From a virus, in the IMG/VR virus record IMGVR_UViG_3300028374_000012, positions 1 through 64,000 of that record: 64,000 bases of DNA, one strand, 5' to 3'. A model generated the notes under the pieces. The model searched no databases, had not been told where the DNA came from, and was given only the letters and a program-made list of their open reading frames with translations. Below are positions 1 through 64,000 of the stretch, piece after piece. The position numbers and the translations under genes are program-made. How positions within the stretch are numbered: position 1 is the stretch's first letter; each line of letters opens with the position of its first letter.

Positions 1-812
1 CCGTCGGGACCATCGTCACCCCCTGCTCCACCACCACCAGCCCCCCCTGATCCCGCTGTTTCAGTATCGGGCATAACTCCACCCCCACCACCACCTGCAT
101 AAGTTGTTGCAGAACCCGTAATACTTGAAGATGCACCATCACCTCCATCACCACCGCTTGAACCTCCATCACCCCCTGCTTCTGATGCTCCACCGCCACC
201 ACCACCAGCATGTATTGTTGCTCTTGCGTCATTGCCACCATTATAACCTTGGCCTGCAGTTCCTGATCCTGGGTCTCCTTTTGTACCTGCTCCACCCCCT
301 GAGCCTCCTGAAGGTGCTGTAACACTACTATTCCCTTCACCTCCACCTCCACCACCAATGGCTGTAAAAATGCTTCCAAATATTGTGTTACTTCCATTGT
401 TCCCAATTCCACTAGATGAAGCACCTCCTGCACCTATTGTAATAGATTGAGACCCTGCAAGTATTTCTGAAGTATCTTCTTTAAATCCTCCTGCACCACC
501 TCCACCTCCACGGCTTCTGCCACCACCTCCGCCACCAGCAACAACCAAATATTCCATTATACCACCAGAAGAAACTGAAAAGGTTCCATTGGAAGTAAAT
601 TCATGAACTCTATATGTATCAGATCCAACAGTGATATTATAGATTGAATTCCCACCTGTAGCATACGGGAAATATGACATGACAGGTTTCCAGGTACCGC
701 CATCATTTACATGAGGAACGGCTTTTTCAGTCCACACACCATTTTCTTTGATCCAGACATTTTTAATCTCTGTCCACGTACCGCCAATTTTAAAATGAAC
801 TTGTTTAGTCAT
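1..812 (-). CDS. Glycine-rich tail fibre tip or adhesin (3' end outside window)
   Basis: The gene starts at an ATG overlapping the stop of the upstream fibre gene (ATGACTAA) and runs off the left edge, giving at least 270 residues. The first 80 residues contain two copies of a 'GGTW' plus 'NGVW' type motif common in phage fibre C-terminal proteins. The rest is low-complexity glycine runs (stretches of 5-6 Gly) spaced by short Ser/Ala/Asp segments, as in Gly-rich phage adhesins that bind host surface receptors. No in-frame TGA is present. Function is inferred from composition and from position after the fibre genes. Confidence 0.75.
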   Translation of the reverse strand, partial: MTKQVHFKIGGTWTEIKNVWIKENGVWTEKAVPHVNDGGTWKPVMSYFPYATGGNSIYNITVGSDTYRVHEFTSNGTFSVSSGGIMEYLVVAGGGGGGRSRGGGGGAGGFKEDTSEILAGSQSITIGAGGASSSGIGNNGSNTIFGSIFTAIGGGGGGEGNSSVTAPSGGSGGGAGTKGDPGSGTAGQGYNGGNDARATIHAGGGGGGASEAGGDGGSSGGDGGDGASSSITGSATTYAGGGGGGVMPDTETAGSGGAGGGGAGGDDGPD

Positions 813-1746
813 GCTGTAAATAGATATCACCATCAACGCCGCCACTTGGAGCCGCAGTGCCATAGGTTATTTTACGTTTTTGATCTGCGTTTAAAGTTGT
901 TTCATAACTTCCTAAATCACTTATTTGTGATTCTGTAATTGTTAATGAAGTCTGATGTTGTGTAACATTAGAAGCTGCTATTCGTCCATCAGCAAAAGTT
1001 CCAGAAGTAATATCAGATGCTGAATGATTATGAGCGGTTGGAGTACGTGCATCACTTAACCGGCTGTCATTTCCCTGACACACATCGCCTGCTGCAGAAC
1101 CAAAATCTTTATTAAATGCCGTGTTTTTTGAAAACGTAGGTTCTTTACCATTTAAATCTGTTTGAAGACCTACCACGTCACTAATAGCATGGGAATGTTC
1201 AAGCAGAGTATACCGGCCATCTAAGTTAGCTGACTGATTGGCTGCTCCTGTTATTGTAGCTGACAGGAGTCCTGTAGTGTCGTCGAAAGATAAAGCAGAC
1301 AAAAAGTAGTTGGTATCAGTATCTGGAAGAGTTGCCCAGGTTCCGTCACCACGTAAATAATTTGATGTGCTGGAATTAAGATCTATAGCAGCTACTGTTC
1401 CGGCATCGGTAATTTCGGAAAGTGTATGAGTATGTGATGCTGCGGCAGCTCCTATTTCTGTTAAATTCCAGGAAACAGCGGCTGAGCCATTAACACTTTT
1501 CCCGGTACTTCCGATTGTTATAGTCCGGGATGTGCCTCAGGAAGAGGTTGTTATATTGGCAGAGCCGTCAAAAGCGGCGCCATTTATAGTCCGGGGAGTT
1601 TGTAAAGATGAAGCTGTATCAGCATTTCCTGTGAGGGGCCCTGTAAAAGAAGCGGCTGTTATGCCACCTACTGCGAAAAGGTCACCGTTCATTTCAGTAT
1701 TACCTGAAACAATTAGACCTTTACGTACCTTAAATTCATTTGCCAT
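805..1746 (-). CDS. Tail fibre protein, 313 aa, one TGA(Trp)
   Basis: The N-terminus 'MANEFKVRKGLIVSGN' is the start typical of T4-type and Bacteroidota-phage short fibre proteins. The ORF is interrupted once, by TGA at about 1534-1536, inside 'TSSWGTSRTITIG', where fibre homologues carry Trp. Downstream there is one copy of the 'FSKNTAFNKDFG...NDSRLSDARTP' fibre repeat that also occurs in the giant fibre gene. It lies between a lectin-like fibre gene and the Gly-rich adhesin, so it is probably a distal fibre segment. A late-promoter-like motif sits 37-48 nt upstream of its ATG. Confidence 0.8.
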
Positions 1747-1782
1747 ATTTTATCTTCATTTTCCAATAAAATTTCTATGTTA

Positions 1783-1794
1783 TTAAATATATTC
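1783..1794 (-). promoter_or_regulatory. Late-promoter-like motif GAATATATTTAA
   Basis: This minus-strand GAATATATTTAA is 37 nt upstream of the fibre gene starting at 1746. Near-identical copies precede minus-strand genes at 9704, 20467, 27751 and 39108. A promoter role is inferred. Confidence 0.4.
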
Positions 1795-1817
1795 TTTAAT
1801 TAAAGGATTGTCAAAAA

Positions 1818-2507
1818 TTAAAGACCAAATCTTGTTTTAGTTATATTGTAATTTTGAAGAACTTCATCCGGAGGTAAGTATTCATTATATATCTGGATAG
1901 AGCTGATGGACCCATATAAAGGGTATCTAGGATTATCACTTGTTGCTCCTATATAAAAAGATTCATTGGTATCAGTAAAACTGTCTAATGTATATACTTT
2001 AACCTCTTCTCCGTTTATATATACATAACAGGTTTCTCCATCTCAACTGTTAGTCACATTATATCATGCACCTATTGTTGCCTCGGTAGACGTATAGCCG
2101 GGAGCCCACCCAGACCCAATAGATCCAATTATACGGCCAGGGTTAAAGGCTAGCCCAGAATAAATTGCTGCGTAGCCGGCTTCATCTGAATCGGGAACCC
2201 CACCTTGATAAAAAATAGCGCGATAAGTAGGCGGACCGTCCTCAATCGAAAATCAACATGAGGTTGTTAATTTTATAGTATTTGATAAAAAAGAATTTAC
2301 TACCCCATATGAGTTACCATTATTGAAAACTAGTTTCCCGCCATTTGAATTATCAAAACTAGGGGCCCCACTCAGAACAGCGTGATTTCCTTTGCCACTT
2401 AAATCATTTCATATATTACCTGTGCCTGGATAAGACCTTGGGTTAGCAGCATCTAAATAAAGAACCAGCCCATCAGTTACTATCCTAGGTGAATAAAAGT
2501 AAGCCAT
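1818..2507 (-). CDS. Concanavalin/LamG-like lectin-fold fibre protein, 229 aa, four TGA(Trp)
   Basis: The start ATG overlaps the stop of the giant fibre gene (TAATG). The N-terminus 'GLVLYLDAANPRSYPG' followed by 'IWNDLSGKGN' is the signature of the jelly-roll LamG-like proteins common among phage fibre-associated proteins; the Trp in 'IWND' is a TGA codon. Three further TGA codons give CWF, AWY and SWD. The C-terminal 'YGSISSIQIYNEYLPPDEVLQNYN' segment is the usual end of this fold. It probably binds a surface glycan. The gene has no long ORF under the standard code and would be missed. Confidence 0.8.
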
Positions 2508-5500
2508 TAAATCCCTCTGATAAGTGTTTTTATTGACCAGTCGTTTGTAACAGTGTTGGCTAAAAGCCTTATATCCCCTGCTGACTCGTCTACCGAAAAG
2601 ACTACTTCTGAAGTATCACCTAAATCAGCTGTAGAAGTTTCTGTATACTCAATACTTGTTCCGTTGTAAATAGCATAAACCGTTCCGGCCCTCATATTAG
2701 TTCCTTGCTTAACAACATAATCAAAAAAGACAGCAGCATAATCAGCTGAAGAAGCTGTTGCAATAATACGAGCAGCGCCAGTATCGACATCGAGGTTCTC
2801 TTGGTTTGAAAGAAGAACTTTAGAGACTTTAAAGTTTTGGTTAGTCGTTGCTACGGCTCCATCAATAATCATAGCTTCATCCCCAAATGTTCCCATCTTA
2901 ATAGTGTTATCCGCATTAACCTCTAAAATAGGTATACCTGAAATATCATTTACAGAGAATAAAACACCGTTTAAAGTGTCAGTGATTGAGAAAAGCTGAC
3001 CTGCGGATCCCATAATTTCAAATATTGTTTCTCCCGGATCCGATACATTGATCGTCAAAGCACCAGTCATTGTGTCGCCGGCCTTAGCCACCTGTTGTAC
3101 ATTATCAACATTCGCTAAACCTACATCTGTTGGTGTAAGCCCAATTATTCGGTCGCTGGGGATAGTTCCTTGTCTTAAAAATCCATCAGCGGATACTTGC
3201 CAGTTGACTGTATCTGAAAGACCTTTAAAAGTCATAAAGTAGCGATCACTGTCGCTGGATGAAATACTACCAGATAAAAGTGTTGCTCCTGCACCGGAAT
3301 TAGTGGAAGCTGATAAATCTAGTAAAGCGTCTGTAACATGAGAATCCGCTGTAATCACATTACGCGCTGCTGATTGTAAGTAGCGGACATCGTAGTCAGC
3401 TCTGCTATAATCATCAACGCTGCCTAGCCCCACATCGGCTTTTGTGGTAGCTTGGGCTCTCAAGGACGTATACGTTCCGGCAGAATTAAAAGAGTCCTCT
3501 GTTAAAGCAAAAGTAGTTCCAGTAAGAGTTATGCCGGCTCCGGCAATATAAGTAGTATTAGTAAAAGAAGAGTTAATGGTAACAACACCACCCGCAGAGT
3601 AACCAAGAGATATATTACTTCCGGCTACCAGGTCCAATGTTCCGTTGCTGGGCACTGTGGTTCTTTGCGTTCCATTGGTTTTTAAATTCCATGACACATA
3701 GTTATCGTAAGTAGGTACCCCTGTAAGCTGTGCTCACCCGATTGAAAGTGCAGCTTGGTATTGAGTTACATCTCCTTGTGTAACTGTATATCCTGTTATA
3801 TATCCTTGTAAAGAGTGATCTCCTCATCCAAAGGCGGTATCCCAGTCTGTTTTATTATAGCCAGTAATAGCAGTGTCAGCGCTAAAGAAGTCATCGATTT
3901 CAGTTTGTGAATATTGAGCTACATCCAGAACGCTACCCAGCCCTACATCGGCCTTTGTTGTAGCTTGAGCTCTAAGAGAAGTATATGTTCCCGAGGAGTT
4001 AAATATATCACCTTGGTGGTATTTGTTTGTGGCTCCTTCTGCAATATTGTCGGTTGTTAAAACAACGGCTCCGGTAAGTGTATTTACTGAATCAACAGTA
4101 TTTACCTGAGCTCCAGTCTCTATTCCGAATAATTTAGTTTTTTCAGCAGATGTATAGTCTTCTTCAGAAAGTCCTTTGCCCGCTACTTCGTCTACTTTTG
4201 AATCTAAGGAAGATTGCAGGTTAGTAATCTTTGAAATAGCGATGTTTGTTCCGGCCCACCATGCAGCTGTAGCTTGTCTTACTCGTTGAGCAGTTCAGGC
4301 TCTGCGGGTAGTCGATGTTCCAGCTTCAGCTTCAGATTGGAGAACTGTCGAGGCTGTCCATTCTCTTGAATTACTCAGTCGAGAATCGCCTTCTATAATA
4401 TAAGTTTCTGAATGCGCTTCATCACCGTGAACTACCGGTGTTCTTGCATTTGACAGTCTTGAATCATCACCCTCGGTCACTGTTTCTGCGGTGGTCCCGA
4501 AGTTCTTATTAAAAGCAGTGTTCTTTGAGAATGTTGGCTCTTTGGTATTTAATGCTGACTGGAGATCTGTTTGGTTTGAAAGCGTTCCGTTTATTTCACC
4601 CCAAATAGCTGTTTGACCTGTCAACTGGATATATTCTGTACCTGACCATCGGTACATAAACCCCGTGTCTTCAGCTATATAAACTTTACCCGTTTCTCCA
4701 GTTGCTGGAAAAGCAGCTAAATTAGCGTGAGTTGTTACTTCTTCTAATACACTTAAATCAGGTTTATTTAAAAGATCAGAATAGCTTCCAGTTTTACCTA
4801 CAACAGATATATCAGCATCTACTGCTTTAGCTGCCAAAGCTGTAGCTAATCCATCTATATTTCCTATAATATGATTATGGCTATCGTCGGCTATGGTTAC
4901 AGTTATAGATGTTGTTCCGAATCCGGAGACATCGCCTGTAAGAGCAATTGTTTCATTACCCGTTAAATAGTTTTCAGAATGTTTTTCGTTACCATGGGTC
5001 AATGGTGTTCGATCATCAGACAGCCTTGAATCATCTCCTTCTGTAACTGTCCCAATGGTAGAACCAAAGTTTTTATTAAAAGCGCTATTCTTAGCAAAGG
5101 CCGGTTCAGCTCCTGTGTCTGCAGCAGTTGTAGCTTGCGCTCTAAGATTCAAATAAGTACCGGAAGAATCAAAAACGTCGCCTACATTTACTTGGGCTTC
5201 TGCTTCTATGCCGGATAATTTAGTCTTTTCGCTATCTGTATAAGCGTTGGTGTTTAAATTAGACTCATAAGCTGTTTTAATTTCTCCGGCTGTTTGATCA
5301 GCAGTAGCCCCGGATTCAATTGTATCCAATTTTGTTTTTTCAGAACTAGCAGCTCACCACGCTGAAATAGATTGACCAACTCGTTGAGCAGTTCAGGCTC
5401 TGCGGGTAGTCGATGTTCCAGCTTCAGCTTCAGATTGGAGAACTGTCGAGGCTGTCCATTCTCTTGAATTACTCAGTCGAGAATCATTGCCTTGTGTGAC

Positions 5501-8326
5501 AGTTCCTACAGAAGAGCCAAAGTTCTTGTTAAAAGCTGTGTTTTTTGAAAAGGTTGGTTCTTTCCCTGCTAAAAGATTAGTAACCTCGACTTGGGTATAT
5601 TTATCTAAGTCTGGAATTTGCGACTCGGTGATACTTAAAAAAGATTGGTATTGAGTTACATCTCCTTGCGTTACTGAATAACCAGTTATATATCCTTCCA
5701 GAGAGTGATCTCCTCAGGAAAAAGCTGTGTCCCAATCAGAGTTATTATATCCTGTGATTGCTGTAGTCCCGCTGAAAAAATTATTAACTTCCGTCTGAGA
5801 ATATTGAGCTACGTTTAGTACAGCGGATAACCCGACGTCTGATTTATCCAGTGTGACAATGCCTGTTTTGCCAGCTACTGAATCAACTAAATTAACTTCT
5901 GCACCAGCTTCTATGCCTGCAAGCTTACTTTGTTCACTATCAGTATAAGCATTAGTATTTAGATTAGACTCATAAGCTGTTTTAATTTCTGAAGGAGATT
6001 GGTCTTCGGTTGCATTTCATTCAATGCTAATTAATTTGTTTTTTTCGGTAAGAGTATAGTCTTCCGAAGACAACCCTTTTCCTGCTACTTTATCTACTTT
6101 ATCATCTAAAGCGGATACTAAATCAGCTTGGTCAGTTATAGTTCCTAGTATCTCTCCCCAAGAAGTTCCTGTTCCTACGCTGAATTGTGTTCAATCAGAG
6201 CCAGTATACAGATGTATAGAATCATTTCCAACTATTTCAATAACATAAGCATCGCCAGCCGATGGGTTAGCAGGAAGATCCCCTATTGAGGCAAGGCGGT
6301 TAATTACATTAATACCCTGTATAGCTAAACCTGCAGCAGTTTCTGCATCAATCTTAAATACTTCTGCTTGATCTCTGTATCCCATTGATTGGGTAGCATA
6401 CCCGCTAGATCATAAAGAAGAGGTTTCAGCATTATCAGCATAAGTAGAGGCAGCGTTTCTATAACCTAGGGCACTTGTCATATATTGTTCTGAGAGGTCC
6501 CTAGCCGCCTCGGATTCATTCTTCGCAGTTACGGACCCGTCTCTTGCTAATTCAGAAGCTGTCTGGGCAGATTCGGAAGCCTGGCGGGCAATGATAGCCA
6601 GGTCTTTCTCTGCTGTAGCTAATAAAGCAGAGTCTTCGGACTTGGCTGCATGATGAAGGGAAGAATATTTACCGGTTACAACTTCTACATCTTCGAGCTC
6701 TTCTGCTCAATCTTGTGACAAATCCCGGGCGGTTTCAGATTGATTCTTTGCCGTTACTGATCCATCTCTTGCCAACTCGGAAGCGGACTGTGCCGACTGA
6801 GAATCGTCTCTTGCAGTTTCAGATGCTAGTTGAGCTGTTTGGGAAGCATCTCTTGCAGTTTCAGATGCTAGTCGAGCTGCAACTGCTCCGTCCTCCGCTG
6901 TTTCAGATTGTATTCGAGAAGTATTAGCTACAGAGGCAAACGAAGACGCGGCGGACTCACTATTAGAAGCGTTGGTCTCGCTGGTTGCTGCATTTGATTC
7001 ACTGGTGGCTGCATTTGATTCAGAGGTAGAGGCGGCGCCGGCAGATGAAGCAGCATTAGTTTCACTTAGAGCTGCTGCACTTGCAGACTCCTGAGCTTTA
7101 GCTGAATGGTGTAAAGCAGAGTATTTACCAGCTTCTACTTCACTGTCTTCAAGTTCTTCTGCTCATTTCTCAGCTTTATACTGGCTTAATAAGGCTGCTG
7201 TTTCGCTATCCACTGCATTAGATTCAGATAAAGAAGCTGCACTTGCAGATGATGCAGCGTTAGTCTTACTAATTGCGGCAGCTGTTTCGCTTGTTGCGGC
7301 GGCTGATTCAGATAAAGAAGCTGCACTTGCAGATGATGCAGCGTTAGACTCACTGGTTGCAGCATTAGACTCGCTGGTTGCTGCGGCTAATTCACTTGCT
7401 GCTGCGGCTGTTTCGCTTAGAGCCGCTGCATTAGCAGAAGCGTCTGCAGCTGTTTCTGAAGCAGATGCTTCGGATGCACTGAGGGCAGAAGCTGTTTCAC
7501 TTGCTGCTGCATTAGACTCGCTGGTTGCTGCCTCGGAAGCTTTAGTAGAAGAAATGTCTGCAGAGTCTTGGGAGTCTTGTGCACTTTGTTCTGATTGTGC
7601 TGCAAAATGTAAAGCCGAGAACTGGCCGGGCTCTACCTCAATTCCTTCGGGGTTGTTGGCTCATTCAGATGCTTTAGTAACAAATGATTCCAAAGAAGAA
7701 ATATCTCTGATATCCCCGGCCAGTGTTATATCTGTTACATACCCTGTTGAACTTAGATAGACCTCTATATTAGGCTTGTCTCCTTCAGCTCCGGGACCTA
7801 CCCAATCAGCAACTTTTAAAACTCTACGTTCCCCATCAGCTACAATAGCTAAATGAGGAGAAAATCCACTAATTCCAATAGGCCCCGTAGGCCCACGGTA
7901 GTCCATGCCTTCTCCCTGATCTGGAAAAGATGAGCCTCCTCAGGTGTATAATTGTCCATCTTCTTCTACAAAATAGGCCTGGCCGCTATCTTCAATATCA
8001 AGGTCAGCTGGAAGATCCTGGTATGTATTAACATTCCCTTGTATAACTACAGATCCGCCTAATTGGCCTAATTTTTCATATTCATCACCTGTCCACGTCC
8101 ATAAGTAATTTTGAATAACATAAGAGTCTCCTACTTGCCCGGTACCCGGCAGCTCTGATGAATCGGCAAGCCAGCCTATAACCTTTATACCCGAGGCTGA
8201 AGATTCAAATTGTAAAAAAGAACCTACCTCCGCTTCAAGCTCTTTTCCCAGCCTCATTACTAGCTTAGTATCTCTTTTAAAAAACTTTAAGTTTTTTAAG
8301 ATTTCTCTTAAATCAATTGTATTCAT
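2507..8326 (-). CDS. Giant long tail fibre, 1,939 aa, at least 13 TGA(Trp)
   Basis: Several minus-strand ORFs share one frame and are separated only by TGA, so they form one gene. Residues 1-140 are an N-terminal attachment region. About residues 210-640 are Ala/Ser/Glu heptad repeats ('ASETAR', 'SESNAA') like lambda Stf, predicting a trimeric coiled-coil shaft. The rest has repeated modules: 'KNTAFNKNFG...DSRLS', 'TDWDTAFGWGDHSLQGYITGY' (split by TGA at Trp), and 'EKTKLSGIE'. TGA occupies conserved Trp positions in 'EKWAEELED', 'QDWAEELED', 'AFSWGDHS' and 'RAWTAQRV'. Two 107-bp direct repeats lie inside. It most likely recognises the host receptor. Confidence 0.88.
4281..4387. repeat. 107-bp direct repeat, copy 1 (in the giant fibre gene)
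   Basis: Base-for-base the same as 5379-5485. It encodes the in-frame segment from 'DSRLSNSREW' through 'TTRRAWTAQRV', including a shared TGA(Trp). Exact identity implies recent duplication or gene conversion. Confidence 0.9.
5379..5485. repeat. 107-bp direct repeat, copy 2 (in the giant fibre gene)
   Basis: Second copy of the repeat at 4281-4387. The copies are 1,098 bp apart (366 codons), so recombination between them would delete a module and keep the reading frame. Confidence 0.9.
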
Positions 8327-8332
8327 AACTTG

Positions 8333-9250
8333 CTAGTATATAACGTATCTTGTCTGGTTGTAAATTACAAATCGCTGTCCTGGCTGTAAATCTTTTAAAC
8401 TCACGGATGCTACAAAAGGTTCTATAGAATAATCATATATTTCATCATCAATGTGGACTAGACTTAGTTGGCCTTGCTGCTCTATAGGGGCTCCAAGCAT
8501 CTCTAATGTTCTAGTCCTTTGTACTGAATATCGTTTACTTTTTTCAGGATCTACAATAATGTCTCCAGGCTCCAAAGGTGGTCTATTTAGCATAGATAAA
8601 ACAATATCGCTTGGATAAAATTCACCCCAAATAGATATGTCCTTGGCACGAGGATTTGGGGTTACCATGCCGGCCATGGGTATGGGCTTATAAAAGCCAT
8701 TTCTCCACCCAGTTCCATAAGGATCTTCTGCGGACGTTTCTCCTGTTGGGGTCATTAATATTGGGTCCCAAGTATCCGGGTCGCGCTCTCCTCAACTTCT
8801 TTTCTTTAATAACATAAAAAGCCTACCGGACTTTTTTAGGCCAAGAACTTTATGATTGTATATCTTTAACCATTTACGGTTTGGGATCCGGTCATTAAGA
8901 TAAGTATAATCGCTTATAATAAAATTTTCAGGGCTAGCAACTTCTTTGACTTTTACTTTGTAATACCAAGTACGTGTTCCGTGTTGTAAGCCTAGTAAAC
9001 TAGAGTCAGTATAAGTATATTGGGTTGGGTCAAAATTTTCCTCAATCAGTTCATACTCGTCTAAATCATCCTCATTGGGAGCTTGGCTTCTATAGATATC
9101 GATAGCTAATAAAGTCAAATCAAAGCCTGGAAGCTCTGTTTCATCTGTAGAAAACTCTCAATGTAAATCAATTATAGAGGATGCAAATCGGGTAACCTTT
9201 AAACTTTTTAAGGTTACATTAGTGCCCGCTATTGTTAAAGTAGTACTCAC
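8333..9250 (-). CDS. Tail/baseplate-associated protein with Fn3-like N-terminus, 305 aa
   Basis: The best start is GTG at 9250 ('MSTTLTIAGTNVTLKSLKV'), 32 nt inside the end of the upstream gene; this frame then runs through two TGA(Trp) codons (LHWEFST and RSWGERD). The first 110 residues look like a fibronectin-III-like domain ('LTLLAIDIYRSQAP', 'TWYYKVKV'), followed by a region rich in Pro, Trp and Tyr. It lies between the fibre attachment gene and a small tail gene, so it may join fibre to baseplate. No family is assigned with certainty. Confidence 0.65.
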
Positions 9251-9704
9251 TGTGGCTTCCTCCGTATGCTCCGTTTATATTCATCGATCTTTTATAAGCT
9301 TGAGCCCCCCGTCGGTATTGTGCTATTAGCATATTAAATAATGCCATATATCTTCCATATACATCTTGATCTTTAACGGTAATGCCGCCACTATCATTAT
9401 AGGACAAAACATTTCGAGCGCTTAATATGCTTTGGGAAACTAGTACATTTAAAACAGCTCCCTGTCTTAATATTGACCATGGGATTCTGGAAAAATGGCT
9501 TGTATGTAAGTCTACTGGCTCAAACTCATTGTTTACTTGATCCCACGTATCTATTAAGGCGTTAAATAATTCTAAATCAGTACTTTCTTCAACGCCTAGT
9601 AATTCGTTAGATTCAGTAAAATCTTCCAAGTATCTGCGAAGTCTTAATACATACTTATTAGCTTCTTCCGGAACTTCATTCAAAAATAAATAATCATCAA
9701 TCAT
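9219..9704 (-). CDS. Unrecognised tail-region protein, 161 aa
   Basis: An ordinary ORF with no TGA. It is acidic at the N-terminus ('MIDDYLFLNEVPEEANKYV'), helical in the middle, and ends 'GGSHSEYYFNNSGH'. It overlaps the next gene by 32 nt. A GAATATATTTTA motif ends 3 nt before its ATG. Position in the tail-fibre block suggests a baseplate or fibre-connector role, but no family was recognised. Confidence 0.6.
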   Translation of the reverse strand: MIDDYLFLNEVPEEANKYVLRLRRYLEDFTESNELLGVEESTDLELFNALIDTWDQVNNEFEPVDLHTSHFSRIPWSILRQGAVLNVLVSQSILSARNVLSYNDSGGITVKDQDVYGRYMALFNMLIAQYRRGAQAYKRSMNINGAYGGSHSEYYFNNSGH

Positions 9705-9707
9705 AAA

Positions 9708-9719
9708 TAAAATATATTC
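9708..9719 (-). promoter_or_regulatory. Late-promoter-like motif GAATATATTTTA
   Basis: It ends 3 nt upstream of the ATG at 9704 on the minus strand. Same motif and similar spacing as at 20474, 27755 and 39114. Confidence 0.4.
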
Positions 9720-9731
9720 ATTTACCGCAGA

Positions 9732-12074
9732 TTAGTCAAACTTATTATAGAATTCATCTCTTGGTATTTTCGCTATATAAATACCCGCTGTAAAATTCCA
9801 ATCACCTTCATAATGAATATCGTCTCTGTACCCATAGAACAGGTACATAAACCCATCTTTCTCTATAACGCTAAATGGTGAAGTTTGTCCGACCTCTACA
9901 CAATCTTTACATGTTGCGTTTGGAACTTCACCTGGAGTTTTTCTTTCATGAAATTCAGGGGGGATTATACTTTTATTATCTAATAATTGGACTTTACCGT
10001 CTTTAAATATCCCAGGAACCAAGATTGTTTCCCCAGTAAAACGAAATCTTCTGCTAAATGGGTAGTCTTTATTCCCCGCTTCGCGCTCTATAATCCTACC
10101 TTTTTCTTTTTTGTAAAGCTTTATTACTATTCTATTTTTATCGATAAGTATAGAAGAATAAAAGTCTGCAATTCCATTTTCATTTTCATTTGTCCATCCG
10201 GCTGTTTCTTTTGTATCATACCACTTTGGATCCGCAATTATCTTTCCATCGCTCCAGGTCTTGCCCCCATCTTTAGAGGTATGTGAAGAAATCCCTCTTC
10301 TATCTTTAAGGGTTTCATCTATAACCCTCTCATCTAACCAGTCAGGTGCATATTTTTTAAAGGCTTCTTTAATTTGTGGAATATCTTTAACATTAGGGTA
10401 CTTAGGCATATCATCGCCTCATCCCCCTACTTCTTTAGATCTATTACCCCTGACCCGACCAGTAGCATAAATAGTACCATTTATTTCATTGAGTAAAAGA
10501 GCTCCATCTAATTTTCAGTCATAGGATCCTTTAAAAGTTAGCTTTGTAAGGTCATCGGAAACATCAAAAAACTTAATTTGATCCCCAGACTCGCTTTTGA
10601 GTTTTTCTCTATAGAAGAGCACTTCCCCATTAGGTCGTTGATAGTAATGTCCACGTTCTTGTATACTAGATTTTCGTGGCCCGGACCAGCTTTCTAAATC
10701 ACTGCTTTCGAAATAAACCATTTCAGAAGACTTTCGGTCCCAGCCGTATGATCTTCATTTTCCTTTATAATTAATAACTCCATTTACAGCTGGGGTGTAA
10801 ACTCCATTCTTGTTATCTTCATGAATAGTTATCTTCTCTACCTTATCTGTAGGTTCTGGCTCAGGATCAGATTTCTCAACCGTAACTATTGGAGTGGCAA
10901 AACTGCCTGCGGTCATTTGTATTACATACTTCTTAGAGACGTCTACCCCTCCTATAATATATTCCCCACTATCTTTTTCTACAGGGGCCGGAGTATACTT
11001 GGTGTTTTCAATCATGTCAATAATTGATATTCAGGATTTTCCTTCTTTTTTAAACCGTAAGTCTACGAACTCCTCTGTGTTAGCAGTTCATGTAACTTTA
11101 ATCTTATTACCATCCCAGTAAGCCCTTAAATTCCCAATAGGGTTTGGTTCGGGTTCTATCACATCATTGTTTGTTATAGCATCAATCCAAGCTTTTTCTA
11201 ACTCGGGCATTTCATTTAATCCTACCCAATTAGTAGATGTTTCTCATTCCCAAAATAATATTCCTACAACGTCACTGCGTTCTCGCGCATATCTCATATA
11301 CCATTCAGGTGATTCTAATGGGGGCTTTCTCCAAGGATTCCCACCTGCACCTTCTTTTGTATAAAATGTTTGAGCTGTGATAACAATTTGAGGATTATCA
11401 ATTGTTTCTCGTACATTTTTATATACAGCATCAGCATGGTCTCTGAATTCTTCATAGTTATTAATCTGAATATAACCTTCAGGAGCGTCTTTATCGAAAA
11501 ATGGATACAGATTATTACCAACGTGTTTTAAATTTTTAGGAAACTGATTTCTCAACAGCATCCCCCTTGTAAATGTAAAGGTATATGGAAGATCTCCATA
11601 TTGTTTGCCCGCTTCATCTACAATATTATACATCTGCTGTTCTGATAGTTTTGTTGGCTCATCTCTAAGAATAACAAACTTTATATTTTCGTGACCTACA
11701 GTATTAAACCCATTTACATACCAACCAATTCTTTTTCTATGGTCATATTCACTTTCATCGGGTTCAAATCCACCAATACTTGGAATAACTTTTAATCCAC
11801 TATCAACAACTGGTTTCATAAGTTTTACGTTAGCAGAGCGAGATTGGCCGGCTGTGCATAAAGCTTTTAGTGGGTTGTCATCAGGTACTTCTTCAGAATA
11901 CCAAAATCCAAAAAATAAATCCGATGTTGGTTCTGGTATTGGTTCGGGGTCGGGTGTTGGTTCTGGTATTGGTTCTGGTTCCCCAGTCATCTTATATAAC
12001 TCTTCAACTTTTGCTGAAGCGTTGTTCAAGTTATATTCTAATTCGTCAAGTAATTCTTTTATTGTTTTGCTCAT
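9732..12074 (-). CDS. Tail-associated putative glycan-degrading protein (TIM-barrel-like plus Asp-box propeller-like), 780 aa, six TGA(Trp)
   Basis: Four ORF pieces in one frame are joined across six TGA codons (FWEWETS, KVTWTAN, KSWISI, GKWRSYG, YDWKLDG, GGWGDD). Residues 1-30 form a helix, and residues 33-50 are a Pro-Glu/Asp repeat linker. Residues 53-285 resemble a glycoside-hydrolase TIM barrel ('FVILRDEPTK', 'ERSDVVGILFWEWET'). A second Pro-rich linker and a beta-sandwich follow. The C-terminal 350 residues contain an exact Asp-box 'SKDGGKTW', typical of sialidase-type propellers. It probably degrades or binds host polysaccharide. The substrate cannot be told from sequence. Confidence 0.7.
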
Positions 12075-12247
12075 AATTATATAATTATTTTAAAGTTTTT
12101 AAAGTATGCGTTCATATTATCTTTTTTTAGGGGAGCTAGGGACTAGCTTTTCCCTGAGTTCATTAACTAGTTGTTTTGACTGATTAATTTGCTCTTTAAT
12201 ATAGTCTAATTGATTTTTCCTATATTAATATATTACTTAATATATCA

Positions 12248-12793
12248 CTAATCAAGAGAAGTTAGTAAACCAAAACCCTCAGTTAAAACAATATTGTCAG
12301 AAAAAGATGTATTTATAAATAAATCAGCAGTTTTGGGATTGAACAGAAATTTAAACTTAAAGTCTGCTATCCTTAGAATACGGATAAGTGGATCCCCGGT
12401 GGGCTTAATATTTGTTTCATCTAAAAGCTCGGGGTCTCTAAGAAAGGATGGAGTAGTATAAAAATAAAACCCCTTACATCGGGAGTCTATTTGAACAAAG
12501 TCAATAATATAATTTAATGTATCTGGCTGTATTTTGTCAGCATCGTCAATATATAGATAATAATTAGATAAACCTCTTAAGCTTATTTTAGCTTGATCGG
12601 GGTTGACTGACTGTACTGGGCCTTTATTAAGGCCGAGTCTTTGTAATTTTATTTCTATATTTCTATAATAAGGTGAAACAACTACTTGAGGTAAACGCGA
12701 TTGTTTAGAATAATTTAGATGTAGATCTTTAAATAAGCTATCAGTTTTTCCAGACCCTCTATTTCCTAATGTAATATCTAAAATACTTGTCAT
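12248..12793 (-). CDS. P-loop NTPase, 181 aa
   Basis: Walker A 'GNRGSGKT' lies near residue 11 and a Walker B-like 'YYLYIDDAD' near residue 100. It is short for a motor ATPase and has no recognisable helicase or terminase domain. It lies directly downstream of the capsid-gene terminator, so it needs its own promoter; a TGTATATTGG motif just upstream resembles the proposed late promoter. The ATG at 12793 was chosen over an in-frame TTG at 12802. A role in DNA packaging or head morphogenesis is only suggested by position. Confidence 0.7.
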   Translation of the reverse strand: MTSILDITLGNRGSGKTDSLFKDLHLNYSKQSRLPQVVVSPYYRNIEIKLQRLGLNKGPVQSVNPDQAKISLRGLSNYYLYIDDADKIQPDTLNYIIDFVQIDSRCKGFYFYTTPSFLRDPELLDETNIKPTGDPLIRILRIADFKFKFLFNPKTADLFINTSFSDNIVLTEGFGLLTSLD

Positions 12794-12810
12794 GGAAACC
12801 AATATACATA

Positions 12811-12843
12811 AAAAAAGGCAAGGTTACAATAACCTCGCCTTTT
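12811..12843 (-). terminator. Rho-independent terminator after the major capsid gene
   Basis: Inverted repeat AAAAGGCAAGGTTA / TAACCTCGCCTTTT (one mismatch, 3-nt loop), followed on the minus strand by a T run. It lies 23 bp after the capsid stop codon. Confidence 0.85.
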
Positions 12844-12865
12844 AATTTTTTAGCTGAGTGCTATA

Positions 12866-13768
12866 TTATGACAGTGTCAATTTAGCCACGCCATTAGCAT
12901 TTGCTATGATCATTCCTACAGTTTCATATGCACTGAAAGAAATGAGATTTCGTTTTTTCTCAATATCAAACTTAGTGTCGTTAAGAACACAAAATTCGCC
13001 CATGAAGTGCGGAGCAGCAAAAGCGTAGATTTTGTTGTCTAACAAGTCAGTTTTGTTAGTAACAATAAGTTTACGGCCATACAAAGTACCATGTCCATAT
13101 CCTTTTACAGCAATTTCGCCTTTGAGGGCATCGTCACCGAAAGTACCGTTCGTGTTGTTATCAACAACAAGGCGGTTAAACATAGTGTTACTCATAAGAA
13201 GAGTTTCACTTTGTAGACGTTTTCCGTCGATTTTGTCAAAAAGCTCTCGGAAAGAAGCTTCAGGTACAGCATTGTTTGTGTAACTGCCAGTAACCGCGTT
13301 TCCGCTAACTGTAATAGCTGCATCTACGTGGCCAATAAAGGCGGTATCTTCAATTTCTTGAATATCCAATACTGAGTTCTGCTCAATGATTTGAGTCAGG
13401 GGCATGCGGTATGCCAAAAGCTCTTCTTCTACTTTCTGAAATTCTTCAGATGAAATAGAGTGGAACGGAAGTTCTACTCGTTTCCCTTCAATGTAGTTTG
13501 TTGAAGGCTTGTCTCTGAAGTTAACAACCATCGCTTTGGAATCTGGTTCCAATTCGATCATTTTAATTACGCCGTCATGATTTACCGAAGGCTGAAGATC
13601 AGCTTGGGTAACATATTGAGGGGGTAAAATTTGTCTCGCAAAAGATACCTCACGAAGTCGTCTACGTACAAACGCAGCGCCCTCCATGGCTACTTTTTGC
13701 ATCCCTTCTTCCGTATCGAGTCGTTTCAGAAAAAGGTCATTTACTGTTCTTGCGTCTAATGATTCCAT
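12866..13768 (-). CDS. Major capsid protein, 300 aa
   Basis: Recognised by sequence character and by context: the N-terminal helix 'AMEGAAFVRRRLREVSFAR' and 'PPQYVT', the 'NYIEGKRVELPFHSI' segment, the central 'QEIEDTAFIGHVDAAI' and the C-terminal 'KRNLISFSAYETVGMIIANANGVAKL' are typical of HK97-fold capsid proteins of large myophage-like phages. It is followed by a strong terminator and preceded by a decoration-like gene, as expected for a highly expressed protein. An AAGGAGG Shine-Dalgarno lies about 15 nt before the ATG. It contains no tryptophan. 'EGMQKVAMEG' near residue 25 could be a protease maturation site (inferred). Confidence 0.8.
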   Translation of the reverse strand: MESLDARTVNDLFLKRLDTEEGMQKVAMEGAAFVRRRLREVSFARQILPPQYVTQADLQPSVNHDGVIKMIELEPDSKAMVVNFRDKPSTNYIEGKRVELPFHSISSEEFQKVEEELLAYRMPLTQIIEQNSVLDIQEIEDTAFIGHVDAAITVSGNAVTGSYTNNAVPEASFRELFDKIDGKRLQSETLLMSNTMFNRLVVDNNTNGTFGDDALKGEIAVKGYGHGTLYGRKLIVTNKTDLLDNKIYAFAAPHFMGEFCVLNDTKFDIEKKRNLISFSAYETVGMIIANANGVAKLTLS

Positions 13769-13790
13769 TTTATATTATTTATCCTCCTTA

Positions 13791-14252
13791 TTACAGCGTT
13801 GCAAATTCTATCATTGTAGTGTCAGCATCCAGGTGGTTCTCTGCATAAGGTTCCTTAGTACATACAGCAACAGCTACAGAAGTAGCGGCCAGTGTATCAC
13901 CAGTCCCATCATCAATTACTGCTAGGTTACCAGCAGCATTTACACCAAGTGTGTCTCCGGCTACAGGGGTGCCATCATACCGATCGGTAGCAGCAATATA
14001 TTTCCCATGAAGTGCGGTTAGTCGAGTATTGGGGGAAGCGCTCGCTTGTGGAGCCCATCCAGCAGTACCGTCTCTATTTGATTCTGTGAAAATCTGGAAA
14101 GCACCAGCTACACCATCGTCAGGCAGTTCAAAAAGATCGTTGGTTTTAACAACCCATGATCCCTGAGCTACATCCGTTCCGGCAGCCAAAGCTCCTTCCA
14201 CATTTGCACCAAATCGTACGATTTGATTTAAATCAGATTTAATTCGAAGCAT
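13791..14252 (-). CDS. Head decoration/stabilisation-like protein, 153 aa
   Basis: Small Gly/Ala/Thr-rich beta protein directly upstream of the capsid gene, the usual place of head decoration proteins. Features are 'GTDVAQGSWVVKTNDLFELPDDG' and 'LGVNAAGNLAVIDDGTGDT'. No TGA. The function rests on position and composition. Confidence 0.6.
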   Translation of the reverse strand: MLRIKSDLNQIVRFGANVEGALAAGTDVAQGSWVVKTNDLFELPDDGVAGAFQIFTESNRDGTAGWAPQASASPNTRLTALHGKYIAATDRYDGTPVAGDTLGVNAAGNLAVIDDGTGDTLAATSVAVAVCTKEPYAENHLDADTTMIEFATL

Positions 14253-14279
14253 TTATATTTTTCTCCTTTTTATTGTTTA

Positions 14280-14636
14280 TTAATCTAGTAAACTTGATAT
14301 GAAGCGTTCCTCAGCGGTGCCGCTTCCTTGGCTGGGCGTTTCGCTTAACTTTCCTAGTGAGTTGAAATCAAAAGATCCCGCCCCGATTAGTTCCGCAGCC
14401 TTTTCGAAAGTTTCTAGCTCTTCAGTAGATTTCTCATTAAATTTATTAAAATGTTCTTCAAAGTCCTCTATAGGGAATGCCCCCATTTTCATTAGCTTTA
14501 AAGACAATTCACGAGCAAAAGATATTTTTTCTAACTCAGCTCTTGTACTTTCAAGTTCTGAACTAAGTTCTTTATTTTTATTATCTAACTCTTTGATTGC
14601 CAAAGAAGCTTTTTTTATAAGACTTTTTATTTTCAT
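14280..14636 (-). CDS. Scaffold-like coiled-coil head protein, 118 aa
   Basis: Lys/Glu-rich helix from residues 10-55 ('KELDNKNKELSSELESTRAE'), then an acidic region and a Gly/Ser-rich tail. It contains 'IKKASLAIKE' and 'FEKAAELIG', two examples of the K-x-A motif seen across this module. Position upstream of decoration and capsid genes suggests an assembly core or scaffold role (inferred). Confidence 0.5.
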   Translation of the reverse strand: MKIKSLIKKASLAIKELDNKNKELSSELESTRAELEKISFARELSLKLMKMGAFPIEDFEEHFNKFNEKSTEELETFEKAAELIGAGSFDFNSLGKLSETPSQGSGTAEERFISSLLD

Positions 14637-14663
14637 TTTATTTAATTAAAAACTGAACAACTA

Positions 14664-14975
14664 TTAATCTTCGTCGGCCTCAGCAGCAGCTTTAAAACCA
14701 CTATACATGATTTGGCCCATTTCATAAGCTTCTGCTACTTTCTCACGTTGCATATGCTCGTAAGTATCTTCTTCAATTTTAGCAGATGCTAGTTTGGTTA
14801 CATCTTCTTCAGTGTAATTTCCTTCGCCCTTGTTCTCAATAAGCATATCTTCGGCCCATTCGGCGTATTTGTTGAGAATTTCCATCTCTTCATTTACTTC
14901 GTTTTGGCTTTCGGGTGCTACTTCTTGTGATTGAGCTTCTTTTTGCATTTCATTAAAAGTGTCTAAAAGACTCAT
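14664..14975 (-). CDS. Acidic scaffold-like protein, 103 aa
   Basis: Highly acidic, helical protein with a Gln/Glu-rich N-terminal half and a C-terminal 'REKVAEAYEMGQIMYSGFKAA'. That end resembles 'AQRAMDMGRIAAHTFYSEL' in the next gene, so the two share a C-terminal helix type, as expected for capsid-binding ends of scaffolding proteins. No TGA. Confidence 0.5.
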   Translation of the reverse strand: MSLLDTFNEMQKEAQSQEVAPESQNEVNEEMEILNKYAEWAEDMLIENKGEGNYTEEDVTKLASAKIEEDTYEHMQREKVAEAYEMGQIMYSGFKAAAEADED

Positions 14976-14980
14976 TTAAG

Positions 14981-15520
14981 TTAATCCTCCGGATAAATTT
15001 TGTTATATAGTTCTTGTAAAACACCAGGCGTTATCTTGCTGGCTTTCTTGTTCATTTGACGTCTAACGTCATAAGCATCATGACCAGCTGCTTCCTGATA
15101 AGCAGCGTCGGCTGCAACAGTTACAGGTGATTCGCTTGGTAGGGATACTGTGCTGATTGGTGGCACAACCATATCCTTATTAGTAGGGGGCATGATACCC
15201 AAGGCTACTAGTTCAGAATAAAAGGTATGTGCGGCAATTCGGCCCATATCCATAGCTCTTTGTGCATCTTGTTTGTCTTTCTTTTCAGCAGTTGCCTCAG
15301 TTTCAGTAGACTCTTCTACTTTTTCTTCGGTTTCCGCCTCTTCAGCTTTAGTTTCTTCTACTTCTTCTGCTACTTTTTCTTCAGTTTCAGCTGTTTCATC
15401 TACTTCAGTAGACTCAGCAACCTTCTCTTCGGTTTTAGTAACTTCATCAATAAAAGAATCTTCCGCTGTTTTTTCTGCTCCTTCGAGCTCAGAAAGAAGT
15501 TCATCTATGTTAATTGGCAT
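14981..15520 (-). CDS. Acidic scaffold-like protein with EEKVA repeats, 179 aa
   Basis: Residues 16-85 are a Glu/Thr/Ala low-complexity segment with four 'EEKV(A/E)' repeats; residues 86-179 form an ordinary helical domain. An AGGAGG Shine-Dalgarno precedes the ATG and overlaps the end of the 56-aa gene upstream. Scaffolding is inferred from position between protease and capsid genes and from composition. Confidence 0.5.
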   Translation of the reverse strand: MPINIDELLSELEGAEKTAEDSFIDEVTKTEEKVAESTEVDETAETEEKVAEEVEETKAEEAETEEKVEESTETEATAEKKDKQDAQRAMDMGRIAAHTFYSELVALGIMPPTNKDMVVPPISTVSLPSESPVTVAADAAYQEAAGHDAYDVRRQMNKKASKITPGVLQELYNKIYPED

Positions 15521-15533
15521 TTAATTCGACCTC

Positions 15534-15704
15534 CTAGGAAGTTAGTTCTTTAAAATTAAATTTATTGTTTCTTTGTGAACTACCCGCCCACAGCAGAGCT
15601 AATGGGTTGGCTTCTGACTTCACAGACTTGTGCTTCTTTACAGAAGTCTTATTTATGTCTCCACCAGTGTTATCGAGCGTCCCACCCGATATTATTTTAA
15701 ACAT
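15534..15704 (-). CDS. Small unrecognised protein, 56 aa
   Basis: ATG to TAG, basic ('NKTSVKKHKSVKSE', 'SSQRNNKFNFKEL'). It fits exactly between the protease stop and the scaffold-like gene and is transcribed with them. No family recognised. Confidence 0.6.
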   Translation of the reverse strand: MFKIISGGTLDNTGGDINKTSVKKHKSVKSEANPLALLWAGSSQRNNKFNFKELTS

Positions 15705-15707
15705 TGT

Positions 15708-18700
15708 TTATCTGTTAAAATTTTTGCTTTTATGGAAATCTTTAAATGCGTTGGTCTTTGGCTGTTTTAGTCCTTTCCTTATTAAGGATTTACTAATACT
15801 GGACCCGGCCCTACCTAAGGCTAACCCACCGACCAGTGCGGTTACAAATGGATTTTTTCTTACAGCGTTTTCAATATTATCTAAAGGCTCACCACGTCTT
15901 GCTTTTACTTCAGCTTTGGCAGAAGTATAATAGGATAGTGGTGCGGCTATAGCAAAACCAGCAGGGTAAGCTGCGGTTTTTTCATTTGTGTCGTTTATAG
16001 TATTTTTCTGCATCTTTGTTATTCCTAACGCTAGTCCACCACTAATTACTGGTGCCACCCATGGGTGGGTTTTTATAAACTTAGCAAAATGTGACGCGTT
16101 TGCAGTATTACCAAAAATTTGAGCGTATCCTGCATACATTGTACCAAGTAACGTAAAGGGTACAACAGGGTTTTTAACCCCGCTATCATTCGGCATAACT
16201 GTTGGCTCATCAAAAAATACCTTTTTAAGAAAACTTCGTTCTCTTTGTTGTGGTGTTTCTTCAATAGGCTCATCAAAATTAGCCTGCTTAGTAATTCTAT
16301 TAATAATTAATGGCTTTGTCAAGGAAATATCTGAAATTTCTTCTTTTATTTCATTGGCAATTTTTTCATTAGCTCTGTCAAGGGACACATTTTCAAGCTC
16401 TTCAGGCATTATAGTTGGATCTACAGAAAACACATGTCCAGTTTTTTCAAGCTCTTGTGCTAATTCATATTGGCCCGCTTTATACAAAGCAAGCTTTTGA
16501 AAATCATTTCTTGTTGGTAAAATTCTTAATCCTAAAAAAGTTGATAAAACATCGTTGATAGGATATTCTGCTAATTTTTTTAGAGTCTCATCTTTTATAG
16601 GTGCCTGGGAATTTAGTATAATATTTCCCGGATCTTCAACAATTCAATCTATATCGCCTTGAATCTTTTTATTGATCTGGCCGTGCTTATCTTCGGCAAC
16701 CTTTTCAATTCCAAAAACTTTCATAAAGGATGAGACGGGGTCAGCTGGAATTGTTACCAATGATATATCAAAAAAGGTAGGCTTGGTATTTATTGCATAT
16801 ACTTTCCGGCCATCACTTAAAACCTGATTCATTTGGTTTTTTAAATAAGAAGAATACTGTGCACGGGTCTTTGCTTTTTTCTTTGTTATAGAACAGTTGT
16901 GTACAATATATTCATTAGCTTGGTATGTTTCTGTTTTTGATACCTGTAAATTTTTAACTTTTAATTTTTTGTCAATTCTTTTATTTTCTATAATTGGTAT
17001 TAAAACATAATTGTCATATATAAAAATTCTAGAAGACTTCTTTGGTTTTTTTTGAATATTTATTTTGTGACAATAATCCTGCAATGAATATGAATCATAT
17101 TTAGAAATAAAACCAATATAAGTGTACATATTTTTAGACCAGGTTGTGTCTATTGTTCTTTTATGTAAAGAACATCCAATACCAATTGTAAAGCATAATC
17201 TACGTAAATCTCTAGATAGATACTCTGAAACAGTACAAAACCTAGAAGATTGCACCTTTGAATCAAATGAACCATCTCCATCCAGATAAGAGCCTAATAA
17301 AGATTTCAAAAATTCATCATTATGATCCAAAATTCTGGGGTGTATAAATTTACCGTTTGAATATTCTCCAAAATTTTCTAAAATTATATTAGCCAAATCC
17401 GATGAATAAGCCCTGCAAGATATTTCATATTTAGCTTCATTAATATAATATTTAAAAGTAGTCCCAATTTTTAAAGCACACTTTTTCAAATCTTGTACTA
17501 AATGATCTTCGTCTAATGAAAAAGAAAAGGACATACCAGAATACTTACCATTTCTTTCTTTTATAAAAGAACCTTCTGCTAACCAATATCCGAAAAATTT
17601 GGCGTGCTCTTTTGTATAAATATTCTTTCTATTTACGCTTCTATAAAATGCTAAGTAATCGCCGACTTTTAATTTTTCTGCTTCTTTAAATTCTAATTCC
17701 GCTTCTGGTAAAGAAGTGAAATAAATTTTAGAATTATTCCCTTTGTTGCTTTCCTTAAATTTATTAGAATCTATTGATAAAAAGGGGTGTTCCTTTGTTA
17801 CTTTTAATTCTTTGAAATCTCCAAATAAGGATAGTTGGTGATAAGAATCTACTTCCCTAATATTATCTTTGATTACTTCAGGTTTTTGGTGGTACTCATC
17901 ATAAACTTTATCACCTATATGAACATCTTTTAATTTTTTATAACCAGTTTCTGTATAAATATCAGTATCTAAACTAAAACAAACATCGTATGGAACTCTG
18001 CAATTATGTACGGCGTACCCCGCTTCAACTAAATAAGACTGGTCATCTTCTACTTCAAAATTAAAGACTGCTCCTTTAAATCCAATTTCTTCGATCTCGG
18101 AAATTGTATAATACCCGGCGGTTTTATTTTTAGGAAACTTAGGAATTATTAATTTATCTCCTTTTTTAACATCTTGTGCCTTAAGCCAAACTTCTTCTTT
18201 TTTACGAATTACTCGTATTGGGTGTTCTTCGGTACAGGTTAGATCTGGCATAGTTTTTCCAGGTACCTTAAAAGTTAAAAGGCGGCCATTATATATTCTT
18301 GGTTCTAGAGAGATAACTTTTTTAACATTGCCTAAATGTGTTCTAACCTCGTCACCTATCTTAATATCTTCAATATTTTTTAAAGTTCCATTATCTAATA
18401 CAACCTTTGTGCCGGCTGTAAAACATCCCATACTTGTTTTAATTACCTGTCCTTCTGAAATTTTTCTAAGTGTGTTAACAACATCGGGGTGATCTGCTTT
18501 TAGTTTAACAACAATTTCAACCCTCTTCATATTATCATTATAATGAGAGAAGATAACACGGCCCATTGATTTTTTAGGATCCTTGTTAACATGGTGCTTA
18601 TAAACATACCCACCGTCTTGAAAAGTGTGATGGCGTGCTTTTAAAGCTTCTTCGGGAAAGTAATCGCCATTCTTGTTGGAGCCATAATATTCCCCAGCAG

Positions 18701-18875
18701 TAAGTGCATTAATAAGTGCATAAAGATATCCATTCTCCCGCTCTAACGAGTTAATATAATTCTCAACTTCTGAAGCATACCCAGCAGTTTTAACCATACC
18801 TTTTTCTTTATCAAGTATGGTAAAAATACTAGGCTCTTGTGGATTCTGGATGTACTCTGCTACTTTTTCTATCAT
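15708..18875 (-). CDS. Prohead protease-like head protein precursor with two inteins, 1,055 aa
   Basis: One frame from 18875 to 15708, broken only by TGA(Trp) after 'IQGDID'. The exteins resemble phage head maturation proteases: 'HHVNKDPKKSMGRV', 'KADHPDVVNTLRKISEGQVIKTSMG', 'CRVPYDV' and 'CSITKKKAKTRAQY', then 'INTKPTFFDISLVTIPADPV'. Inteins occupy residues 151-291 and 299-660, leaving only the seven extein residues CRVPYDV between them. After splicing the protein is about 552 residues. The C-terminal 300 residues follow 'FGIEKVAED' and include two or three hydrophobic glycine-rich segments, so the protein may be a protease fused to an inner head protein. The family call is from motifs only. 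Confidence 0.7.
16896..17981 (-). mobile_element. Large intein 2 with LAGLIDADG endonuclease (362 aa)
   Basis: It starts at Cys299 ('CFSLDTDIYT') and ends 'EYIVHN' before Cys+1. Block B-like 'KELKVTKEHPFLS' is present. Two LAGLIDADG-type helices, 'FFGYWLAEGSF' and 'LLGSYLDGDGSF', both keep the acidic residue, so the homing endonuclease may still be active. Confidence 0.85.
18003..18425 (-). other. Mini-intein 1 without endonuclease (141 aa)
   Basis: It starts at Cys151 ('CFTAGTKVVLDNGTLKNIEDI'), has block B-like 'DLTCTEEHPI', and ends 'EAGYAVHN' before Cys+1. At 141 residues there is room only for the HINT splicing fold, so mobility must have been lost or must come in trans. Confidence 0.85.
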
Positions 18876-19472
18876 TTAAGCAAAACCGCCTGCGGTTAGA
18901 GCGCCTGTAATTAATGGTGCTGTATCAGGTGCACTACCACTTTCATTACTTTGTATGTCTTTTTCAATTCCGGATAAGGTTTTATAAGTGTCAATAGGTG
19001 GTCCACCATAATCGTCAACATAACCTCCTTGTAAATTCTGTGCTATAAAAGCTCCGGCGGCTACCGGGTCACTAGCCAGATGTGGGCTTGTGCGATATAA
19101 TGTGCTCCACAATTTAATAACGTTCTTTTCTTCAGCTTCTAATAGCTGTGGATTTTCTTCGAGCATCTCTTTATAATATTTAGGCTCCATTAATTTTACG
19201 CCCATTTGTCGGCCAACGTCAATCATATTTTTAATAAACTGATTTATAATCACCGCTCCTGCAACAACACCTAAAAGTCCTACAGGTGACATATTAAATG
19301 CTTTTGTAGTATCTTTTGCGACCGTAACCCCTGTCTTACCTACTGCCTGAGGTTTGAATAAATTTTTTAAACCTTTAAGAAAATTTGCTCGTTTCTCTAG
19401 GTCTACTTGTGTTTGTGATTTGATGATTGCGCGTCTAGCTGCAATATCTAAAGCTTGAGCTTTTTTGTCCAT
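18876..19472 (-). CDS. Inner head-type membrane-interacting protein, 198 aa
   Basis: Basic N-terminus ('MDKKAQALDIAARRAIIKSQ'), one hydrophobic segment around residues 62-84 ('SPVGLLGVVAGAVIINQF'), and an acidic C-terminal half. Its stop TAA directly abuts the protease ATG, so the two are co-translated. No family recognised; a virion-internal or ejected protein is possible. Confidence 0.55.
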   Translation of the reverse strand: MDKKAQALDIAARRAIIKSQTQVDLEKRANFLKGLKNLFKPQAVGKTGVTVAKDTTKAFNMSPVGLLGVVAGAVIINQFIKNMIDVGRQMGVKLMEPKYYKEMLEENPQLLEAEEKNVIKLWSTLYRTSPHLASDPVAAGAFIAQNLQGGYVDDYGGPPIDTYKTLSGIEKDIQSNESGSAPDTAPLITGALTAGGFA

Positions 19473-19474
19473 TG

Positions 19475-20467
19475 CTAGTTATAACTCCTTTTTACTCTAT
19501 TTGGATTCCAATTTTTGGTTAAAGCCTTTCCCGGAGGATTTTCTTTTCCGGCCTGGTGAACAGTTCCAGCAACAAAAGGTACAGAAAAAGCTGCCACTGT
19601 TTTCTTTTTATTTTTAGAAACCCATCTAAGGGCTCCGGCAGTCTTGTTACCCATGTATACTTCTTCGGCTTTGGCCACCTTTTGTAGGGGGTGGTCATCA
19701 CTAATGTCTTCTTGTAATTTCTTTATTTCTTGTGCAGTCTTAACAATCTCTGCAGCAATGTTATTGAACTTAATAACCTTCTTGGCTAAGTCACTATTAA
19801 AGTTAATTTCTTTTTGAGCTCTTTTTGTAAATTCTTCTTCTGAAACTTCAAGACATATTCTGTCTTTTTCTAAATCTTTATTTAATTCTTCAACAAGATA
19901 GTCTCCAAAAGGCGCAGCTTCTTTTATAATATAGGTGATATCATTAATATCTGATCCACCGAGAACTGCTTGTTTTACCATATTGTATATAGGGGGAATT
20001 CGTGTTTCAAGGCTTATAGAACTTTCAATAATTTTGTTTTCATAACTGGCAAGTTTTCGTCTAACGTCAGCAGCCTCGTTATATTTCTCTGTAGCTGACT
20101 TTTCTTTTGTATACTCTGCTACCTTTTCAAAAAGATAGTCAGGGGTTTCAGTAATTGAATCACGATTAGGGGCTTGCCGATAATCATATATGTCAGAAGC
20201 AGCGGCTGTTTTTTCAGGCTCTACATTTGAGATTTGAGAAGGGTCTGCAACATCAAAAACAATATACGCATCATCTCCGGATGCTGTTTTAAGCATGTTT
20301 AAATGGGTGTTAATATTGGCTACCTCCGCTACTCTATGAATTTGGTGTTGGTTTAAACCATAATCTTCAGCAACCTTTGTAAGGCCGTCTGTAAGGGGGA
20401 TTCCCTTTGATATATAGTCGTCTGAAATTTCTTCGCCGAGTTTTTTTAGTTTTTCTACTTTTAACAT
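19475..20467 (-). CDS. Unrecognised virion-type protein rich in K-[TV]-A motifs, 330 aa
   Basis: Mostly helical, with 'LTKVAEDYG', 'MLKTASGDD', 'PEKTAAAS', 'FEKVAEYTK', 'IVKTAQEIK', 'LQKVAKAEE' and 'NKTAGALRW'. The last 60 residues are basic with a hydrophobic stretch. It lies between terminase and the head genes, where a portal would be expected, but it is too short and lacks portal features. A GAATATATTTAA motif lies 6 nt before the ATG. Confidence 0.55.
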   Translation of the reverse strand: MLKVEKLKKLGEEISDDYISKGIPLTDGLTKVAEDYGLNQHQIHRVAEVANINTHLNMLKTASGDDAYIVFDVADPSQISNVEPEKTAAASDIYDYRQAPNRDSITETPDYLFEKVAEYTKEKSATEKYNEAADVRRKLASYENKIIESSISLETRIPPIYNMVKQAVLGGSDINDITYIIKEAAPFGDYLVEELNKDLEKDRICLEVSEEEFTKRAQKEINFNSDLAKKVIKFNNIAAEIVKTAQEIKKLQEDISDDHPLQKVAKAEEVYMGNKTAGALRWVSKNKKKTVAAFSVPFVAGTVHQAGKENPPGKALTKNWNPNRVKRSYN

Positions 20468-20473
20468 GATGTT

Positions 20474-20485
20474 TTAAATATATTC
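20474..20485 (-). promoter_or_regulatory. Late-promoter-like motif GAATATATTTAA
   Basis: Identical 12-mer to 1783-1794; its downstream end is 6 nt before the ATG at 20467, so a transcript starting from it would be nearly leaderless. Confidence 0.4.
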
Positions 20486-20508
20486 TTTAAGTTATTTACT
20501 GTCAAGTT

Positions 20509-22998
20509 TTACTGCAAAATTTCTCCTAAATCATAAAACATTATAGCTGCAATAGAACCAAACAGGCTAGAATGTACAAAATCATCGGGACCTACGTTCG
20601 TAAACTTCTGTGTATTTTTGTCCTCATCATACTCAATAATAACGTTTCTAGCATCTGAGGCTAAATGCGAGATGTCCTCCCATCTTGGTAATCTTAATTT
20701 ACCGTTTTTTATTAATTCAAAATATTTATTCATTATATAATTTTTGTTCATTGTATATGCTCTCATTTTAGCATTATACTTGATGGGTTCTTTTTGTGCG
20801 CCAAGATGTTGAAAAGCTAATACCTTTTCTACGCCCAATCTTTTTCTAAATTCACTGTTTGGTGCTTCGCCCATTCCATAATCAGCAGCTAATATATTAC
20901 AATTTCATTCTTTAAATATTCTGGGAACTTCTTCATGAATAAAAGAATAGTCGCTTTCCTTGCCTACAAATCGTTTAGCATAAGCAACCTGAAGCCTTCC
21001 ATCTATTACTTGAATTATTGATATAACTGTGTAAGAGTTTTCACTATTTACCGGCCCATAATCAATTCCCATAATAGACGGCCGAGTTCTATAACCTTTA
21101 TGTGGTTTAGAAGACATCTCAAAATCTTCTTTACAAGCTGCCATTAATTCAGCTTTTGTAATCGGTATAGATCCACTATCATATTCTAAGCCAAGTGTCT
21201 CATTATAGAATAAGGCTGTAGAAGTATTCTCCATTTTATAAATAACATCCTTTTCCCAATCGACCCAGGGAGAGTGTGCAAAGTGAAGCAAGCAGACTCT
21301 GTATCCTTCCATATCCGGCATCTTATCAGGGTCGTCATATGTTGAGACCCATTCTCCTTTAGCTGTCCTTAAATCTAATTTCTCGCCGCATTTACTACAA
21401 GCTAATCCGGTTAAAGCAATATTATCTGGTCCTAAAATATTCCAGTGGTTGCAAGCATTACACTTAATTACATATTCATATTGAGTACTCTTGAACCATA
21501 AGTCTGCAAGGGTGCCTTTTGTTCGCTTAGGAGTTCCGGCATAAACTGACTTTTTAATTAAAGATCTAGACATTGTTTCTTGGATAACTGTGATAACGTC
21601 TTTCTTTAAATCCTGGCAGTTACCAACAACAACGGGACCTTTTGAGTCCTGGTGTCTTACAATTAAAGTACCGTTAGGAACAGTAGCACAATACACCTTA
21701 CCTTTATAATGCTCTGTAAAAGGTTCATTATTTTCATTATTAAGTACTCTTATACTTCTTTTTGAAACCTTTACAATGTACTCAGGATTCCCATACCTAG
21801 TTTTTTGGGTTATAACATTGCTGGGATTGCCCCCTATTAAACGAACTGCTTGAAGGTCATCTGCCAGTTGTTTGTCTTGGGTTCTAAAATGTGTCCATTG
21901 TACTGTAGCATTAAAAAAGTCTTCTGTGTAATCTCTATATTCAATAAAAGTTTCTAAAGGAATACGATTGTTCAGCCCCATTACATATTCTTTAAAATCC
22001 GGATCTGTTATAACATAAACATCTCTTGCGGAATCTTTCTTAGGTTTAACCCAATGTGATAATCCTAGATTTTCTAGGGATGTATGAAAGCTTGAAGAAA
22101 ATCTATTTTCTTTAACATAGATATGTATTTTACCAGTATCATCATCAACTTCCCCTCTTGCAAAAAACCAACCCAAAAATGTAAAAAAGTCTTTGGCCGG
22201 ATAACCCATAAATGTTTCCGGGGATTTCTTTTCTATAGGTTGTGGGTGAGTAAGCATCCGAAACTGCACATCAGTAGTTTCCTCAGCTTTCAAAAAGCCC
22301 CAGGTTTTTTCGTCCTGTATGTTTGCATATAAATTATGTCCGGGAGTTGTTTTTAAAAGCATGCTTTGGCTTTGGAAATTATAAACTTCTCCCTCGTAAT
22401 CTTTTTGGATAATACGGGTTGGCTCTTGAAATTCTAATTGTTGGTGAGCATTTACAGTTGCAAAAATATCATCTTCGGTAATCCGGGATACATTTTTTCA
22501 TCCCTTTTTTGTTAGTACTTCCATATCATCTGTAAAGCACTCATCAAAATAGTTATAATCTGCAGAAATACCACGAATACGATCAGCGTTTAATAAAGCA
22601 TACCTTAAGTTAATTACGCTACCATTTATAAATTCTTTTTTATAAACATTCTGAACAAGGCGGGAATCAATGTAATGGTTTTGGATTAACGGCGAGTTTT
22701 TAATAACCGGCTCTAATTTATCACGTGCTCATTCTTGAGTCTGGGCTACAGCGGGTGAAACATATAATTGTTTTATATTACCCTCCATTAAAGCTCGGGA
22801 CATAACTATATTTGCTAGCGATACGCTTTTCGATGTTTGTCGTGAGAACTTCATAACAACATCCTGGGCGGAGCTGTTATAGATTCTACGCATGTGGGGG
22901 TAATCATCCAGGGAAAGGGGCTTTCCCTGGAGATATAAGAAATTTTCTGAAAAGTCACTGAGCGTTAGCTCGACTGTTTCCTTTTTATTTTTTGCCAT
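20509..22998 (-). CDS. terL: Terminase large subunit with intein, 829 aa, three TGA(Trp)
   Basis: Three ORF pieces in one frame are joined by TGA codons (TQEWARD, KKGWKNV, FKEWNCN). The N-extein has a Walker A-like 'FSRQTSKS' (the usual Gly is Ser) and Walker B-like 'YNYFDE', directly followed by the intein. The C-extein resumes at 'CQDLKKDVI', then 'SVYAGTPKRTKGTLADLWF' and a zinc-ribbon ('CNAC' and 'CSKC'). The nuclease motif region is 'SIMGIDYGPVN' and 'CNILAADYGMGE'. Spliced length is 522 aa, normal for TerL. It cuts and pumps genome DNA into the prohead. bS21 overlaps its start by 34 nt. Confidence 0.9.
21619..22539 (-). mobile_element. Terminase intein with degenerate endonuclease (307 aa)
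   Basis: From Cys154 ('CFTDDMEVLTKKGW', Trp as TGA) to 'VVVGN' before Cys461. The usual penultimate His is Gly. Block B-like 'LLKTTPGHNLY' is present. One LAGLIDADG-like helix 'FFTFLGWFFARGEV' lacks the catalytic acid, so the endonuclease looks decayed. It is inserted right after the Walker B acidic pair, a known intein hotspot. Confidence 0.88.
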
Positions 22999-23159
22999 CT
23001 AACTGCTTCTTTTCTTTTCTCACGTTTTATTTCTGAGGGCTTTTTAAAAAATTGACGCTCTCGGTATTCCTCGAGGATACCAGCTGCTTGTACTTTCTTT
23101 TTGAAAGCTATTAGTGCGCCTTCTAGGTTATTGTTTCTTACTGTGACTTTTACTGACAT
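22965..23159 (-). CDS. rpsU: Ribosomal protein bS21 homologue, 64 aa
   Basis: 'MSVKVTVRNNNLEGALIAF' with 'VQAAGILEEYRERQFFKKPSE' followed by 'KREKRKEAVRW' is the standard bS21 pattern at full length, including the basic C-terminal tail. bS21 sits by the anti-Shine-Dalgarno end of 16S rRNA on the small subunit. Phage copies are known from large environmental phages and are thought to replace the host protein late in infection. The gene overlaps terL by 34 nt, so it is expressed with late genes. Many window genes carry AGGAGG-type sites, which fits a role in start-site choice (inference). Confidence 0.9.
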   Translation of the reverse strand: MSVKVTVRNNNLEGALIAFKKKVQAAGILEEYRERQFFKKPSEIKREKRKEAVRWQKIKRKQSS

Positions 23160-23207
23160 ATATAATATTTTAGTTTAAGAGTGGGTGATAAATTTAGAAA
23201 TATAAGT

Positions 23208-23405
23208 TTACTTTCCAAAATTTTTGTTTGTTGAAATTTGTCCTACTCTATAATCTTTAATCTTAATAGCTTTTACTCTCTTAGGAGGCAGGGTTTTTTC
23301 AGTTGCTCTTTCAATTGACCCGAAACTTTTTCCTATGTCATCGGGGTCAGTCCCCCTTAACCTTTTTAAATGTCTTTGTATTTGTTTAACTGGTACTTTA
23401 GTCAT
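23208..23405 (-). CDS. Small basic unrecognised protein, 65 aa
   Basis: Basic protein ('QIQRHLKRLRGTDPDD', 'PPKRVKAIKIKDYRV') between bS21 and the 275-aa gene, whose end it overlaps by 8 nt. It may bind nucleic acid. No family recognised. Confidence 0.55.
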   Translation of the reverse strand: MTKVPVKQIQRHLKRLRGTDPDDIGKSFGSIERATEKTLPPKRVKAIKIKDYRVGQISTNKNFGK

Positions 23406-24225
23406 TGTTAATTAAATCATTTAGATGTTTTGGTTTTTCAGAAACCTCTACATTGGTTTTTATTTTAAATTCATAATTTTCTAAAAAATTAGCTGCGCTT
23501 TTTTGGTCTTCTTTTTGCAACGAATCAATCCGGTCAGTTAATTTAATAGCCAAACCTGCCCAGCGTTGTGCAACGGCCGGCTTTATTTTGCTTTGTTCTT
23601 TAAAATTGTAATAAGAATCATTTACCATGTCCCGGAGCATTTCTCCAAAATCTTTTTCAGGGGCGGCCCCAAGCTTCCATAACAAATAATCCTTGTCGCC
23701 TTTCAGAGCCATTTTATAATACTTGTTTAGCTCAGGATCTTCAATATTATTTACATACTGCTGACGCTCGGACAAAGTCCAATCGGACACATTGAAAAAA
23801 TATTTTAAAAATAACTCAATATCTTCCGCAGCGTATTCTACGTTAAATTTTCCATTAGAGATCATATCAATGTCCTGATCGTCTATTCTGGCCAGGGCCA
23901 GGGCTGTTACCAGTCGGTACATTAATGGATCACTTATAAGTTGGAAAGCTTTTTTAGGAGAAATAAAATCTCCATTTATGTGGAATCCGGTTAAATGAGA
24001 AAACATTTCTTGAATACCCATAGCTTCTATCCAATCAGGATCTGCTGGGTCCGGATCAACGGGATCAAAATAAGAAGGGTTGCTATCCTTAATAGTATTG
24101 ATAATGATAGCAATAGCTTTATCGGGAATCGTTAAATTATATTTTTCAAGCTCTTCCAGAATTTGTTCTAGAGTTTTTCTCGATACAACTAATGACTCTA
24201 TATACTTAATGTGTGGTATTAACAT
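23398..24225 (-). CDS. Unrecognised protein, 275 aa, upstream of terminase
   Basis: Acidic helical protein with a short 'DPVDPDPADPDW' linker near residue 58. It has no TGA; its tryptophans are TGG. A small-terminase or neck role is possible from position but nothing in the sequence supports either strongly. Confidence 0.55.
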   Translation of the reverse strand: MLIPHIKYIESLVVSRKTLEQILEELEKYNLTIPDKAIAIIINTIKDSNPSYFDPVDPDPADPDWIEAMGIQEMFSHLTGFHINGDFISPKKAFQLISDPLMYRLVTALALARIDDQDIDMISNGKFNVEYAAEDIELFLKYFFNVSDWTLSERQQYVNNIEDPELNKYYKMALKGDKDYLLWKLGAAPEKDFGEMLRDMVNDSYYNFKEQSKIKPAVAQRWAGLAIKLTDRIDSLQKEDQKSAANFLENYEFKIKTNVEVSEKPKHLNDLINND

Positions 24226-24234
24226 TTATACCTC

Positions 24235-24468
24235 CTAGGATGCTAATGATAAATATAATTTTAAACTATCTAAGTCCGGTGCAACAGTGGTGGAAAAAAT
24301 ATCTGCGCCTTCTTCTGTTAGCACAGATAACTTTCCATTATTTTTACCTATAATAGTTTCTGTTTCAAAACCTAAATCCTCTTCAATCATTAAACGTACC
24401 TTTTCCGAAAGTTCAGTAAAACTTTTATCTCCAGGATGTTCAATTAAAAATTTAGGTATTCCGTCCAT
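24235..24468 (-). CDS. Small acidic unrecognised protein, 77 aa
   Basis: Acidic, alpha/beta-looking ('TELSEKVRLMIEEDLGFETE', 'KNNGKLSVLTEEGADIF'). It sits 3 nt after its upstream neighbour and is part of the same transcript. No family recognised. Confidence 0.55.
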   Translation of the reverse strand: MDGIPKFLIEHPGDKSFTELSEKVRLMIEEDLGFETETIIGKNNGKLSVLTEEGADIFSTTVAPDLDSLKLYLSLAS

Positions 24469-24471
24469 TAC

Positions 24472-24750
24472 TTAATCTTTTAAAGCAATAGCGCCTGTGC
24501 CAGTTACTGCGACTCCACCCGCAGCGCCTATTCCAAGGGCTCCTTTATTTTTCTTTGTATAATCAAGAGCTTTGTCTGACACCTCTCTTAAAGATTTGCC
24601 TATTGATTCAGCGTCTTTTGCAGGCTTTCCTTTTTTAAATCCTGTAAAAAATTTCCTACCCTTTGCTACTATTCCGGTTCCAATAAATTTTGCGTCTTTT
24701 TCTAGTTCGTCCTTAAAACCTTGTACAAGGTATGTATCTAAATTTTCCAT
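24472..24750 (-). CDS. Small glycine-zipper protein with shared leader, 92 aa
   Basis: N-terminal leader 'MENLDTYLVQGFKDELEKDA' closely matches the leaders of the next two upstream genes. A basic middle and a C-terminal hydrophobic glycine-rich helix ('GALGIGAAGGVAVTGTGAIAL') follow. The shared leader on otherwise different proteins suggests a targeting or propeptide signal for virion packaging (inference). Confidence 0.6.
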   Translation of the reverse strand: MENLDTYLVQGFKDELEKDAKFIGTGIVAKGRKFFTGFKKGKPAKDAESIGKSLREVSDKALDYTKKNKGALGIGAAGGVAVTGTGAIALKD

Positions 24751-24781
24751 TTGTTTAATTTAATTTATTTTTTGTGTTTAG

Positions 24782-25645
24782 TTATTTTTTGTTAGATAAC
24801 ATGAGATATCCGCCAACCCCAAGAGCAGTTCCAGCTCCACCAAGCGCTCCACCTGTTAGTACTTTCGGGCTTTTAAGATACTTGAGAGCCTTAGACCCGA
24901 TCGATGTAGTTTTCCCAGCCTCGGGTGCTACCTTAGCAGCTGCTTGTGCAGTTTCTTTAACTTTTTGAGTTTCTTGAACTCCGGCTTTTGCATTCTCTAT
25001 AAATGTAATAACCTCATCACTAAAACCTTGACGCAATTTAGGATTTTTTAGAAAATTATCCAACTTATCAACAATAGTTGAATTTTTAAATTTACGTACA
25101 TCCACTTTATGGTTTACTTTTTGTTGGCGTAATTTACGTGCTTTAGCTTTTTCGTCTGCAATAATTCTGTTTGCTTTTTCGGCCTCTGCAATTTCAGCGT
25201 CGGTTACTGCTGCATTCTTGGATAGTAAATGATACCCACCGGCTCCTACAGCTGTACTAACCCCAGCCAGTGCTAATACTTTTGGATTCTTTAAGTATTT
25301 AAGTGTGTTAGCTCCAAGGGGGGTTTTCTTGGTAACCTTTGCTGCTTCTTCTGCAGCAACCCTCGCTGCTTCTTGTTCTGCTTTTCTTTGAGCTCAACGG
25401 GTTGTCACTGCTTCTTTGCCTGCTTTTTGTACATCCTTATTTGTTAAAAAGTCTTTAGTACTACTAAGTATACTTTTTTTACTACCATCTAATGACTGCG
25501 GAGGTATAAAACTTTCCATAGCTGCTGTTTGTATGTTTGGATTGTGGACTGCATCTAAAACTACTTCTTTTGCTGTCCTAGCCGCGGCTTCTTTTTCTAT
25601 TCCGTGTTTAATTCCTTGTATAAGATATATGTCTAAATTTTCCAT
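24782..25645 (-). CDS. Glycine-zipper protein with internal duplication and shared leader, 287 aa
   Basis: Joined across one TGA(Trp) in 'TTRWAQRKAE'. The leader 'MENLDIYLIQGIKHGIEKEA' matches those of its neighbours. Two homologous C-terminal units, 'ANTLKYLKNPKVLALAGV' and 'SKALKYLKSPKVLTGGAL', each end in a glycine-rich hydrophobic helix and are separated by a Lys/Glu/Ala coiled-coil. It is probably an internal virion or membrane-penetrating protein. Under the standard code it appears as two unrelated ORFs. Confidence 0.65.
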
Positions 25646-25650
25646 TGTTT

Positions 25651-26304
25651 TTAAAAATTGTTAAATGATGGTTGATTATATGGTTTTAATTTTGTTTGCT
25701 CTTTAACAGCACTAGTTAGTTTTGAAACTTTGTGAGGTTTGTAAGCTGAAAAGGCTCCTATGCTAGTTCCGGCGCCTAATTTAGCCGACTTACCTTTCCA
25801 TGCTGTTCCGGCAAGTCCCTTTAAAAACCTCATCCCCCTTATTCCTAATGCAAAAGAAGCTGTTTTTTCATTTTCTCTTTTTATTAAAGCTTGTGCGCCT
25901 GTGAAAAGGGGGTAACCTACCGCTCCGGCAATCATTGTTTTTTTAATTCGGCCGCTTAGTCCTGAAAAAGGCGCTCCGGTTGTTTTGGATCCAGCTTGTT
26001 GACGGATAGTTTTTGTATCTAATGGCTGTGTAATAAGTGCAACGCCTGCACCACTAACTCCACCAGCTGTAGTATCAATTACATAATCTTTTAAAAATTC
26101 TTTTATTTCTTCTTTGTCTGCTTTCTGTGATGCTACTGCAACTCCCCCGGTAAGGGCCGCCGCCGTTCCTGATCCTAGAGTTTTATAAGGATTCTCATTA
26201 GCATAATCTTTAGCGTAATTTAAAACCTTTTTAAGTTTTGGGGGTTTGGCAAAAGAAGTTTTTACCATCTCGTCTTTAAACCCCGCTGTTATATATTTGT
26301 TCAT
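25651..26304 (-). CDS. Glycine-zipper membrane-type protein with shared leader, 217 aa
   Basis: Leader 'MNKYITAGFKDEMVKTSF' belongs to the same family as those at 24750 and 25645. Four hydrophobic Gly/Ala segments follow, plus 'NEKTASFALG'. The stop lies 5 nt before the downstream gene. No enzyme motifs. It is likely a virion-internal or ejected protein acting at the cell membrane. Confidence 0.6.
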   Translation of the reverse strand: MNKYITAGFKDEMVKTSFAKPPKLKKVLNYAKDYANENPYKTLGSGTAAALTGGVAVASQKADKEEIKEFLKDYVIDTTAGGVSGAGVALITQPLDTKTIRQQAGSKTTGAPFSGLSGRIKKTMIAGAVGYPLFTGAQALIKRENEKTASFALGIRGMRFLKGLAGTAWKGKSAKLGAGTSIGAFSAYKPHKVSKLTSAVKEQTKLKPYNQPSFNNF

Positions 26305-26307
26305 ATC

Positions 26308-26643
26308 TTAATTGTTGTAATATCTAAATTCCATTTTCTGATCCCATGAGCTTACATCAGTAAATGTTTTTTGTTTAAAAATCCCTAAAGCTTCCAACCA
26401 CTTAATTTTGAATGTTAAAAAATCATCTATAGCTGTTAACAAATCTCCATCTTTTAAATAAACATCCGTCCAATTGGAGTTATATACCGATGGTATAATT
26501 CTACTAATTTCAGTAGCATCCATTGTAATTGGTAATTCCTTTTGGGGAAGCTCATTAGCATTTTCCATAAATTCATAAAAATCCTCTTTGTCATCTATTT
26601 CTTCGAAATCATGTTCCAGTGATATAAAATCTATTAATTTCAT
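26308..26643 (-). CDS. Acidic unrecognised protein, 111 aa
   Basis: The start at 26643 was chosen because it overlaps the upstream stop as TAATG; an in-frame ATG 15 nt earlier also exists. It is acidic ('FEEIDDKEDFYEFMENANE') with three Trp as TGG. No family recognised. Confidence 0.55.
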   Translation of the reverse strand: MKLIDFISLEHDFEEIDDKEDFYEFMENANELPQKELPITMDATEISRIIPSVYNSNWTDVYLKDGDLLTAIDDFLTFKIKWLEALGIFKQKTFTDVSSWDQKMEFRYYNN

Positions 26644-27431
26644 TATTTTGGCTTCCATAGAGATCTAGACTCTATGAGTTTTTTAATTTTTGGGTTACGT
26701 AAATAACCATAATTTGTAACTAAAACTGGTGCACCTCCCACCAAAGCGCCTACTCCTACTGAGGTCGCAATGTTAGATGCACTATTCTCGGTTTCTTTAT
26801 CAGTTAAAACTCTGGTAGCTCCTACAGTCCCGCCGGCCGCTGCTAACATTCCTGTTAATCCCAGAACCTCTTTGTTTGAAAAAGCGGAGGGCACTAATGC
26901 GGCTTCTTTTTTAAATACATTTTTAGCTAGAACAGCTGGTATTGATACTGCTGCTCCTCGGGATCCCCAGGTAAGTGCTCGTTCTTTAAAACGTTCTTTT
27001 TTTAGACTATCCAGTTTATTGACTTGTTGTTTTTGTTTCTTACTGGTTGCTCTAAAAATTTTGTTTTTAGAATTTTTACCAATTGTTGATGTCAGAGATT
27101 TAATTTCAGTACTAAGCTCTTTTGCACGAGTTCCTTTTAAAAGCTGGAGAAGACGGCTTGCAGCATTTTTTTCTAAAAATTTTGCTCCACCATAAACTAC
27201 AGGAAGAGCCAAGCCTGTTCTGGCCAGACCTAGGTTCATTTTCTGTCGGCTATATTCAGTATCCAAATCTTTTAAATTATCAACTTGCCTTTTGTAACCT
27301 TCCGGATCTAAGTAGTTTTTACTAAAATAAGGAAAATCTCGGACCCTTCGTTGTTGAGCTACTCCTGCTCTTTCTAGTTGTCGTAGATTTTCTCCTCGTA
27401 TATATTTTATGAAATTTTTTGCTGTGCTCAT
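26643..27431 (-). CDS. Basic membrane-interacting protein, 262 aa
   Basis: Basic N-terminal 65 residues, then two to four hydrophobic glycine-rich segments ('GLARTGLALPVVYGGAKF', 'LGLTGMLAAAGGTVGATR', 'SVGVGALVGGAPVLV') split by a basic coiled-coil. Contains 'LEKNAASR' and 'FKKEAALVP'. ATG overlaps the stop of the 106-aa gene. Virion-internal protein inferred. Confidence 0.55.
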   Translation of the reverse strand: MSTAKNFIKYIRGENLRQLERAGVAQQRRVRDFPYFSKNYLDPEGYKRQVDNLKDLDTEYSRQKMNLGLARTGLALPVVYGGAKFLEKNAASRLLQLLKGTRAKELSTEIKSLTSTIGKNSKNKIFRATSKKQKQQVNKLDSLKKERFKERALTWGSRGAAVSIPAVLAKNVFKKEAALVPSAFSNKEVLGLTGMLAAAGGTVGATRVLTDKETENSASNIATSVGVGALVGGAPVLVTNYGYLRNPKIKKLIESRSLWKPK

Positions 27432-27751
27432 TATAATCTAATTTTTTCTCTGAAAGGTTGTAAATAACTTCCCAACAAGCTTTCGTCAATTCCCATTTCT
27501 TTTAAAACTTTATTCCTGTTAATTGCTCTACTTGTTAAATAGTTAGCAAATCCAATTGCGCCGCTGGTCCCTAAACTTCCAGCAAGTACTGCCTTAGCTG
27601 GAGAAGCTGTTAGTTTGGATATTAAAGGAGCAGCAATAGACATCCCCACAGCTGTGGGTATTGCGGCACTTAAGATATCATCACGCCGGTGTCGTATTTC
27701 AGCATTTGGGTTTTCTATGTAATAGTCTTTTATAATTTTTTGCTTGTCCAT
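27431..27751 (-). CDS. Small membrane-type protein, 106 aa
   Basis: Two hydrophobic segments ('ILSAAIPTAVGMSIAAPLI', 'AVLAGSLGTSGAIGFANYL') flanked by charged ends. First gene of its run; a GAATATACTTTA motif ends 3 nt upstream of the ATG. No family recognised. Confidence 0.55.
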   Translation of the reverse strand: MDKQKIIKDYYIENPNAEIRHRRDDILSAAIPTAVGMSIAAPLISKLTASPAKAVLAGSLGTSGAIGFANYLTSRAINRNKVLKEMGIDESLLGSYLQPFREKIRL

Positions 27752-27754
27752 GTC

Positions 27755-27766
27755 TAAAGTATATTC
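27755..27766 (-). promoter_or_regulatory. Late-promoter-like motif GAATATACTTTA
   Basis: Ends 3 nt before the ATG at 27751; lies back to back with the plus-strand promoter at 27786. Confidence 0.4.
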
Positions 27767-27785
27767 AACTTTTTATTTTAAGTCA

Positions 27786-27806
27786 AATTTTGGTATAAGA
27801 ATATTG
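27786..27806 (+). promoter_or_regulatory. Plus-strand promoter, TGGTATAAGAATATTG
   Basis: One of eight copies of the motif. It precedes a single plus-strand gene inside the long minus-strand block. The palindromic TTAATATTAA lies just downstream. Confidence 0.75.
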
Positions 27807-27846
27807 TAAATGTTTAATATTAACCGAAAAAGGAGATCTTTTACAG

Positions 27847-28206
27847 ATGGCAATCATACTAGAAAAAGATGTTAAGCACATAGTCCTGTCAGACCGGTCT
27901 AATAAAAAGGTGATAGGGTGGTTGGAAAATGCAACCAAACAATGCATTGGTCCATATCTATATAGTAAGGATAATGTTGAGATGACACTAATCGGAAATA
28001 AGGTAAAAATTTTATTAGGGGAAATACCTACTAATAAACATATAATAACGGGATTCCAAAAACTAATCCGAAGAGCGCATAGAAAAGGATTAAAAACTTT
28101 CCCTTCTATAAAGTTCCAACTAGAGAGCGGTACTATTGTAACCTCTGGTCAGATTCTAACTCTTTCAGACTACGATAGCTTACTTTCTTGGAACCCAAGC
28201 GTTTAA
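27847..28206 (+). CDS. Unrecognised early-type protein, 119 aa, isolated in the late block
   Basis: Has its own promoter (27786) and an AGGAG site before the ATG. It shares 'KHIVLSDRSNK' with the 115-aa protein at 52687 ('KHIIRSDRSNK'), and 'IGWLENA' and 'PTNKHIITGF' with the 144-aa protein at 52117 ('VGWLNNI', 'PPNKHIFTCY'). The three form a small paralogous family. No TGA. Its last 74 bp overlap the end of the opposite photolyase-like gene. Confidence 0.7.
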   Translation: MAIILEKDVKHIVLSDRSNKKVIGWLENATKQCIGPYLYSKDNVEMTLIGNKVKILLGEIPTNKHIITGFQKLIRRAHRKGLKTFPSIKFQLESGTIVTSGQILTLSDYDSLLSWNPSV

Positions 28207-29077
28207 TATTCAAGCTTCCTTCTCGGATCTTTCTCTTTAAATAAGCCTTCTTTAATAGAACATCTTCTTCCTCATTAAACTTTTTATAAAAATGAGAAAA
28301 AGAACTATTAGCAGGTAGCTTATCTTTAACAAAGTAAATTCCTTTAACCTCATCTCGAGTAGGATAAAGAGATCTACGTTTTAAAGAAGAGGTAGGTTTA
28401 TTAGATTTCCACCTTGACAACCATTCTGCGTGGCCTTTATTTATTTCAGATAAAGCCTGAGATTGCGGTTTAGGTGTATAATCTTCGGGAAGTCATTTTT
28501 GAATATATTCTTTATTGGGGTCAAGACGTTTAGTGGCGGTAAGGGGATTGCTTTTCCTAAAGTAGGGCTCAGCAAAATTACTGCCACTCGCGGCACTAGT
28601 TACATTGAATGTGGTTAGTACAGGATCATAATCCTTAAACTTACCACCAAGTCATTTAGCTATTACCTCGGGATCAATATTTAAATTCCTAGTCCCATAT
28701 CGAGCTAAAAGCAGCCGGGCCCTATTATGGGGTTTACCGGTTTCCTCTAGTTCTCTAACGGCAGCATCGACCAAAGGAATTCCCGTTTCTCCTTTTTTTA
28801 GCTTAAGAAATTCTTTAGAGTTTTCGTCTTTGGCCCCGGGCAACTCTTTGTAGTCTTGTTGTTCGATAGCGCTTCTGGCAAACTCTCTAAATACTAGCTG
28901 TCTTTTAATTTGTGAAAGATAATCTTGCTCATCATCTGTTAGCTTTGAATTTTCCAGCTGAGTGTTCACAGCTTTAATAACATCTACAGGGTGTATGTCT
29001 CCCTTGGCTAGCTGTTCAGATAAGCCTGTGGAATAATTAGTTAAAATATTCCTATTTATTTCTTTAGGCTGGATCAT
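28133..29077 (-). CDS. Photolyase/cryptochrome FAD-domain-like protein, 314 aa, two TGA(Trp)
   Basis: Joined across TGA at 'AKWLGG' and 'QKWLPE'; the second is the conserved Trp of the photolyase 'Y(I/V)xxWLPEL' motif. Residues 60-240 follow the FAD-binding domain order: 'LVFREFARS', 'TGIPLVDAAVREL', 'TGKPHNRARLLLA', 'SNFAEPYFRKSNP', 'RLDPNKEYIQKWLPE'. The antenna-binding N-terminal domain is missing and the Trp of the usual 'GWMHNR' is Lys, so CPD repair activity is uncertain. The last 75 residues are basic. The ATG overlaps the upstream nucleotidyltransferase stop. Confidence 0.75.
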
Positions 29078-29933
29078 CTAATTTTTTTAAATTAAGTTTT
29101 GACTCAACCAAATCAAGATCAATGTCCTCTACTCGCTCCGGAAGTTCAAAATTTGAAGCTGCTTCAAAGATGTCTCTATATACAGAATAAGATAACATTT
29201 TATAATTAACGTTGGCCCCGGTTAGTCTGGGAATTCCCCAATCCAGCGAGTATCTGTGGTGTCGCTCTATATAAGCGGTATAAGCAATGTCGACAAGTTG
29301 CTTCCACGCAACTTGCGCCTTTCTCTTTAAATAGGTTGAAATTTGAGAGCTGTAGTTTGGATTTGTGATTCGGCCACCCTCATAATTTTTATATTGTCGC
29401 TTTGCTTCTTTAAATCTTGAAACAATTTTATTAAATTCTTTTACTTTATTTCTAGCTACAACAAGCTCACCAAAATATTTTTGCTCTGGGGTTACCGGCG
29501 GTTTAGAAATGTTTGGCTGGATTAACCATTCATCTGCTTTTAAATCATACACACCAAAGTCTCTTTCATACAAACCTCTTTTTGTATGTTTATTCCAAGG
29601 TACTACATAATACTGGTATGTTCTGCTACTTAGGGGTGAACGGAAATGTTTATGGGATATATCTCCCACAAGTTCACTTTTCATGCTACCGGTTCACTCA
29701 GGTTTTGGGTTATCTAAATATACTGTAATATCAACATCGCTGGTATCATTATAACGTAAACCAGTTAATGAGCCTCCTAGTATAATCATAGGAATATCAT
29801 CTAGCGGAATCTTCTTACTTATATTTTCCAGAAGCTCTAGCCGAATATCAGAGTGAAGTTTATTGTATTGATTAAATAAATCCGGGGCTAGCCTGTCTTT
29901 TGCTTTGTCTAATATGCCTGCTAATTTTTTCAT
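29064..29933 (-). CDS. Nucleotidyltransferase-fold protein, 289 aa, one TGA(Trp)
   Basis: 'ILGGSLTGLRYNDTSDVDITVYL' at residues 51-73 is the Pol beta-type nucleotidyltransferase motif: GGS, then Asp66 and Asp68, the metal ligands. One TGA gives 'PEWTGSM'. The remaining 200 residues are helical and basic, with no recognised substrate domain. It could add nucleotides to RNA, protein or a small molecule. It overlaps the photolyase-like gene by 14 nt and so is co-translated with it. Confidence 0.7.
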
Positions 29934-29934
29934 T

Positions 29935-31077
29935 TTAATATTGAGAGTAAGGGTACTGGTTTATACTTCTATTTCTTTTATTTTTCGAATGATTATAATA
30001 CATTGCACCACCTCCAGCTAAAGTAGCGCCGCCGGCCAGCATATACATTTTATTTTTTGTGCTTAGTCCTTTTTCAACATTTTCACTAACTTCGGGTGTT
30101 TTGGGAATACGCTTACCTGCTGCAATATCCATATCTTTTTGTATGGTTTTTACCTTTTTAAAAGCATAAGGATTTTTTGTGTTTAACAGTGCTTGCTGTT
30201 GCTTTAACTGTTGCCCAACTACACTTTGTAATTTTTTAGAATTAGGTAAGTATTTTAGTGCTACTGATTGCCAAGAAGAATACTTTCGCATTTTATCTGT
30301 TTGCTTTTTTAACTCTTTTACTACTTCTTTTAATTTTTGACCTTCATCTAAATTTTTAAAGTCTGATTTTTCGGCCTTCTTTGTTCTGTATTTTTTACCA
30401 GCATCATACTGAGCTCCAGCCGAAATAGCACTGATGCCCGCTGCAGTGGTACCACCAACAAGACCAGAAACAACCCCGACGCCTTCTTCAAAAGTTTCAG
30501 AAATTGATTTTTTATTTTTAGATTCAAAAGCCTTTACTAATTTTTCATTAGCAGCGTACTCGTCAGCTAAACCTTTCCAAGTTTTAGCTTTATCGGTATT
30601 AATTTTTAGATTTTTTAAACCAGTTGTAAGATCATCTATGGACCTTACATTTTTTAAATTCTTTAATCCTGACAACGACTCCTGGATACCATCCATAGAA
30701 ACTTTGGACTTTTCTAAGAATTTTTTTTGTTTTAAGGCGATAGGAGAAGCTTCGCCTACTCTTTTTAAGGCTTTATAATTATACCATGGAGAAATTGCCC
30801 TCATGGATGATTTTCCAGCCCTGCCTAAAGATTCGCCTAATAAAGAAGTGGGATTTCTTCTTCTTGCTAGTGCAGCTCCTGCGCGTAGAGCTAGGCCCGT
30901 TGCAACAGTTCCTGTTAAATAACCACCAAGCGCTCCACCTGCTGAAGCAATTGCTTTATTCTTGGAATCTGCTTTAGTATTTTTATTTTTATGAGCCTGA
31001 TCAATAGTTCATTTCCCGGTTGGCTCTACTCCGGCCAGAAATGTTTTGTATGCTGGTGTTTCTTTTTCTTTTGACAT
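29935..31077 (-). CDS. Large glycine-zipper, coiled-coil protein, 380 aa, one TGA(Trp)
   Basis: Starts 'MSKEKETPAYKTFLAGVEPT' followed by TGA(Trp). Hydrophobic Gly/Ala segments lie at about residues 43-62, 205-220 and 350-366 ('MLAGGATLAGGGAMYY'), with long Lys/Glu helices between. The stop is 1 nt before the next ATG. No enzyme motif. The pattern matches other putative ejected virion proteins in this block. Confidence 0.55.
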
Positions 31078-31096
31078 GATATATTATTATATGAAA

Positions 31097-32476
31097 TTAA
31101 GAGGACTCTTTCAAGGCCTGCAGGAATTGATTATTTAATTTTTGTTTTTTGTCTGCGATCTGATATAAATATTCATCAGTAGATCTTTTTCGTTTGGCTC
31201 CTAAGAACTTTCTAAACTTGGACGGTTCCGGAGTAGTACTTATATATTTTTTAACGCGCACATTTCTTTCATTTTCTGGTAAGTGAGCATGAGAATTAAG
31301 TCTGGCCGCCCTACCTATTGTTTGCTTTATGCGTGCTGTATTCCAATGAGGTTCAGTTATCTGTACAAATTTGGTGCCTTTTAAGTCCAGGCCCTCACTA
31401 CCGGCCCCACTAAGAAGCAGGTGTCTTACCTTGCCCTGGTTATAATCTTTTATTATTTTTGTTCTATCCTTTTTGCTTGTTTCTCCTGAAAAAGTTCTAT
31501 AAGGTATTTTTGAATTTTTTAATTGATTGTCTATAGAGGAAATACCAGAGCCCAGATAATTAGAATATGTTATACCCTTGTAATTAGGATCCTTTTTATA
31601 ATTTCTTTTAATATCACTTACAATCTTTTTAACCTTAGGGCTAACATTATTTCCCCGAACATCATAAGATGATGGGGTATTAGAAATCTGCCGAGTCGCA
31701 TTTAAAAATGCATTCATCTGGGGACTTTCGGCTTTACTTGCCGGAATGCCTTTTCTTATTTTATAAGCAAGAGAAGGAGACTTTTTTAAAGCTGTATTAT
31801 AAACTTCAAGTTGGCGCTTGCCCATTGGGACTTCTATAATTTCTTTTTTAATTTTAGGAAATGAGTCTGAGTTTGACTTCTGATAATCTACCTTTCCTTT
31901 TAAGTGTCGCTTTAATACATGAAGATTTTTTGCATGATATTCGGTTCCTGGTTTTACTCCTTTTATGTATTTGGCTCATAAACCTGGATTAACTTTTTTC
32001 TCTTGTATAAAGAACTCGTTAAACTTTTTACTATTCCTGGGAATATCGATATCCAGCCCTCTTAGCAGGGGGATAAGTTCTGAGGGGTGATTACGTATAG
32101 GAGTTCCTGTAAGTAGGATCTGTTTATCAGCTTTAAACTTATCCGGGTAACGACTTCGTTGGCTTGAAAGTCGACCAGTGCGATGAGCTTCATCATATAT
32201 TAAAAGAGGGTAACGTTTTCCTTTTCTAGCATTCGGTTTTGTATAAGATGAGTAATCAACTTTTGATTTAATCTTATGTTTTTTAGCCTCTTCTTCAAAG
32301 TTTCCTTTAAGTGATGCCGGGCCAATTACTTTAGCAGGGGCTTTAAACTTTTCTGCAATTGATAAAGCTGCAAGGGTCTTACCCGTCCCCAACCCCCAAT
32401 ATAAAAGTTGTTTATCATTCTTTTCTAGTTTTTTTAAAACCCGCTTTTGATGGGGTTGTAGCTCTGTTTTAGACAT
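31097..32476 (-). CDS. SNF2-family DEAH helicase, 459 aa, one TGA(Trp)
   Basis: Two ORFs in one frame are joined by TGA in 'NPGLWAKYIKG'. Motif I 'WGLGTGKT' (residues 27-34), Ia 'VIGPASLKGNF', II 'DEAH' (95-98), III 'LLTGTPIRN', V 'LLSGAGSEGLDLKG' and VI 'QTIGRAARLNSH' are in order with normal spacing. It is a compact SNF2-type translocase acting on double-stranded DNA. It is placed with ligase, nucleotidyltransferase and photolyase-like genes rather than with replication genes, suggesting action on the incoming genome or on host DNA soon after entry (inference). Confidence 0.88.
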
Positions 32477-32585
32477 TATAGTAACTTTTTATATTTTCTA
32501 ATGATGAGAAACATTCTTGCATTCCTGCAAATTCATTATTGGGTATATATTTATGATCTTTACATCTATTTTGTAAGTCTTTTTC

Positions 32586-33857
32586 TTATCCGGCATTGTT
32601 TTCCTTTTCTTTTTTCTTAAAGTAATCTAAAGCTGCCTTTCTTTTTAAGTTTACTCGAATAACTGGAATTTGGTCTAGTATTCCAATAGAAGCTTTCCAC
32701 CTATGGTGTCCGTCTATTATATAACCATCTTTAGATATCCAGATTGGTTTAAAATTTTCCGGGCTTTCTTGTAAATTCTTTTTAATGTTTTTTACCTTAT
32801 CAGAATTAAAGTAATCCTGTGAAGGCGTTAAGCTTTTTGGGCTTGTATTAAATCTTTCCTTTTTCAGATTTACCTCTTTAGGGTGAGGAAGCTGAGGCAT
32901 ACTTTTTCTTTTTCGGGTTAGTTTAGCTTTTTTAATTAAGCTGCTTCCTGCCCCTGCAGCGGCGGATGAGACTCCACTTAAGAGAGCTATAGGTAGGTGC
33001 TTTTTAGATTTTGCCATCATACTTAAGAAAGCTCCAGGGGCAAAACCAGCTGAGCCTCATATTAATCCATTTTTCAAGGCTACTTTGCTTTTTTGCTTCA
33101 TTGCTCTTTTATGCATTCAATCCAAATCTCTTTCTTGGGCCCAGGTTTTAACTTCTGAAAATGCTTGAGGATCCTCTGAGGTTCTTTTAGCTAATGAGTG
33201 CCAGTCAGATAAAATTTCTTTACGTACGTTTGGCGAAAGTTTTTCAAGAGATACTGGGTCATTTTTTCGTTTATATGCATGATGATCTCGACTACCTACA
33301 TGCCGATCTGCAGCTTCTCTGAAACGCTGGGCTATCTCCGGGGATACTGCTTCTCGGGACCCTAGAGCACGCACCCCTTCAGGGCCAAACCAATAGTCAC
33401 GGTAAGGAGTTCAGTTGTTGGGCTTAAACTTGTCTCAGTCATGAGCAAGTAACTGAAGACGCGGAGCATCAAGCTGCCGGCCGCTTTGATAAACATCTTT
33501 TTTATGTTTAACTAAATATTTTAGTTGCTCCCAATCTGCCTTCCTGTCTTCCAGAAAAGAAGCTTGTTTTATAACACCAGCATTTTTTAATTTTATTCAC
33601 TCGCCTAATCTATCCAGTTTTTCATTTCTGCTCCTAGCTCTATAAGCGCCTAACCCGGCTCCTACTGCTGCACCGGCTGTTCCTCAAGCTCCAATAGATT
33701 TCAATAAGGGCTTGCCCTTGATTCCACTAAGACCTTCACCAATACCGGTAAGTGCTCCCACAGTAGTTCCAGAGACGGCTGCTTGCTCGGCCATACTCTT
33801 GATAGTGTTTTTTCTTTTATATTTACGAATTACTTTATCTATTTCTTTATTAGTCAT
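32586..33857 (-). CDS. DUF5662-like plus ParB-like domain protein, 423 aa, six TGA(Trp)
   Basis: Rebuilt across six TGA codons (GAWGTAG, GEWIKLK, HDWDKFK, NNWTPY, LDWMHK, LIWGSAG). Residues 25-72 are glycine-rich and hydrophobic. Residues 108-250 resemble DUF5662 phage proteins ('LLAHDWDKFKPNNWTPYRDY', then 'SRDHHAYKRKNDP'), with an HD/His-rich pattern suggesting metal binding. The C-terminal 145 residues hold a ParB/sulfiredoxin-like motif 'DGYIIDGHHRWKASI'. The combination of a membrane-type segment and two possible catalytic domains is unusual. Only fragments are visible under the standard code. Confidence 0.7.
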
Positions 33858-33865
33858 AGGTAGGT

Positions 33866-34432
33866 TTATCTAATAGACTCCCATTTTGCTGGTTGGAGAT
33901 TATCCTTTATTAACCTTTCATATGTTTCAGAATTTTTATCTTTAAGCTGGGATAGAATTCCGCGAAGAAGATTAACGCGGTCTCGTTTAGGTTTTTTTAT
34001 ACTTTGCGGCCCTCTTGCTTTAGTTAAATGTCTTGCTCCTAGACCTCCTATCATAGCTCCTCCTGCTCCTCCGGCAATAAATCCTAAAGGTTTGTTCCTG
34101 AGTGTTATTCCCATTCCTACTGCTCCTGCTAATCCACCTAACATGGACCCACCAACGGCGCTATCATTTACTGCAGAAGAAAATTCTTCTGGTGTTTGAA
34201 TATCTCCGGCCGCGTAACGCTTATAGGTATTTAAATAATCTTTTGCTTCTCCATCTATGATATTATTAACAATTTGCTCGATTCGCTTTTCTGCTTTTTC
34301 AGAATCATTGTATTTAATAGCACGTTTATATTGCTCATCATCTTGTAGCTGTTTAGAAATCTCATCAAGAGTTCTTAGATAGTTGGCTACTTTTGTTATG
34401 TATGCTTGCGTTGTTTTATTCATTACTTTCAT
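33866..34432 (-). CDS. Glycine-zipper protein, 188 aa (start uncertain)
   Basis: N-terminal helical acidic/basic region, then two Gly/Ala-rich hydrophobic segments ('GGSMLGGLAGAVGMGITL', 'LGFIAGGAGGAMIGGLGA') and a basic tail. Contains 'ITKVANYLR'. The frame stays open for about 70 nt upstream of the ATG and reads as plausible protein, so a non-ATG start is possible. Confidence 0.55.
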   Translation of the reverse strand: MKVMNKTTQAYITKVANYLRTLDEISKQLQDDEQYKRAIKYNDSEKAEKRIEQIVNNIIDGEAKDYLNTYKRYAAGDIQTPEEFSSAVNDSAVGGSMLGGLAGAVGMGITLRNKPLGFIAGGAGGAMIGGLGARHLTKARGPQSIKKPKRDRVNLLRGILSQLKDKNSETYERLIKDNLQPAKWESIR

Positions 34433-34526
34433 TCTTTTTAATTGTTTTTGTGTTACTTTATTATAAGAGTTTCGTATCTTTCCTAGTTCAGGTACAGCAC
34501 CATGGCGGCCAATAATATACTCGTAA

Positions 34527-36392
34527 CTAACGTTTTAGAGTTACTTTCTTTTTATTAAGTTCTCGTAGTAAATTTCGAGTTGCCCCAAAGTTAAAGCTAT
34601 TTTTTTCAAAATCCGCTTTTTTATTTAACATTGCTAATAATTCTTCTTTTGATTTACCTTCAACCTTGTCTTTATAAGGCCTAATTAATTGTTTTTTACC
34701 AATAGGTAACCCTAGTATCTTTTTCCTTTTTCTTTCTGAATAATATTTAAGAGTGTTAGAAAGAGTATCTTTATCCAAATTTTTTGTTTTCTTTTTAATT
34801 GCTACATAACCTTCCATTCCCTTTTCAGGGTCAAAGGACTTTAGTTTTTTTCGAACTTCGCCAATGATTCCTTTACTAACTTCTAACTTAGTATGACCTC
34901 CTTTTGCTACTTCATAAAGGACAGGAGTCTTATCTTTATAAGGAGATAGATACATTAAAGCCGATTGCGGAGAACGTCTAGTTCAGCTGTGGTGTTGGGT
35001 TACATATTTTTTATCTTTTGATAAAGAACTGTCGCTTAAATCAAATGCTATTTTTTCAAATTTATCCATTCTTATTCTTTTAAATATTGGTGCTTGGTGC
35101 ATTCCAGAGGTGTGCCGGCGCTGACTTTTAAACTCGGCCCACTCTCCTATATACTTTTCGGGGTTCTGATATGCGTCTCTTCTAAGTTGGTCGTCGAGTC
35201 CGGAACCTACTTTTAATTTAATATTACTATTTTCCGGCTTAACTATAAAACCGCCAATTCCATTATTATGATATTTGCTATCAGGGGCGGCTGGGAATAC
35301 TCCTACAATTTCTGCGTCCCAATCGAGCCGTTTTTTGCTCTTACGCGGCGTCGGACTATCTAAGTCATACACCACTATGCCTTCGTCGGTTAGCGGGTGT
35401 CTCTGTTCAAATATGGCCTTCTGGAGCTCTTCTTTTTCCTCTTTTGTTCTTGCAAAAGGAGGAACCCCAATTGTATTTAATTTTCTTTTAATTTCATCAA
35501 GCATTGGAAGCTTTTCGGAGAAAGGCAGATCTTCTACATTTTTTCCTTTCCATTTTACAACATCGAACGCAGCTACGCTAAGCGGCCTGCTTTCTTTGCT
35601 TTGGATTTCCCGGGATTTCCAAACATTAGAATTTAGTAGCCGGGCCGTTTGTTCACCGGGGTGGCCGGGAGTATAAAGCTCTCCTCTTAATATTGTTTTC
35701 TTAAATTCTTCTGGTATTACTTCTTTATAAGCTTCGGTTCGATACGTGTGATCTATCCTTTCGGGGCCTCTTCGTGATTTGCGATATGAGAATATATCAG
35801 GTGTTTTACCACCTCTTAATACTATAAGATTATGGGCCCCATCAAGTTTAGGAGCCCAAACCTCTTTATCCTGTCTGTGGGCCGGGTCTAGTTTTTCCAG
35901 CTTTACTGTTTTATAACTTTTTTTAGAGTCTGGAACATCCTGGAATACTTTAGTTTCTTCAGTTGGGGTGTAATTATAAAAAAGAAAGTTATCTGTCCCG
36001 GGCTTTCTAAGAAGAATATATCTTTGTGTGTCTCGGCCGGTATATCTATTAAATTCTACTTTGTTTGGAGTGGCTTTTAAAACTTCTACAGGTTCTTGGG
36101 TTAAAGACTTAACAGTTCCTTTACCATAGCCCTTTTCGATTGTTCCAGAAAAGCCCATGTAATCACGGGTATGAAGATCGACATTTATGGCCGTTGTCTT
36201 CTGGCCGGGCTCGGGTAGTTTCTTTGAAGCTCAAGAGTATGCTTTTTGGGAGCCTTTTGGGGATAAGCGGATATCTAGATGCCTTCCAGCTCGCTCAGCG
36301 AGGTGCTCTTGGATATTAAGATCCCATTGCGCATTCTGTGCGGTAGGGATTGTTCCTTTATATTTTCTTTTTGGGATTCCGGGTGCGTCCAT
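34527..36392 (-). CDS. ATP-dependent DNA ligase with LigD-type 3'-phosphoesterase domain, 621 aa, two TGA(Trp)
   Basis: ATG at 36392; TGA codons give 'AYSWASK' and 'HHSWTRR'. Residues 20-95 match the LigD phosphoesterase domain: 'QEHLAERAGRHLDIRLSPKG', 'VDLHTRDYMGFSGTI' and 'YGKGTV', keeping His30, His38, Asp40, Arg42, His74 and Tyr78 at the catalytic positions. The ligase core follows: motif I 'APKLDGAHN' (Lys182), III 'LRGELYTPG', IIIa 'AAFDVV', IV 'DEGIVVYD' and V near 'KKRLDWDAEIVG', then an OB-fold with 'GEWAEFKSQ'. A basic 165-residue C-terminal extension is unrecognised. It can trim 3' ends and seal nicks or breaks, as in bacterial NHEJ; no Ku or polymerase is seen here. Confidence 0.85.
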
Positions 36393-36425
36393 TGTTAATT
36401 ATATTAGATTATTTAATAATTTGCA

Positions 36426-36446
36426 AATTTTGGTATAAGAATAATG
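36426..36446 (+). promoter_or_regulatory. Plus-strand promoter, TGGTATAAGAATAATG
   Basis: Followed immediately by an 8-bp-stem hairpin (AAGAAGAT / ATCTTCTT, 36447-36466) at the predicted transcript start. Confidence 0.75.
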
Positions 36447-36470
36447 AAGAAGATCTAAATCTTCTTTACT

Positions 36471-36497
36471 GAGCAATAATGCTCGATAAAAGTAAAC
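36471..36497 (+). promoter_or_regulatory. Hairpin plus GATAAAAGTAAA leader element
   Basis: GAGCA-ataa-TGCTC hairpin directly followed by GATAAAAGTAAAC, 14 nt before the ATG of the next gene. One of six such elements. Confidence 0.6.
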
Positions 36498-36511
36498 AAA
36501 CGGTGAATAAA

Positions 36512-36892
36512 ATGGATTATTTAATAATTGTGTTAGCAATAGCTTGTGCAATAGGGATAATATACCTTGTAGATAGAAAGCATCAAAAAAGGATGCAAGA
36601 AGCGCACGATCAGGGTGTACGGTTAAGGATGGCGAAGGAAGCCTGCTGCGCAGTAGATTTTGGTTGCCTAATGCAAAACGTGGAGAGAGTAAAACATCTT
36701 TTGGAAAAAGATAACCTCAAGTATTCTGAATGGATGACAGCAAGGAGATACATTACTTCATGCAGGCAGGATATAAGATATCTAAGAGATGAAAACTTTC
36801 AACTAGACATCTTAAGTGAGCTTGAGGTAGATTTGGACGCTTATGAAAAAGCGTCTGAAGGCATCAAGTTTACTGAAAAAGAGGGGAGTTAA
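36512..36892 (+). CDS. Small membrane protein, 126 aa
   Basis: The ATG at 36512 was chosen because an in-frame ATG at 36479 lies inside the leader hairpin. One N-terminal membrane helix ('YLIIVLAIACAIGIIYLV') then a basic and acidic helical cytoplasmic domain. No TGA. No family recognised. Confidence 0.7.
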   Translation: MDYLIIVLAIACAIGIIYLVDRKHQKRMQEAHDQGVRLRMAKEACCAVDFGCLMQNVERVKHLLEKDNLKYSEWMTARRYITSCRQDIRYLRDENFQLDILSELEVDLDAYEKASEGIKFTEKEGS

Positions 36893-36905
36893 ACTCCTCT
36901 TTTTT
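36876..36905. terminator. Bidirectional terminator
   Basis: AAAAAGAGGGGAGTT / AACTCCTCTTTTT inverted repeat with A and T tracts on both sides; ends the plus-strand operon from 36426 and the minus-strand gene ending at 36904. Confidence 0.85.
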
Positions 36906-37044
36906 AGCTTAAGATTTTTTTATTTTTTTCTAGTAATTTTTTAAGAGCCTTTTGCCCAGCGGGGCCCATTCCTACAAAGGGGACATGAGCTTTTAAATTA
37001 CCCCAGCCGCTTTGATCGGCCCGATAAGCACTCTTTCTGGTCAT
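36904..37044 (-). CDS. Small basic unrecognised protein, 46 aa
   Basis: ATG directly follows the glycosyltransferase stop (TAGATG). Sequence 'KAHVPFVGMGPAGQKALKKL' with a poly-Lys C-terminus. Ends in the bidirectional terminator. No family recognised. Confidence 0.6.
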   Translation of the reverse strand: MTRKSAYRADQSGWGNLKAHVPFVGMGPAGQKALKKLLEKNKKILS

Positions 37045-39108
37045 CTACTTGCCACTATTTTTAAATGCATTATATGCTGCTACTCCACCCCAACCTGCTG
37101 CTGCTCCATAGAATGGTAATTTTAGGTATTTTGGCATTTTGTATAATCTGTTAGTTGTGACTGAGGTATCTGAGATTATCTTTTTAGCAGCGTTCTCTCT
37201 TATTACTTTTGAAGCATCATTTGCTTTAGATTTATAATTATCCAGATTATCAAGAACTTCAGATAATGAACTTTTAAGAGAATCTTTCTCATCTAAAATA
37301 ACTGTTGGAGTTCCTTGCACTTTTGAGAAATGTTTTGCATTTCCTACCATATGCGGTGCATAAGAATCTTTTACGCGGTTTGTAACAACCGGCAAAACAG
37401 GCTTTCCTTTAGCAATTGCTTCGGTTGTACTTATCCCATGTGGCCGGGCCAAGACAACATCTGCTGAGTCGATAACTTTTTCATAATTTTTTTCGAATCC
37501 TTGGGCAATAACTCCTTTATATTTAGACATGTTTTTACGAACATTCTCATTTTTACCACTGATTCCAATAACTTGTATGTCCTTTCTTCCAGACTCGGCC
37601 AGCTGACGTGTTACCTCGTCAACGTCGAACCCAGTAGTACCGCCTGTTACTGCTATTAATTTCTTTTTAGGATCAAGCTTTACTTTCTTTCCGGTGGCGT
37701 TACCTTTATTATCAAACATTTGGATTTCTTTCAGCTTAGCTCTTCTCTTTTTAGGGGTTTTCATGAATTTAGAAGAGATGGGCACAGAAGGTATATCCGT
37801 CATTGGGATATTTACATGTGAAAATATCCCTTTTGCTTCGGCAGAAGGCGTATAAATTCTGCTTATGGATTTTTTATCTTTTCCGTCTAAACCAAAAGAT
37901 GAATACCAAAATCCTTTTGATCCGGGTGTATCAACACCATAATCAGTCATTACCATTTCTGGCTTGATACCCATAGGTTTAATAAAATTAGTAGCATCGG
38001 GTTGTGTAACAATAACTCGCCCGGCTCCTTTTAATTCTTTTTGTAATTTTCTTTTTTGGGTGTTACGCATAGGGCCCATTCCTAAAACGAACCCTAGATA
38101 ATTTCTATACCTTTTAGGGCTGGGGGTAGAGGGCGCAGTCATCGTGTCATAGCGAGACTTATTGAATTTAGAAAGATATTTGTTTCTGAACCGAGAATAA
38201 TCAGTAAAGTTAATAGCTTTAGCCGACCCTTTGCCATTTAATTTCTCGTGCTCTTCTACTAAAGACTTTGCTACAGCAGCGTGTCCGCCGCCTCCCGGGT
38301 TATGTTTGCCGCCTTCAGTTACAACAACCAGCTTATTACTTTTTGGGTCAATATTGTTTTGGAATTGTTGTAAATATTTTTCTCGGATAGTTGGCGTTGC
38401 CAGGGATCCGGCCGCTACCGCTGCAGGGAATGCTACAGGCTTATCTTTTTTCTTATTTTCTTTTGCTAATTTTCTAAACCCGTCGGCTGCTAAAGCTGTT
38501 CCCCCTAGCCCTGCAGCTCCCATTGTTGCAACAATGGCTGGGTAAGTTTTATTTCCTGGTGTATTTTTTTCTGCTCTATATAATTTTAACATGGCTCTAC
38601 TTTCTGGTTTGGTAACATTTTCTAATCCTTTTTCTTTTACTTCTTTTAAAAATACGTCTAATGTTTTTTGGAGTCGTTTTAATCTTCTAGGAGTGCTATT
38701 ACGCTTCATGGCTCGGTTCCCTATAACCTCTGATCCCCAAAATTTTAAAACATCATTTGGCTTTCCTGCAAACTCGGTGTAATGAGTAGACATAAAGGGG
38801 TTCTTTTTAGGAGCTCTTATAATTGTATTTCCAAAAACTTTTTCTGAAATTGTTGCTTTTCCTAGAGATGGGTCTAATTTCTTTTTATGGTATCTAATAG
38901 CTGATTTTCCGGGCGCAAACTTATTTAACATGTTGTCTGAAAACTTAAGATAATTTTTTACTCAAGAAGCGTGATCACTTTTTGATAACATTGGGTTCTT
39001 AAGTATTGGCGCGCCTCGATATGCTACCGCTCCGCCTAAAACTGCTAGTGGTAGTCCTATTGCTATTTTTGCTTTTTGTCGTGCTGAGTTTTGCTTATCA
39101 GTTCCCAT
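37045..39108 (-). CDS. GT-B glycosyltransferase of MurG/MGDG-synthase type with membrane anchor, 687 aa, one TGA(Trp)
   Basis: ATG at 39108; one TGA gives 'HASWVKNYL'. Residues 1-60 hold a hydrophobic segment, and residues 150-220 two more. Residues 220-640 are a GT28-like GT-B fold: 'NKLVVVTEGGKHNPGGGGHA' (N-domain glycine loop), 'VIVTQPDATN', 'PEMVMTDYGVD', then 'KKKLIAVTGGTTGFDVDE', 'DIQVIGISGKNE', 'GFEKNYEKVIDSADVVLARP' and 'GISTTEAIAKGKPVLPV', the sugar-nucleotide-binding region. It may glycosylate lipids, host envelope or virion proteins; the substrate is unknown. Confidence 0.75.
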
Positions 39109-39113
39109 AGATA

Positions 39114-39125
39114 ATTAATATATTC
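39114..39125 (-). promoter_or_regulatory. Late-promoter-like motif GAATATATTAAT
   Basis: Ends 5 nt before the ATG at 39108. Confidence 0.4.
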
Positions 39126-39166
39126 TCCAAAACTCGATAAGTCAAGAAATTGATTCAGAAAGTGTC

Positions 39167-39188
39167 AAATTTTGGTATAAGAATAGTG
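39167..39188 (+). promoter_or_regulatory. Plus-strand promoter, TGGTATAAGAATAGTG
   Basis: Followed at once by hairpin GTAGA-aag-TCTAC (39188-39200). Diverges from the minus-strand promoter-like motif at 39114. Confidence 0.75.
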
Positions 39189-39230
39189 TAGAAAGTCTAC
39201 ATATAACACATATAAACAAATAGGAGGCTT

Positions 39231-39641
39231 GTGGAAAATATTGTTATTATCTTAACTGTGATTCTGTTAAGTGTCATGATTATAGATTATGGCTTATTTA
39301 GATGGAATAACAGAATAAACAACCCGGATATTATTCCTGGGTTGAGGGCTTGGTTATTAAAAACAAAACTCCGGGGAAATTTAAACCTCGAGGAAAAAGT
39401 CGAGGTCCGTCGGCTCATTAGAAAGGTCTACAAAAACAAATACATTATTGAAATAGAAGATCTAGAATATGAGCTGGGGGTTATGGACTTTGCAGTATAC
39501 TTAGAGCAAGGGTGTGAGTTGCCGCTTTATGAAATAATCTCCATTATGGAGGAATTAGGTAAAGAGCCAAAGACTTACAATCTTTGTCATGGAGATTTAA
39601 AAATCTGGGTCAAACATAGTTATTATTATGAGAAAATATAA
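39231..39641 (+). CDS. Membrane-anchored unrecognised protein, 136 aa
   Basis: GTG start preceded by AGGAGG. N-terminal membrane helix ('IVIILTVILLSVMIIDYGLF') then a charged helical domain. First gene of an operon from the promoter at 39167. No family recognised. Confidence 0.65.
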   Translation: MENIVIILTVILLSVMIIDYGLFRWNNRINNPDIIPGLRAWLLKTKLRGNLNLEEKVEVRRLIRKVYKNKYIIEIEDLEYELGVMDFAVYLEQGCELPLYEIISIMEELGKEPKTYNLCHGDLKIWVKHSYYYEKI

Positions 39642-39807
39642 ATTCAACGTCCACTTTCATGACGGAAAAGTTGTGCGAGTAGACGCCACGCATTTTGACC
39701 ATGCAGTAATTAAAGCTTGTAATGAGCATGATAATAATAGCCTCCCCGAGCATATTGAGCGGGAAGATGGATCATCTTATTCACTTAAGATGATAAAAGT
39801 AACGTAA
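39628..39807 (+). CDS. Small unrecognised protein, 59 aa
   Basis: ATG overlaps the end of the previous gene by 14 nt. His- and Asp-rich ('FNVHFHDGKVVRVDATHFDH'). Its last codons contain a copy of the hairpin plus ATAAAAGTAA element. Confidence 0.6.
   Translation: MRKYKFNVHFHDGKVVRVDATHFDHAVIKACNEHDNNSLPEHIEREDGSSYSLKMIKVT
39773..39803 (+). promoter_or_regulatory. Hairpin plus GATAAAAGTAAC element (inside a CDS end)
   Basis: CATCTTA / TAAGATG stem with a 6-nt loop, then ATAAAAGTAAC. Confidence 0.5.
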
Positions 39808-39821
39808 AAACAATAACCCGG

Positions 39822-39852
39822 GCTTCAATTATTGAAGCTTGATAAAAGTAAA
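39822..39852 (+). promoter_or_regulatory. Hairpin plus GATAAAAGTAAA element
   Basis: GCTTCAA-tta-TTGAAGC hairpin, then GATAAAAGTAAA touching the next ATG (39853). Confidence 0.6.
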
Positions 39853-40392
39853 ATGGTGAGTAACATGGAAACAGTAAAAATTTATACGCATATTCCCGGA
39901 AAGAATATGCATGTTGTAGGAGAAGATGGAGAGGAGATTATTCTTCCAACTTCTAACCCTATAAGGGTTAAGATGAAAAAAAGACTCCATGGAGAAATTC
40001 ATGGTGTCAAAATAGTTCGCGACGAGGTTATGGATATTTTTGGTCTTGAAGAAAATGAGCCACAGGAAGGAGTTCTTCATGTGGTGACATACTTTGTAGC
40101 CCAAGCTGTAACAAAGCTTGGATTAGCAAGGAAGGATTTGCTGATAACCGGGGAAACCTGGGAGATTAATTCTACTACAATTGGGTGTGAGCACTTAGTT
40201 GTGGGTCATAAACTTGACAATAAATATTTTGACTCTGCAAATAAGTGGAAGATTGGCGGGCATCCGTGCCCACATTGTAATGCCATTGACTGGGATTATG
40301 ATGATCCTGATTGTAGTTACCATCGCGACTCTTTAAAAGTTGGTGACAAGCAATATCTGGAAAGTTTTGAGATGCGTCGAGATGAAAAATAA
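39853..40392 (+). CDS. Possible zinc-binding protein, 179 aa
   Basis: ATG at 39853 chosen directly after the leader element; the frame is open further upstream only through the hairpin. The C-terminal half has 'GHPCPHCNAIDWDYDDPDC' and further His/Cys, possibly a zinc site. The N-terminal half has 'ILPTSNPIRVKMKKRLHG'. No family recognised. No TGA. Confidence 0.65.
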   Translation: MVSNMETVKIYTHIPGKNMHVVGEDGEEIILPTSNPIRVKMKKRLHGEIHGVKIVRDEVMDIFGLEENEPQEGVLHVVTYFVAQAVTKLGLARKDLLITGETWEINSTTIGCEHLVVGHKLDNKYFDSANKWKIGGHPCPHCNAIDWDYDDPDCSYHRDSLKVGDKQYLESFEMRRDEK

Positions 40393-40696
40393 AGAAGAAC
40401 AAATTAAGATTGTCTTGGATCTACTTGATCCAGGGCAGCTTATTGAACCTAAAGTAGGGGGGATACTTACGTTTGTAAGAAGACTCCCAATTAAAGGGAA
40501 GTACTATTCAAACGTCTTAATTGAAACATTTGCAGAAGAGGTATTTGAGGAATACCGTAAGCATTTGAATAAACTAACTTTAAAGGAGTTGATTATATTG
40601 GAAAAGCATTTAAAATGCCCAACAATGGTTAACTTCTTAAATACAACCTTCCCAGACATACTAGAAGGGCTAAGTGAAATAAAAGATAAACAATAG
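40382..40696 (+). CDS. Unrecognised protein, 104 aa
   Basis: The ATG at 40382 overlaps the previous stop by 11 nt and is preferred to an in-frame start 42 nt upstream. Helical, ends 'LEGLSEIKDKQ'. No family recognised. Confidence 0.6.
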   Translation: MKNKEEQIKIVLDLLDPGQLIEPKVGGILTFVRRLPIKGKYYSNVLIETFAEEVFEEYRKHLNKLTLKELIILEKHLKCPTMVNFLNTTFPDILEGLSEIKDKQ

Positions 40697-40711
40697 ACTT
40701 CGGAGGATTGG

Positions 40712-41158
40712 GTGAAGAGAAGGAGAAAATTCAAATTTGAATTAAATACACTACTATCAGAAGATTTTGAAAAAAGTAATCTGGTAGGATTGAAGTTGTA
40801 CTCGGAAAGGGGCCGCTTCAAATTCGTAAAACACAGGAAAAATCTTTTTCCTATGTATCAAAAGGACAGTACAGGTTGCCCTAGTAGCGATCTGGCTAGA
40901 TATTTAGGAGTTCCACATCACAGCAAAGTTGTTGCACATAGTTTGTGCTTTGACTTTGAAAAGGTATGGACTGCTAAAACAAAAAATTTACATATTATAC
41001 AATCATGCAAGGCAGTGTGGTTACTGCATGGCTTTATTGATTATAATAATGTAAATTGTAAAATGAGCACCCAGTATAAGAATTTACAAAACTGGAAGAA
41101 GCTCGAGTTAAACCAAAAGAAGGGCTTGGTACGTCTGATTGAGTCCCTCTTGAATTAA
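40712..41158 (+). CDS. Basic unrecognised protein, 148 aa
   Basis: GTG start with CGGAGG 6 nt upstream. Basic N-terminus ('KRRRKFKFELN'), Lys-rich throughout, several Cys and Trp (all TGG). May bind nucleic acid. No family recognised. Confidence 0.6.
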   Translation: MKRRRKFKFELNTLLSEDFEKSNLVGLKLYSERGRFKFVKHRKNLFPMYQKDSTGCPSSDLARYLGVPHHSKVVAHSLCFDFEKVWTAKTKNLHIIQSCKAVWLLHGFIDYNNVNCKMSTQYKNLQNWKKLELNQKKGLVRLIESLLN

Positions 41159-41170
41159 ACCAAACAAATA

Positions 41171-41557
41171 ATGAAAAAAGCAGCAAGGGTTAATAAAAGA
41201 AAGGTTTTGGTAGAAGAGATTCCTTTGCTAATTCAATTAGCGGAAGTCTTGTACCGTTACCGGAACGAGGACCTCCAAAGTATGAAAGTAAAAAATTTAA
41301 ACCCGGAAAAAAGTTATGAAGGGTTCATAATTATTACTTTCCATGGGGAGGATATCCCAGAGCCAGTATTAAACACAGCCGATATTGTAAGGTTTATTAA
41401 TGCTGGTATACCAATAACCAAGGAAACAACTCTTGGTGAAATAATTACGCCCGGTACTAGGTGGAAAAAATGGGACAAACTATTAGGTAAGTTTGTCGAC
41501 GACTTTGATAGCCTCTTGGCAAAACAAGAAATGTTAGCCGGGGGGTGTCATGGATAA
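41171..41557 (+). CDS. Unrecognised protein, 128 aa
   Basis: Starts 'MKKAARVNKRKVLVEEIP', alpha/beta middle, ends 'LAGGCHG'. Overlaps the following 27-aa gene. No TGA. No family recognised. Confidence 0.6.
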   Translation: MKKAARVNKRKVLVEEIPLLIQLAEVLYRYRNEDLQSMKVKNLNPEKSYEGFIIITFHGEDIPEPVLNTADIVRFINAGIPITKETTLGEIITPGTRWKKWDKLLGKFVDDFDSLLAKQEMLAGGCHG

Positions 41558-41633
41558 AAATCACCCTACTAAGGAAGAAATCCTGGAGTTTATCCAGGAA
41601 AACGAAGAAGAAACATCCAATGAGGATGAATAA
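41550..41633 (+). CDS. Very small acidic protein, 27 aa
   Basis: ATG overlaps the previous stop by 8 nt (ATGGATAA); acidic ('EEILEFIQENEEETSNEDE'). The coupled start supports it; otherwise it is too short to judge. Confidence 0.45.
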   Translation: MDKNHPTKEEILEFIQENEEETSNEDE

Positions 41634-41635
41634 CT

Positions 41636-41677
41636 AAAGGCCTCTACAACACTGTGGGGGCCTTTCATAAAAGTAAA
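41636..41677 (+). promoter_or_regulatory. Hairpin plus CATAAAAGTAAA element
   Basis: AAAGGCC / GGCCTTT stem with a 16-nt loop, directly followed by CATAAAAGTAAA, 17 nt before the next ATG. May also attenuate transcription. Confidence 0.6.
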
Positions 41678-41694
41678 TAAATAGGAAATAAAAT

Positions 41695-42369
41695 ATGAAT
41701 CTACGAAGAATAAAAAGTTTTTCAGATCATAATATTAAAAAGGCTGAAAAGTTAAAAATTTATCTGACAAGGGAAAATGTACTTATCGTAAAATATACGT
41801 ATGCTGGAGGTAAGCATATAATGCCCTTTCCGCTCAACAAAAAAGAACGACCCTACAACAAAACTCTCGAGTTTGCTATTGCGTATGCAAGCTGGTTAAG
41901 AGGGAATATAGGAAAGTCGGTGGCAAAAATCCATATTTTTGATAAGCCGGCTCAAAAAAGAACCCGAGGTGGGGGAAGAGGTAAAGCTCATCCTTACTCG
42001 TTTCCCGGGGCTACTTACTATGAAAACGGGGGCAACCCTTATTATCAGGCTCGTACTGAGATAAAGGGCGTAAAGCTTCCTAATGGGAATCCTCACATTG
42101 TAACAGAGACATTCAAAGTTTCTGAGTATGTTGAAAGGAAACGCTTTAAGACGCATCGACAAATGTTAATGCACCTGCGAAAAACTATTGAAAGATGGAT
42201 TGGGTGGACATTTATTGGAAAGCCTGTAATAATCGACGGGTCTCGTGTTCTTTTGAGATTTGTTCCGCGACATCATGCACTTAAAATGATAGGAAAAGAA
42301 GGATGGGAGGACGTTTATGGAGGGAAATGCAAGCACAGCAAAGGCTATTCAGACCTTGAAAGACTCTGA
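41695..42369 (+). CDS. Basic unrecognised protein, 224 aa, ends at TGA
   Basis: Basic, Gly-rich middle ('KRTRGGGRGKAHPYSF') and several Trp as TGG. It terminates at TGA; reading that TGA as Trp would add only 23 residues with a Cys/Arg/Ser-rich composition unlike the rest and would deepen the overlap with the next gene. TGA as stop is therefore more likely here. Function unknown, possibly nucleic-acid binding. Confidence 0.6.
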   Translation: MNLRRIKSFSDHNIKKAEKLKIYLTRENVLIVKYTYAGGKHIMPFPLNKKERPYNKTLEFAIAYASWLRGNIGKSVAKIHIFDKPAQKRTRGGGRGKAHPYSFPGATYYENGGNPYYQARTEIKGVKLPNGNPHIVTETFKVSEYVERKRFKTHRQMLMHLRKTIERWIGWTFIGKPVIIDGSRVLLRFVPRHHALKMIGKEGWEDVYGGKCKHSKGYSDLERL

Positions 42370-42490
42370 GTTCCATCCAAGCTTTCAAGATTATGTTCGT
42401 ATAGCTGTTGACGTAGGCATCTTTCTATCGGAAGATAAGGAAGACTTGATGCGTTTGGCTGCTAAAGTAGATGGCAATCATGGGAAATAA
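42317..42490 (+). CDS. Small unrecognised protein, 57 aa
   Basis: ATG preceded by GGGAGG; 'TLKDSEFHPSFQDYVRIAVD' then 'SEDKEDLMRLAAKVDG'. Overlaps both neighbours in other frames, typical of compact phage operons. Confidence 0.6.
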   Translation: MEGNASTAKAIQTLKDSEFHPSFQDYVRIAVDVGIFLSEDKEDLMRLAAKVDGNHGK

Positions 42491-42644
42491 ACCTAAAGAG
42501 GGCGAGGACTATTATTTTAATAGTTCTGGCCTAGTTGTTATGACTAAAAAGTACCTCTTGAAGAGAGGGTTTTGCTGTGGAAACGGTTGTTTTCATTGCC
42601 CTTACGATGGTAAGAAAGGATCGAAAACAGTTAAAAATAGCTAG
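42480..42644 (+). CDS. DUF5522-like small protein, 54 aa
   Basis: 'EDYYFNSSGLVVMTKKYLLK' followed by 'RGFCCGNGCFHCPY' matches the DUF5522 pattern (tyrosine-rich start and a CCGNGCxHCPY cysteine cluster), a small family common in Bacteroidota. The Cys cluster probably binds zinc or another metal. ATG overlaps the previous gene by 11 nt. Confidence 0.75.
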   Translation: MGNKPKEGEDYYFNSSGLVVMTKKYLLKRGFCCGNGCFHCPYDGKKGSKTVKNS

Positions 42645-42654
42645 TTTTTTCTAA

Positions 42655-42674
42655 AAATTGGTATAAGAATAATG
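42655..42674 (+). promoter_or_regulatory. Plus-strand promoter, TGGTATAAGAATAATG (preceded by T)
   Basis: Followed by a hairpin of ACAATA / TATTGT with an outer GAG / CTC (42674-42700). Confidence 0.75.
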
Positions 42675-42703
42675 AGGACAATATAAATGTATTGTTTCTC
42701 ACT

Positions 42704-42729
42704 GGGCAATAATGTCCGATAAAAGTAAA
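42704..42729 (+). promoter_or_regulatory. Hairpin plus GATAAAAGTAAA element
   Basis: GGGCA-ataa-TGTCC hairpin, then GATAAAAGTAAA, 11 nt before the next ATG. Same loop as the 36471 element. Confidence 0.6.
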
Positions 42730-42740
42730 TTATAAAAACC

Positions 42741-42878
42741 ATGTTATATAAAAAAAGAAATAATACAACAACAAAAGAGGACTACCAAAAGTTGTCCTCA
42801 ATCTTCTTGATGGTTGGTGCATACTTTATGGTGTATGCCGCAGGATGTGCATTAAAAGCACACGAGAAGGAGGATTAA
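42741..42878 (+). CDS. Small membrane protein, 45 aa
   Basis: Polar start ('KKRNNTTTKEDYQKL') and one membrane helix ('SSIFLMVGAYFMVYAAGCAL'). First gene after promoter and leader element; followed by a terminator. No family recognised. Confidence 0.55.
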   Translation: MLYKKRNNTTTKEDYQKLSSIFLMVGAYFMVYAAGCALKAHEKED

Positions 42879-42883
42879 CTTGG

Positions 42884-42911
42884 AAGGGGCTTTATGCCCC
42901 CTCTTTTTTTT
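42884..42911 (+). terminator. Rho-independent terminator
   Basis: GGGGC-tttat-GCCCC hairpin followed by a run of T. Confidence 0.8.
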
Positions 42912-42965
42912 ATTAAACCTTTAACTAACCTTAGGAAAACTATGCTTTTTCTAGAAAAAATTATA

Positions 42966-43157
42966 ATGGCTAAAAAGCCCATAATCCCAATAATAAGTAT
43001 ATTTGGAGTACTTGGCTTTACCACGATGATTGTTGGTATGTTTGCAATATCTGAAAAAGCCTGGGACGATAAATCTGTTCAGATCCTTAAACCTTCTGGG
43101 GATGTCTTCTACTATCATGAAAAGTTGGGCATACAAACGTGCTTTACAAAAAAGTAA
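42966..43157 (+). CDS. Small membrane protein, 63 aa
   Basis: ATG at 42966 chosen; in-frame ATGs lie upstream at 42894 and 42942. One membrane helix ('IIPIISIFGVLGFTTMIVGM'), then a polar domain. No family recognised. Confidence 0.55.
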   Translation: MAKKPIIPIISIFGVLGFTTMIVGMFAISEKAWDDKSVQILKPSGDVFYYHEKLGIQTCFTKK

Positions 43158-43383
43158 AATAGTGTTCACTAAGGAATGCCTGGATTTGACTAGTGATTTC
43201 GAAAATTGGTGCAAAATTATTAGTAGTTCAAAGCGGATTGCTGATTGTAAAATAACGGGGAGGAAAGGCGATTCTTTCTACATAACCGTGGAATACAAAT
43301 TTGGTAATGCCATAAACAGAAACATTAATATATTAATCAAAATAAATAAAAAAGAATGGATACAAAAACAAGAAACAAAATAA
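43117..43383 (+). CDS. Basic unrecognised protein, 88 aa
   Basis: ATG at 43117 overlaps the previous gene by 41 nt; the frame is open further upstream but that part is antisense-like in composition. Lys/Ile-rich beta-type C-terminus ('GDSFYITVEYKFGNAINRN'). No family recognised. Confidence 0.5.
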   Translation: MKSWAYKRALQKSKIVFTKECLDLTSDFENWCKIISSSKRIADCKITGRKGDSFYITVEYKFGNAINRNINILIKINKKEWIQKQETK

Positions 43384-43574
43384 TGAAGCTGACGGCTGTT
43401 ATTATCTGGACGAGTTGTTTGTGGGTGTTTGTGAGCGTTGTCTTTCAAACATTTGTAAATGATACCTCAATAATTAGTGGAGTTCTTGCTGGGCTTGACT
43501 GGCTCTTATTCTTTATCATCATGATAATAGCTGTTTTCGGTTCCATGGAGCTGTGGGATAAAAGTAAATATTAA
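43383..43574 (+). CDS. Two-helix membrane protein, 63 aa
   Basis: ATG overlaps the previous stop (TAATG). Two membrane helices ('LTAVIIWTSCLWVFVSVVF' and 'LLFFIIMIIAVFGSMEL'). Its last codons encode DKSKY from the GATAAAAGTAAA element. Holin-like size, but nothing specific supports that role. Confidence 0.55.
   Translation: MKLTAVIIWTSCLWVFVSVVFQTFVNDTSIISGVLAGLDWLLFFIIMIIAVFGSMELWDKSKY
43557..43568 (+). promoter_or_regulatory. GATAAAAGTAAA element (inside a CDS end)
   Basis: Preceded by a weaker potential hairpin (TCCA / TGGGA) and 19 nt before the next ATG. Confidence 0.45.
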
Positions 43575-43587
43575 TAATGGAGGATAA

Positions 43588-44064
43588 ATGTATTCTTTAG
43601 TAGCATTAATAGTAATCTACTCAACACTTGGAGTAATTCTTTGTTGGAGACTAATTAAATTTGGAATCCGGAGAATAAGATACAAAAAGATGGGGGATGA
43701 GGAAAAGCATGAGGACTTCCAGCGATGGCGTACCGGGGATAACATTGAGTTTCAATTAAATCTCAATGATTCTCAAATAGGTTATCTATATGGCCTGACT
43801 GATGAGTTTCTTATGCTAGAGATAATGACGACACGTGGATCAAACCAAGTTGTGAAAGTTGAACCTTTTCAAGTTATAGAAAACCGAACCAATGAAGTGC
43901 GAAAGGACTATGTTTCATTGAACAAATTTTCACAAAACACGAAAGACACACTATCAATTATTGATAAATGGTCTGAGGAAGACTTTGCTTTTAAAAATAC
44001 TAAAAGTCTTTCTGAGCTAAAAGATAAGCATTATATTAATCCCATTCATGAAAGAAGAGTTTAA
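43588..44064 (+). CDS. Membrane-anchored unrecognised protein, 158 aa
   Basis: GGAGG precedes the ATG. N-terminal membrane helix ('LVALIVIYSTLGVILCWRLI') followed by a basic stretch and a soluble domain ('DNIEFQLNLNDSQIGYLYGL'). Last gene of its operon. No family recognised. Confidence 0.6.
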   Translation: MYSLVALIVIYSTLGVILCWRLIKFGIRRIRYKKMGDEEKHEDFQRWRTGDNIEFQLNLNDSQIGYLYGLTDEFLMLEIMTTRGSNQVVKVEPFQVIENRTNEVRKDYVSLNKFSQNTKDTLSIIDKWSEEDFAFKNTKSLSELKDKHYINPIHERRV

Positions 44065-44082
44065 ATCCCCTTCTTTTTTTTT
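44051..44082 (+). terminator. Rho-independent terminator
   Basis: AAAGAAG / CTTCTTT inverted repeat followed by T8. Confidence 0.7.
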
Positions 44083-44090
44083 GGCTTGAG

Positions 44091-44110
44091 ATTTTGGTAT
44101 AAGAATAGTG
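44091..44110 (+). promoter_or_regulatory. Plus-strand promoter, TGGTATAAGAATAGTG, with no long ORF behind it
   Basis: Followed by hairpin ATAATGG / CCATTAT (44114-44139). It points into about 600 bp without a convincing gene. Confidence 0.75.
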
Positions 44111-44714
44111 AGGATAATGGTTTAAAATCCTGCCATTATAGAACAAATCTAGCTTAATAATTAAAGCTGGTGAAAAAATCTTAGATATGGCCTTAAAAAA
44201 TTAGGCAAAAAAATATATGGATTTACTTTTTTAATCTAAAAAAAATAAAAACAAAAACGAAGTTTAACCCTACTAAAAATAAATAACTTATATCTCACAC
44301 CGTGTATCAAAAAGGTGGGGGGTCGATTAGGAGTCCCAAAAGGCAAGATTAAGTTTAACCCATTTAATTATGAATCATAAAGACACACTACAAGTAATGC
44401 GAGTAGAGTTAAATATTATAAGAATATGATAAAATGGCGCCGGGGGGCCGTCAGGCCCTCAAACAATCTCCGCTAACCACAAACACCCTTAAACAATCTC
44501 CGCTAACCACAAACACCCTTAAACAACCCCCTAACACCTGTAGAAAACTACAAGACCTCCAAAAACACCCTATTATTATGAAGTACAACCCAGTTATAGT
44601 ACTAACCCGTTAAACCGTTAAACCGTGGAGAGCTATGTTAATTATACGAGCCCCCAGACGGTACACCGGTGAAACGGTAAGACGGAGGAGAATCTATGAA
44701 TAGTTATGGGTTTA
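44111..44714 (+). other. Non-coding repeat-rich region, candidate RNA gene or origin
   Basis: No ORF longer than 22 codons is supported. It contains a 5' hairpin, an AGCTT/AAGCT stem (44151-44168), a GC-rich stem GGGCC-gtca-GGCCC near 44445-44458, two exact 30-bp tandem units (44461-44520), and repeats of CGTTAAAC and ACGGTA near 44610-44680. Micro-ORFs at 44635-44703 and 44696-44725 have GGAG-type sites but cannot be judged. Confidence 0.5.
44461..44520. repeat. Two exact 30-bp tandem repeats
   Basis: The unit starts AAACAATCTCCGCTAACC and ends ACAAACACCCTT; a partial third unit follows. Too few and unspaced for CRISPR; iteron-like. Confidence 0.9.
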
Positions 44715-44936
44715 TTAGTCTCTAAACTCTTTTGGTGTCTTACAAGTCTTTAACCATAGTGTTATAATGTCGAGTGGCATAGTTCCATACATTTCATTGC
44801 AAGAACATTTCATCATACAACCTTCAGATGTTCCTGCATAGATATGTACGTATGCACCGGCACGATTACACTCGCTACAAGGTTTTCTTGGACCACATTT
44901 GGCCCCAAATAGCACTTCTTGGGCTTTATTAGGCAT
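44715..44936 (-). CDS. Cysteine-rich putative zinc protein, 73 aa
   Basis: 'CGPRKPCSECNRAG' and 'GCMMKCSC' give seven cysteines in a small protein, suggesting two zinc sites. Faces the non-coding region. Ends at TAA. No family recognised. Confidence 0.6.
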   Translation of the reverse strand: MPNKAQEVLFGAKCGPRKPCSECNRAGAYVHIYAGTSEGCMMKCSCNEMYGTMPLDIITLWLKTCKTPKEFRD

Positions 44937-45146
44937 ATTATTTGGTGGATTTTTTTAATGTTGGGTTTTAATTTGGACTCTTGGCTTTAATACAGGGTAC
45001 GGGCTACATATTTAGACAGAGACGGCTTATCTTTTATTCTGGCTTGTCGCCGCCCTCCGGAGCAAGTGAAACGCTGTCAAAGCCAATCTGAAGAGATTTT
45101 ATAATGTCTCTGTCAACTTTATCCCAATATGTATAATCAGCAGTTT

Positions 45147-45473
45147 TTACACTGGTTGTCTTTGTTTGAATCGGTCTTGAACAGTGTCATAGTACCAATT
45201 ATTTTCTGTTGAGAGCTCGTAAGCACTTTTGCCTGTAATTTTCATGACTTCTGTGTGTGAAAACAGCGAAAAGACTATATTTTTCAATACTGTACCGACT
45301 TTTGAGTTTTCAATCTCTGAAAAGTCTAATACTTTGTATTTAGGGGTGGGTGTGTGCCAGCCCATTGAAATATGTCTTGTGGTGTATGGTTGTGCAGAAG
45401 TGCCAGAACTAGTTATTAAATGGGAGGGTACATTCCATGTACTATAAAGTTTCTTGCTTTTTTTCTTATCCAT
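45147..45473 (-). CDS. Unrecognised protein, 108 aa, possibly frameshifted
   Basis: Starts 'MDKKKSKKLYSTWNVPSHL'. After 'YYDTVQDRFK' the ORF ends quickly, while the -1 frame stays open to TAA at 45034 and reads as plausible protein ('TADYTYWDKVDRDIIKSLQ'). Either a sequencing or natural frameshift or a second small gene. A TAGTATATTAAT motif lies about 40 nt upstream. Confidence 0.5.
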   Translation of the reverse strand: MDKKKSKKLYSTWNVPSHLITSSGTSAQPYTTRHISMGWHTPTPKYKVLDFSEIENSKVGTVLKNIVFSLFSHTEVMKITGKSAYELSTENNWYYDTVQDRFKQRQPV

Positions 45474-45540
45474 TGTTTTGTCATATTTAATTCACTTGGT
45501 TCATTAATATACTAAGACTTTTTCCTATTTACAACCCTTT

Positions 45541-45559
45541 TTTTGGTATAAGAATAGTG
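45541..45559 (+). promoter_or_regulatory. Plus-strand promoter, TGGTATAAGAATAGTG
   Basis: Followed at once by hairpin AGAGAAT-ataa-ATTCTCT (45561-45578). Confidence 0.75.
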
Positions 45560-45607
45560 AAGAGAATATAAATTCTCTGTAATTTTTAATAAGGAGTAAT
45601 TAATCTT

Positions 45608-45976
45608 ATGGAACCAATTACACTTACGGTCTTAATCGGGCTTACTACTGTACTTATTGCAATCTTTTTCATATGGCAAATAGAGAAAGATAGCAAACAG
45701 GAAGAAGAGGCAGGAAAAGCTCAACTAAAGCATAGCATAAGACATAGATACTATGTTGCTAAAGATTTATGGCATACTAAAGTATTCACCATGATGGATG
45801 TAGGGGAATACTATCTAAGTCTATCTCATCTATGGTTTGATATCATAATGTACGAGGATCTTTTTGCAAATCAAAAAGAAGACTACAAAGCTATGAAAGC
45901 TGAAGTGTATGAGATCAAACAAGAAACGTTTGTTCTGTATGTACAAGAGAAACCCCCAATTAATATAGATAAATGA
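45608..45976 (+). CDS. Membrane-anchored unrecognised protein, 122 aa, ends at TGA
   Basis: AAGGAG precedes the ATG. N-terminal membrane helix ('LTVLIGLTTVLIAIFFIW') then a charged helical domain. It ends at TGA 4 nt before the next ATG, the normal spacing in this operon. Reading the TGA as Trp would add 16 residues over the next gene, so TGA is probably a stop here. Confidence 0.65.
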   Translation: MEPITLTVLIGLTTVLIAIFFIWQIEKDSKQEEEAGKAQLKHSIRHRYYVAKDLWHTKVFTMMDVGEYYLSLSHLWFDIIMYEDLFANQKEDYKAMKAEVYEIKQETFVLYVQEKPPINIDK

Positions 45977-45980
45977 TCTC

Positions 45981-46190
45981 ATGAAAATAGAACTTCAAAG
46001 TTATGAATTTCTCGCAAAGTATAAATCTACAGATAATGCCCGGGTGTGGTCACAAACTGTGACTGGTGCAGTAGCAGAAGCTTATGCTGCCCGAGGCGAA
46101 ATGCCTATAATAATAACATTACTAAAAGATCAGAAAACCTGGTCTGTTAACTTTAACCTAAGGGAGATACCGCCAAATGTGTCAATTTAA
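45981..46190 (+). CDS. Small unrecognised protein, 69 aa
   Basis: 'KIELQSYEFLAKYKSTDNAR' and 'AYAARGEMPIIITLLKD', alpha/beta. Overlaps the next gene by 14 nt. No family recognised. Confidence 0.55.
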   Translation: MKIELQSYEFLAKYKSTDNARVWSQTVTGAVAEAYAARGEMPIIITLLKDQKTWSVNFNLREIPPNVSI

Positions 46191-46527
46191 ATGGGGAAGT
46201 ATTGTAATTGTTCAGCTCTTTATGCTAGTAGTTCTACTAGCTGGGCGAGGTAATAACAATGATCAGGCCACGGCGGCCATGGTTACAGAAGTATCACAGC
46301 AGTGGGATGATGCCTCTGGCATGCAGAGATTTGAACTGCACGGTGTTTCTAATAATATCGTGCAAGAGTTCACAGCGGAGATGTCTAATGCTATGATTCC
46401 AGGACTTATAATCTTGAATAATTATGGAAACATGACAACTTTTGAGTACAGATCATCAAACGGCCTGTACTTAATTGAACTGGTACAATTCCACGATTTT
46501 GTGGAGATAAAAGTCATAAAACAATAA
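46177..46527 (+). CDS. Putative exported or membrane-anchored protein, 116 aa
   Basis: Hydrophobic N-terminal segment ('IVIVQLFMLVVLLAGRG') resembling a signal anchor, followed by a soluble beta-rich domain. Lies directly before a lipoprotein gene. No family recognised. Confidence 0.55.
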   Translation: MCQFKWGSIVIVQLFMLVVLLAGRGNNNDQATAAMVTEVSQQWDDASGMQRFELHGVSNNIVQEFTAEMSNAMIPGLIILNNYGNMTTFEYRSSNGLYLIELVQFHDFVEIKVIKQ

Positions 46528-46531
46528 TACT

Positions 46532-47188
46532 ATGAAATATTTATTAATAATACTTATATCTTTATCTGCATTAGCTTGCAGCGGACCAGAATATCATGAA
46601 GTTATTCGTGAGCTGGATCTCGACGGCGTGATTGTTACTGAAAGACGAGCTCCCGCCTTAGGGCATAAATATAATGTTAGTTCATTATATATTGAGCAGA
46701 AGTTGGATGAAAAGGGTATTTCCTTCAGAAAAACAGCATATGGCGAATATAAACTTCGCGGTGGGACATATTTATATGTTAGGACAGATGGATTAAACTT
46801 GCGTATAAAAGCTTATCCGGAACAAATGGATAGTGAGTTGAAGCGAAATATCCAAGATCAAGGCCGTACAGAAACAATAATAAGATTTGTACGCATACTT
46901 AGTGACTTAATGGGAATGGACGACCCTGACTTTGAAATAATTGCTTCTGCTGAGGAAGGTTGGGTATTTCATTTTCCATCAACACCTCCAAACAAGTTTA
47001 GAGCTGCTTTGGAAGCTCTAAGGAGAACTAACAGTTTAACTATCATACATGATGCTTATGAAGTAGATGATGAGGATCTTGTTAGTTCTTACGGAGTACT
47101 TAACAGGGTAGGAGGGGAAGATACAATAACACGATTTGCGTTATTGGAAAATGGCAAATACGGAAGTTCTCTTATATTTGCTGAGTAA
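46532..47188 (+). CDS. Putative lipoprotein, 218 aa
   Basis: Signal peptide with lipobox 'LSALAC' (Cys16), then a soluble domain ('VRTDGLNLRIKAYPEQ'). It should be exported and lipidated, anchoring it in a host membrane; phage lipoproteins often act in superinfection exclusion or lysis inhibition, but nothing here specifies the role. A terminator follows. Confidence 0.7.
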   Translation: MKYLLIILISLSALACSGPEYHEVIRELDLDGVIVTERRAPALGHKYNVSSLYIEQKLDEKGISFRKTAYGEYKLRGGTYLYVRTDGLNLRIKAYPEQMDSELKRNIQDQGRTETIIRFVRILSDLMGMDDPDFEIIASAEEGWVFHFPSTPPNKFRAALEALRRTNSLTIIHDAYEVDDEDLVSSYGVLNRVGGEDTITRFALLENGKYGSSLIFAE

Positions 47189-47191
47189 TAT

Positions 47192-47229
47192 AAAAAGAGC
47201 CCTCCCGATTAGGAGGCTCTTTTTTTTTA
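47192..47229. terminator. Bidirectional terminator between convergent genes
   Basis: AAAAAGAGCC(C)TCC / GGAGGCTCTTTTT hairpin with A and T tracts on both sides; ends the lipoprotein operon and the minus gene ending at 47227. Confidence 0.85.
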
Positions 47230-49353
47230 GTTTACCTTTTTTATTGTTGCCTGTAGCTGGTATAGTTGTTCAACCACTTCACTTAAACCTGTCATTGCAT
47301 TTTTTACTGCATCCGGAGACGTAGACTGTAACCCAAGTCTTGAGGCAATCAGTAACTTTGACAAGTTTGTCAAAGCTTCCTCATAAATAGGTAGTGCATC
47401 AATATATTCTGTAACATTCCTGGTTCTCAGTAAATTCAGTGAGAGCACTGCATCAACAGATGTTTTATCTGTTAAAGTAGCTGCTTCTTTTACAAGCAGC
47501 CGAGAAACTTTCATTTTATGTGAAGCTGTCTTCTCAAACTCTTCAGAGATAATCTCATCTAAGTTATTTAAGCTCATGGGTGCCTTTAATTGACCTTCCA
47601 CTTCAAATGATCTATTAAACTCAAGGCCTGCAAACTTTTCAAGGTCCTCTTCAACACCACCGCAATGGACAAGCGCCCATTTAGCGTCAAGTTCACTTAA
47701 ATTACGTACTGGATGTTCTTGTGCATACTTTGTGAACTCAGGGCCGCTTAGGTTATATAGTCCTGCTTTATCTCGAAAAACTTGGTGATTATTTAATAAT
47801 GAGTTAGCATTTTTAATAATTTCACCAGATTTTTGGTCTTCAACCATAAGAAAGTCATCTGCATTGATTAAATAAACAGCTTCTTTTTCAAGCCATGTCG
47901 CCGGCGATTCTTGGTCAGTTAAATAGAATGCAACCTTATCAAACCCATTTAATCCTTCTACTTTTATTTTAGCTTCAAAATTCTTTAAATTAGCTAGTTT
48001 TTCATTGTTTTTATCTAATTTGATCCATTTAGCATTCTTAGGTACATAAAACCCTGTTTTTTCGGTTTCGTGTTGCTCAAAACCTTCATTTTCAACCTTG
48101 ACTGGATAAAATGCCAGCTTAGAAAAGAATTCTCCTTCTCCTTCAATTGTCCAGTTGCCCGGTCCGGCCACTTTAGACATCTTAGTGATTGTAACAGGTG
48201 CAGTTGCAGTTTTTTCAGTTACAAATATGCCATGATCACCAATTTTTGGCTCTGATCCTTCAAAATCATCAAAATTAGCAGTGCCTTCAAGTTCAGAGGC
48301 TGTTTTTACATATTCTCCACTAGTTGTAACTGTCAGTCGCTCAGAACCACCAGTATCAATCCGCCAGTTTGCAAATTTAGGTCGATCTGCTACTTTTTCA
48401 ATATTTGTAATCATTAATTCTACTAAAGGGGAAAATTCACCCTCTTTTACCGTTCCAATTTCACCAAAAGCGCCTTTTTCTGATCTAATTGGTTTTTTTT
48501 CTGTTTTAGAGGCAATTTTCTCTAATTTTGGTCGAGATTGCTTATTTAGAAGCATTTCTTCTTGTTCTTGCGACTCAAGAGTAGAAATCTTGGTTGTCCA
48601 GGTCTTATTGAAGCGTGAGTTGGCCTGTTTAATAAAATGTTGGCCATTTTTGTCTCTATATGTAAGCTGGCGATCAATCTCTAAATTTCTTACATAGTCA
48701 TCAAGCGAAGCAGTTTTAGTGCTTTGCTTGCTCTTGTCTACTAATTTCTTTATCAGATCTAAATGTCCGTTCTTTTCAAATGCTTTCTTGACGATAGGAT
48801 CTTTTAACTCTTCTAAAATTTCCATAACATCATCTCTGTGAACAAATGAAAGTTTGTCGATTACACTAGCCACTTTCACAGCATCACGCGTTGTTCTGTT
48901 GGAGCCTGAAGCTGAACCATAATTGTCAGTGGGGCTATATTGTAGGTGATTGCTCCCACCAAACAAGTTCTCCATCACAGACTTGCGATCCATCCGTACT
49001 CCTTTAAATGCGTCAGGCTTGTTATAAATTTGTTTCAAGAAAAAGTCATTTAGTGGTACAATAGCTTCCGGAAGTATCATTACATCCATTGGACTAAGTC
49101 GGAATTCTTTGATAATGACCGGAACACTAACATCAATAACTTCCAGGCTGCCTACTGCATAACCTTTTTCTGGATCTTTCTTGGTCCAGGATATTGACAT
49201 TGCTTCTTCTTGTAGATATGGAAATTGTTCTAGGAAATAACTTACAATTTCTTTAATCCACTTTGTGTGGTCTTGGTTAAGGAAAAAGGAATAAGACTCA
49301 GCCGTCTTTTCGAGCTGAATCTGGGGTGTCTCTTCAACAAATAGATCTTTCAT
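47227..49353 (-). CDS. Large unrecognised virion-type protein with K-[TV]-A motifs, 708 aa
   Basis: No TGA although several Trp are present (all TGG). It has about ten motifs of the type LEKTAES, TKTASLD, LEKIASK, IEKVADR, VKTASEL, TEKTATA, FDKVAFY and FEKTASHK, the same motif as in the head genes. Acidic-basic mixed, no membrane segment, no enzyme motif. Lies next to the spike gene, so a baseplate or internal virion protein is likely. Confidence 0.55.
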   Translation of the reverse strand: MKDLFVEETPQIQLEKTAESYSFFLNQDHTKWIKEIVSYFLEQFPYLQEEAMSISWTKKDPEKGYAVGSLEVIDVSVPVIIKEFRLSPMDVMILPEAIVPLNDFFLKQIYNKPDAFKGVRMDRKSVMENLFGGSNHLQYSPTDNYGSASGSNRTTRDAVKVASVIDKLSFVHRDDVMEILEELKDPIVKKAFEKNGHLDLIKKLVDKSKQSTKTASLDDYVRNLEIDRQLTYRDKNGQHFIKQANSRFNKTWTTKISTLESQEQEEMLLNKQSRPKLEKIASKTEKKPIRSEKGAFGEIGTVKEGEFSPLVELMITNIEKVADRPKFANWRIDTGGSERLTVTTSGEYVKTASELEGTANFDDFEGSEPKIGDHGIFVTEKTATAPVTITKMSKVAGPGNWTIEGEGEFFSKLAFYPVKVENEGFEQHETEKTGFYVPKNAKWIKLDKNNEKLANLKNFEAKIKVEGLNGFDKVAFYLTDQESPATWLEKEAVYLINADDFLMVEDQKSGEIIKNANSLLNNHQVFRDKAGLYNLSGPEFTKYAQEHPVRNLSELDAKWALVHCGGVEEDLEKFAGLEFNRSFEVEGQLKAPMSLNNLDEIISEEFEKTASHKMKVSRLLVKEAATLTDKTSVDAVLSLNLLRTRNVTEYIDALPIYEEALTNLSKLLIASRLGLQSTSPDAVKNAMTGLSEVVEQLYQLQATIKKVN

Positions 49354-49433
49354 TTTTTTTGTCTGTGTTTATTTAAATGTGTAATCGAGTTTTAATATAT
49401 TTTATAATGTTTATATAGTCAAATATGATTTTA

Positions 49434-51095
49434 CTAATTAGTCTTTAGGTTAGGAAGTTTGAGCTGTGTAACTAAAGCAGGGAAAGGGGGCTCTGGTGTT
49501 CCCGGGGCAGATCCCATGGTCCATGTTGGTGCATTTGCAAGAGTTGTGATTAAGTCTTCAAAAACTAATGCCTTCCCATTGAATGTTAAACCTTTCGGTG
49601 TAATCTTAAATGTACTTCCACCTGATTTAAGGATAATATCATCACCATCTAAGTTTAACTTAGCGCCGGAGCTATTCTCAATCTCAACATTAGACGATTC
49701 AACTTTTATGCTTTCCTTTTTGCCATTCTTTTCAAAAGTAACGCTTAATTTATCTTTCTCTAGTTGGTGTGTATACTTGGTAGAACCTGATTCAATTTCT
49801 TGTAAAAATAAACTATCACCCTCGACGACTTCTTGGAAGCTTGTGTTTTCATTATTAACTTTGCGTACATAAAGGGAGTCCGGTCCGCCTATAATCTTGT
49901 CTGATACAATGGAACCGTGTGCTAAATGATAATTTAGTGAATACTTCCCACCTACAATAGTAGTTCTTAGCAAGTCGGCGTCTTTAGCCCAGGTAAATTC
50001 TCTATGTATAGAGTTTTTATAATCTTCAGTTCCGCTATTTAGTTTTCCAAAGCTATGTATATACTTGTAATTATGTTGTTTACTATATTTTACTCCCCAG
50101 CCCTTGCCTTCTCCTGTTGGATCAGTTATTTGACTACCATAAGCTTTATTACTATCTGTTCCCTCATAAACATATAAACCTAGGATTTCTCCTCGATCAA
50201 CAGAGTTTGCATTATCACTTTTTAGCTTACCATATCTGAACTTAAATAATCCTGTATCTCCTTGAATATTCTTTTTAGCTGAAAGTTCTACTAAACTACC
50301 TTCTGCATACTGTAATCCATCAAATCTTTCATGTTTTTCTTGAAAGCCCATCAAAGCATTGGTTACTACAGTCTTATCTTGTGAATTTATATTATGAGAG
50401 CTTTGTCGCGTCTGAATTTCATATAAATGGGTTCTTCCGGGTATATGTCCGGCCAATACGATGGCTTTATCAACATATTTGTACTGAGATGGGAACTTAG
50501 GTAGTAATTGAGCATATCCTTTCTCTATTCGCTTATCTGAATCAGTAAATCCTGGGTTTTCTTTGTGCTTATAAAAAACAGCTCTATATTGTGTTTCTTT
50601 GCTATCTTTATCATATAAATAATGCTGTGAACCTCCAAGTGCCTCAATTTTAGCTGTTTTGCCCTTTAAGAGTACTTCGCCTTTATCTCCATCAACACTA
50701 ACTTGTGCAAAAAGGCTTGAAAACATGGAAATTTGCCCATTTTTACCTAAAATAAGAGAAGCTGGCTTCAATCCACCCGCTGTAAGTGTTGTGGAGCCTT
50801 CTGAAAGCTGTTGAGGTATTAATTGGCCATAAGGAGAGGCATTTCGGGGCCTTGTGTATGATAATATCTGTCTTTGGCCGGCTTCTTCGAAAACAATACA
50901 TTCTTGACCTATTTCAGGGTAAGAAATAACACCTGCGCCATATTTTGACGTTGGGATAGGTGTTGGAGGGTTTGCAACCCATGATTGTACATTAAAATCA
51001 GTATAAGGGTATGGAGTAACATATATTTTACGTTGTTGTTCCCCATTATTGTCCGGAATTGATATTTTTGTAACTTTTGCTCTAAAAACTTTCAT
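49434..51095 (-). CDS. Baseplate spike protein (gpV/gp5-like), 553 aa
   Basis: N-terminal OB/SH3-like domain typical of spike hubs ('GAGVISYPEIGQECIVFEEA'), then a central 'ISMFSSLFAQVSVDGDKGEVLL' region, a long beta-rich domain, and a C-terminal repeat of short strands ('DGDDIILKSGGSTFKITPKG') like the triple-beta-helix needle of phage spikes. It would puncture the outer membrane. AGGAGA precedes the ATG. No TGA. Confidence 0.75.
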   Translation of the reverse strand: MKVFRAKVTKISIPDNNGEQQRKIYVTPYPYTDFNVQSWVANPPTPIPTSKYGAGVISYPEIGQECIVFEEAGQRQILSYTRPRNASPYGQLIPQQLSEGSTTLTAGGLKPASLILGKNGQISMFSSLFAQVSVDGDKGEVLLKGKTAKIEALGGSQHYLYDKDSKETQYRAVFYKHKENPGFTDSDKRIEKGYAQLLPKFPSQYKYVDKAIVLAGHIPGRTHLYEIQTRQSSHNINSQDKTVVTNALMGFQEKHERFDGLQYAEGSLVELSAKKNIQGDTGLFKFRYGKLKSDNANSVDRGEILGLYVYEGTDSNKAYGSQITDPTGEGKGWGVKYSKQHNYKYIHSFGKLNSGTEDYKNSIHREFTWAKDADLLRTTIVGGKYSLNYHLAHGSIVSDKIIGGPDSLYVRKVNNENTSFQEVVEGDSLFLQEIESGSTKYTHQLEKDKLSVTFEKNGKKESIKVESSNVEIENSSGAKLNLDGDDIILKSGGSTFKITPKGLTFNGKALVFEDLITTLANAPTWTMGSAPGTPEPPFPALVTQLKLPNLKTN

Positions 51096-51135
51096 TATCT
51101 CCTAATATAAACTACAAACTCACTAAATTCAAATT

Positions 51136-51154
51136 AAATGGTATAAGAACAGTG
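51136..51154 (+). promoter_or_regulatory. Plus-strand promoter, TGGTATAAGAACAGTG
   Basis: Drives the repair/replication operon beginning at 51180; no strong 5' hairpin here. Confidence 0.7.
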
Positions 51155-51179
51155 AACAAATCCAATTTATTTTTACATT

Positions 51180-52160
51180 ATGAAAATACGTAACCTAGGC
51201 TATGCGTGTGAGAATTACCAACTACGCAACCAAGACGAAATTATCCGTACCAGTAGAACTATGCGAAAGCGCACATTTAAAACAAGAGGTATGAAATATG
51301 TCAACGAACTGTGTGAAGCTAATCTGCAAGATCTTTTAAAGATACTTAAATGGAATCATGAGAACGGCGTAAAGTTATTTCGTATATCATCAGATATCCT
51401 GCCATGGAAATCTCACTGGCGGTGGGATCAACTCCCGGACAATAGTAAAGTCTTAAATTTACTCTCTGATGTTGGTGGGTATGCAAGACTAAGCGGCCAA
51501 AGATTAACCTTTCATCCGGACCACTTTGTAAAACTGGCGAGCCCTGATAAGAAAGTGGCTCAAAATAGCATTGACGATCTTATAGAACATGACAATATTT
51601 TGAATGCAATGTTTGGAACAACTATCACTCAAAACCATTACAATACTGTTAACATACATATTGGAGCAGCTTATGGTAATAAATTTAGAACTTTAGACAG
51701 ATTTCTACTTAGATTTAGAAATGAGCTGCCTAGCACGCTGCGCTGTCGATTAACTATAGAGAATGACGACAAGCCCGCCCTGTATCATACCAGAGAGCTT
51801 TTCAACTATTTTGTGGGCAGAGAAGTGATACCTATAATGTTTGATTTTCATCATTACAGAGTAAACCCAGATCCAAAAGCCAGTGAAAAGTATTCAGCAA
51901 AGCTTGCAGAGCTAACCTGGCCCGTATTAAGTACTATTCCTATATTTCATTGGAGTGAGAGCCGGCGAAAAGAGCAAGGCGATGATAAGATACGGAAAAA
52001 TGCCCATAGCGATCTATGTTATGGTCCATTACCTACATATAAATTAGATAGGCCAGTTGACCTAATGATCGAAGCAAAGCATAAAGAACAATCAATAAAT
52101 TTAATTAAATACGCAAATGGAAGAAAAGTCCATTCAACACCAAAGAGAGTACCCCATTGA
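51180..52160 (+). CDS. uvsE: UV damage endonuclease, 326 aa
   Basis: Begins 'MKIRNLGYACENYQL', with 'RTFKTRGMKYVNELCEANL', 'LFRISSDILPW', 'RLTFHPDHFVKL', 'LTIENDDK', 'IPIMFDFHHYRV' and 'IPIFHWSESR', the full set of UVDE TIM-barrel motifs including the metal-binding His, Glu and Asp residues. It nicks DNA 5' of UV photoproducts. It ends at TGA; two codons later comes TAA, so a Trp reading would add only three residues and the case is neutral for code use. First gene after the promoter. Confidence 0.9.
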   Translation: MKIRNLGYACENYQLRNQDEIIRTSRTMRKRTFKTRGMKYVNELCEANLQDLLKILKWNHENGVKLFRISSDILPWKSHWRWDQLPDNSKVLNLLSDVGGYARLSGQRLTFHPDHFVKLASPDKKVAQNSIDDLIEHDNILNAMFGTTITQNHYNTVNIHIGAAYGNKFRTLDRFLLRFRNELPSTLRCRLTIENDDKPALYHTRELFNYFVGREVIPIMFDFHHYRVNPDPKASEKYSAKLAELTWPVLSTIPIFHWSESRRKEQGDDKIRKNAHSDLCYGPLPTYKLDRPVDLMIEAKHKEQSINLIKYANGRKVHSTPKRVPH

Positions 52161-52551
52161 TGTGAATAAAAAATGGGGAGTAAGAGCCGAGCTTGATATG
52201 AGTAATGATGATAAAAACCCAACAGATAAAGCAATACTTGTAGGGTGGCTGAACAATATTGAGTCAATACCAGAACTAGAAAACATACTGGTTATGGTTA
52301 TAAACTTTACTCAAGCTGTATACGGTAGCGAGAACAACATAAATAAAATACTAGAACTACCTCCTAATAAGCATATATTTACCTGTTATTTTCCAATATT
52401 TAACCCAAAAGCAACTTCAGAGGAAATTGAAAAGGAAGTTTGTAAAGCTTCAGGGGGTTTGCTACATAATTTTAAACTAAAATCATTTAATACTAAAAGC
52501 GATTTAATAAAATGGGTTTTAAACATAAAACAGAAAACGGAACCGGAATAA
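52117..52551 (+). CDS. Unrecognised protein of a three-member family, 144 aa
   Basis: Starts inside uvsE. Shares 'VGWLNNI' and 'PPNKHIFTCY' with the protein at 27847. Ends at TAA. No domain recognised. Confidence 0.6.
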   Translation: MEEKSIQHQREYPIDVNKKWGVRAELDMSNDDKNPTDKAILVGWLNNIESIPELENILVMVINFTQAVYGSENNINKILELPPNKHIFTCYFPIFNPKATSEEIEKEVCKASGGLLHNFKLKSFNTKSDLIKWVLNIKQKTEPE

Positions 52552-52709
52552 TAACCGATCCGGCTAGCTCAATAAATTATGAAGGCATTGGTAAATCATT
52601 AGTAAAAGTTATTTTTGATTTTATAAAACCACAATCAATGTTGGAAATGTACGAAGTTGACTTTTTAAAATTTAAAGCTTTATATAATGCGAGAGATTTC
52701 ATACTTTAA
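52512..52709 (+). CDS. Small unrecognised protein, 65 aa
   Basis: ATG overlaps the previous gene by 40 nt; ends 23 nt inside the next. 'IGKSLVKVIFDFIKPQSMLE'. Weakly supported except by operon continuity. Confidence 0.45.
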   Translation: MGFKHKTENGTGIITDPASSINYEGIGKSLVKVIFDFIKPQSMLEMYEVDFLKFKALYNARDFIL

Positions 52710-53034
52710 TACTGATCTTTTTTGGGCTCTACATTTAGGCGACAATATTTATATCCAAAACAAAGTAGTAAAGCACATAATCCGGTCAGACCGGTCAAAT
52801 AAAATAGGTGTTGTTTTTACTAGATGGGGTCGGGTCAAGTACGACTTTGGGATTATATTTTCAATTCCTATATCCCAAGGCAATAAACTTCCTATTAGTA
52901 CTTTAATTGATGATATTCGAAATTCGGACCAAGTAGATGGAAGCTTAAAGAGCCCAATAATTAAACTAAAACCATTCATATTTAAAAAAGACATGATAGA
53001 ATATGCAAATAAACAGAAACCTTTGAAAATTTAA
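52687..53034 (+). CDS. Unrecognised protein of a three-member family, 115 aa
   Basis: 'VVKHIIRSDRSNK' matches 'KDVKHIVLSDRSNK' of the protein at 27847, and both start with a short beta segment. 15 nt before the primase-helicase. No domain recognised. Confidence 0.6.
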   Translation: MREISYFNTDLFWALHLGDNIYIQNKVVKHIIRSDRSNKIGVVFTRWGRVKYDFGIIFSIPISQGNKLPISTLIDDIRNSDQVDGSLKSPIIKLKPFIFKKDMIEYANKQKPLKI

Positions 53035-53048
53035 ATACCTGATATATA

Positions 53049-55493
53049 ATGAGTAATGACAAAAGAATCTCGTATATTGAAGCTCCGATAACTAATAAAT
53101 CTCCTAGAGATGTTGTGTCATTAGAAACGATAGCAACTGCTATAAAAACAAATGAGCATTACAAGAGAATAACCCAGGAGTATAGAGAGCTAAAACAAGA
53201 CGGGGACGCAGAAGAAAAAGAGAAGCGCAAAAAGAAAGTAGAATCTTTTGATTATGTAACAATGAGTGGTGAGTTCAGTTATGTAAGCAACAAAAACCTG
53301 ATCAAACATAGTGGGTACATTTGTATTGACATTGACAAGATTGAGTCAAAGAAAAAGCTTTCAAAAATCAAAACCACTCTGGTTAATGATGAATTTTTAG
53401 ATACTGCATTAATATTTGTTTCACCCGGCGGCTACGGCCTTAAGTGGATAATACCAATCGATGTAAAAAGTGTTCAAGACCATGAGGATTATTTTTATGC
53501 TATTGAATCTTACCTTTGGAATCAGTACAACATAGAAATAGATGCTGCATGTAAAGACGTAGCAAGGGCCTGCTTTTTATCATATGATGAGAATGCAATG
53601 TTTAATCCACGGGCCCGAGTAGCCGGTCATAGTTTTCTCAAAGAATGGAAAAGCAATGAGCCTTCCGTAGATAACAAACAAAAAAGTAATTTAAATTCTA
53701 GCGGAGATACTCCCTGGGATGAGTATAATGCAAAAGGTGATCTAGGTAAGTTACTACTTGAGCACGGTTATACTTTTGTTCGTAGCGATAATATGGCTGA
53801 TAAATATTTAAGACCTAACCCAAGCGGTGGTAGTGAATATTCAATTGTTGTTTATAGAGACACCGGAATGGGTTATGTACACTCATCTGAATGTACGCCA
53901 CTACCAATGGGATCTATTACACCAGCCAAGGCATTCTGCCTTCTTGAGGGTCGAGGTGATTGGAAGGAAGCAGCCAAACTATTAAAAGCTGAAGGTTATG
54001 GAAATGATAGTAGCCCAAAGCGAACGTTAAACCTAAAAGCAAATATGGAGCTTTCTGCATCGATTGTACCTTTCTGGGAAATATCTAAGTCAGGTAAGTG
54101 TGAGATATCAATAAACAAATTTATTGAGTTCTTGGAAAATGGTTTGAATCTATGTGTGCTTAGCTCAGAAGATAAAGGAGTTAACTATCTTGTTCAAAAT
54201 GAGAAGCAAGTACTGATTGAGATAGACAAGGTTCAAATTGGATCTATGGTGCGAAATTATCTGCTAGAGCATGTTCTGCCTTACAATGCAGAGTTCTATG
54301 AAGTAATTACAAATGCTTTTCTTGAGTTTTGGATTACCGGGCAGAAATATAAGTTATTAGATGTTCTAACCAAAGTTGAAGCAGAGATGATTGAGGAAAC
54401 AACAGACACCTCATATTTGTATTACAGAAATGGTTATTTAAAAGTTACAAAAGACGATTTTGAATTCTTGCCATATATCACGCTAGATAATTATATATGG
54501 GAACGAGATATTCTTGACAGAGATTTTATTGACTTTGTAGATTATTCAAATTTCAACTTCAATAACTTTTGTATGAAAGTATCCGGAGATGATGAAAAAC
54601 GATATAGTGCTTTGCGGAAAGCTTATGGGTACTTGATTCACTCTTTTAAGGATCCATCAATTGTTAAAGCTGTGATTCTTACAGATGAGTACTTGGGAGA
54701 AGATTTGCAAGTAGATGCAGGTGGTACCGGTAAAAGTATTGCTGCAAAAGCTTTATCTTTTATGAGACCAACAAAAGAGATAGCCGGTAAGCAGTTCGAC
54801 CCGGAAAAATCATTTGCGTTTGCTGATGTAGAAGCAGGAGACAAGATACTATACATAGATGACGTTCACACTAGTTTAGATTTCCGCACCCTTTATAATG
54901 TTCTTTCAAACAATTTTAAAGTTGAGAAGAAATATCAGAATCCGCAAACAATACCATTCGAGAAATCTCCTAAAATGATCATGACTACAAACCATGCTTT
55001 AAAAGGGAACTCGAATTCTTTTCACAGAAGACAGTTAATTATTGAATTTGCTGAATACTTTGGTCCGGAGCATACTGTTAGTGATGAATACAACGAGCTG
55101 TTCTATACAGATTGGGAAACAAAGGACTGGCAACTCTTTGATTCATTTATGATAGATTGTTTACAATTATACTTAAAAGATGGATTATCTGAGAAGCTAA
55201 TCAATTATCACAAAAAGCAGGTTCTACAAACTACCGGACCTGAGTTGTTTGACTATTTTGAAGAAACAATAACAGAACCAGGATTTTACCCAACAAGGGA
55301 ACTTCTGAACGGTAGAACACCTCGGGACTCAATCAGGGGTTTCAGGATTGAATACCCTGAATATAAGCTGGGTGCGAAGGCTCTTGGTCCTCGACTAGAT
55401 ACCTGGGCAAAGTACAAAGGTTACAAGATTAAAAGAGGCAGACAAGGACAAATTCGAGGCTATGATATAGAAATAAAAAAGCCTGAATCTTAA
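53049..55493 (+). CDS. Primase-helicase with VirE-N-like N-terminus, 814 aa
   Basis: Residues 1-200 follow the VirE N-terminal/BT4734 pattern frequent in Bacteroidota elements ('ITNKSPRDVVSLETIATAI', 'SGYICIDIDKIESK', 'TALIFVSPGGYGLKWI', 'DAACKDVARACFLSYD'), likely a primase-type domain. The C-terminal half is an SF3/D5-like helicase: Walker A 'GGTGKS' near 558-563, Walker B 'ILYIDDVH' near 600, and 'KMIMTTNHAL' sensor. It probably primes and unwinds at the phage origin. No TGA in 814 codons. A non-coding region follows. Confidence 0.82.
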   Translation: MSNDKRISYIEAPITNKSPRDVVSLETIATAIKTNEHYKRITQEYRELKQDGDAEEKEKRKKKVESFDYVTMSGEFSYVSNKNLIKHSGYICIDIDKIESKKKLSKIKTTLVNDEFLDTALIFVSPGGYGLKWIIPIDVKSVQDHEDYFYAIESYLWNQYNIEIDAACKDVARACFLSYDENAMFNPRARVAGHSFLKEWKSNEPSVDNKQKSNLNSSGDTPWDEYNAKGDLGKLLLEHGYTFVRSDNMADKYLRPNPSGGSEYSIVVYRDTGMGYVHSSECTPLPMGSITPAKAFCLLEGRGDWKEAAKLLKAEGYGNDSSPKRTLNLKANMELSASIVPFWEISKSGKCEISINKFIEFLENGLNLCVLSSEDKGVNYLVQNEKQVLIEIDKVQIGSMVRNYLLEHVLPYNAEFYEVITNAFLEFWITGQKYKLLDVLTKVEAEMIEETTDTSYLYYRNGYLKVTKDDFEFLPYITLDNYIWERDILDRDFIDFVDYSNFNFNNFCMKVSGDDEKRYSALRKAYGYLIHSFKDPSIVKAVILTDEYLGEDLQVDAGGTGKSIAAKALSFMRPTKEIAGKQFDPEKSFAFADVEAGDKILYIDDVHTSLDFRTLYNVLSNNFKVEKKYQNPQTIPFEKSPKMIMTTNHALKGNSNSFHRRQLIIEFAEYFGPEHTVSDEYNELFYTDWETKDWQLFDSFMIDCLQLYLKDGLSEKLINYHKKQVLQTTGPELFDYFEETITEPGFYPTRELLNGRTPRDSIRGFRIEYPEYKLGAKALGPRLDTWAKYKGYKIKRGRQGQIRGYDIEIKKPES

Positions 55494-56076
55494 CACAAAA
55501 TAAAGCCCAAAAACAGCACAATTTTATAAACCCTTATTTTATATGGGTTTATAGGATTTCCTGTCAGCAAAAAAAAAGCTTGTCAGCGTAAAAAACAGCA
55601 GAACCTATTATTTTTACTAATCTTAAGTAGGTTGGTGCTCCAAAAACACTTAACCATACTCTCTCCTATATATTTTTACTCTGTTCTATTACAACACTCT
55701 CTCTTACTCTCTCTTTTACTTTCTTTTTTAGGGAAAATAGTGGAAAAGATATATAACTAACTAATATATATAGAGTTAGAGATTTTTTTTGCTGGTTTAA
55801 ACGTGTCATTTTATTACACTTGCTGGCTATCTTCCGGTGTTTATTAGACTTATAGCTGGGGTAAAAAACGTCGAGTTTTATTTGGAAATCAACAAACTGA
55901 AGCTTTTAAAGTAAACATACCTTTCAACTTAAATTATTTAGGACACTAAATATTAAAGAATTTTAACCAACTAAATTCAAACATTAAAACTTTTTAATTA
56001 TTACTACACTAAACATTAGAAATCTCTAATTAATAGGTATAAGAATAATGATAAAGACGAAAACTTAAATTAAATT
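55494..56076. other. AT-rich non-coding region after the primase-helicase, candidate origin
   Basis: No supported ORF. It holds a 9-bp-stem hairpin TATAAACCC / GGGTTTATA (55525-55553), two TGTCAGC copies around an A9 tract (55562-55587), a long pyrimidine-rich stretch (about 55660-55730), and the promoter at 56033 at its right end. Position beside the primase-helicase suggests an origin (inference). Confidence 0.4.
56033..56050 (+). promoter_or_regulatory. Plus-strand promoter, AGGTATAAGAATAATG
   Basis: Eighth copy of the motif; first base of the core differs (A for T). Heads the operon from 56077. Confidence 0.7.
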
Positions 56077-56865
56077 ATGGACAACATATCAGAATCAATT
56101 AGAAAACTAAAGCGAAGTTTATTTTTAAATGAGGATTTAGAGGATAACATGAAATTTCTGGATAACCTTAATTCACAGTTCTCACAGAAAGTTGTCGCTG
56201 TAAGAGGGGTAGGGACTTTAGGTCCTTTATATAACTTAAAGGTTGGCAAATATTCTACCGATCGAGAGTGCCAGGCAGTAGTCAATATGGTTAATGAAAT
56301 AATTGAGCATATAGAGCAAACTATGCTGGATGATGCTTTCGCCGGTAGAGTACTATATAACAAAAATCTAGAGGATAGTAATGTGGAAAAGCGGCGAGAG
56401 TTTCTTGCATTATATATATTGCACTATATAATGGATAGATCAGATCTGGGTAACCCCAAGTATTCAGAGTCTACAGTTTTAGCAAATAAAGAGTTTGCAG
56501 AAACTACAATAATTTTGGATACTGGAGATAAAGTCTTAGTTAGCACTAATAATCCTTCATTTAGGACTAATAATATAATTACTTATTATAATGATGACTA
56601 CAATTTCAAATTTAAAACTGATTTTAATGACAAGCGGTATGATGCTTTGGCCAACGAGGCCCAAAAAATACTCAACAACCATAATGAAACAGTACGCGCC
56701 TTACCTTTCTCGCCTTTATTATACCACTCATCATCTAATATTGTAAACCAACGAATGAAAAATGCTTTCGAAGGCTACACAGACTTTCTAGAAGCTTTAA
56801 TAATATATGCTCAAAATCAGCACAACTTTTTAATTAAAACAGATAAACCTAAAACAAATGATTAA
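56077..56865 (+). CDS. Unrecognised protein, 262 aa
   Basis: Mostly helical with an N-terminal acidic/basic helix ('ESIRKLKRSLFLNEDLEDN') and 'STDRECQAVVNMVNEIIEHI'. Its last base is the A of the next ATG (TAATG). No family recognised. Confidence 0.6.
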   Translation: MDNISESIRKLKRSLFLNEDLEDNMKFLDNLNSQFSQKVVAVRGVGTLGPLYNLKVGKYSTDRECQAVVNMVNEIIEHIEQTMLDDAFAGRVLYNKNLEDSNVEKRREFLALYILHYIMDRSDLGNPKYSESTVLANKEFAETTIILDTGDKVLVSTNNPSFRTNNIITYYNDDYNFKFKTDFNDKRYDALANEAQKILNNHNETVRALPFSPLLYHSSSNIVNQRMKNAFEGYTDFLEALIIYAQNQHNFLIKTDKPKTND

Positions 56866-57194
56866 TGGCACTGCAATATTTTGAGAACCACCCAGAACCT
56901 GATAAACCTTATTGGAGCATCCTGGTAAATCAGGATAGAGATCAAACTCCAACAATGTTTAAAAAGATGGCAACTACAAACAACATGGGAGATAATTCCT
57001 ATGGTTATGTAGTTTACAACAAAGCGGGCGATGTTATAGCTTTCCAAATGCTGGATGAGCCTACAATCAAAGCTCCGGAGATTCCTAAAGACCCTAAAAA
57101 GGGTATGAAGGTTAATATAAAGGTACCAAGTCAATTCGGGATATTCCCGCCGTATAAAGTATTAAAATCAATCTTAAAAGACCAGAATAAATAA
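56865..57194 (+). CDS. Unrecognised protein, 109 aa
   Basis: Coupled to the previous gene by TAATG. 'PEIPKDPKKGMKVNIKVPSQ' in the C-terminal part; otherwise featureless. Operon member. Confidence 0.55.
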   Translation: MALQYFENHPEPDKPYWSILVNQDRDQTPTMFKKMATTNNMGDNSYGYVVYNKAGDVIAFQMLDEPTIKAPEIPKDPKKGMKVNIKVPSQFGIFPPYKVLKSILKDQNK

Positions 57195-57195
57195 T

Positions 57196-57687
57196 ATGAG
57201 CATACTGACCGATATTCGAAAAGAGTACAAAGAAAGATTTTTTCAGACACCACTATGGTATCTAACAGATCTTGAGTGGGCTTGGTTAAAAGAGTCCTCA
57301 ATTAAAACTTTGAAAAAGTTTCTAACTAACCCTAAAACTCCATTTGGCATCGGCAAACTTCTAGAGCTTTCATTATATTCCCAAACAACGTGTATTTATG
57401 GTACACAGATAAATGGGAAAGAAATAAATGTTCAGCAATACGTCCACAATGATATCACAATTGTAGAAGAGTATTCTGACCGTTTAATTTTTAAATTAAG
57501 AGGCTCGGAAGATCCATCCCCTAAACAGCTCGAAAAACATGTTATATCATTTTTTAATGTAATGGTCTTGATCTGGGGAACTCAAAAAGTTGCAGAGCAC
57601 ATGCAGATACCAGAAGGTGAGTTACTTTCCGTAACTTCCAACATCACTTTCGAGGATGGATTAATGGTTGAAAGCATGACAAACTAA
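57196..57687 (+). CDS. Unrecognised protein, 163 aa
   Basis: One nt after the previous stop. 'TPLWYLTDLEWAWLKESSIK' and 'HVISFFNVMVLIWGTQKVAE'; Trp all TGG. No family recognised. Confidence 0.55.
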   Translation: MSILTDIRKEYKERFFQTPLWYLTDLEWAWLKESSIKTLKKFLTNPKTPFGIGKLLELSLYSQTTCIYGTQINGKEINVQQYVHNDITIVEEYSDRLIFKLRGSEDPSPKQLEKHVISFFNVMVLIWGTQKVAEHMQIPEGELLSVTSNITFEDGLMVESMTN

Positions 57688-57698
57688 ATAAACTAAGT

Positions 57699-57722
57699 AA
57701 ACAAACAAACAAACAAACAAAC
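57699..57722. repeat. (AAAC)6 microsatellite in a leader
   Basis: Six tandem AAAC units ending 11 nt before the ATG at 57734. Could enhance translation as an A-rich leader or vary in length by slippage. Confidence 0.85.
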
Positions 57723-57733
57723 GAAAACGTATT

Positions 57734-59350
57734 ATGGGAAATCCCGCACCAACGAAAACTAAAACAGACGTGAAACAACGAGATATAGGATTATTTCCAG
57801 TATTTGATTATCCAGACATTATAACCCAAACCAACCCGCTAACCTCAGAAGCTATCGAGCTAATGAGGCCATTCCATGAAACTCTTCTTGAGTTCTGTGG
57901 CCGCAACGAGATAAAACTTCAAAAAGCTTTCTTTGCCGGAGAGGGGACATCTACCGAAGAAGGTTTAAAAAACTTTACAGCTTACTTTGGTGGCCACCGG
58001 ATTAAAGTAAGGGATCTGGTTAATACAGATAAATTAAAAGAAATAGGTTATCGCAGACAATGCTGGGATATGCTAACACGCATTCGGACCCAAGGTAAAC
58101 TCAACAGCTTTACTTATGAGAATCTATCGTTTGCACTGCCCATTACCCCAATAATTGAGTCAACCGAAACCACATCATATGACCTAAGAGAAACCGAAGC
58201 CACAAAGGTTACGCAACACCCGGCCACAGACGGTAAAATTTATGAGAAGCGAGAGCATCACATGAAATACCAGGTCCAGTTGTGGCACGAAAAGGACGCA
58301 GCAAATGATGTAGGCTACGTGCCAAAGCACAAGCTTCCATTACGCGCCAAAGTATATGAGGTAGAGACCAAAGGCGGTTATACTAAAAAAGTAGATATTA
58401 TCAAAAAGATAAAATCTATGGGCGGTGATCATTATGAAGCAATGGAGCTACTACAGGACCCTAAAACAGACCCTACTGATTTAGACAAGCTGGTAAAAGA
58501 TAGCATTACACAAGCAGCTAAAAAGTTTAAATCTGACCACGGAAAAGATTATGAGAAAACTGTTAAAGAGTTAGCCAGGCGTTATCCATTGTTAACAGAA
58601 GATCAAATCCGCGATGCAATCAGAAGGTTGTATAATAAAGATGGGAATAAAGTACGAGACCTAGATTCTTTGGAAAGGGGCCTGGCTATTGCCCAAGGAA
58701 GATTAAAGCCTGTATGGCTTTGGAATATTCATACCCTGGAAGTAACAGAGTATATGGGAACCATAGTTCTTTCAGAGAAATTAGGGTATAGTTATCCAGC
58801 TCATATCTCGCAATTGAAAGTAGAAGAAACAGTGATACAGAAAACTTATCTGATAACAGACGCTGGAAAGATTCCAGAAAGTTTGTTATCGAAAATAGAT
58901 GAGAAAATCAATATCATGCAACTTATTAACACACTCAGACCTCTGCTGGAAGACGCTATGTCAGCAAAGGATATTGAGATTATTACCCACAAGTTACTCC
59001 ACAGAAACTTGCAAAAAACCGCAGAATACTTTAAATTGCAGCCTAGTGTTATATCTCAGAAATGGGAAATGGCATTGGTGAATATATCAATGAAAGTAAA
59101 ATCCGGTTTAAAGCATGAAACAACGGGATCTATCTCTGTGGTACCAATACAAGGCAGCGATGAAGAACGCATCAAAAATCTTGACAAACGACTCTCAACG
59201 AATGAAGACAATGCAACATCTGCAAAATCTTCAAGCTCAGAGTCAGGGAAACAGCCCCGTCAAAGCAAACCTGTATCGTTTGAGGACATCATTATTCTCC
59301 GGACTGGATCCGAGAGAGATGGCGCATCTGATAATACATCTACACAGTAA
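57734..59350 (+). CDS. Unrecognised protein, 538 aa
   Basis: Mixed charge, helical; 'ELARRYPLLTEDQIRDAIRR' and 'HRNLQKTAEYFKLQPSVISQ' look like helix-turn-helix-type segments; Ser/Thr-rich disordered tail from about residue 490. It may bind DNA as a regulator or replication factor; no family recognised. Followed by a strong hairpin. Confidence 0.6.
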   Translation: MGNPAPTKTKTDVKQRDIGLFPVFDYPDIITQTNPLTSEAIELMRPFHETLLEFCGRNEIKLQKAFFAGEGTSTEEGLKNFTAYFGGHRIKVRDLVNTDKLKEIGYRRQCWDMLTRIRTQGKLNSFTYENLSFALPITPIIESTETTSYDLRETEATKVTQHPATDGKIYEKREHHMKYQVQLWHEKDAANDVGYVPKHKLPLRAKVYEVETKGGYTKKVDIIKKIKSMGGDHYEAMELLQDPKTDPTDLDKLVKDSITQAAKKFKSDHGKDYEKTVKELARRYPLLTEDQIRDAIRRLYNKDGNKVRDLDSLERGLAIAQGRLKPVWLWNIHTLEVTEYMGTIVLSEKLGYSYPAHISQLKVEETVIQKTYLITDAGKIPESLLSKIDEKINIMQLINTLRPLLEDAMSAKDIEIITHKLLHRNLQKTAEYFKLQPSVISQKWEMALVNISMKVKSGLKHETTGSISVVPIQGSDEERIKNLDKRLSTNEDNATSAKSSSSESGKQPRQSKPVSFEDIIILRTGSERDGASDNTSTQ

Positions 59351-59360
59351 ATAGTTTAAG

Positions 59361-59390
59361 GCCGGGCCCAGCGCCCGGCTTACTATTTTA
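59361..59390 (+). terminator. GC-rich hairpin, weak terminator
   Basis: GCCGGGC-ccagc-GCCCGGC stem, followed by TTACTATTTT rather than a clean T run; may attenuate or protect mRNA ends. Confidence 0.6.
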
Positions 59391-59412
59391 AACCTAGTAA
59401 AAGATAAATACA

Positions 59413-59601
59413 ATGGAAGATAAGAAAGATAAAGAGGAGTTTGATGAACAAGCCTACTGGGAAACAATAACATCCAAGCCCGAGGTCGTCAAGCTATTTA
59501 AACAACGAGAAAATATCGAACGGAAAATAAGAAAACTAGATAAAAAATCACTAGTATTATATGAGCTCCAAGCATTAATGGACTCAGAACAAAGCAAATA
59601 A
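59413..59601 (+). CDS. Small charged helical protein, 62 aa
   Basis: Lys/Glu-rich ('KKDKEEFDEQAYWETITSKP', 'NIERKIRKLDKKSL'), probably coiled-coil. First gene after the hairpin. No family recognised. Confidence 0.55.
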   Translation: MEDKKDKEEFDEQAYWETITSKPEVVKLFKQRENIERKIRKLDKKSLVLYELQALMDSEQSK

Positions 59602-59611
59602 AAAAAGAGAG

Positions 59612-60391
59612 ATGTTTAAGCAGAATGAAATAGAATTAAACGAGGAGAAACATACTTATACAGTAAAGGGAGCGGAACATTTAAAATTTACTTCTGCAAC
59701 AACATTTATAGGGGATCATTTTAAACCATTCAATGCAGAAGAGATAGCCAAAGACCTCATTAAAAAGTATGATAAATACAAAAACAAAACGCCTGAGCAA
59801 ATACTTAATGGCTGGAACCACATAGCTCAGCTTGGCACTGAGGTCCACAAAGAGATTGAAGATTGGATTATACTTTGGTCAAAAATGAGTGAAGATGATT
59901 ATGAACCAATACATAATAAATCTCGCCACGGCATTCTTTGGCTACAAGAAAACCTTAGCAGGAAATATGAAGTTTTCCCAGAAGTAAAGTTATTTTCTAT
60001 AAAGCTGCAATTAGCAGGAACAGTTGATTTAATTATAAGAGACCCCGAGTCAGGGCTTTTTGTAATGGTTGATTGGAAGACTAACAAGAAAATAACCAAC
60101 CGAGCATACATGGGCCAAAAAGGCACACATTATGCAACACGGTTTCTGGAAGATCATAAATTAAATAAGTATGCATTACAAATGAGTTTATACACCTATT
60201 TACTTGAAAAGTATTATGGAATTAAAATTCACAAAAGACTGCTTATCCATTTAAGACCTAATCAAACAGCATATTACCCACTCGGCATAAAAGAGTATGA
60301 AACAGAATATCTAAAACCCAATATTATTAAAATGGTAGAAGAAAGATTACGGAAAAAGGAGAATAATGAGTTATTTAGGCAATATTCCTAA
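59612..60391 (+). CDS. PD-(D/E)XK nuclease (RecB/Cas4-like), 259 aa
   Basis: Core motifs in order: an early Glu/His in 'QLGTEVHKEIEDW', Asp in 'AGTVDLIIRDP' (near 138), 'VMVDWKTNK' (D-x-K near 153-155), then 'NKYALQMSLYTYLLEKYYG', the RecB-family Q-x-x-x-Y helix. Likely an exonuclease in recombination or DNA end processing. The 3' end overlaps the AAA+ gene by 26 nt. Confidence 0.85.
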   Translation: MFKQNEIELNEEKHTYTVKGAEHLKFTSATTFIGDHFKPFNAEEIAKDLIKKYDKYKNKTPEQILNGWNHIAQLGTEVHKEIEDWIILWSKMSEDDYEPIHNKSRHGILWLQENLSRKYEVFPEVKLFSIKLQLAGTVDLIIRDPESGLFVMVDWKTNKKITNRAYMGQKGTHYATRFLEDHKLNKYALQMSLYTYLLEKYYGIKIHKRLLIHLRPNQTAYYPLGIKEYETEYLKPNIIKMVEERLRKKENNELFRQYS

Positions 60392-61358
60392 AATATATGA
60401 CGAGGGCGATAACTTTGAGTGGGATACCGAAGCCCCGCCAAGCTTTTATGATGATTTATCAGACCCATCAAACCAAACAAGGATAATGAAAAATAAAGTA
60501 GAAAAGTCCTGGGTACATCTAGGAGATTCAGTATATAACTTATCTGGTAAACACGAAAACAAATTACCTCCCGGATATTATACACCAGAACTTAATAATA
60601 GGACCAGGACAGTAGATTTCAAGAAAAAGGTTATACACACTGATGATTTAATGATACCCAATGATCCAACCTACAAGGAAATTTTAAAAGAAGTAAATCA
60701 GTTTTTTAAAAATGGAAAGAAGTTTAAAGAAAATGGGTTCATGCATTCACGTGGTTATATGCTCCACGGGCCTCCAGGATCGGGCAAGACAGCCTTAATC
60801 CAATTATTAATACAAGAGTATACCAAAGAAGGTTATCTAGTCTTAGACGGCTCGCGTCCCGAGTTTTTAATTGCAGCAATTGAAATAATAAGGCTAATTG
60901 AACCAATAAGACCATTACTTGTGATTTTTGAAGATATCGATGCATTGTTTGAGTATTACGGTGAAGAAGAAGTCATAAATTATCTTGATGGCACCACGCA
61001 AACAAACCACGTACTTAATATAGCTACAACAAACTATCCTGAAAAATTAGATAGAAGAATTATCAATCGCCCACGGCGCTTTGATAGGGTTGTAAATATA
61101 GGAATGCCTTCAGAGACAGTACGTCGTCAATATTTCCATGAATCTCACAATATAGCAAAAGAAGAACTAGATAAGTGGGTTAAGCTTACTAAAGGATTCT
61201 CTTTTAGCGCAATGAGTGATGTAGTTATAAGTGTAAAGTGTTTTGATTACAAACTAGAGCATGCAGTAGAGAAATTAAAAGATTTACTATTTACAAAGAA
61301 AGATAGTAACAACTACAATAATGAATTTACAGAATCTGGAAAACACGTAGGATTTTAA
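60366..61358 (+). CDS. AAA+ ATPase (BCS1/FtsH-like core), 330 aa
   Basis: Walker A 'GPPGSGKT' (about 135-142), Walker B 'LLVIFEDIDAL' (about 184), sensor 'NIATTNYPEKLD' and arginine-finger region 'RRIINRPRRFDRV' make a classic AAA domain. The N-terminal 120 residues have no protease, transmembrane or other known domain. It is probably an unfoldase or remodeller; related phage AAA+ proteins occur near RIIA genes. Confidence 0.85.
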   Translation: MSYLGNIPKIYDEGDNFEWDTEAPPSFYDDLSDPSNQTRIMKNKVEKSWVHLGDSVYNLSGKHENKLPPGYYTPELNNRTRTVDFKKKVIHTDDLMIPNDPTYKEILKEVNQFFKNGKKFKENGFMHSRGYMLHGPPGSGKTALIQLLIQEYTKEGYLVLDGSRPEFLIAAIEIIRLIEPIRPLLVIFEDIDALFEYYGEEEVINYLDGTTQTNHVLNIATTNYPEKLDRRIINRPRRFDRVVNIGMPSETVRRQYFHESHNIAKEELDKWVKLTKGFSFSAMSDVVISVKCFDYKLEHAVEKLKDLLFTKKDSNNYNNEFTESGKHVGF

Positions 61359-61381
61359 ATAAGCAAAATTAAACAGAAAAC

Positions 61382-64000
61382 ATGTCATTACAAGAAATCG
61401 AGAAAAGCCATATTAGAAGTGGCCAAGAAGGATTGGCAAGAGAAATTGACCAGTCCTCCCACAACATAATGCTTGATGTACTGCAAGTTAGCCAGTACAC
61501 CAAGCCTATAGATTCAACAGTCCGTGAATTAGCATCCAACGCAGTTGATTCACAAAAAGAGAAAAAAATAGCAATTGAAATATTAACAGGCGAATCAAAG
61601 CCTGAAAAATACTTTCACACACGTGAAGGTTCGCAGTATAAGGATTCTCGCTGGACTCCGGAGTATTACTCGTTAAACCATTTAGACATGGATAACAATA
61701 ATGTAGTACTTTCATATGAAGAAGGAACCGGCGTAGGATTTACTGATAAATTTATTGTAACAGATTTCGGTGTGGGACTAGGAATGCCACGCCTTAAAGG
61801 ATATCTGTCATTAGGCTATTCTACTAAACGTAACAGCGCCAGTGCTTTTGGTGCCTATGGTTTAGGTGCAAAATCGTCGCTCTCGACCGGAGCTGACTAT
61901 TATACGGTGGAAACAGTCCATAATGGGAAAAAATTCAAGCTGAATTGTTTCGCATACAAGATTGATTCTATTATCCCAAAGTTTAATGTAGAAAATAACA
62001 GAGTAAATAACTTTGTAAATATCGGGTCCGAGGAAAAACCTTATTATGCCTACTATGAGGAGACAGACTCGAAGAATTACACACGCATCATAACCCCGGT
62101 TAAAAGGCATAACCGGAAACGCTACAAATCAGCTGTAAAAACACAGCTATTATACTTCGACAATGTAATCTTTAACTATAAAGATGAAGATGGTCATGAG
62201 ACAACGGTACCATTTAAAGCTCGAGTACTATATAATAGTAACAACCTGCTTATAAGCGATACTATCCAGTTTCATCGCCCACACATTGTGGTAGTAAAAG
62301 AAAAGGGTTCCACGTTTGGAGTTACTTATGGAACAATAGATTTCCAGGAATTGGAAATGCAAACACTCAGCGGAACAATAGGATTTAAGTGTCCTATCCG
62401 GAGTGTAGATAGAGACCCGGAAACGGGTGACGAGAAAGTATTACAAGAAGGCGTGACTGTGAATCCGAGTAGAGAGTCGGTAATCTGGGATAACCATACA
62501 AGAAACTATATACAAACTATCATTAGTGCAGCACAAACTGAAGCATCTGATTTAATTTCTGAGCAATTAAAAGAAGAAGACTTTTATGCCTGGCTACAAA
62601 AAGCCAACGAAATTATTAACAGAGCACAGAATCGGTACTCTCAAAACGCACTTGGTGAAATTTCAAAAATTGTAGATAGTACTAAGATTACCGCCAAATA
62701 CCAGAAAGATAAGACTATTAAATTTTACCAAAACCCTGATGTATTCTTCTGGGGAATAAATCTGCGACTTATTCGCACCCAAAATGGTAAATGGGAAAGA
62801 GAAACAGGAACATATAAAAAAGAAATAAAACGACTACCCCTAGAATCATGGGGTTCCTTTTTTCCTGACCGGTTATATAAAATGGAAGGAGACGACAAGT
62901 CTTCTCCAGTAAAAGATCGGTACCTAATAGAATACCACGGAGGCAGCTTTAATCAAATAAAGCTTCAAGATCGTGAAAGCTTAATTAAAGAAGCCAAAGA
63001 AAAGCATAAAGATTGGGAAGAAGATAAAGTTCTTGCATGGGTTGATAAAAGAATCAAAACAAGAGATAAGATCTATGGCTATCTTACAACAAATGAAAAT
63101 GTTGAGGTTAAAGCTTATAATGGTGTGGAGGTTCCCGAGGACTTTGAGAAAAAAGTCTCTAAGGAAATTGAAGAAGGAAAAAAAATAGAAACTCTTTCCC
63201 CGGCCGAAAAGCGAGCACTACATGGAAAAGTAGTTTGTTATACCTATGAATACAAAGAAGGTTCCTATGGGAACCATGAATATAAGCTAAACAAAGAAGA
63301 ACCTATTCTAGGTGAGCTTGACGATATCCAACATCCGGTTGTATATGGCACTCAGGCTGATGACCCTAAATTTAAAATGCTGGCCAACTTATTCCACTAC
63401 CGGCACAAGCAGTTCCAATACAAACCAAACTTCTTTCCTGTACAAAAGTTAAAAGAGGAAGATTATAATGGGGTAGCATTCGCCCGCTTCTCAAAGAGAA
63501 ACACAAAACATGTAAAACAAAACCCTAATTTTATTCACGTGGACAAATATCTTTGGAATCATGACAAAAAATCGTATAATGTAGGTACAGCCTTCATCCC
63601 ATTATTCACCTCTATGTTTATATATAAAAGGCTCAGAAACTTGTCTTATTTGACAAATTTCAGTATATTTAATGAGGACATGTCTAAGGCTTACAACCTT
63701 TTAGTTCAATACAAAAATGACTGTTATATTGATTCATCTTTAGGAAGAGTTGAGCATAACAGCATCTTTAAAGAGTTTAAAAAGAAGGCCCAAGATCTTC
63801 AAGAGTTTCAATTGCTTCTAGAAGAAAACAAGGGTAATCTTGATGAGGTTGTAAGAAAACAGAAGTCTAAAGAACTAACCGGACATGAAGAACTAGAAAG
63901 TGCAACTGTATTAGATATGAGCATTGTTCACCTACTACAAGAGCTTGAAACATACAGCGAAAATATAAAAGATTTGTTTAACCATATCTCATTTTTAGAA
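61382..64000 (+). CDS. rIIA: RIIA-like GHKL ATPase (3' end outside window), at least 873 aa
   Basis: Bergerat-type ATP-binding motifs: N-box 'VRELASNAVDS' (about 48-58), G1 'VTDFGVGLG' (about 127-135), G2 'FGAYGLGAKSSL' (about 156-167). The length and arrangement match T4 RIIA-type proteins, which are membrane-associated and linked to lysis inhibition and exclusion of rivals. No TGA in 873 codons; all Trp are TGG. The frame is open to the window end. The rIIA name rests on the fold and length, not on a database match. Confidence 0.75.
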   Translation, partial: MSLQEIEKSHIRSGQEGLAREIDQSSHNIMLDVLQVSQYTKPIDSTVRELASNAVDSQKEKKIAIEILTGESKPEKYFHTREGSQYKDSRWTPEYYSLNHLDMDNNNVVLSYEEGTGVGFTDKFIVTDFGVGLGMPRLKGYLSLGYSTKRNSASAFGAYGLGAKSSLSTGADYYTVETVHNGKKFKLNCFAYKIDSIIPKFNVENNRVNNFVNIGSEEKPYYAYYEETDSKNYTRIITPVKRHNRKRYKSAVKTQLLYFDNVIFNYKDEDGHETTVPFKARVLYNSNNLLISDTIQFHRPHIVVVKEKGSTFGVTYGTIDFQELEMQTLSGTIGFKCPIRSVDRDPETGDEKVLQEGVTVNPSRESVIWDNHTRNYIQTIISAAQTEASDLISEQLKEEDFYAWLQKANEIINRAQNRYSQNALGEISKIVDSTKITAKYQKDKTIKFYQNPDVFFWGINLRLIRTQNGKWERETGTYKKEIKRLPLESWGSFFPDRLYKMEGDDKSSPVKDRYLIEYHGGSFNQIKLQDRESLIKEAKEKHKDWEEDKVLAWVDKRIKTRDKIYGYLTTNENVEVKAYNGVEVPEDFEKKVSKEIEEGKKIETLSPAEKRALHGKVVCYTYEYKEGSYGNHEYKLNKEEPILGELDDIQHPVVYGTQADDPKFKMLANLFHYRHKQFQYKPNFFPVQKLKEEDYNGVAFARFSKRNTKHVKQNPNFIHVDKYLWNHDKKSYNVGTAFIPLFTSMFIYKRLRNLSYLTNFSIFNEDMSKAYNLLVQYKNDCYIDSSLGRVEHNSIFKEFKKKAQDLQEFQLLLEENKGNLDEVVRKQKSKELTGHEELESATVLDMSIVHLLQELETYSENIKDLFNHISFLE

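Follow-up and report, generated by a model that had tools for sequence, protein, structure and literature searches.

The head maturation protease gene of the IMG/VR virus record IMGVR_UViG_3300028374_000012 carries two inteins that are only seven residues apart: a mini-intein without endonuclease (intein a) and a LAGLIDADG intein (intein b), placed on either side of the middle extein CRVPYDV. Both are documented below by motifs and profile matches, while their splicing is inferred from the intact catalytic residues. The window analysed is a stretch of 64,000 nucleotides (positions 1 to 64,000) of this 69,695-bp record, and the features of the gene are listed in Table 1. The precursor comprises 1055 aa, and 552 aa once spliced, when an in-frame TGA is read as Trp.

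Anatomy of the gene and of its two inteins

Both inteins display the complete set of class 1 residues, namely Cys1, a TxxH box (TEEH in intein a and TKEH in intein b), a His-Asn end, and Cys+1. In a profile search of the ORF, Pfam Intein_splicing was matched over two stretches (1.2e-11, far past chance), with a further match to NCBIfam intein_Cterm (5.5e-4). Intein a scores above the cut-offs of Pfam Intein_splicing, Hint, and Hom_end_hint, is matched by the KlbA mini-intein 2jmz (1.9e-9), and meets the criterion for a mini-intein, as no LAGLIDADG motif was found between its Hint blocks. Intein b, for which no PDB match was found at the sequence level, is matched by LAGLIDADG_3 (PF14528; 5.5e-8, two stretches) and contains two LAGLIDADG motifs with acidic residues (YWLAEGSF and SYLDGDGSF); its endonuclease is apparently intact and may be homing-capable, cleavage and homing both being inferred. 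A Foldseek search with the model of the whole precursor retrieved PI-SceI, TliVMA, PI-PfuI, I-DmoI, and mini-inteins; this model is poor (pLDDT 59.5), and no geometry was drawn from it. The reading frame is open through both inteins, without stop or frameshift, and the ORF at 16644-18875 (minus strand, 743 codons) holds the N-extein, intein a, CRVPYDV, intein b, and Cys661 in that order.

Table 1. Position of the protease gene and its parts in the window.
Feature	Coordinates	Strand	Remarks
Intein-bearing head maturation protease gene, whole	15708..18875	-	TGA at 16644-16646 read as Trp
N-extein, aa 1-150	18426..18875	-	NKNGDYFP motif, His95, predicted catalytic Ser148 in SMG
Intein a, aa 151-291	18003..18425	-	141-aa mini-intein without endonuclease (HEN-less), CFTAGT...AVHN
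TEEH box of intein a	18219-18236	-	
Middle extein CRVPYDV, aa 292-298	17982..18002	-	7 aa, 21 bp
Intein b, aa 299-660	16896..17981	-	362-aa LAGLIDADG intein, CFSLDT...IVHN
TKEH box of intein b	17784-17801	-	
First LAGLIDADG motif, intein b	17565..17600	-	KFFGYWLAEGSF
Second LAGLIDADG motif, intein b	17265..17312	-	FLKSLLGSYLDGDGSF
C-extein	15708..16895	-	From Cys661 (+1 residue of intein b)
Degenerate Cys/His motif	16845-16895	-	CSITKKKAKTRAQYSSY
In-frame TGA	16644..16646	-	Read as Trp

The identification of the extein as a T4-gp21-like head maturation protease is supported by PHROG searches, in which 23 of the 25 relatives matched "head maturation protease", by a fold match to T4 gp21, and by the proximity of a gene for a major head protein. 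This gene lies downstream on the contig, and that for the terminase large subunit lies upstream. Other profiles gave weak matches only (the NCBIfam prohead protease/MCP fusion, the NCBIfam HK97 proheadase, and Pfam S78); the gathering score of Peptidase_S78 (PF04586) was not reached, with 4/25 relatives matching at a best E of 0.0075, and we describe the protease as S78-like only. No PDB match to the extein was found at the sequence level. The fold evidence rests on a predicted structure of an uninterrupted relative (L097; mean pLDDT 81), whose top PDB match was T4 gp21 (5jbl; probability 1.00, E only 2.4e-3, about 16% identity in the fold alignment), and which found prohead proteases among its matches in BFVD. 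Mixed fragment alignments, in which the inteins were misplaced, were not used for folding, and rows from phage records were left out. Besides this predicted fold, the extein shares with T4 gp21 and the Peptidase_S78 prohead proteases a conserved His and Ser, on which prohead proteases depend (PMC7411985). His95 and Ser148 (window numbering) are invariant in the alignments and, by analogy with prohead proteases, likely form the catalytic pair; catalysis itself is inferred.

The first-pass annotation had placed inteins of 141 and 362 aa around CRVPYDV at 16896-18425 in a prohead protease-like gene, both starting with Cys, ending with His-Asn, and followed by Cys, and one of them having kept its endonuclease. 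All of this held: the coordinates stand, the terminal residues were confirmed by motif inspection, the LAGLIDADG motifs are present in intein b and absent from intein a, and the nature of the gene is borne out by the PHROG, fold, and neighbourhood evidence. One correction lies beyond those coordinates: the gene does not stop at the TGA at 16644, as the frame remains open to 15708. The stretch past this TGA resembles the C-terminal regions of homologues, and the 552-aa spliced protein falls within the size range of the relatives. An in-frame TGA shortly past the protease domain is also found in three relatives (L087, L098, and L099), and the loop of a fourth (L120) has a TGA where relatives have Trp (VP[TGA]DECSICGN). 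The genes listed between 2.5 and 39 kb contain 37 in-frame TGA and 82 TGG, versus 0 and 43 at 46 to 61 kb. Recoding of TGA as Trp, uneven along the genome or restricted to part of it, is the probable reading; a search for tRNA genes within the window found none. The TGA-bearing genes span positions 2507-39108 (minus strand) and include tail, terminase, protease, helicase, and ligase genes.

The C-extein opens with a degenerate version of a Cys/His motif, followed by FFDIS and then by the C-terminal region. Where relatives have CSICGNKA..YCxH, this gene has CSITKKK...YSSY. A connection between the inteins and the loss of this motif was considered and rejected, given that the motif has decayed in a similar way in the nearest relatives that lack inteins (L087-L092 and L097). 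Since these relatives share the degenerate motif, a possible zinc site was likely lost in the clade independently of the inteins.

A third intein is present on the contig, in the terminase large subunit gene (21619-22539, minus strand, 307 aa, CFTDDM...VVVGN followed by C). It displays a degenerate endonuclease, a Gly-Asn end, and an in-frame TGA (KKG[TGA]KNV), and the terminase frame appears to continue via another TGA at 20905 to 20509.

Empty sites and intein insertion in relatives

Intein a is inserted two residues past the predicted catalytic Ser148 (site a) and intein b nine residues past it (site b). Homologues without inserts read continuously across both junctions as SMG-C-x-V-P-Y-D-x-C. 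They include proteins of Salmonella phage Arash (gp222), Vibrio phage D181, and Bacillus phage G (gp19), as well as Bixzunavirus and Gordonia phage proteins, one of which is annotated as a capsid maturation protease. The search of IMG/VR contigs returned 397 relatives, the best 80 of which were fetched, with extein identities of up to 65%. In a set of 120 loci, for which some contigs were fetched twice, 103 have SM[GAS] followed by exactly seven residues and Cys, representing 47 distinct motif strings (for instance locus L001: SMGCRVPYDVCSICNNKAKTRAQYC). The remaining 17 comprise 13 intein-bearing loci, the one with a TGA in its loop (L120), and three distant ones (L017-L019). In an unguided MAFFT alignment the gaps fell at the intein boundaries and the middle extein was retained. 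The first-pass annotation had stated that homologues failing to align across the two junctions would refute it; the outcome was the opposite, with 103 loci reading through.

The constant length of the loop in relatives suggests that a protease lacking it would probably be defective. This bears on the possibility that splicing is broken or goes wrong, with Cys151 joined to Cys661 and the loop lost, or with one intein dead, in a decaying allele or a defective genome. Such mis-splicing, which had been proposed together with the two inteins, is chemically plausible by inference, and the seven-residue extein is indeed unusually short; in addition, the terminase intein on the same contig has a degenerate endonuclease. 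Against this explanation, every splicing residue is intact in both inteins, the frame is open throughout, and 103 loci keep a loop of one and the same length, so that a loop-less product would probably fail. We consider it very unlikely.

A survey of viral contigs shows the protease to be a recurrent landing zone for inteins, which are inserted at five sites or more; four of these sites lie in the loop that follows the predicted catalytic Ser. Scans with junction patterns identified HEN-bearing site-a inteins in eleven contigs (L168-L178). Another site-a intein with a HEN is present in L191, and the C-terminal junction of a site-a intein was found in a Thermoguttaceae MAG. Site-b inteins occur in five contigs (L179, L182, L183, L184, and L185), inteins at site d (EYWG/SNxNGDYFP, the slash marking the junction) in six (L147, L186, L187, L189, L190, and L191), and an intein at site c (LDY/C) in L170. 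A single-query scan of the viral contigs with intein b found no relatives, these being recovered by the junction patterns alone. Two pattern hits (L180 and L181) were false positives, having a Ser-to-Leu change and no intein. Sites d, a, and b fall within the most conserved tenth of the protease and site c falls outside it (permutation p 0.007 for the four jointly).

The fifth site, a' (SMGLN/C), is represented by LE23_71 of Eggerthella phage LE2-3, which carries an intein with similar Hint ends in the homologous protease loop (SMGLN/CETTTC). Unlike the a+b pair, this intein is single and HEN-bearing, and is located two residues downstream of site a. LE23_71 is annotated as "tRNA synthetase", and its intein was missed by the record annotation (L167, MW679026.1 36000-52000). 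The portal gene of the same phage, LE23_67, contains an intein as well.

Other double inteins were found in this protease. L170 (IMGVR_UViG_3300044959_000131) has two HEN-bearing inteins at sites a and c with 21 residues between them, and doubles at site d, within the NGDYFP motif, and site a are 92 residues apart in L187 and L191 and 83 in L189. No second a+b allele was found among the viral contigs surveyed, and the arrangement is thus known from one metagenomic contig. An assembly artefact that fused a site-a allele with a site-b allele could be proposed on this basis, the more so as no read data are at hand. The inteins are, however, only 21 bp apart, so that one short read would span the middle extein and both intein ends, and neither a stop nor a frameshift is present; an artefact is therefore regarded as very improbable.

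Probable origin and inferred splicing and mobility of the pair

Intein b and the site-b intein of L185 form sister branches, both in the splicing-domain tree (support 91/94) and in the full-intein tree (100/99). Intein a is placed nearest to site-a inteins, without strong support, and is 46% identical to that of L168. A single clade of a and b was rejected (p-AU 0.034). The trees contain long branches, the exact place of intein a is unresolved, and the rejection of the joint clade is modest. The other site-a inteins measure 364-388 aa and bear a HEN, and it is because of these same-site inteins in other phages that we infer a loss of the endonuclease in intein a, in line with what the first-pass annotation had proposed. 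The pair is best explained by two invasions, in which each site received its own kind of intein, with intein a losing its endonuclease; the separate origins have moderate support. The alternative is a tandem duplication of one intein followed by endonuclease loss in the first copy, for which the similar ends of the two Hint inteins (Cys1, VHN) could be invoked. It is contradicted by the grouping of intein b with the L185 site-b intein (100/99), by the resemblance of intein a to site-a inteins, by the rejected joint clade, and by the occupation of each site alone in other phages, and is considered very unlikely.

Under the reading that we prefer, the protease gene was invaded twice, independently, by site-specific inteins at neighbouring positions. 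Each would splice with its own Hint module along the class 1 route (Cys1 thioester, transfer to Cys+1, and Asn cyclisation), in either order, yielding ...IKTSMG-CRVPYDV-CSITKK... with the expected junction peptide SMGCRVPYDVCSI. The predicted active-site segment would remain split until both inteins have left, and the protease should therefore be inactive up to that point. A break made at site b and repaired from the double-intein allele would copy intein a along by co-conversion, because only 21 bp separate the two. This explanation as a whole is likely, although its claims that the inteins splice, that the precursor is inactive, and that homing and co-conversion take place are all inferred, and no protein data exist. 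A published study argues that an intein without endonuclease, when its neighbour has one, "must rely on co-homing, if it homes at all" (PMC10643990). Neighbouring inteins of Haloferax with two active endonucleases impeded each other's homing (PMC10643990), whereas here only intein b has one.

A bolder reading holds that the pair moves as one unit through co-conversion and that the protease is a zymogen needing two splicing events, which would time head maturation; we find it improbable. In the related proposal of regulated activation, the paired inteins would be retained as a timer with two steps, holding back the protease until late assembly, for instance through redox or zinc sensing. Both insertions are indeed at the predicted active site, and the two inteins of mycobacterial DnaB are reported to splice conditionally (PMC6195587, PMC7360933). 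The inteins are, however, sporadic and absent from most relatives, as would be expected of mobile elements, and the timer remains unlikely.

Comparison with known double inteins

Two inteins at separate conserved sites of one protein are also found in the Thermococcus kodakarensis DNA polymerase (PI-TkoI/PI-TkoII) and in the Pyrococcus abyssi CDC21/MCM protein, with 85 residues between the former and 48 between the mini-inteins of the latter (PMC8966425). These archaeal doubles reside in replication genes, in contrast to the phage protease and the spacing of seven residues described here. In VMA, 20 residues separate the a site from the b site, but the two are occupied in different organisms (PMC2814812). 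The haloarchaeal MCM inteins a-d similarly occupy close sites in one conserved domain and include doubles in which a mini-intein accompanies a full one (PMC10643990), their host region being a helicase ATPase domain rather than a head protease. Phage inteins in terminase, helicase, ribonucleotide reductase, and methylase are likewise class 1 and often LAGLIDADG. In the open-licence literature searched, we found no pair as close as seven residues and no published case of an intein in a prohead or capsid maturation protease, which does not prove their absence. Compared with the published 48 and 85 residues, a spacing of seven is likely exceptional.

The seven-residue extein would be processed at both of its ends. 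Together, the relatives provide a natural series with no intein, with a, a', b, or d alone, and with a+b, a+c, or d+a, which is suited to tests of splicing order and mis-splicing, and of whether an intein without endonuclease survives by riding on its neighbour.

Follow-up and report, generated by a model that had tools for sequence, protein, structure and literature searches.

A gene of an uncultured phage encodes a LigD-type 3'-phosphoesterase (PE) fused to an ATP-dependent-ligase-type domain (PE-LIG). From the domains, folds, residue conservation and gene context that we observed directly, and from searches of records for Ku, which found none, we infer its activities, substrate, timing and virion association, and the reading we favour, at a probability of roughly 0.65, is a bifunctional phage enzyme that heals 3' ends and seals strands at single-strand breaks without Ku. 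In the proposed mechanism the PE domain, through its Mn2+ site, would remove the 3'-terminal ribonucleoside that blocks the end, and possibly a 3'-phosphate as well, whereupon the attached NTase-OB domain would adenylate the 5'-phosphate and seal the break. In this phage and those closest to it, the enzyme would be made along with the late packaging and head genes, and would most likely mend nicks or blocked 3' ends of the packaged or incoming genome.

The window analysed is a stretch of 64,000 nt from an IMG/VR virus record of 69,695 bases, which may itself be a fragment. The initial annotation had read TGA as tryptophan in this gene, and this reading holds: the 621-codon frame (Table 1) needs code 4, with in-frame TGA codons at W54 and W470, whereas translation table 11 splits it into 34527-34955 and 34983-36158, and TGA54 falls in a tryptophan column of the family alignment (W in 46 and F in 7 of 53 ungapped rows). 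When 13 TGA columns from aligned late genes were pooled, the relatives carried W 62 times, F 16 times, A 9 times and Gly never, one column carrying most of the weight. No tRNA gene, for TGA or otherwise, was found in the 64,000-nt window or at record positions 60000-69695, and no Rfam match within the window. In-frame TGA is common in the leftward late genes and almost absent from the rightward genes 53049 to 61358; the frames of the fetched relatives are open under the standard code.

Table 1. Position of the PE-LIG gene, its parts and selected late-block genes in the window
Feature	Position	Strand	Remarks
PE-LIG gene (P0001)	34527..36392	-	621 aa under code 4
In-frame TGA codon 54	36231..36233	-	family column is Trp
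In-frame TGA codon 470	34983..34985	-	tail, non-conserved
PE domain, residues ~18-143	35964..36341	-	Pfam LigD_N; model against 3p43 and 3p4h; active set H30 H38 D40 R42 H74 Y78
Ligase domain, residues 146-446	35055..35957	-	NTase then OB; K182 (nucleophile position), E337, K351, K353
C-terminal tail, residues 447-621	34530..35054	-	model mostly low confidence, helical
Motif FEKIA, residues 445-449	35046..35060	-	hydrophobic-x-K-x-A, directly after OB
Second motif copy LNKKA, residues 589-593	34614-34628	-
SNF2-type helicase	31097..32476	-	two genes downstream of PE-LIG; ortholog of Arash Gp217
Nucleotidyltransferase-like protein	29064..29933	-	GS..G...SDxDxxV; four relatives also have it close to TerL or PE-LIG
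Terminase large subunit	20509..22998	-	leftward block; apparent intein-like insertion
Major head protein	12866..13768	-	leftward block

Profile, PDB sequence search and structure comparison agree that the phage PE belongs to the LigD 3'-phosphoesterase superfamily. Residues 28-95 match Pfam LigD_N (PF13298) at 33.3 bits against a cutoff of 31.1, and among solved sequences the Korarchaeum PE 3p4h comes closest (E 1.9e-7). An AlphaFold model built from the 54-row family alignment is confident to about residue 445 and poor beyond (means of 10-residue blocks ~88-98 over residues 11-440); in VIA-align comparisons its residues 22-143 superpose on the Methanosarcina barkeri PE 3p43 with Z 16.6, rmsd 1.8 A, 116 aligned residues and 28% identity, and the PE on 3p4h with Z 16.0, rmsd 1.8 and 112 aligned. 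The initial annotation had assigned the N-terminal 95 residues to this family and proposed structure prediction against LigD PE as a check. All three comparisons return LigD PE for this region rather than another family, the predicted barrel fitting 3p43 at the Z value given; what has to be amended is the extent, the fold reaching well past residue 95 (Table 1).

The catalytic His/Asp/Arg/Tyr set, likewise claimed at the outset, is retained in full. According to a study of the Pseudomonas aeruginosa PE, its Mn ligands are His42, His48 and Asp50 and its phosphate ligands Arg52, His84 and Tyr88; its substrates include 3'-ribonucleotides, and Arg14, Arg15, Glu21 and Glu82 are needed for the phosphatase step and not for removal of the 3'-ribonucleoside (PMC8656161). 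Mapped on that set, Q40 corresponds to Q28 of the phage protein, the three Mn ligands to H30, H38 and D40, and the three phosphate ligands to R42, H74 and Y78. Among 52 ungapped rows of the 54-row alignment H30 is histidine in 51, and H38, D40 and R42 are invariant; none of these four belonged to the DNA search pattern used to collect relatives. The invariance of H74 and Y78 among the relatives is a selection effect, because both sat in the pattern, which is not so for the phage protein itself. The position of Glu82 is Asp72 here and proline in 45 of 54 rows, so the phosphatase activity may have been lost, here and in most members; the N-terminal region in which counterparts of Arg14, Arg15 and Glu21 would lie does not align reliably. 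With all six Mn and phosphate ligands kept, the enzyme would nevertheless seem well equipped for 3'-ribonucleoside removal. Loss of Glu82 in most members is also what could be expected were the PE a catalytically dead DNA-binding module, an explanation that we regard as very improbable: the Mn and phosphate ligands are near-invariant, and in two viral PE proteins (L068 and L056) an intein-like element lies exactly at the active-site motif, between RAG and SHxDLR. Inteins favour conserved catalytic spots.

The ligase part was described initially as a complete ATP-dependent ligase. A domain of that type is present, but 'complete' overstates it, since the protein has NTase and OB domains only and lacks the arginine of KxDGxR, the signature of DNA ligases. 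Residues 179-347 match Pfam DNA_ligase_A_M (30.0 bits, cutoff 26.2), residues 141-445 match the PHROG 114 ATP-dependent ligase profile, and residues 376-441 match DNA_ligase_OB_2 (PF14743) at 28.0 bits, exactly on the cutoff of 28.0, the OB domain being present in the model as well. By VIA-align, residues 155-446 of the model superpose on T4 DNA ligase 6dt1 with Z 18.1, rmsd 3.5 and 268 aligned residues; Lig E follows at Z 17.2 and the LIG domain of LigD at Z 16.9, values so close that structure alone does not tell the branch of origin. The catalytic residues are conserved: motif I K182 and motif IV E337 in 54 of 54 rows, and of the motif V lysines K353 in 54 and K351 in 53. At the position of the KxDGxR arginine stands H187, and S, H, A, G, L, Q or Y elsewhere, with arginine in none of the 52 of 54 rows shown. 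By fold we therefore file the protein as DNA-ligase-like, DNA being its presumed substrate. Beyond the ligase domain extends a C-terminal tail on which the initial annotation was silent (Table 1).

The same motif I, KxDGA[S/H/A] without the arginine, would suit an enzyme that seals nicks in RNA, or nicks that contain RNA, in preference to DNA nicks, and two of the 54 members match Pfam RNA_ligase; action of PE on 3'-ribonucleotides, as described for the P. aeruginosa enzyme, points the same way (PMC8656161). Against this, profiles and structure comparison both lead to DNA ligases and an OB domain is present, and we consider RNA sealing quite unlikely. Judged from the residues, the replacements of Glu82 and of the motif-I arginine may affect both the phosphatase step and the choice of the strand that is preferentially sealed.

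Relatives were collected with DNA patterns of the PE motif, which yielded 78 + 27 = 105 virus loci. The patterns require H74, Y78, F81, G83, I85, G88, Y89, G90 and G92, and these fixed residues bias the set of PE proteins found, so that the counts given here are not prevalences. Sixty of the 105 loci encode the fusion: in these the alignment with the phage protein exceeds 300 residues, with identities of 27-44%. An identity filter reduced 61 rows to 58, and L042, L099 and L106 (short) and L027 (a near-copy) were left out of the 54-row alignment, whose members are 25-46% identical to the phage protein; LigD_N is matched by 53 of them (E 0.001), OB_2 by 28, DNA_ligase_A_M by 26 and DNA_ligase_A_C (PF04679 type) by 3. 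In a PE tree of 196 rows, from which rows cut short or without the H-x-D-x-[RS] motif were excluded, all 52 usable fusions fall in one clade (SH-aLRT 97), joined by a further 11 viral rows and by 2 from short MAG contigs; the clade stands apart from the cellular LigD rows, which are those among the matches listed. These data give good support to a phage-specific lineage spread over dozens of uncultured phages, not the peculiarity of one phage.

No PE-LIG fusion was found in 50,697 phage records, where three members used as tblastn queries matched by their ligase part only. With L045 as a fourth query the matches, to T4-type ligases, were weak; eight of them start inside the PE part (E ~2e-3 to 5e-3, 22% identity), in proteins annotated simply as DNA ligases. 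In a plasmid search the PE part of the phage protein led to LigD, and with this protein alone as query no close relatives emerged from viral_contigs or genome_contigs. Nor did the one literature library searched turn up a phage PE-ligase. Other viral PE architectures occur as single open frames: LigD Prim-Pol + 2H + PE, SNF2 + PE, PE + ASCH + topoisomerase IB, and ligase + ASCH + PE (L012, L070, L088 and L091). A second, stand-alone PE gene of ~140-160 aa is present in G002, G003, G004 and G017 (loci L229, L230 and L234), near the terminase in G002, G003 and G017.

The fusion had been taken initially for an end-healing architecture of the non-homologous end-joining (NHEJ) type, with a genome search for Ku suggested as a check. 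This interpretation found no support. No Ku was found in the phage's own, incomplete record or in the 50 fusion records, which may be fragments; the Bacillus subtilis control was positive. Pfam finds no POL domain in the protein, no LigD equivalog model comes close to its cutoff, and LigD_Prim-Pol exceeds its cutoff in one of the 50, possibly fragmentary, fusion records (G031/L108). The OB type of the 54 members, OB_2 in 28 against PF04679 in 3, likewise departs from NHEJ. In L108 PE-LIG runs on, without a break in the frame, into a LigD-type polymerase domain, so that this viral contig encodes a complete LigD-like set. A role as an NHEJ ligase for double-strand ends, acting through a host Ku, would still account for the presence of two of the three LigD domains, in the order of PE-LIG-POL LigD enzymes. 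L003 shows LigD beside Ku, and a precedent for genome closure by NHEJ exists in phage Corndog, there with a phage Ku (PMC4351075). With no Ku found in 51 possibly fragmentary records, POL above cutoff in one of 50, a PE clade apart from cellular LigD and a different OB type, such a role appears distinctly improbable.

The gene context bears on when a Ku-free healing and sealing enzyme would act. Leftward of PE-LIG lie genes for a glycine-rich hydrophobic protein, a protein with a ParB-like C terminus, the SNF2-type helicase, the nucleotidyltransferase-like protein, a photolyase FAD-type domain and the terminase, and, further along the same block, for a KxA-rich protein, a portal-like protein, scaffold-like proteins and the major head protein. 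The order PE-LIG, SNF2 helicase, terminase, portal, scaffold and head protein recurs in near relatives; an SNF2 ortholog is encoded in 6 of 13 fetched stretches (L228, L231, L232, L234, L239 and L240), five of which share the stretch with PE-LIG. PHROG tallies, which cover 50 of the 60 fusion loci, place the head protein family PHROG 2522 in 29 and TerL PHROG 675 in 36 records. PE-LIG was said at the outset to stand among virion-type genes rather than with replication; for this record and its near relatives that is correct, the gene here lying in the late block and not with the primase-like gene 53049-55493, but it does not extend to the family: of 36 records with both genes, 8 have PE-LIG on the TerL strand and within 12 kb of TerL, where random placement would give 4.7. 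The eight are among the members closest to the phage protein (37-45% identity), and two of them, G006 and G008, look like near-copies. In 16 of 36 records PE-LIG is on the strand opposite TerL, mostly far away, which together with the eight rules out a constant place beside the terminase.

Several neighbours deserve description in their own right. TerL is 829 aa long here, whereas several relatives have 515-537 aa, and it carries an insertion at about residues 150-460 that is probably an intein, as it matches a homing-endonuclease-like PHROG. The portal-like protein (15708-18875, minus strand) has 1055 aa; its homolog in L228 (14999-17932) carries Hint and LAGLIDADG domains, and relatives lacking them have 555-585 aa. 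The photolyase FAD-type domain (28133-29077, minus strand) comes without a recognised N-terminal photolyase domain, a UvdE UV endonuclease is encoded at 51180-52169 (plus strand), and a 687-aa protein (37045-39108, minus strand) combines a C-terminal glycosyltransferase family 28 domain with hydrophobic segments at its two ends. The neighbouring nucleotidyltransferase might conceivably fill gaps as a polymerase, but a model of it (5 rows, pLDDT 79) matched known structures weakly, MNT- and ANT-type enzymes best and Pol mu lower.

The presence of UvdE and of the photolyase FAD-type domain in the record, and the opposite-strand position of PE-LIG in the 16 records above, would fit a purely intracellular repair or replication ligase, for instance in UV or oxidative excision repair, with no tie to the virion. 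We hold this to be rather unlikely, though deserving of serious attention, as it sits poorly with the late-block position here and in close relatives, away from the primase-like gene.

Among cultured phages, Salmonella phage Arash and Vibrio phages D69, D148 and D181 come nearest by head protein and terminase, and the SNF2-type helicase shares 39.6% identity with Arash Gp217 across 477 columns. In purified Arash particles the unique peptides number 38 for Gp217 and 30 for the major capsid protein, with 1148 and 1333 spectra respectively; the Arash DNA ligase has only 2 unique peptides, and the authors of that study allow for carry-over of some enzymes or abundant cell proteins (PMC10585845). 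Arash proteins were also considered as PE relatives and rejected, its 'phosphoesterases' and Gp143 giving no significant PE match and its Gp177 ligase being weakly similar to one member (E 0.002). Given the late-gene position of PE-LIG and a nearby helicase whose ortholog is abundant in virions, a Ku-free healing and sealing enzyme would most likely serve the packaged or incoming genome.

A further link is a short motif, hydrophobic-x-K-x-A, of which the phage protein has two copies (Table 1). When the 29 of 58 rows without a 15-residue tail were left out, [FLIMVYW]xKxA was present directly behind the OB domain in 14 of the 29 remaining PE-LIG tails, that of the phage protein included, against 2.5 in shuffles, none of 1000 of which reached this number; the tails share ancestry and are not independent, which weakens the count. 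Control motifs with E, R or D in place of K were not enriched in the tails, and over whole PE-LIG proteins the motif was not enriched either (11 against 13.7 expected). It is enriched in protein groups of head and scaffold type, the strongly enriched groups being those around w19475 (66 against 9.5), w14664 (31 against 3.4), w15708 (42 against 10.0), w14280 (12 against 1.3) and w47227 (35 against 5.8), with no enrichment in the TerL, helicase and head protein groups. The seven Arash proteins enriched in it (gp4, gp218, gp220, gp222, gp223, gp225 and gp242) all appear in the particle table (PMC10585845). As a marker of late against early genes the motif failed, since the late set (44 against 25.0 expected) and the early-labelled set (26 against 8.5) were alike enriched, 16 of the 26 early-set copies coming from one protein; only the per-group test is informative. 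That protein (47227-49353, minus strand) is of unknown family, and its homologs lie near PE-LIG in L233, L235 and L239.

We read hydrophobic-x-K-x-A as a possible targeting or cleavage signal of head proteins. Taken together, this circumstantial evidence makes physical presence of PE-LIG in the virion a tentative proposition, somewhat short of even odds. The fuller version, in which PE-LIG and the SNF2 motor form a virion-carried mending kit, targeted or processed through the motif, that heals the incoming genome before replication and independently of Ku, is unlikely as a whole; such a kit may prefer 3'-ribonucleotide nicks, a preference that is possible because Glu82 and the motif-I arginine are replaced.

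Compared with known systems, the phage enzyme shares with bacterial NHEJ LigD (PE-LIG-POL or POL-PE-LIG) the metal and phosphate residues of PE and its fusion to an ATP-type ligase, but differs in having no POL, no Ku in the searched records, a phage-specific PE clade, an OB domain of OB_2 type and replacements of Glu82 and the motif-I arginine. The stand-alone archaeal PEs of M. barkeri (3p43) and Korarchaeum (3p4h) are closest to the phage PE in fold and length; they are not fused to a ligase, and the phage PE has a two-residue insertion (RAGxH) ahead of H-x-D-x-R. With Lig E and the Chlorella virus, T4 and PHROG 114 ligases the protein has the NTase and OB fold in common, and a profile match over 141-445, whereas those enzymes have no PE domain and possess the KxDGxR arginine. 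The phages Corndog and Omega resemble the PE-LIG phages in using end-joining parts, but there the phage brings Ku and recruits the host LigD, whereas here it brings PE-LIG and no Ku was found.

PE is known from LigD and from archaeal stand-alone enzymes. If a phage lineage of PE-LIG fusions does without Ku, the coupling of 3'-end healing to sealing would exist outside NHEJ too. The PE-LIG set also constitutes a collection of enzymes with natural changes at two activity-determining residues, and a repair enzyme delivered with the virion becomes directly testable by proteomics.
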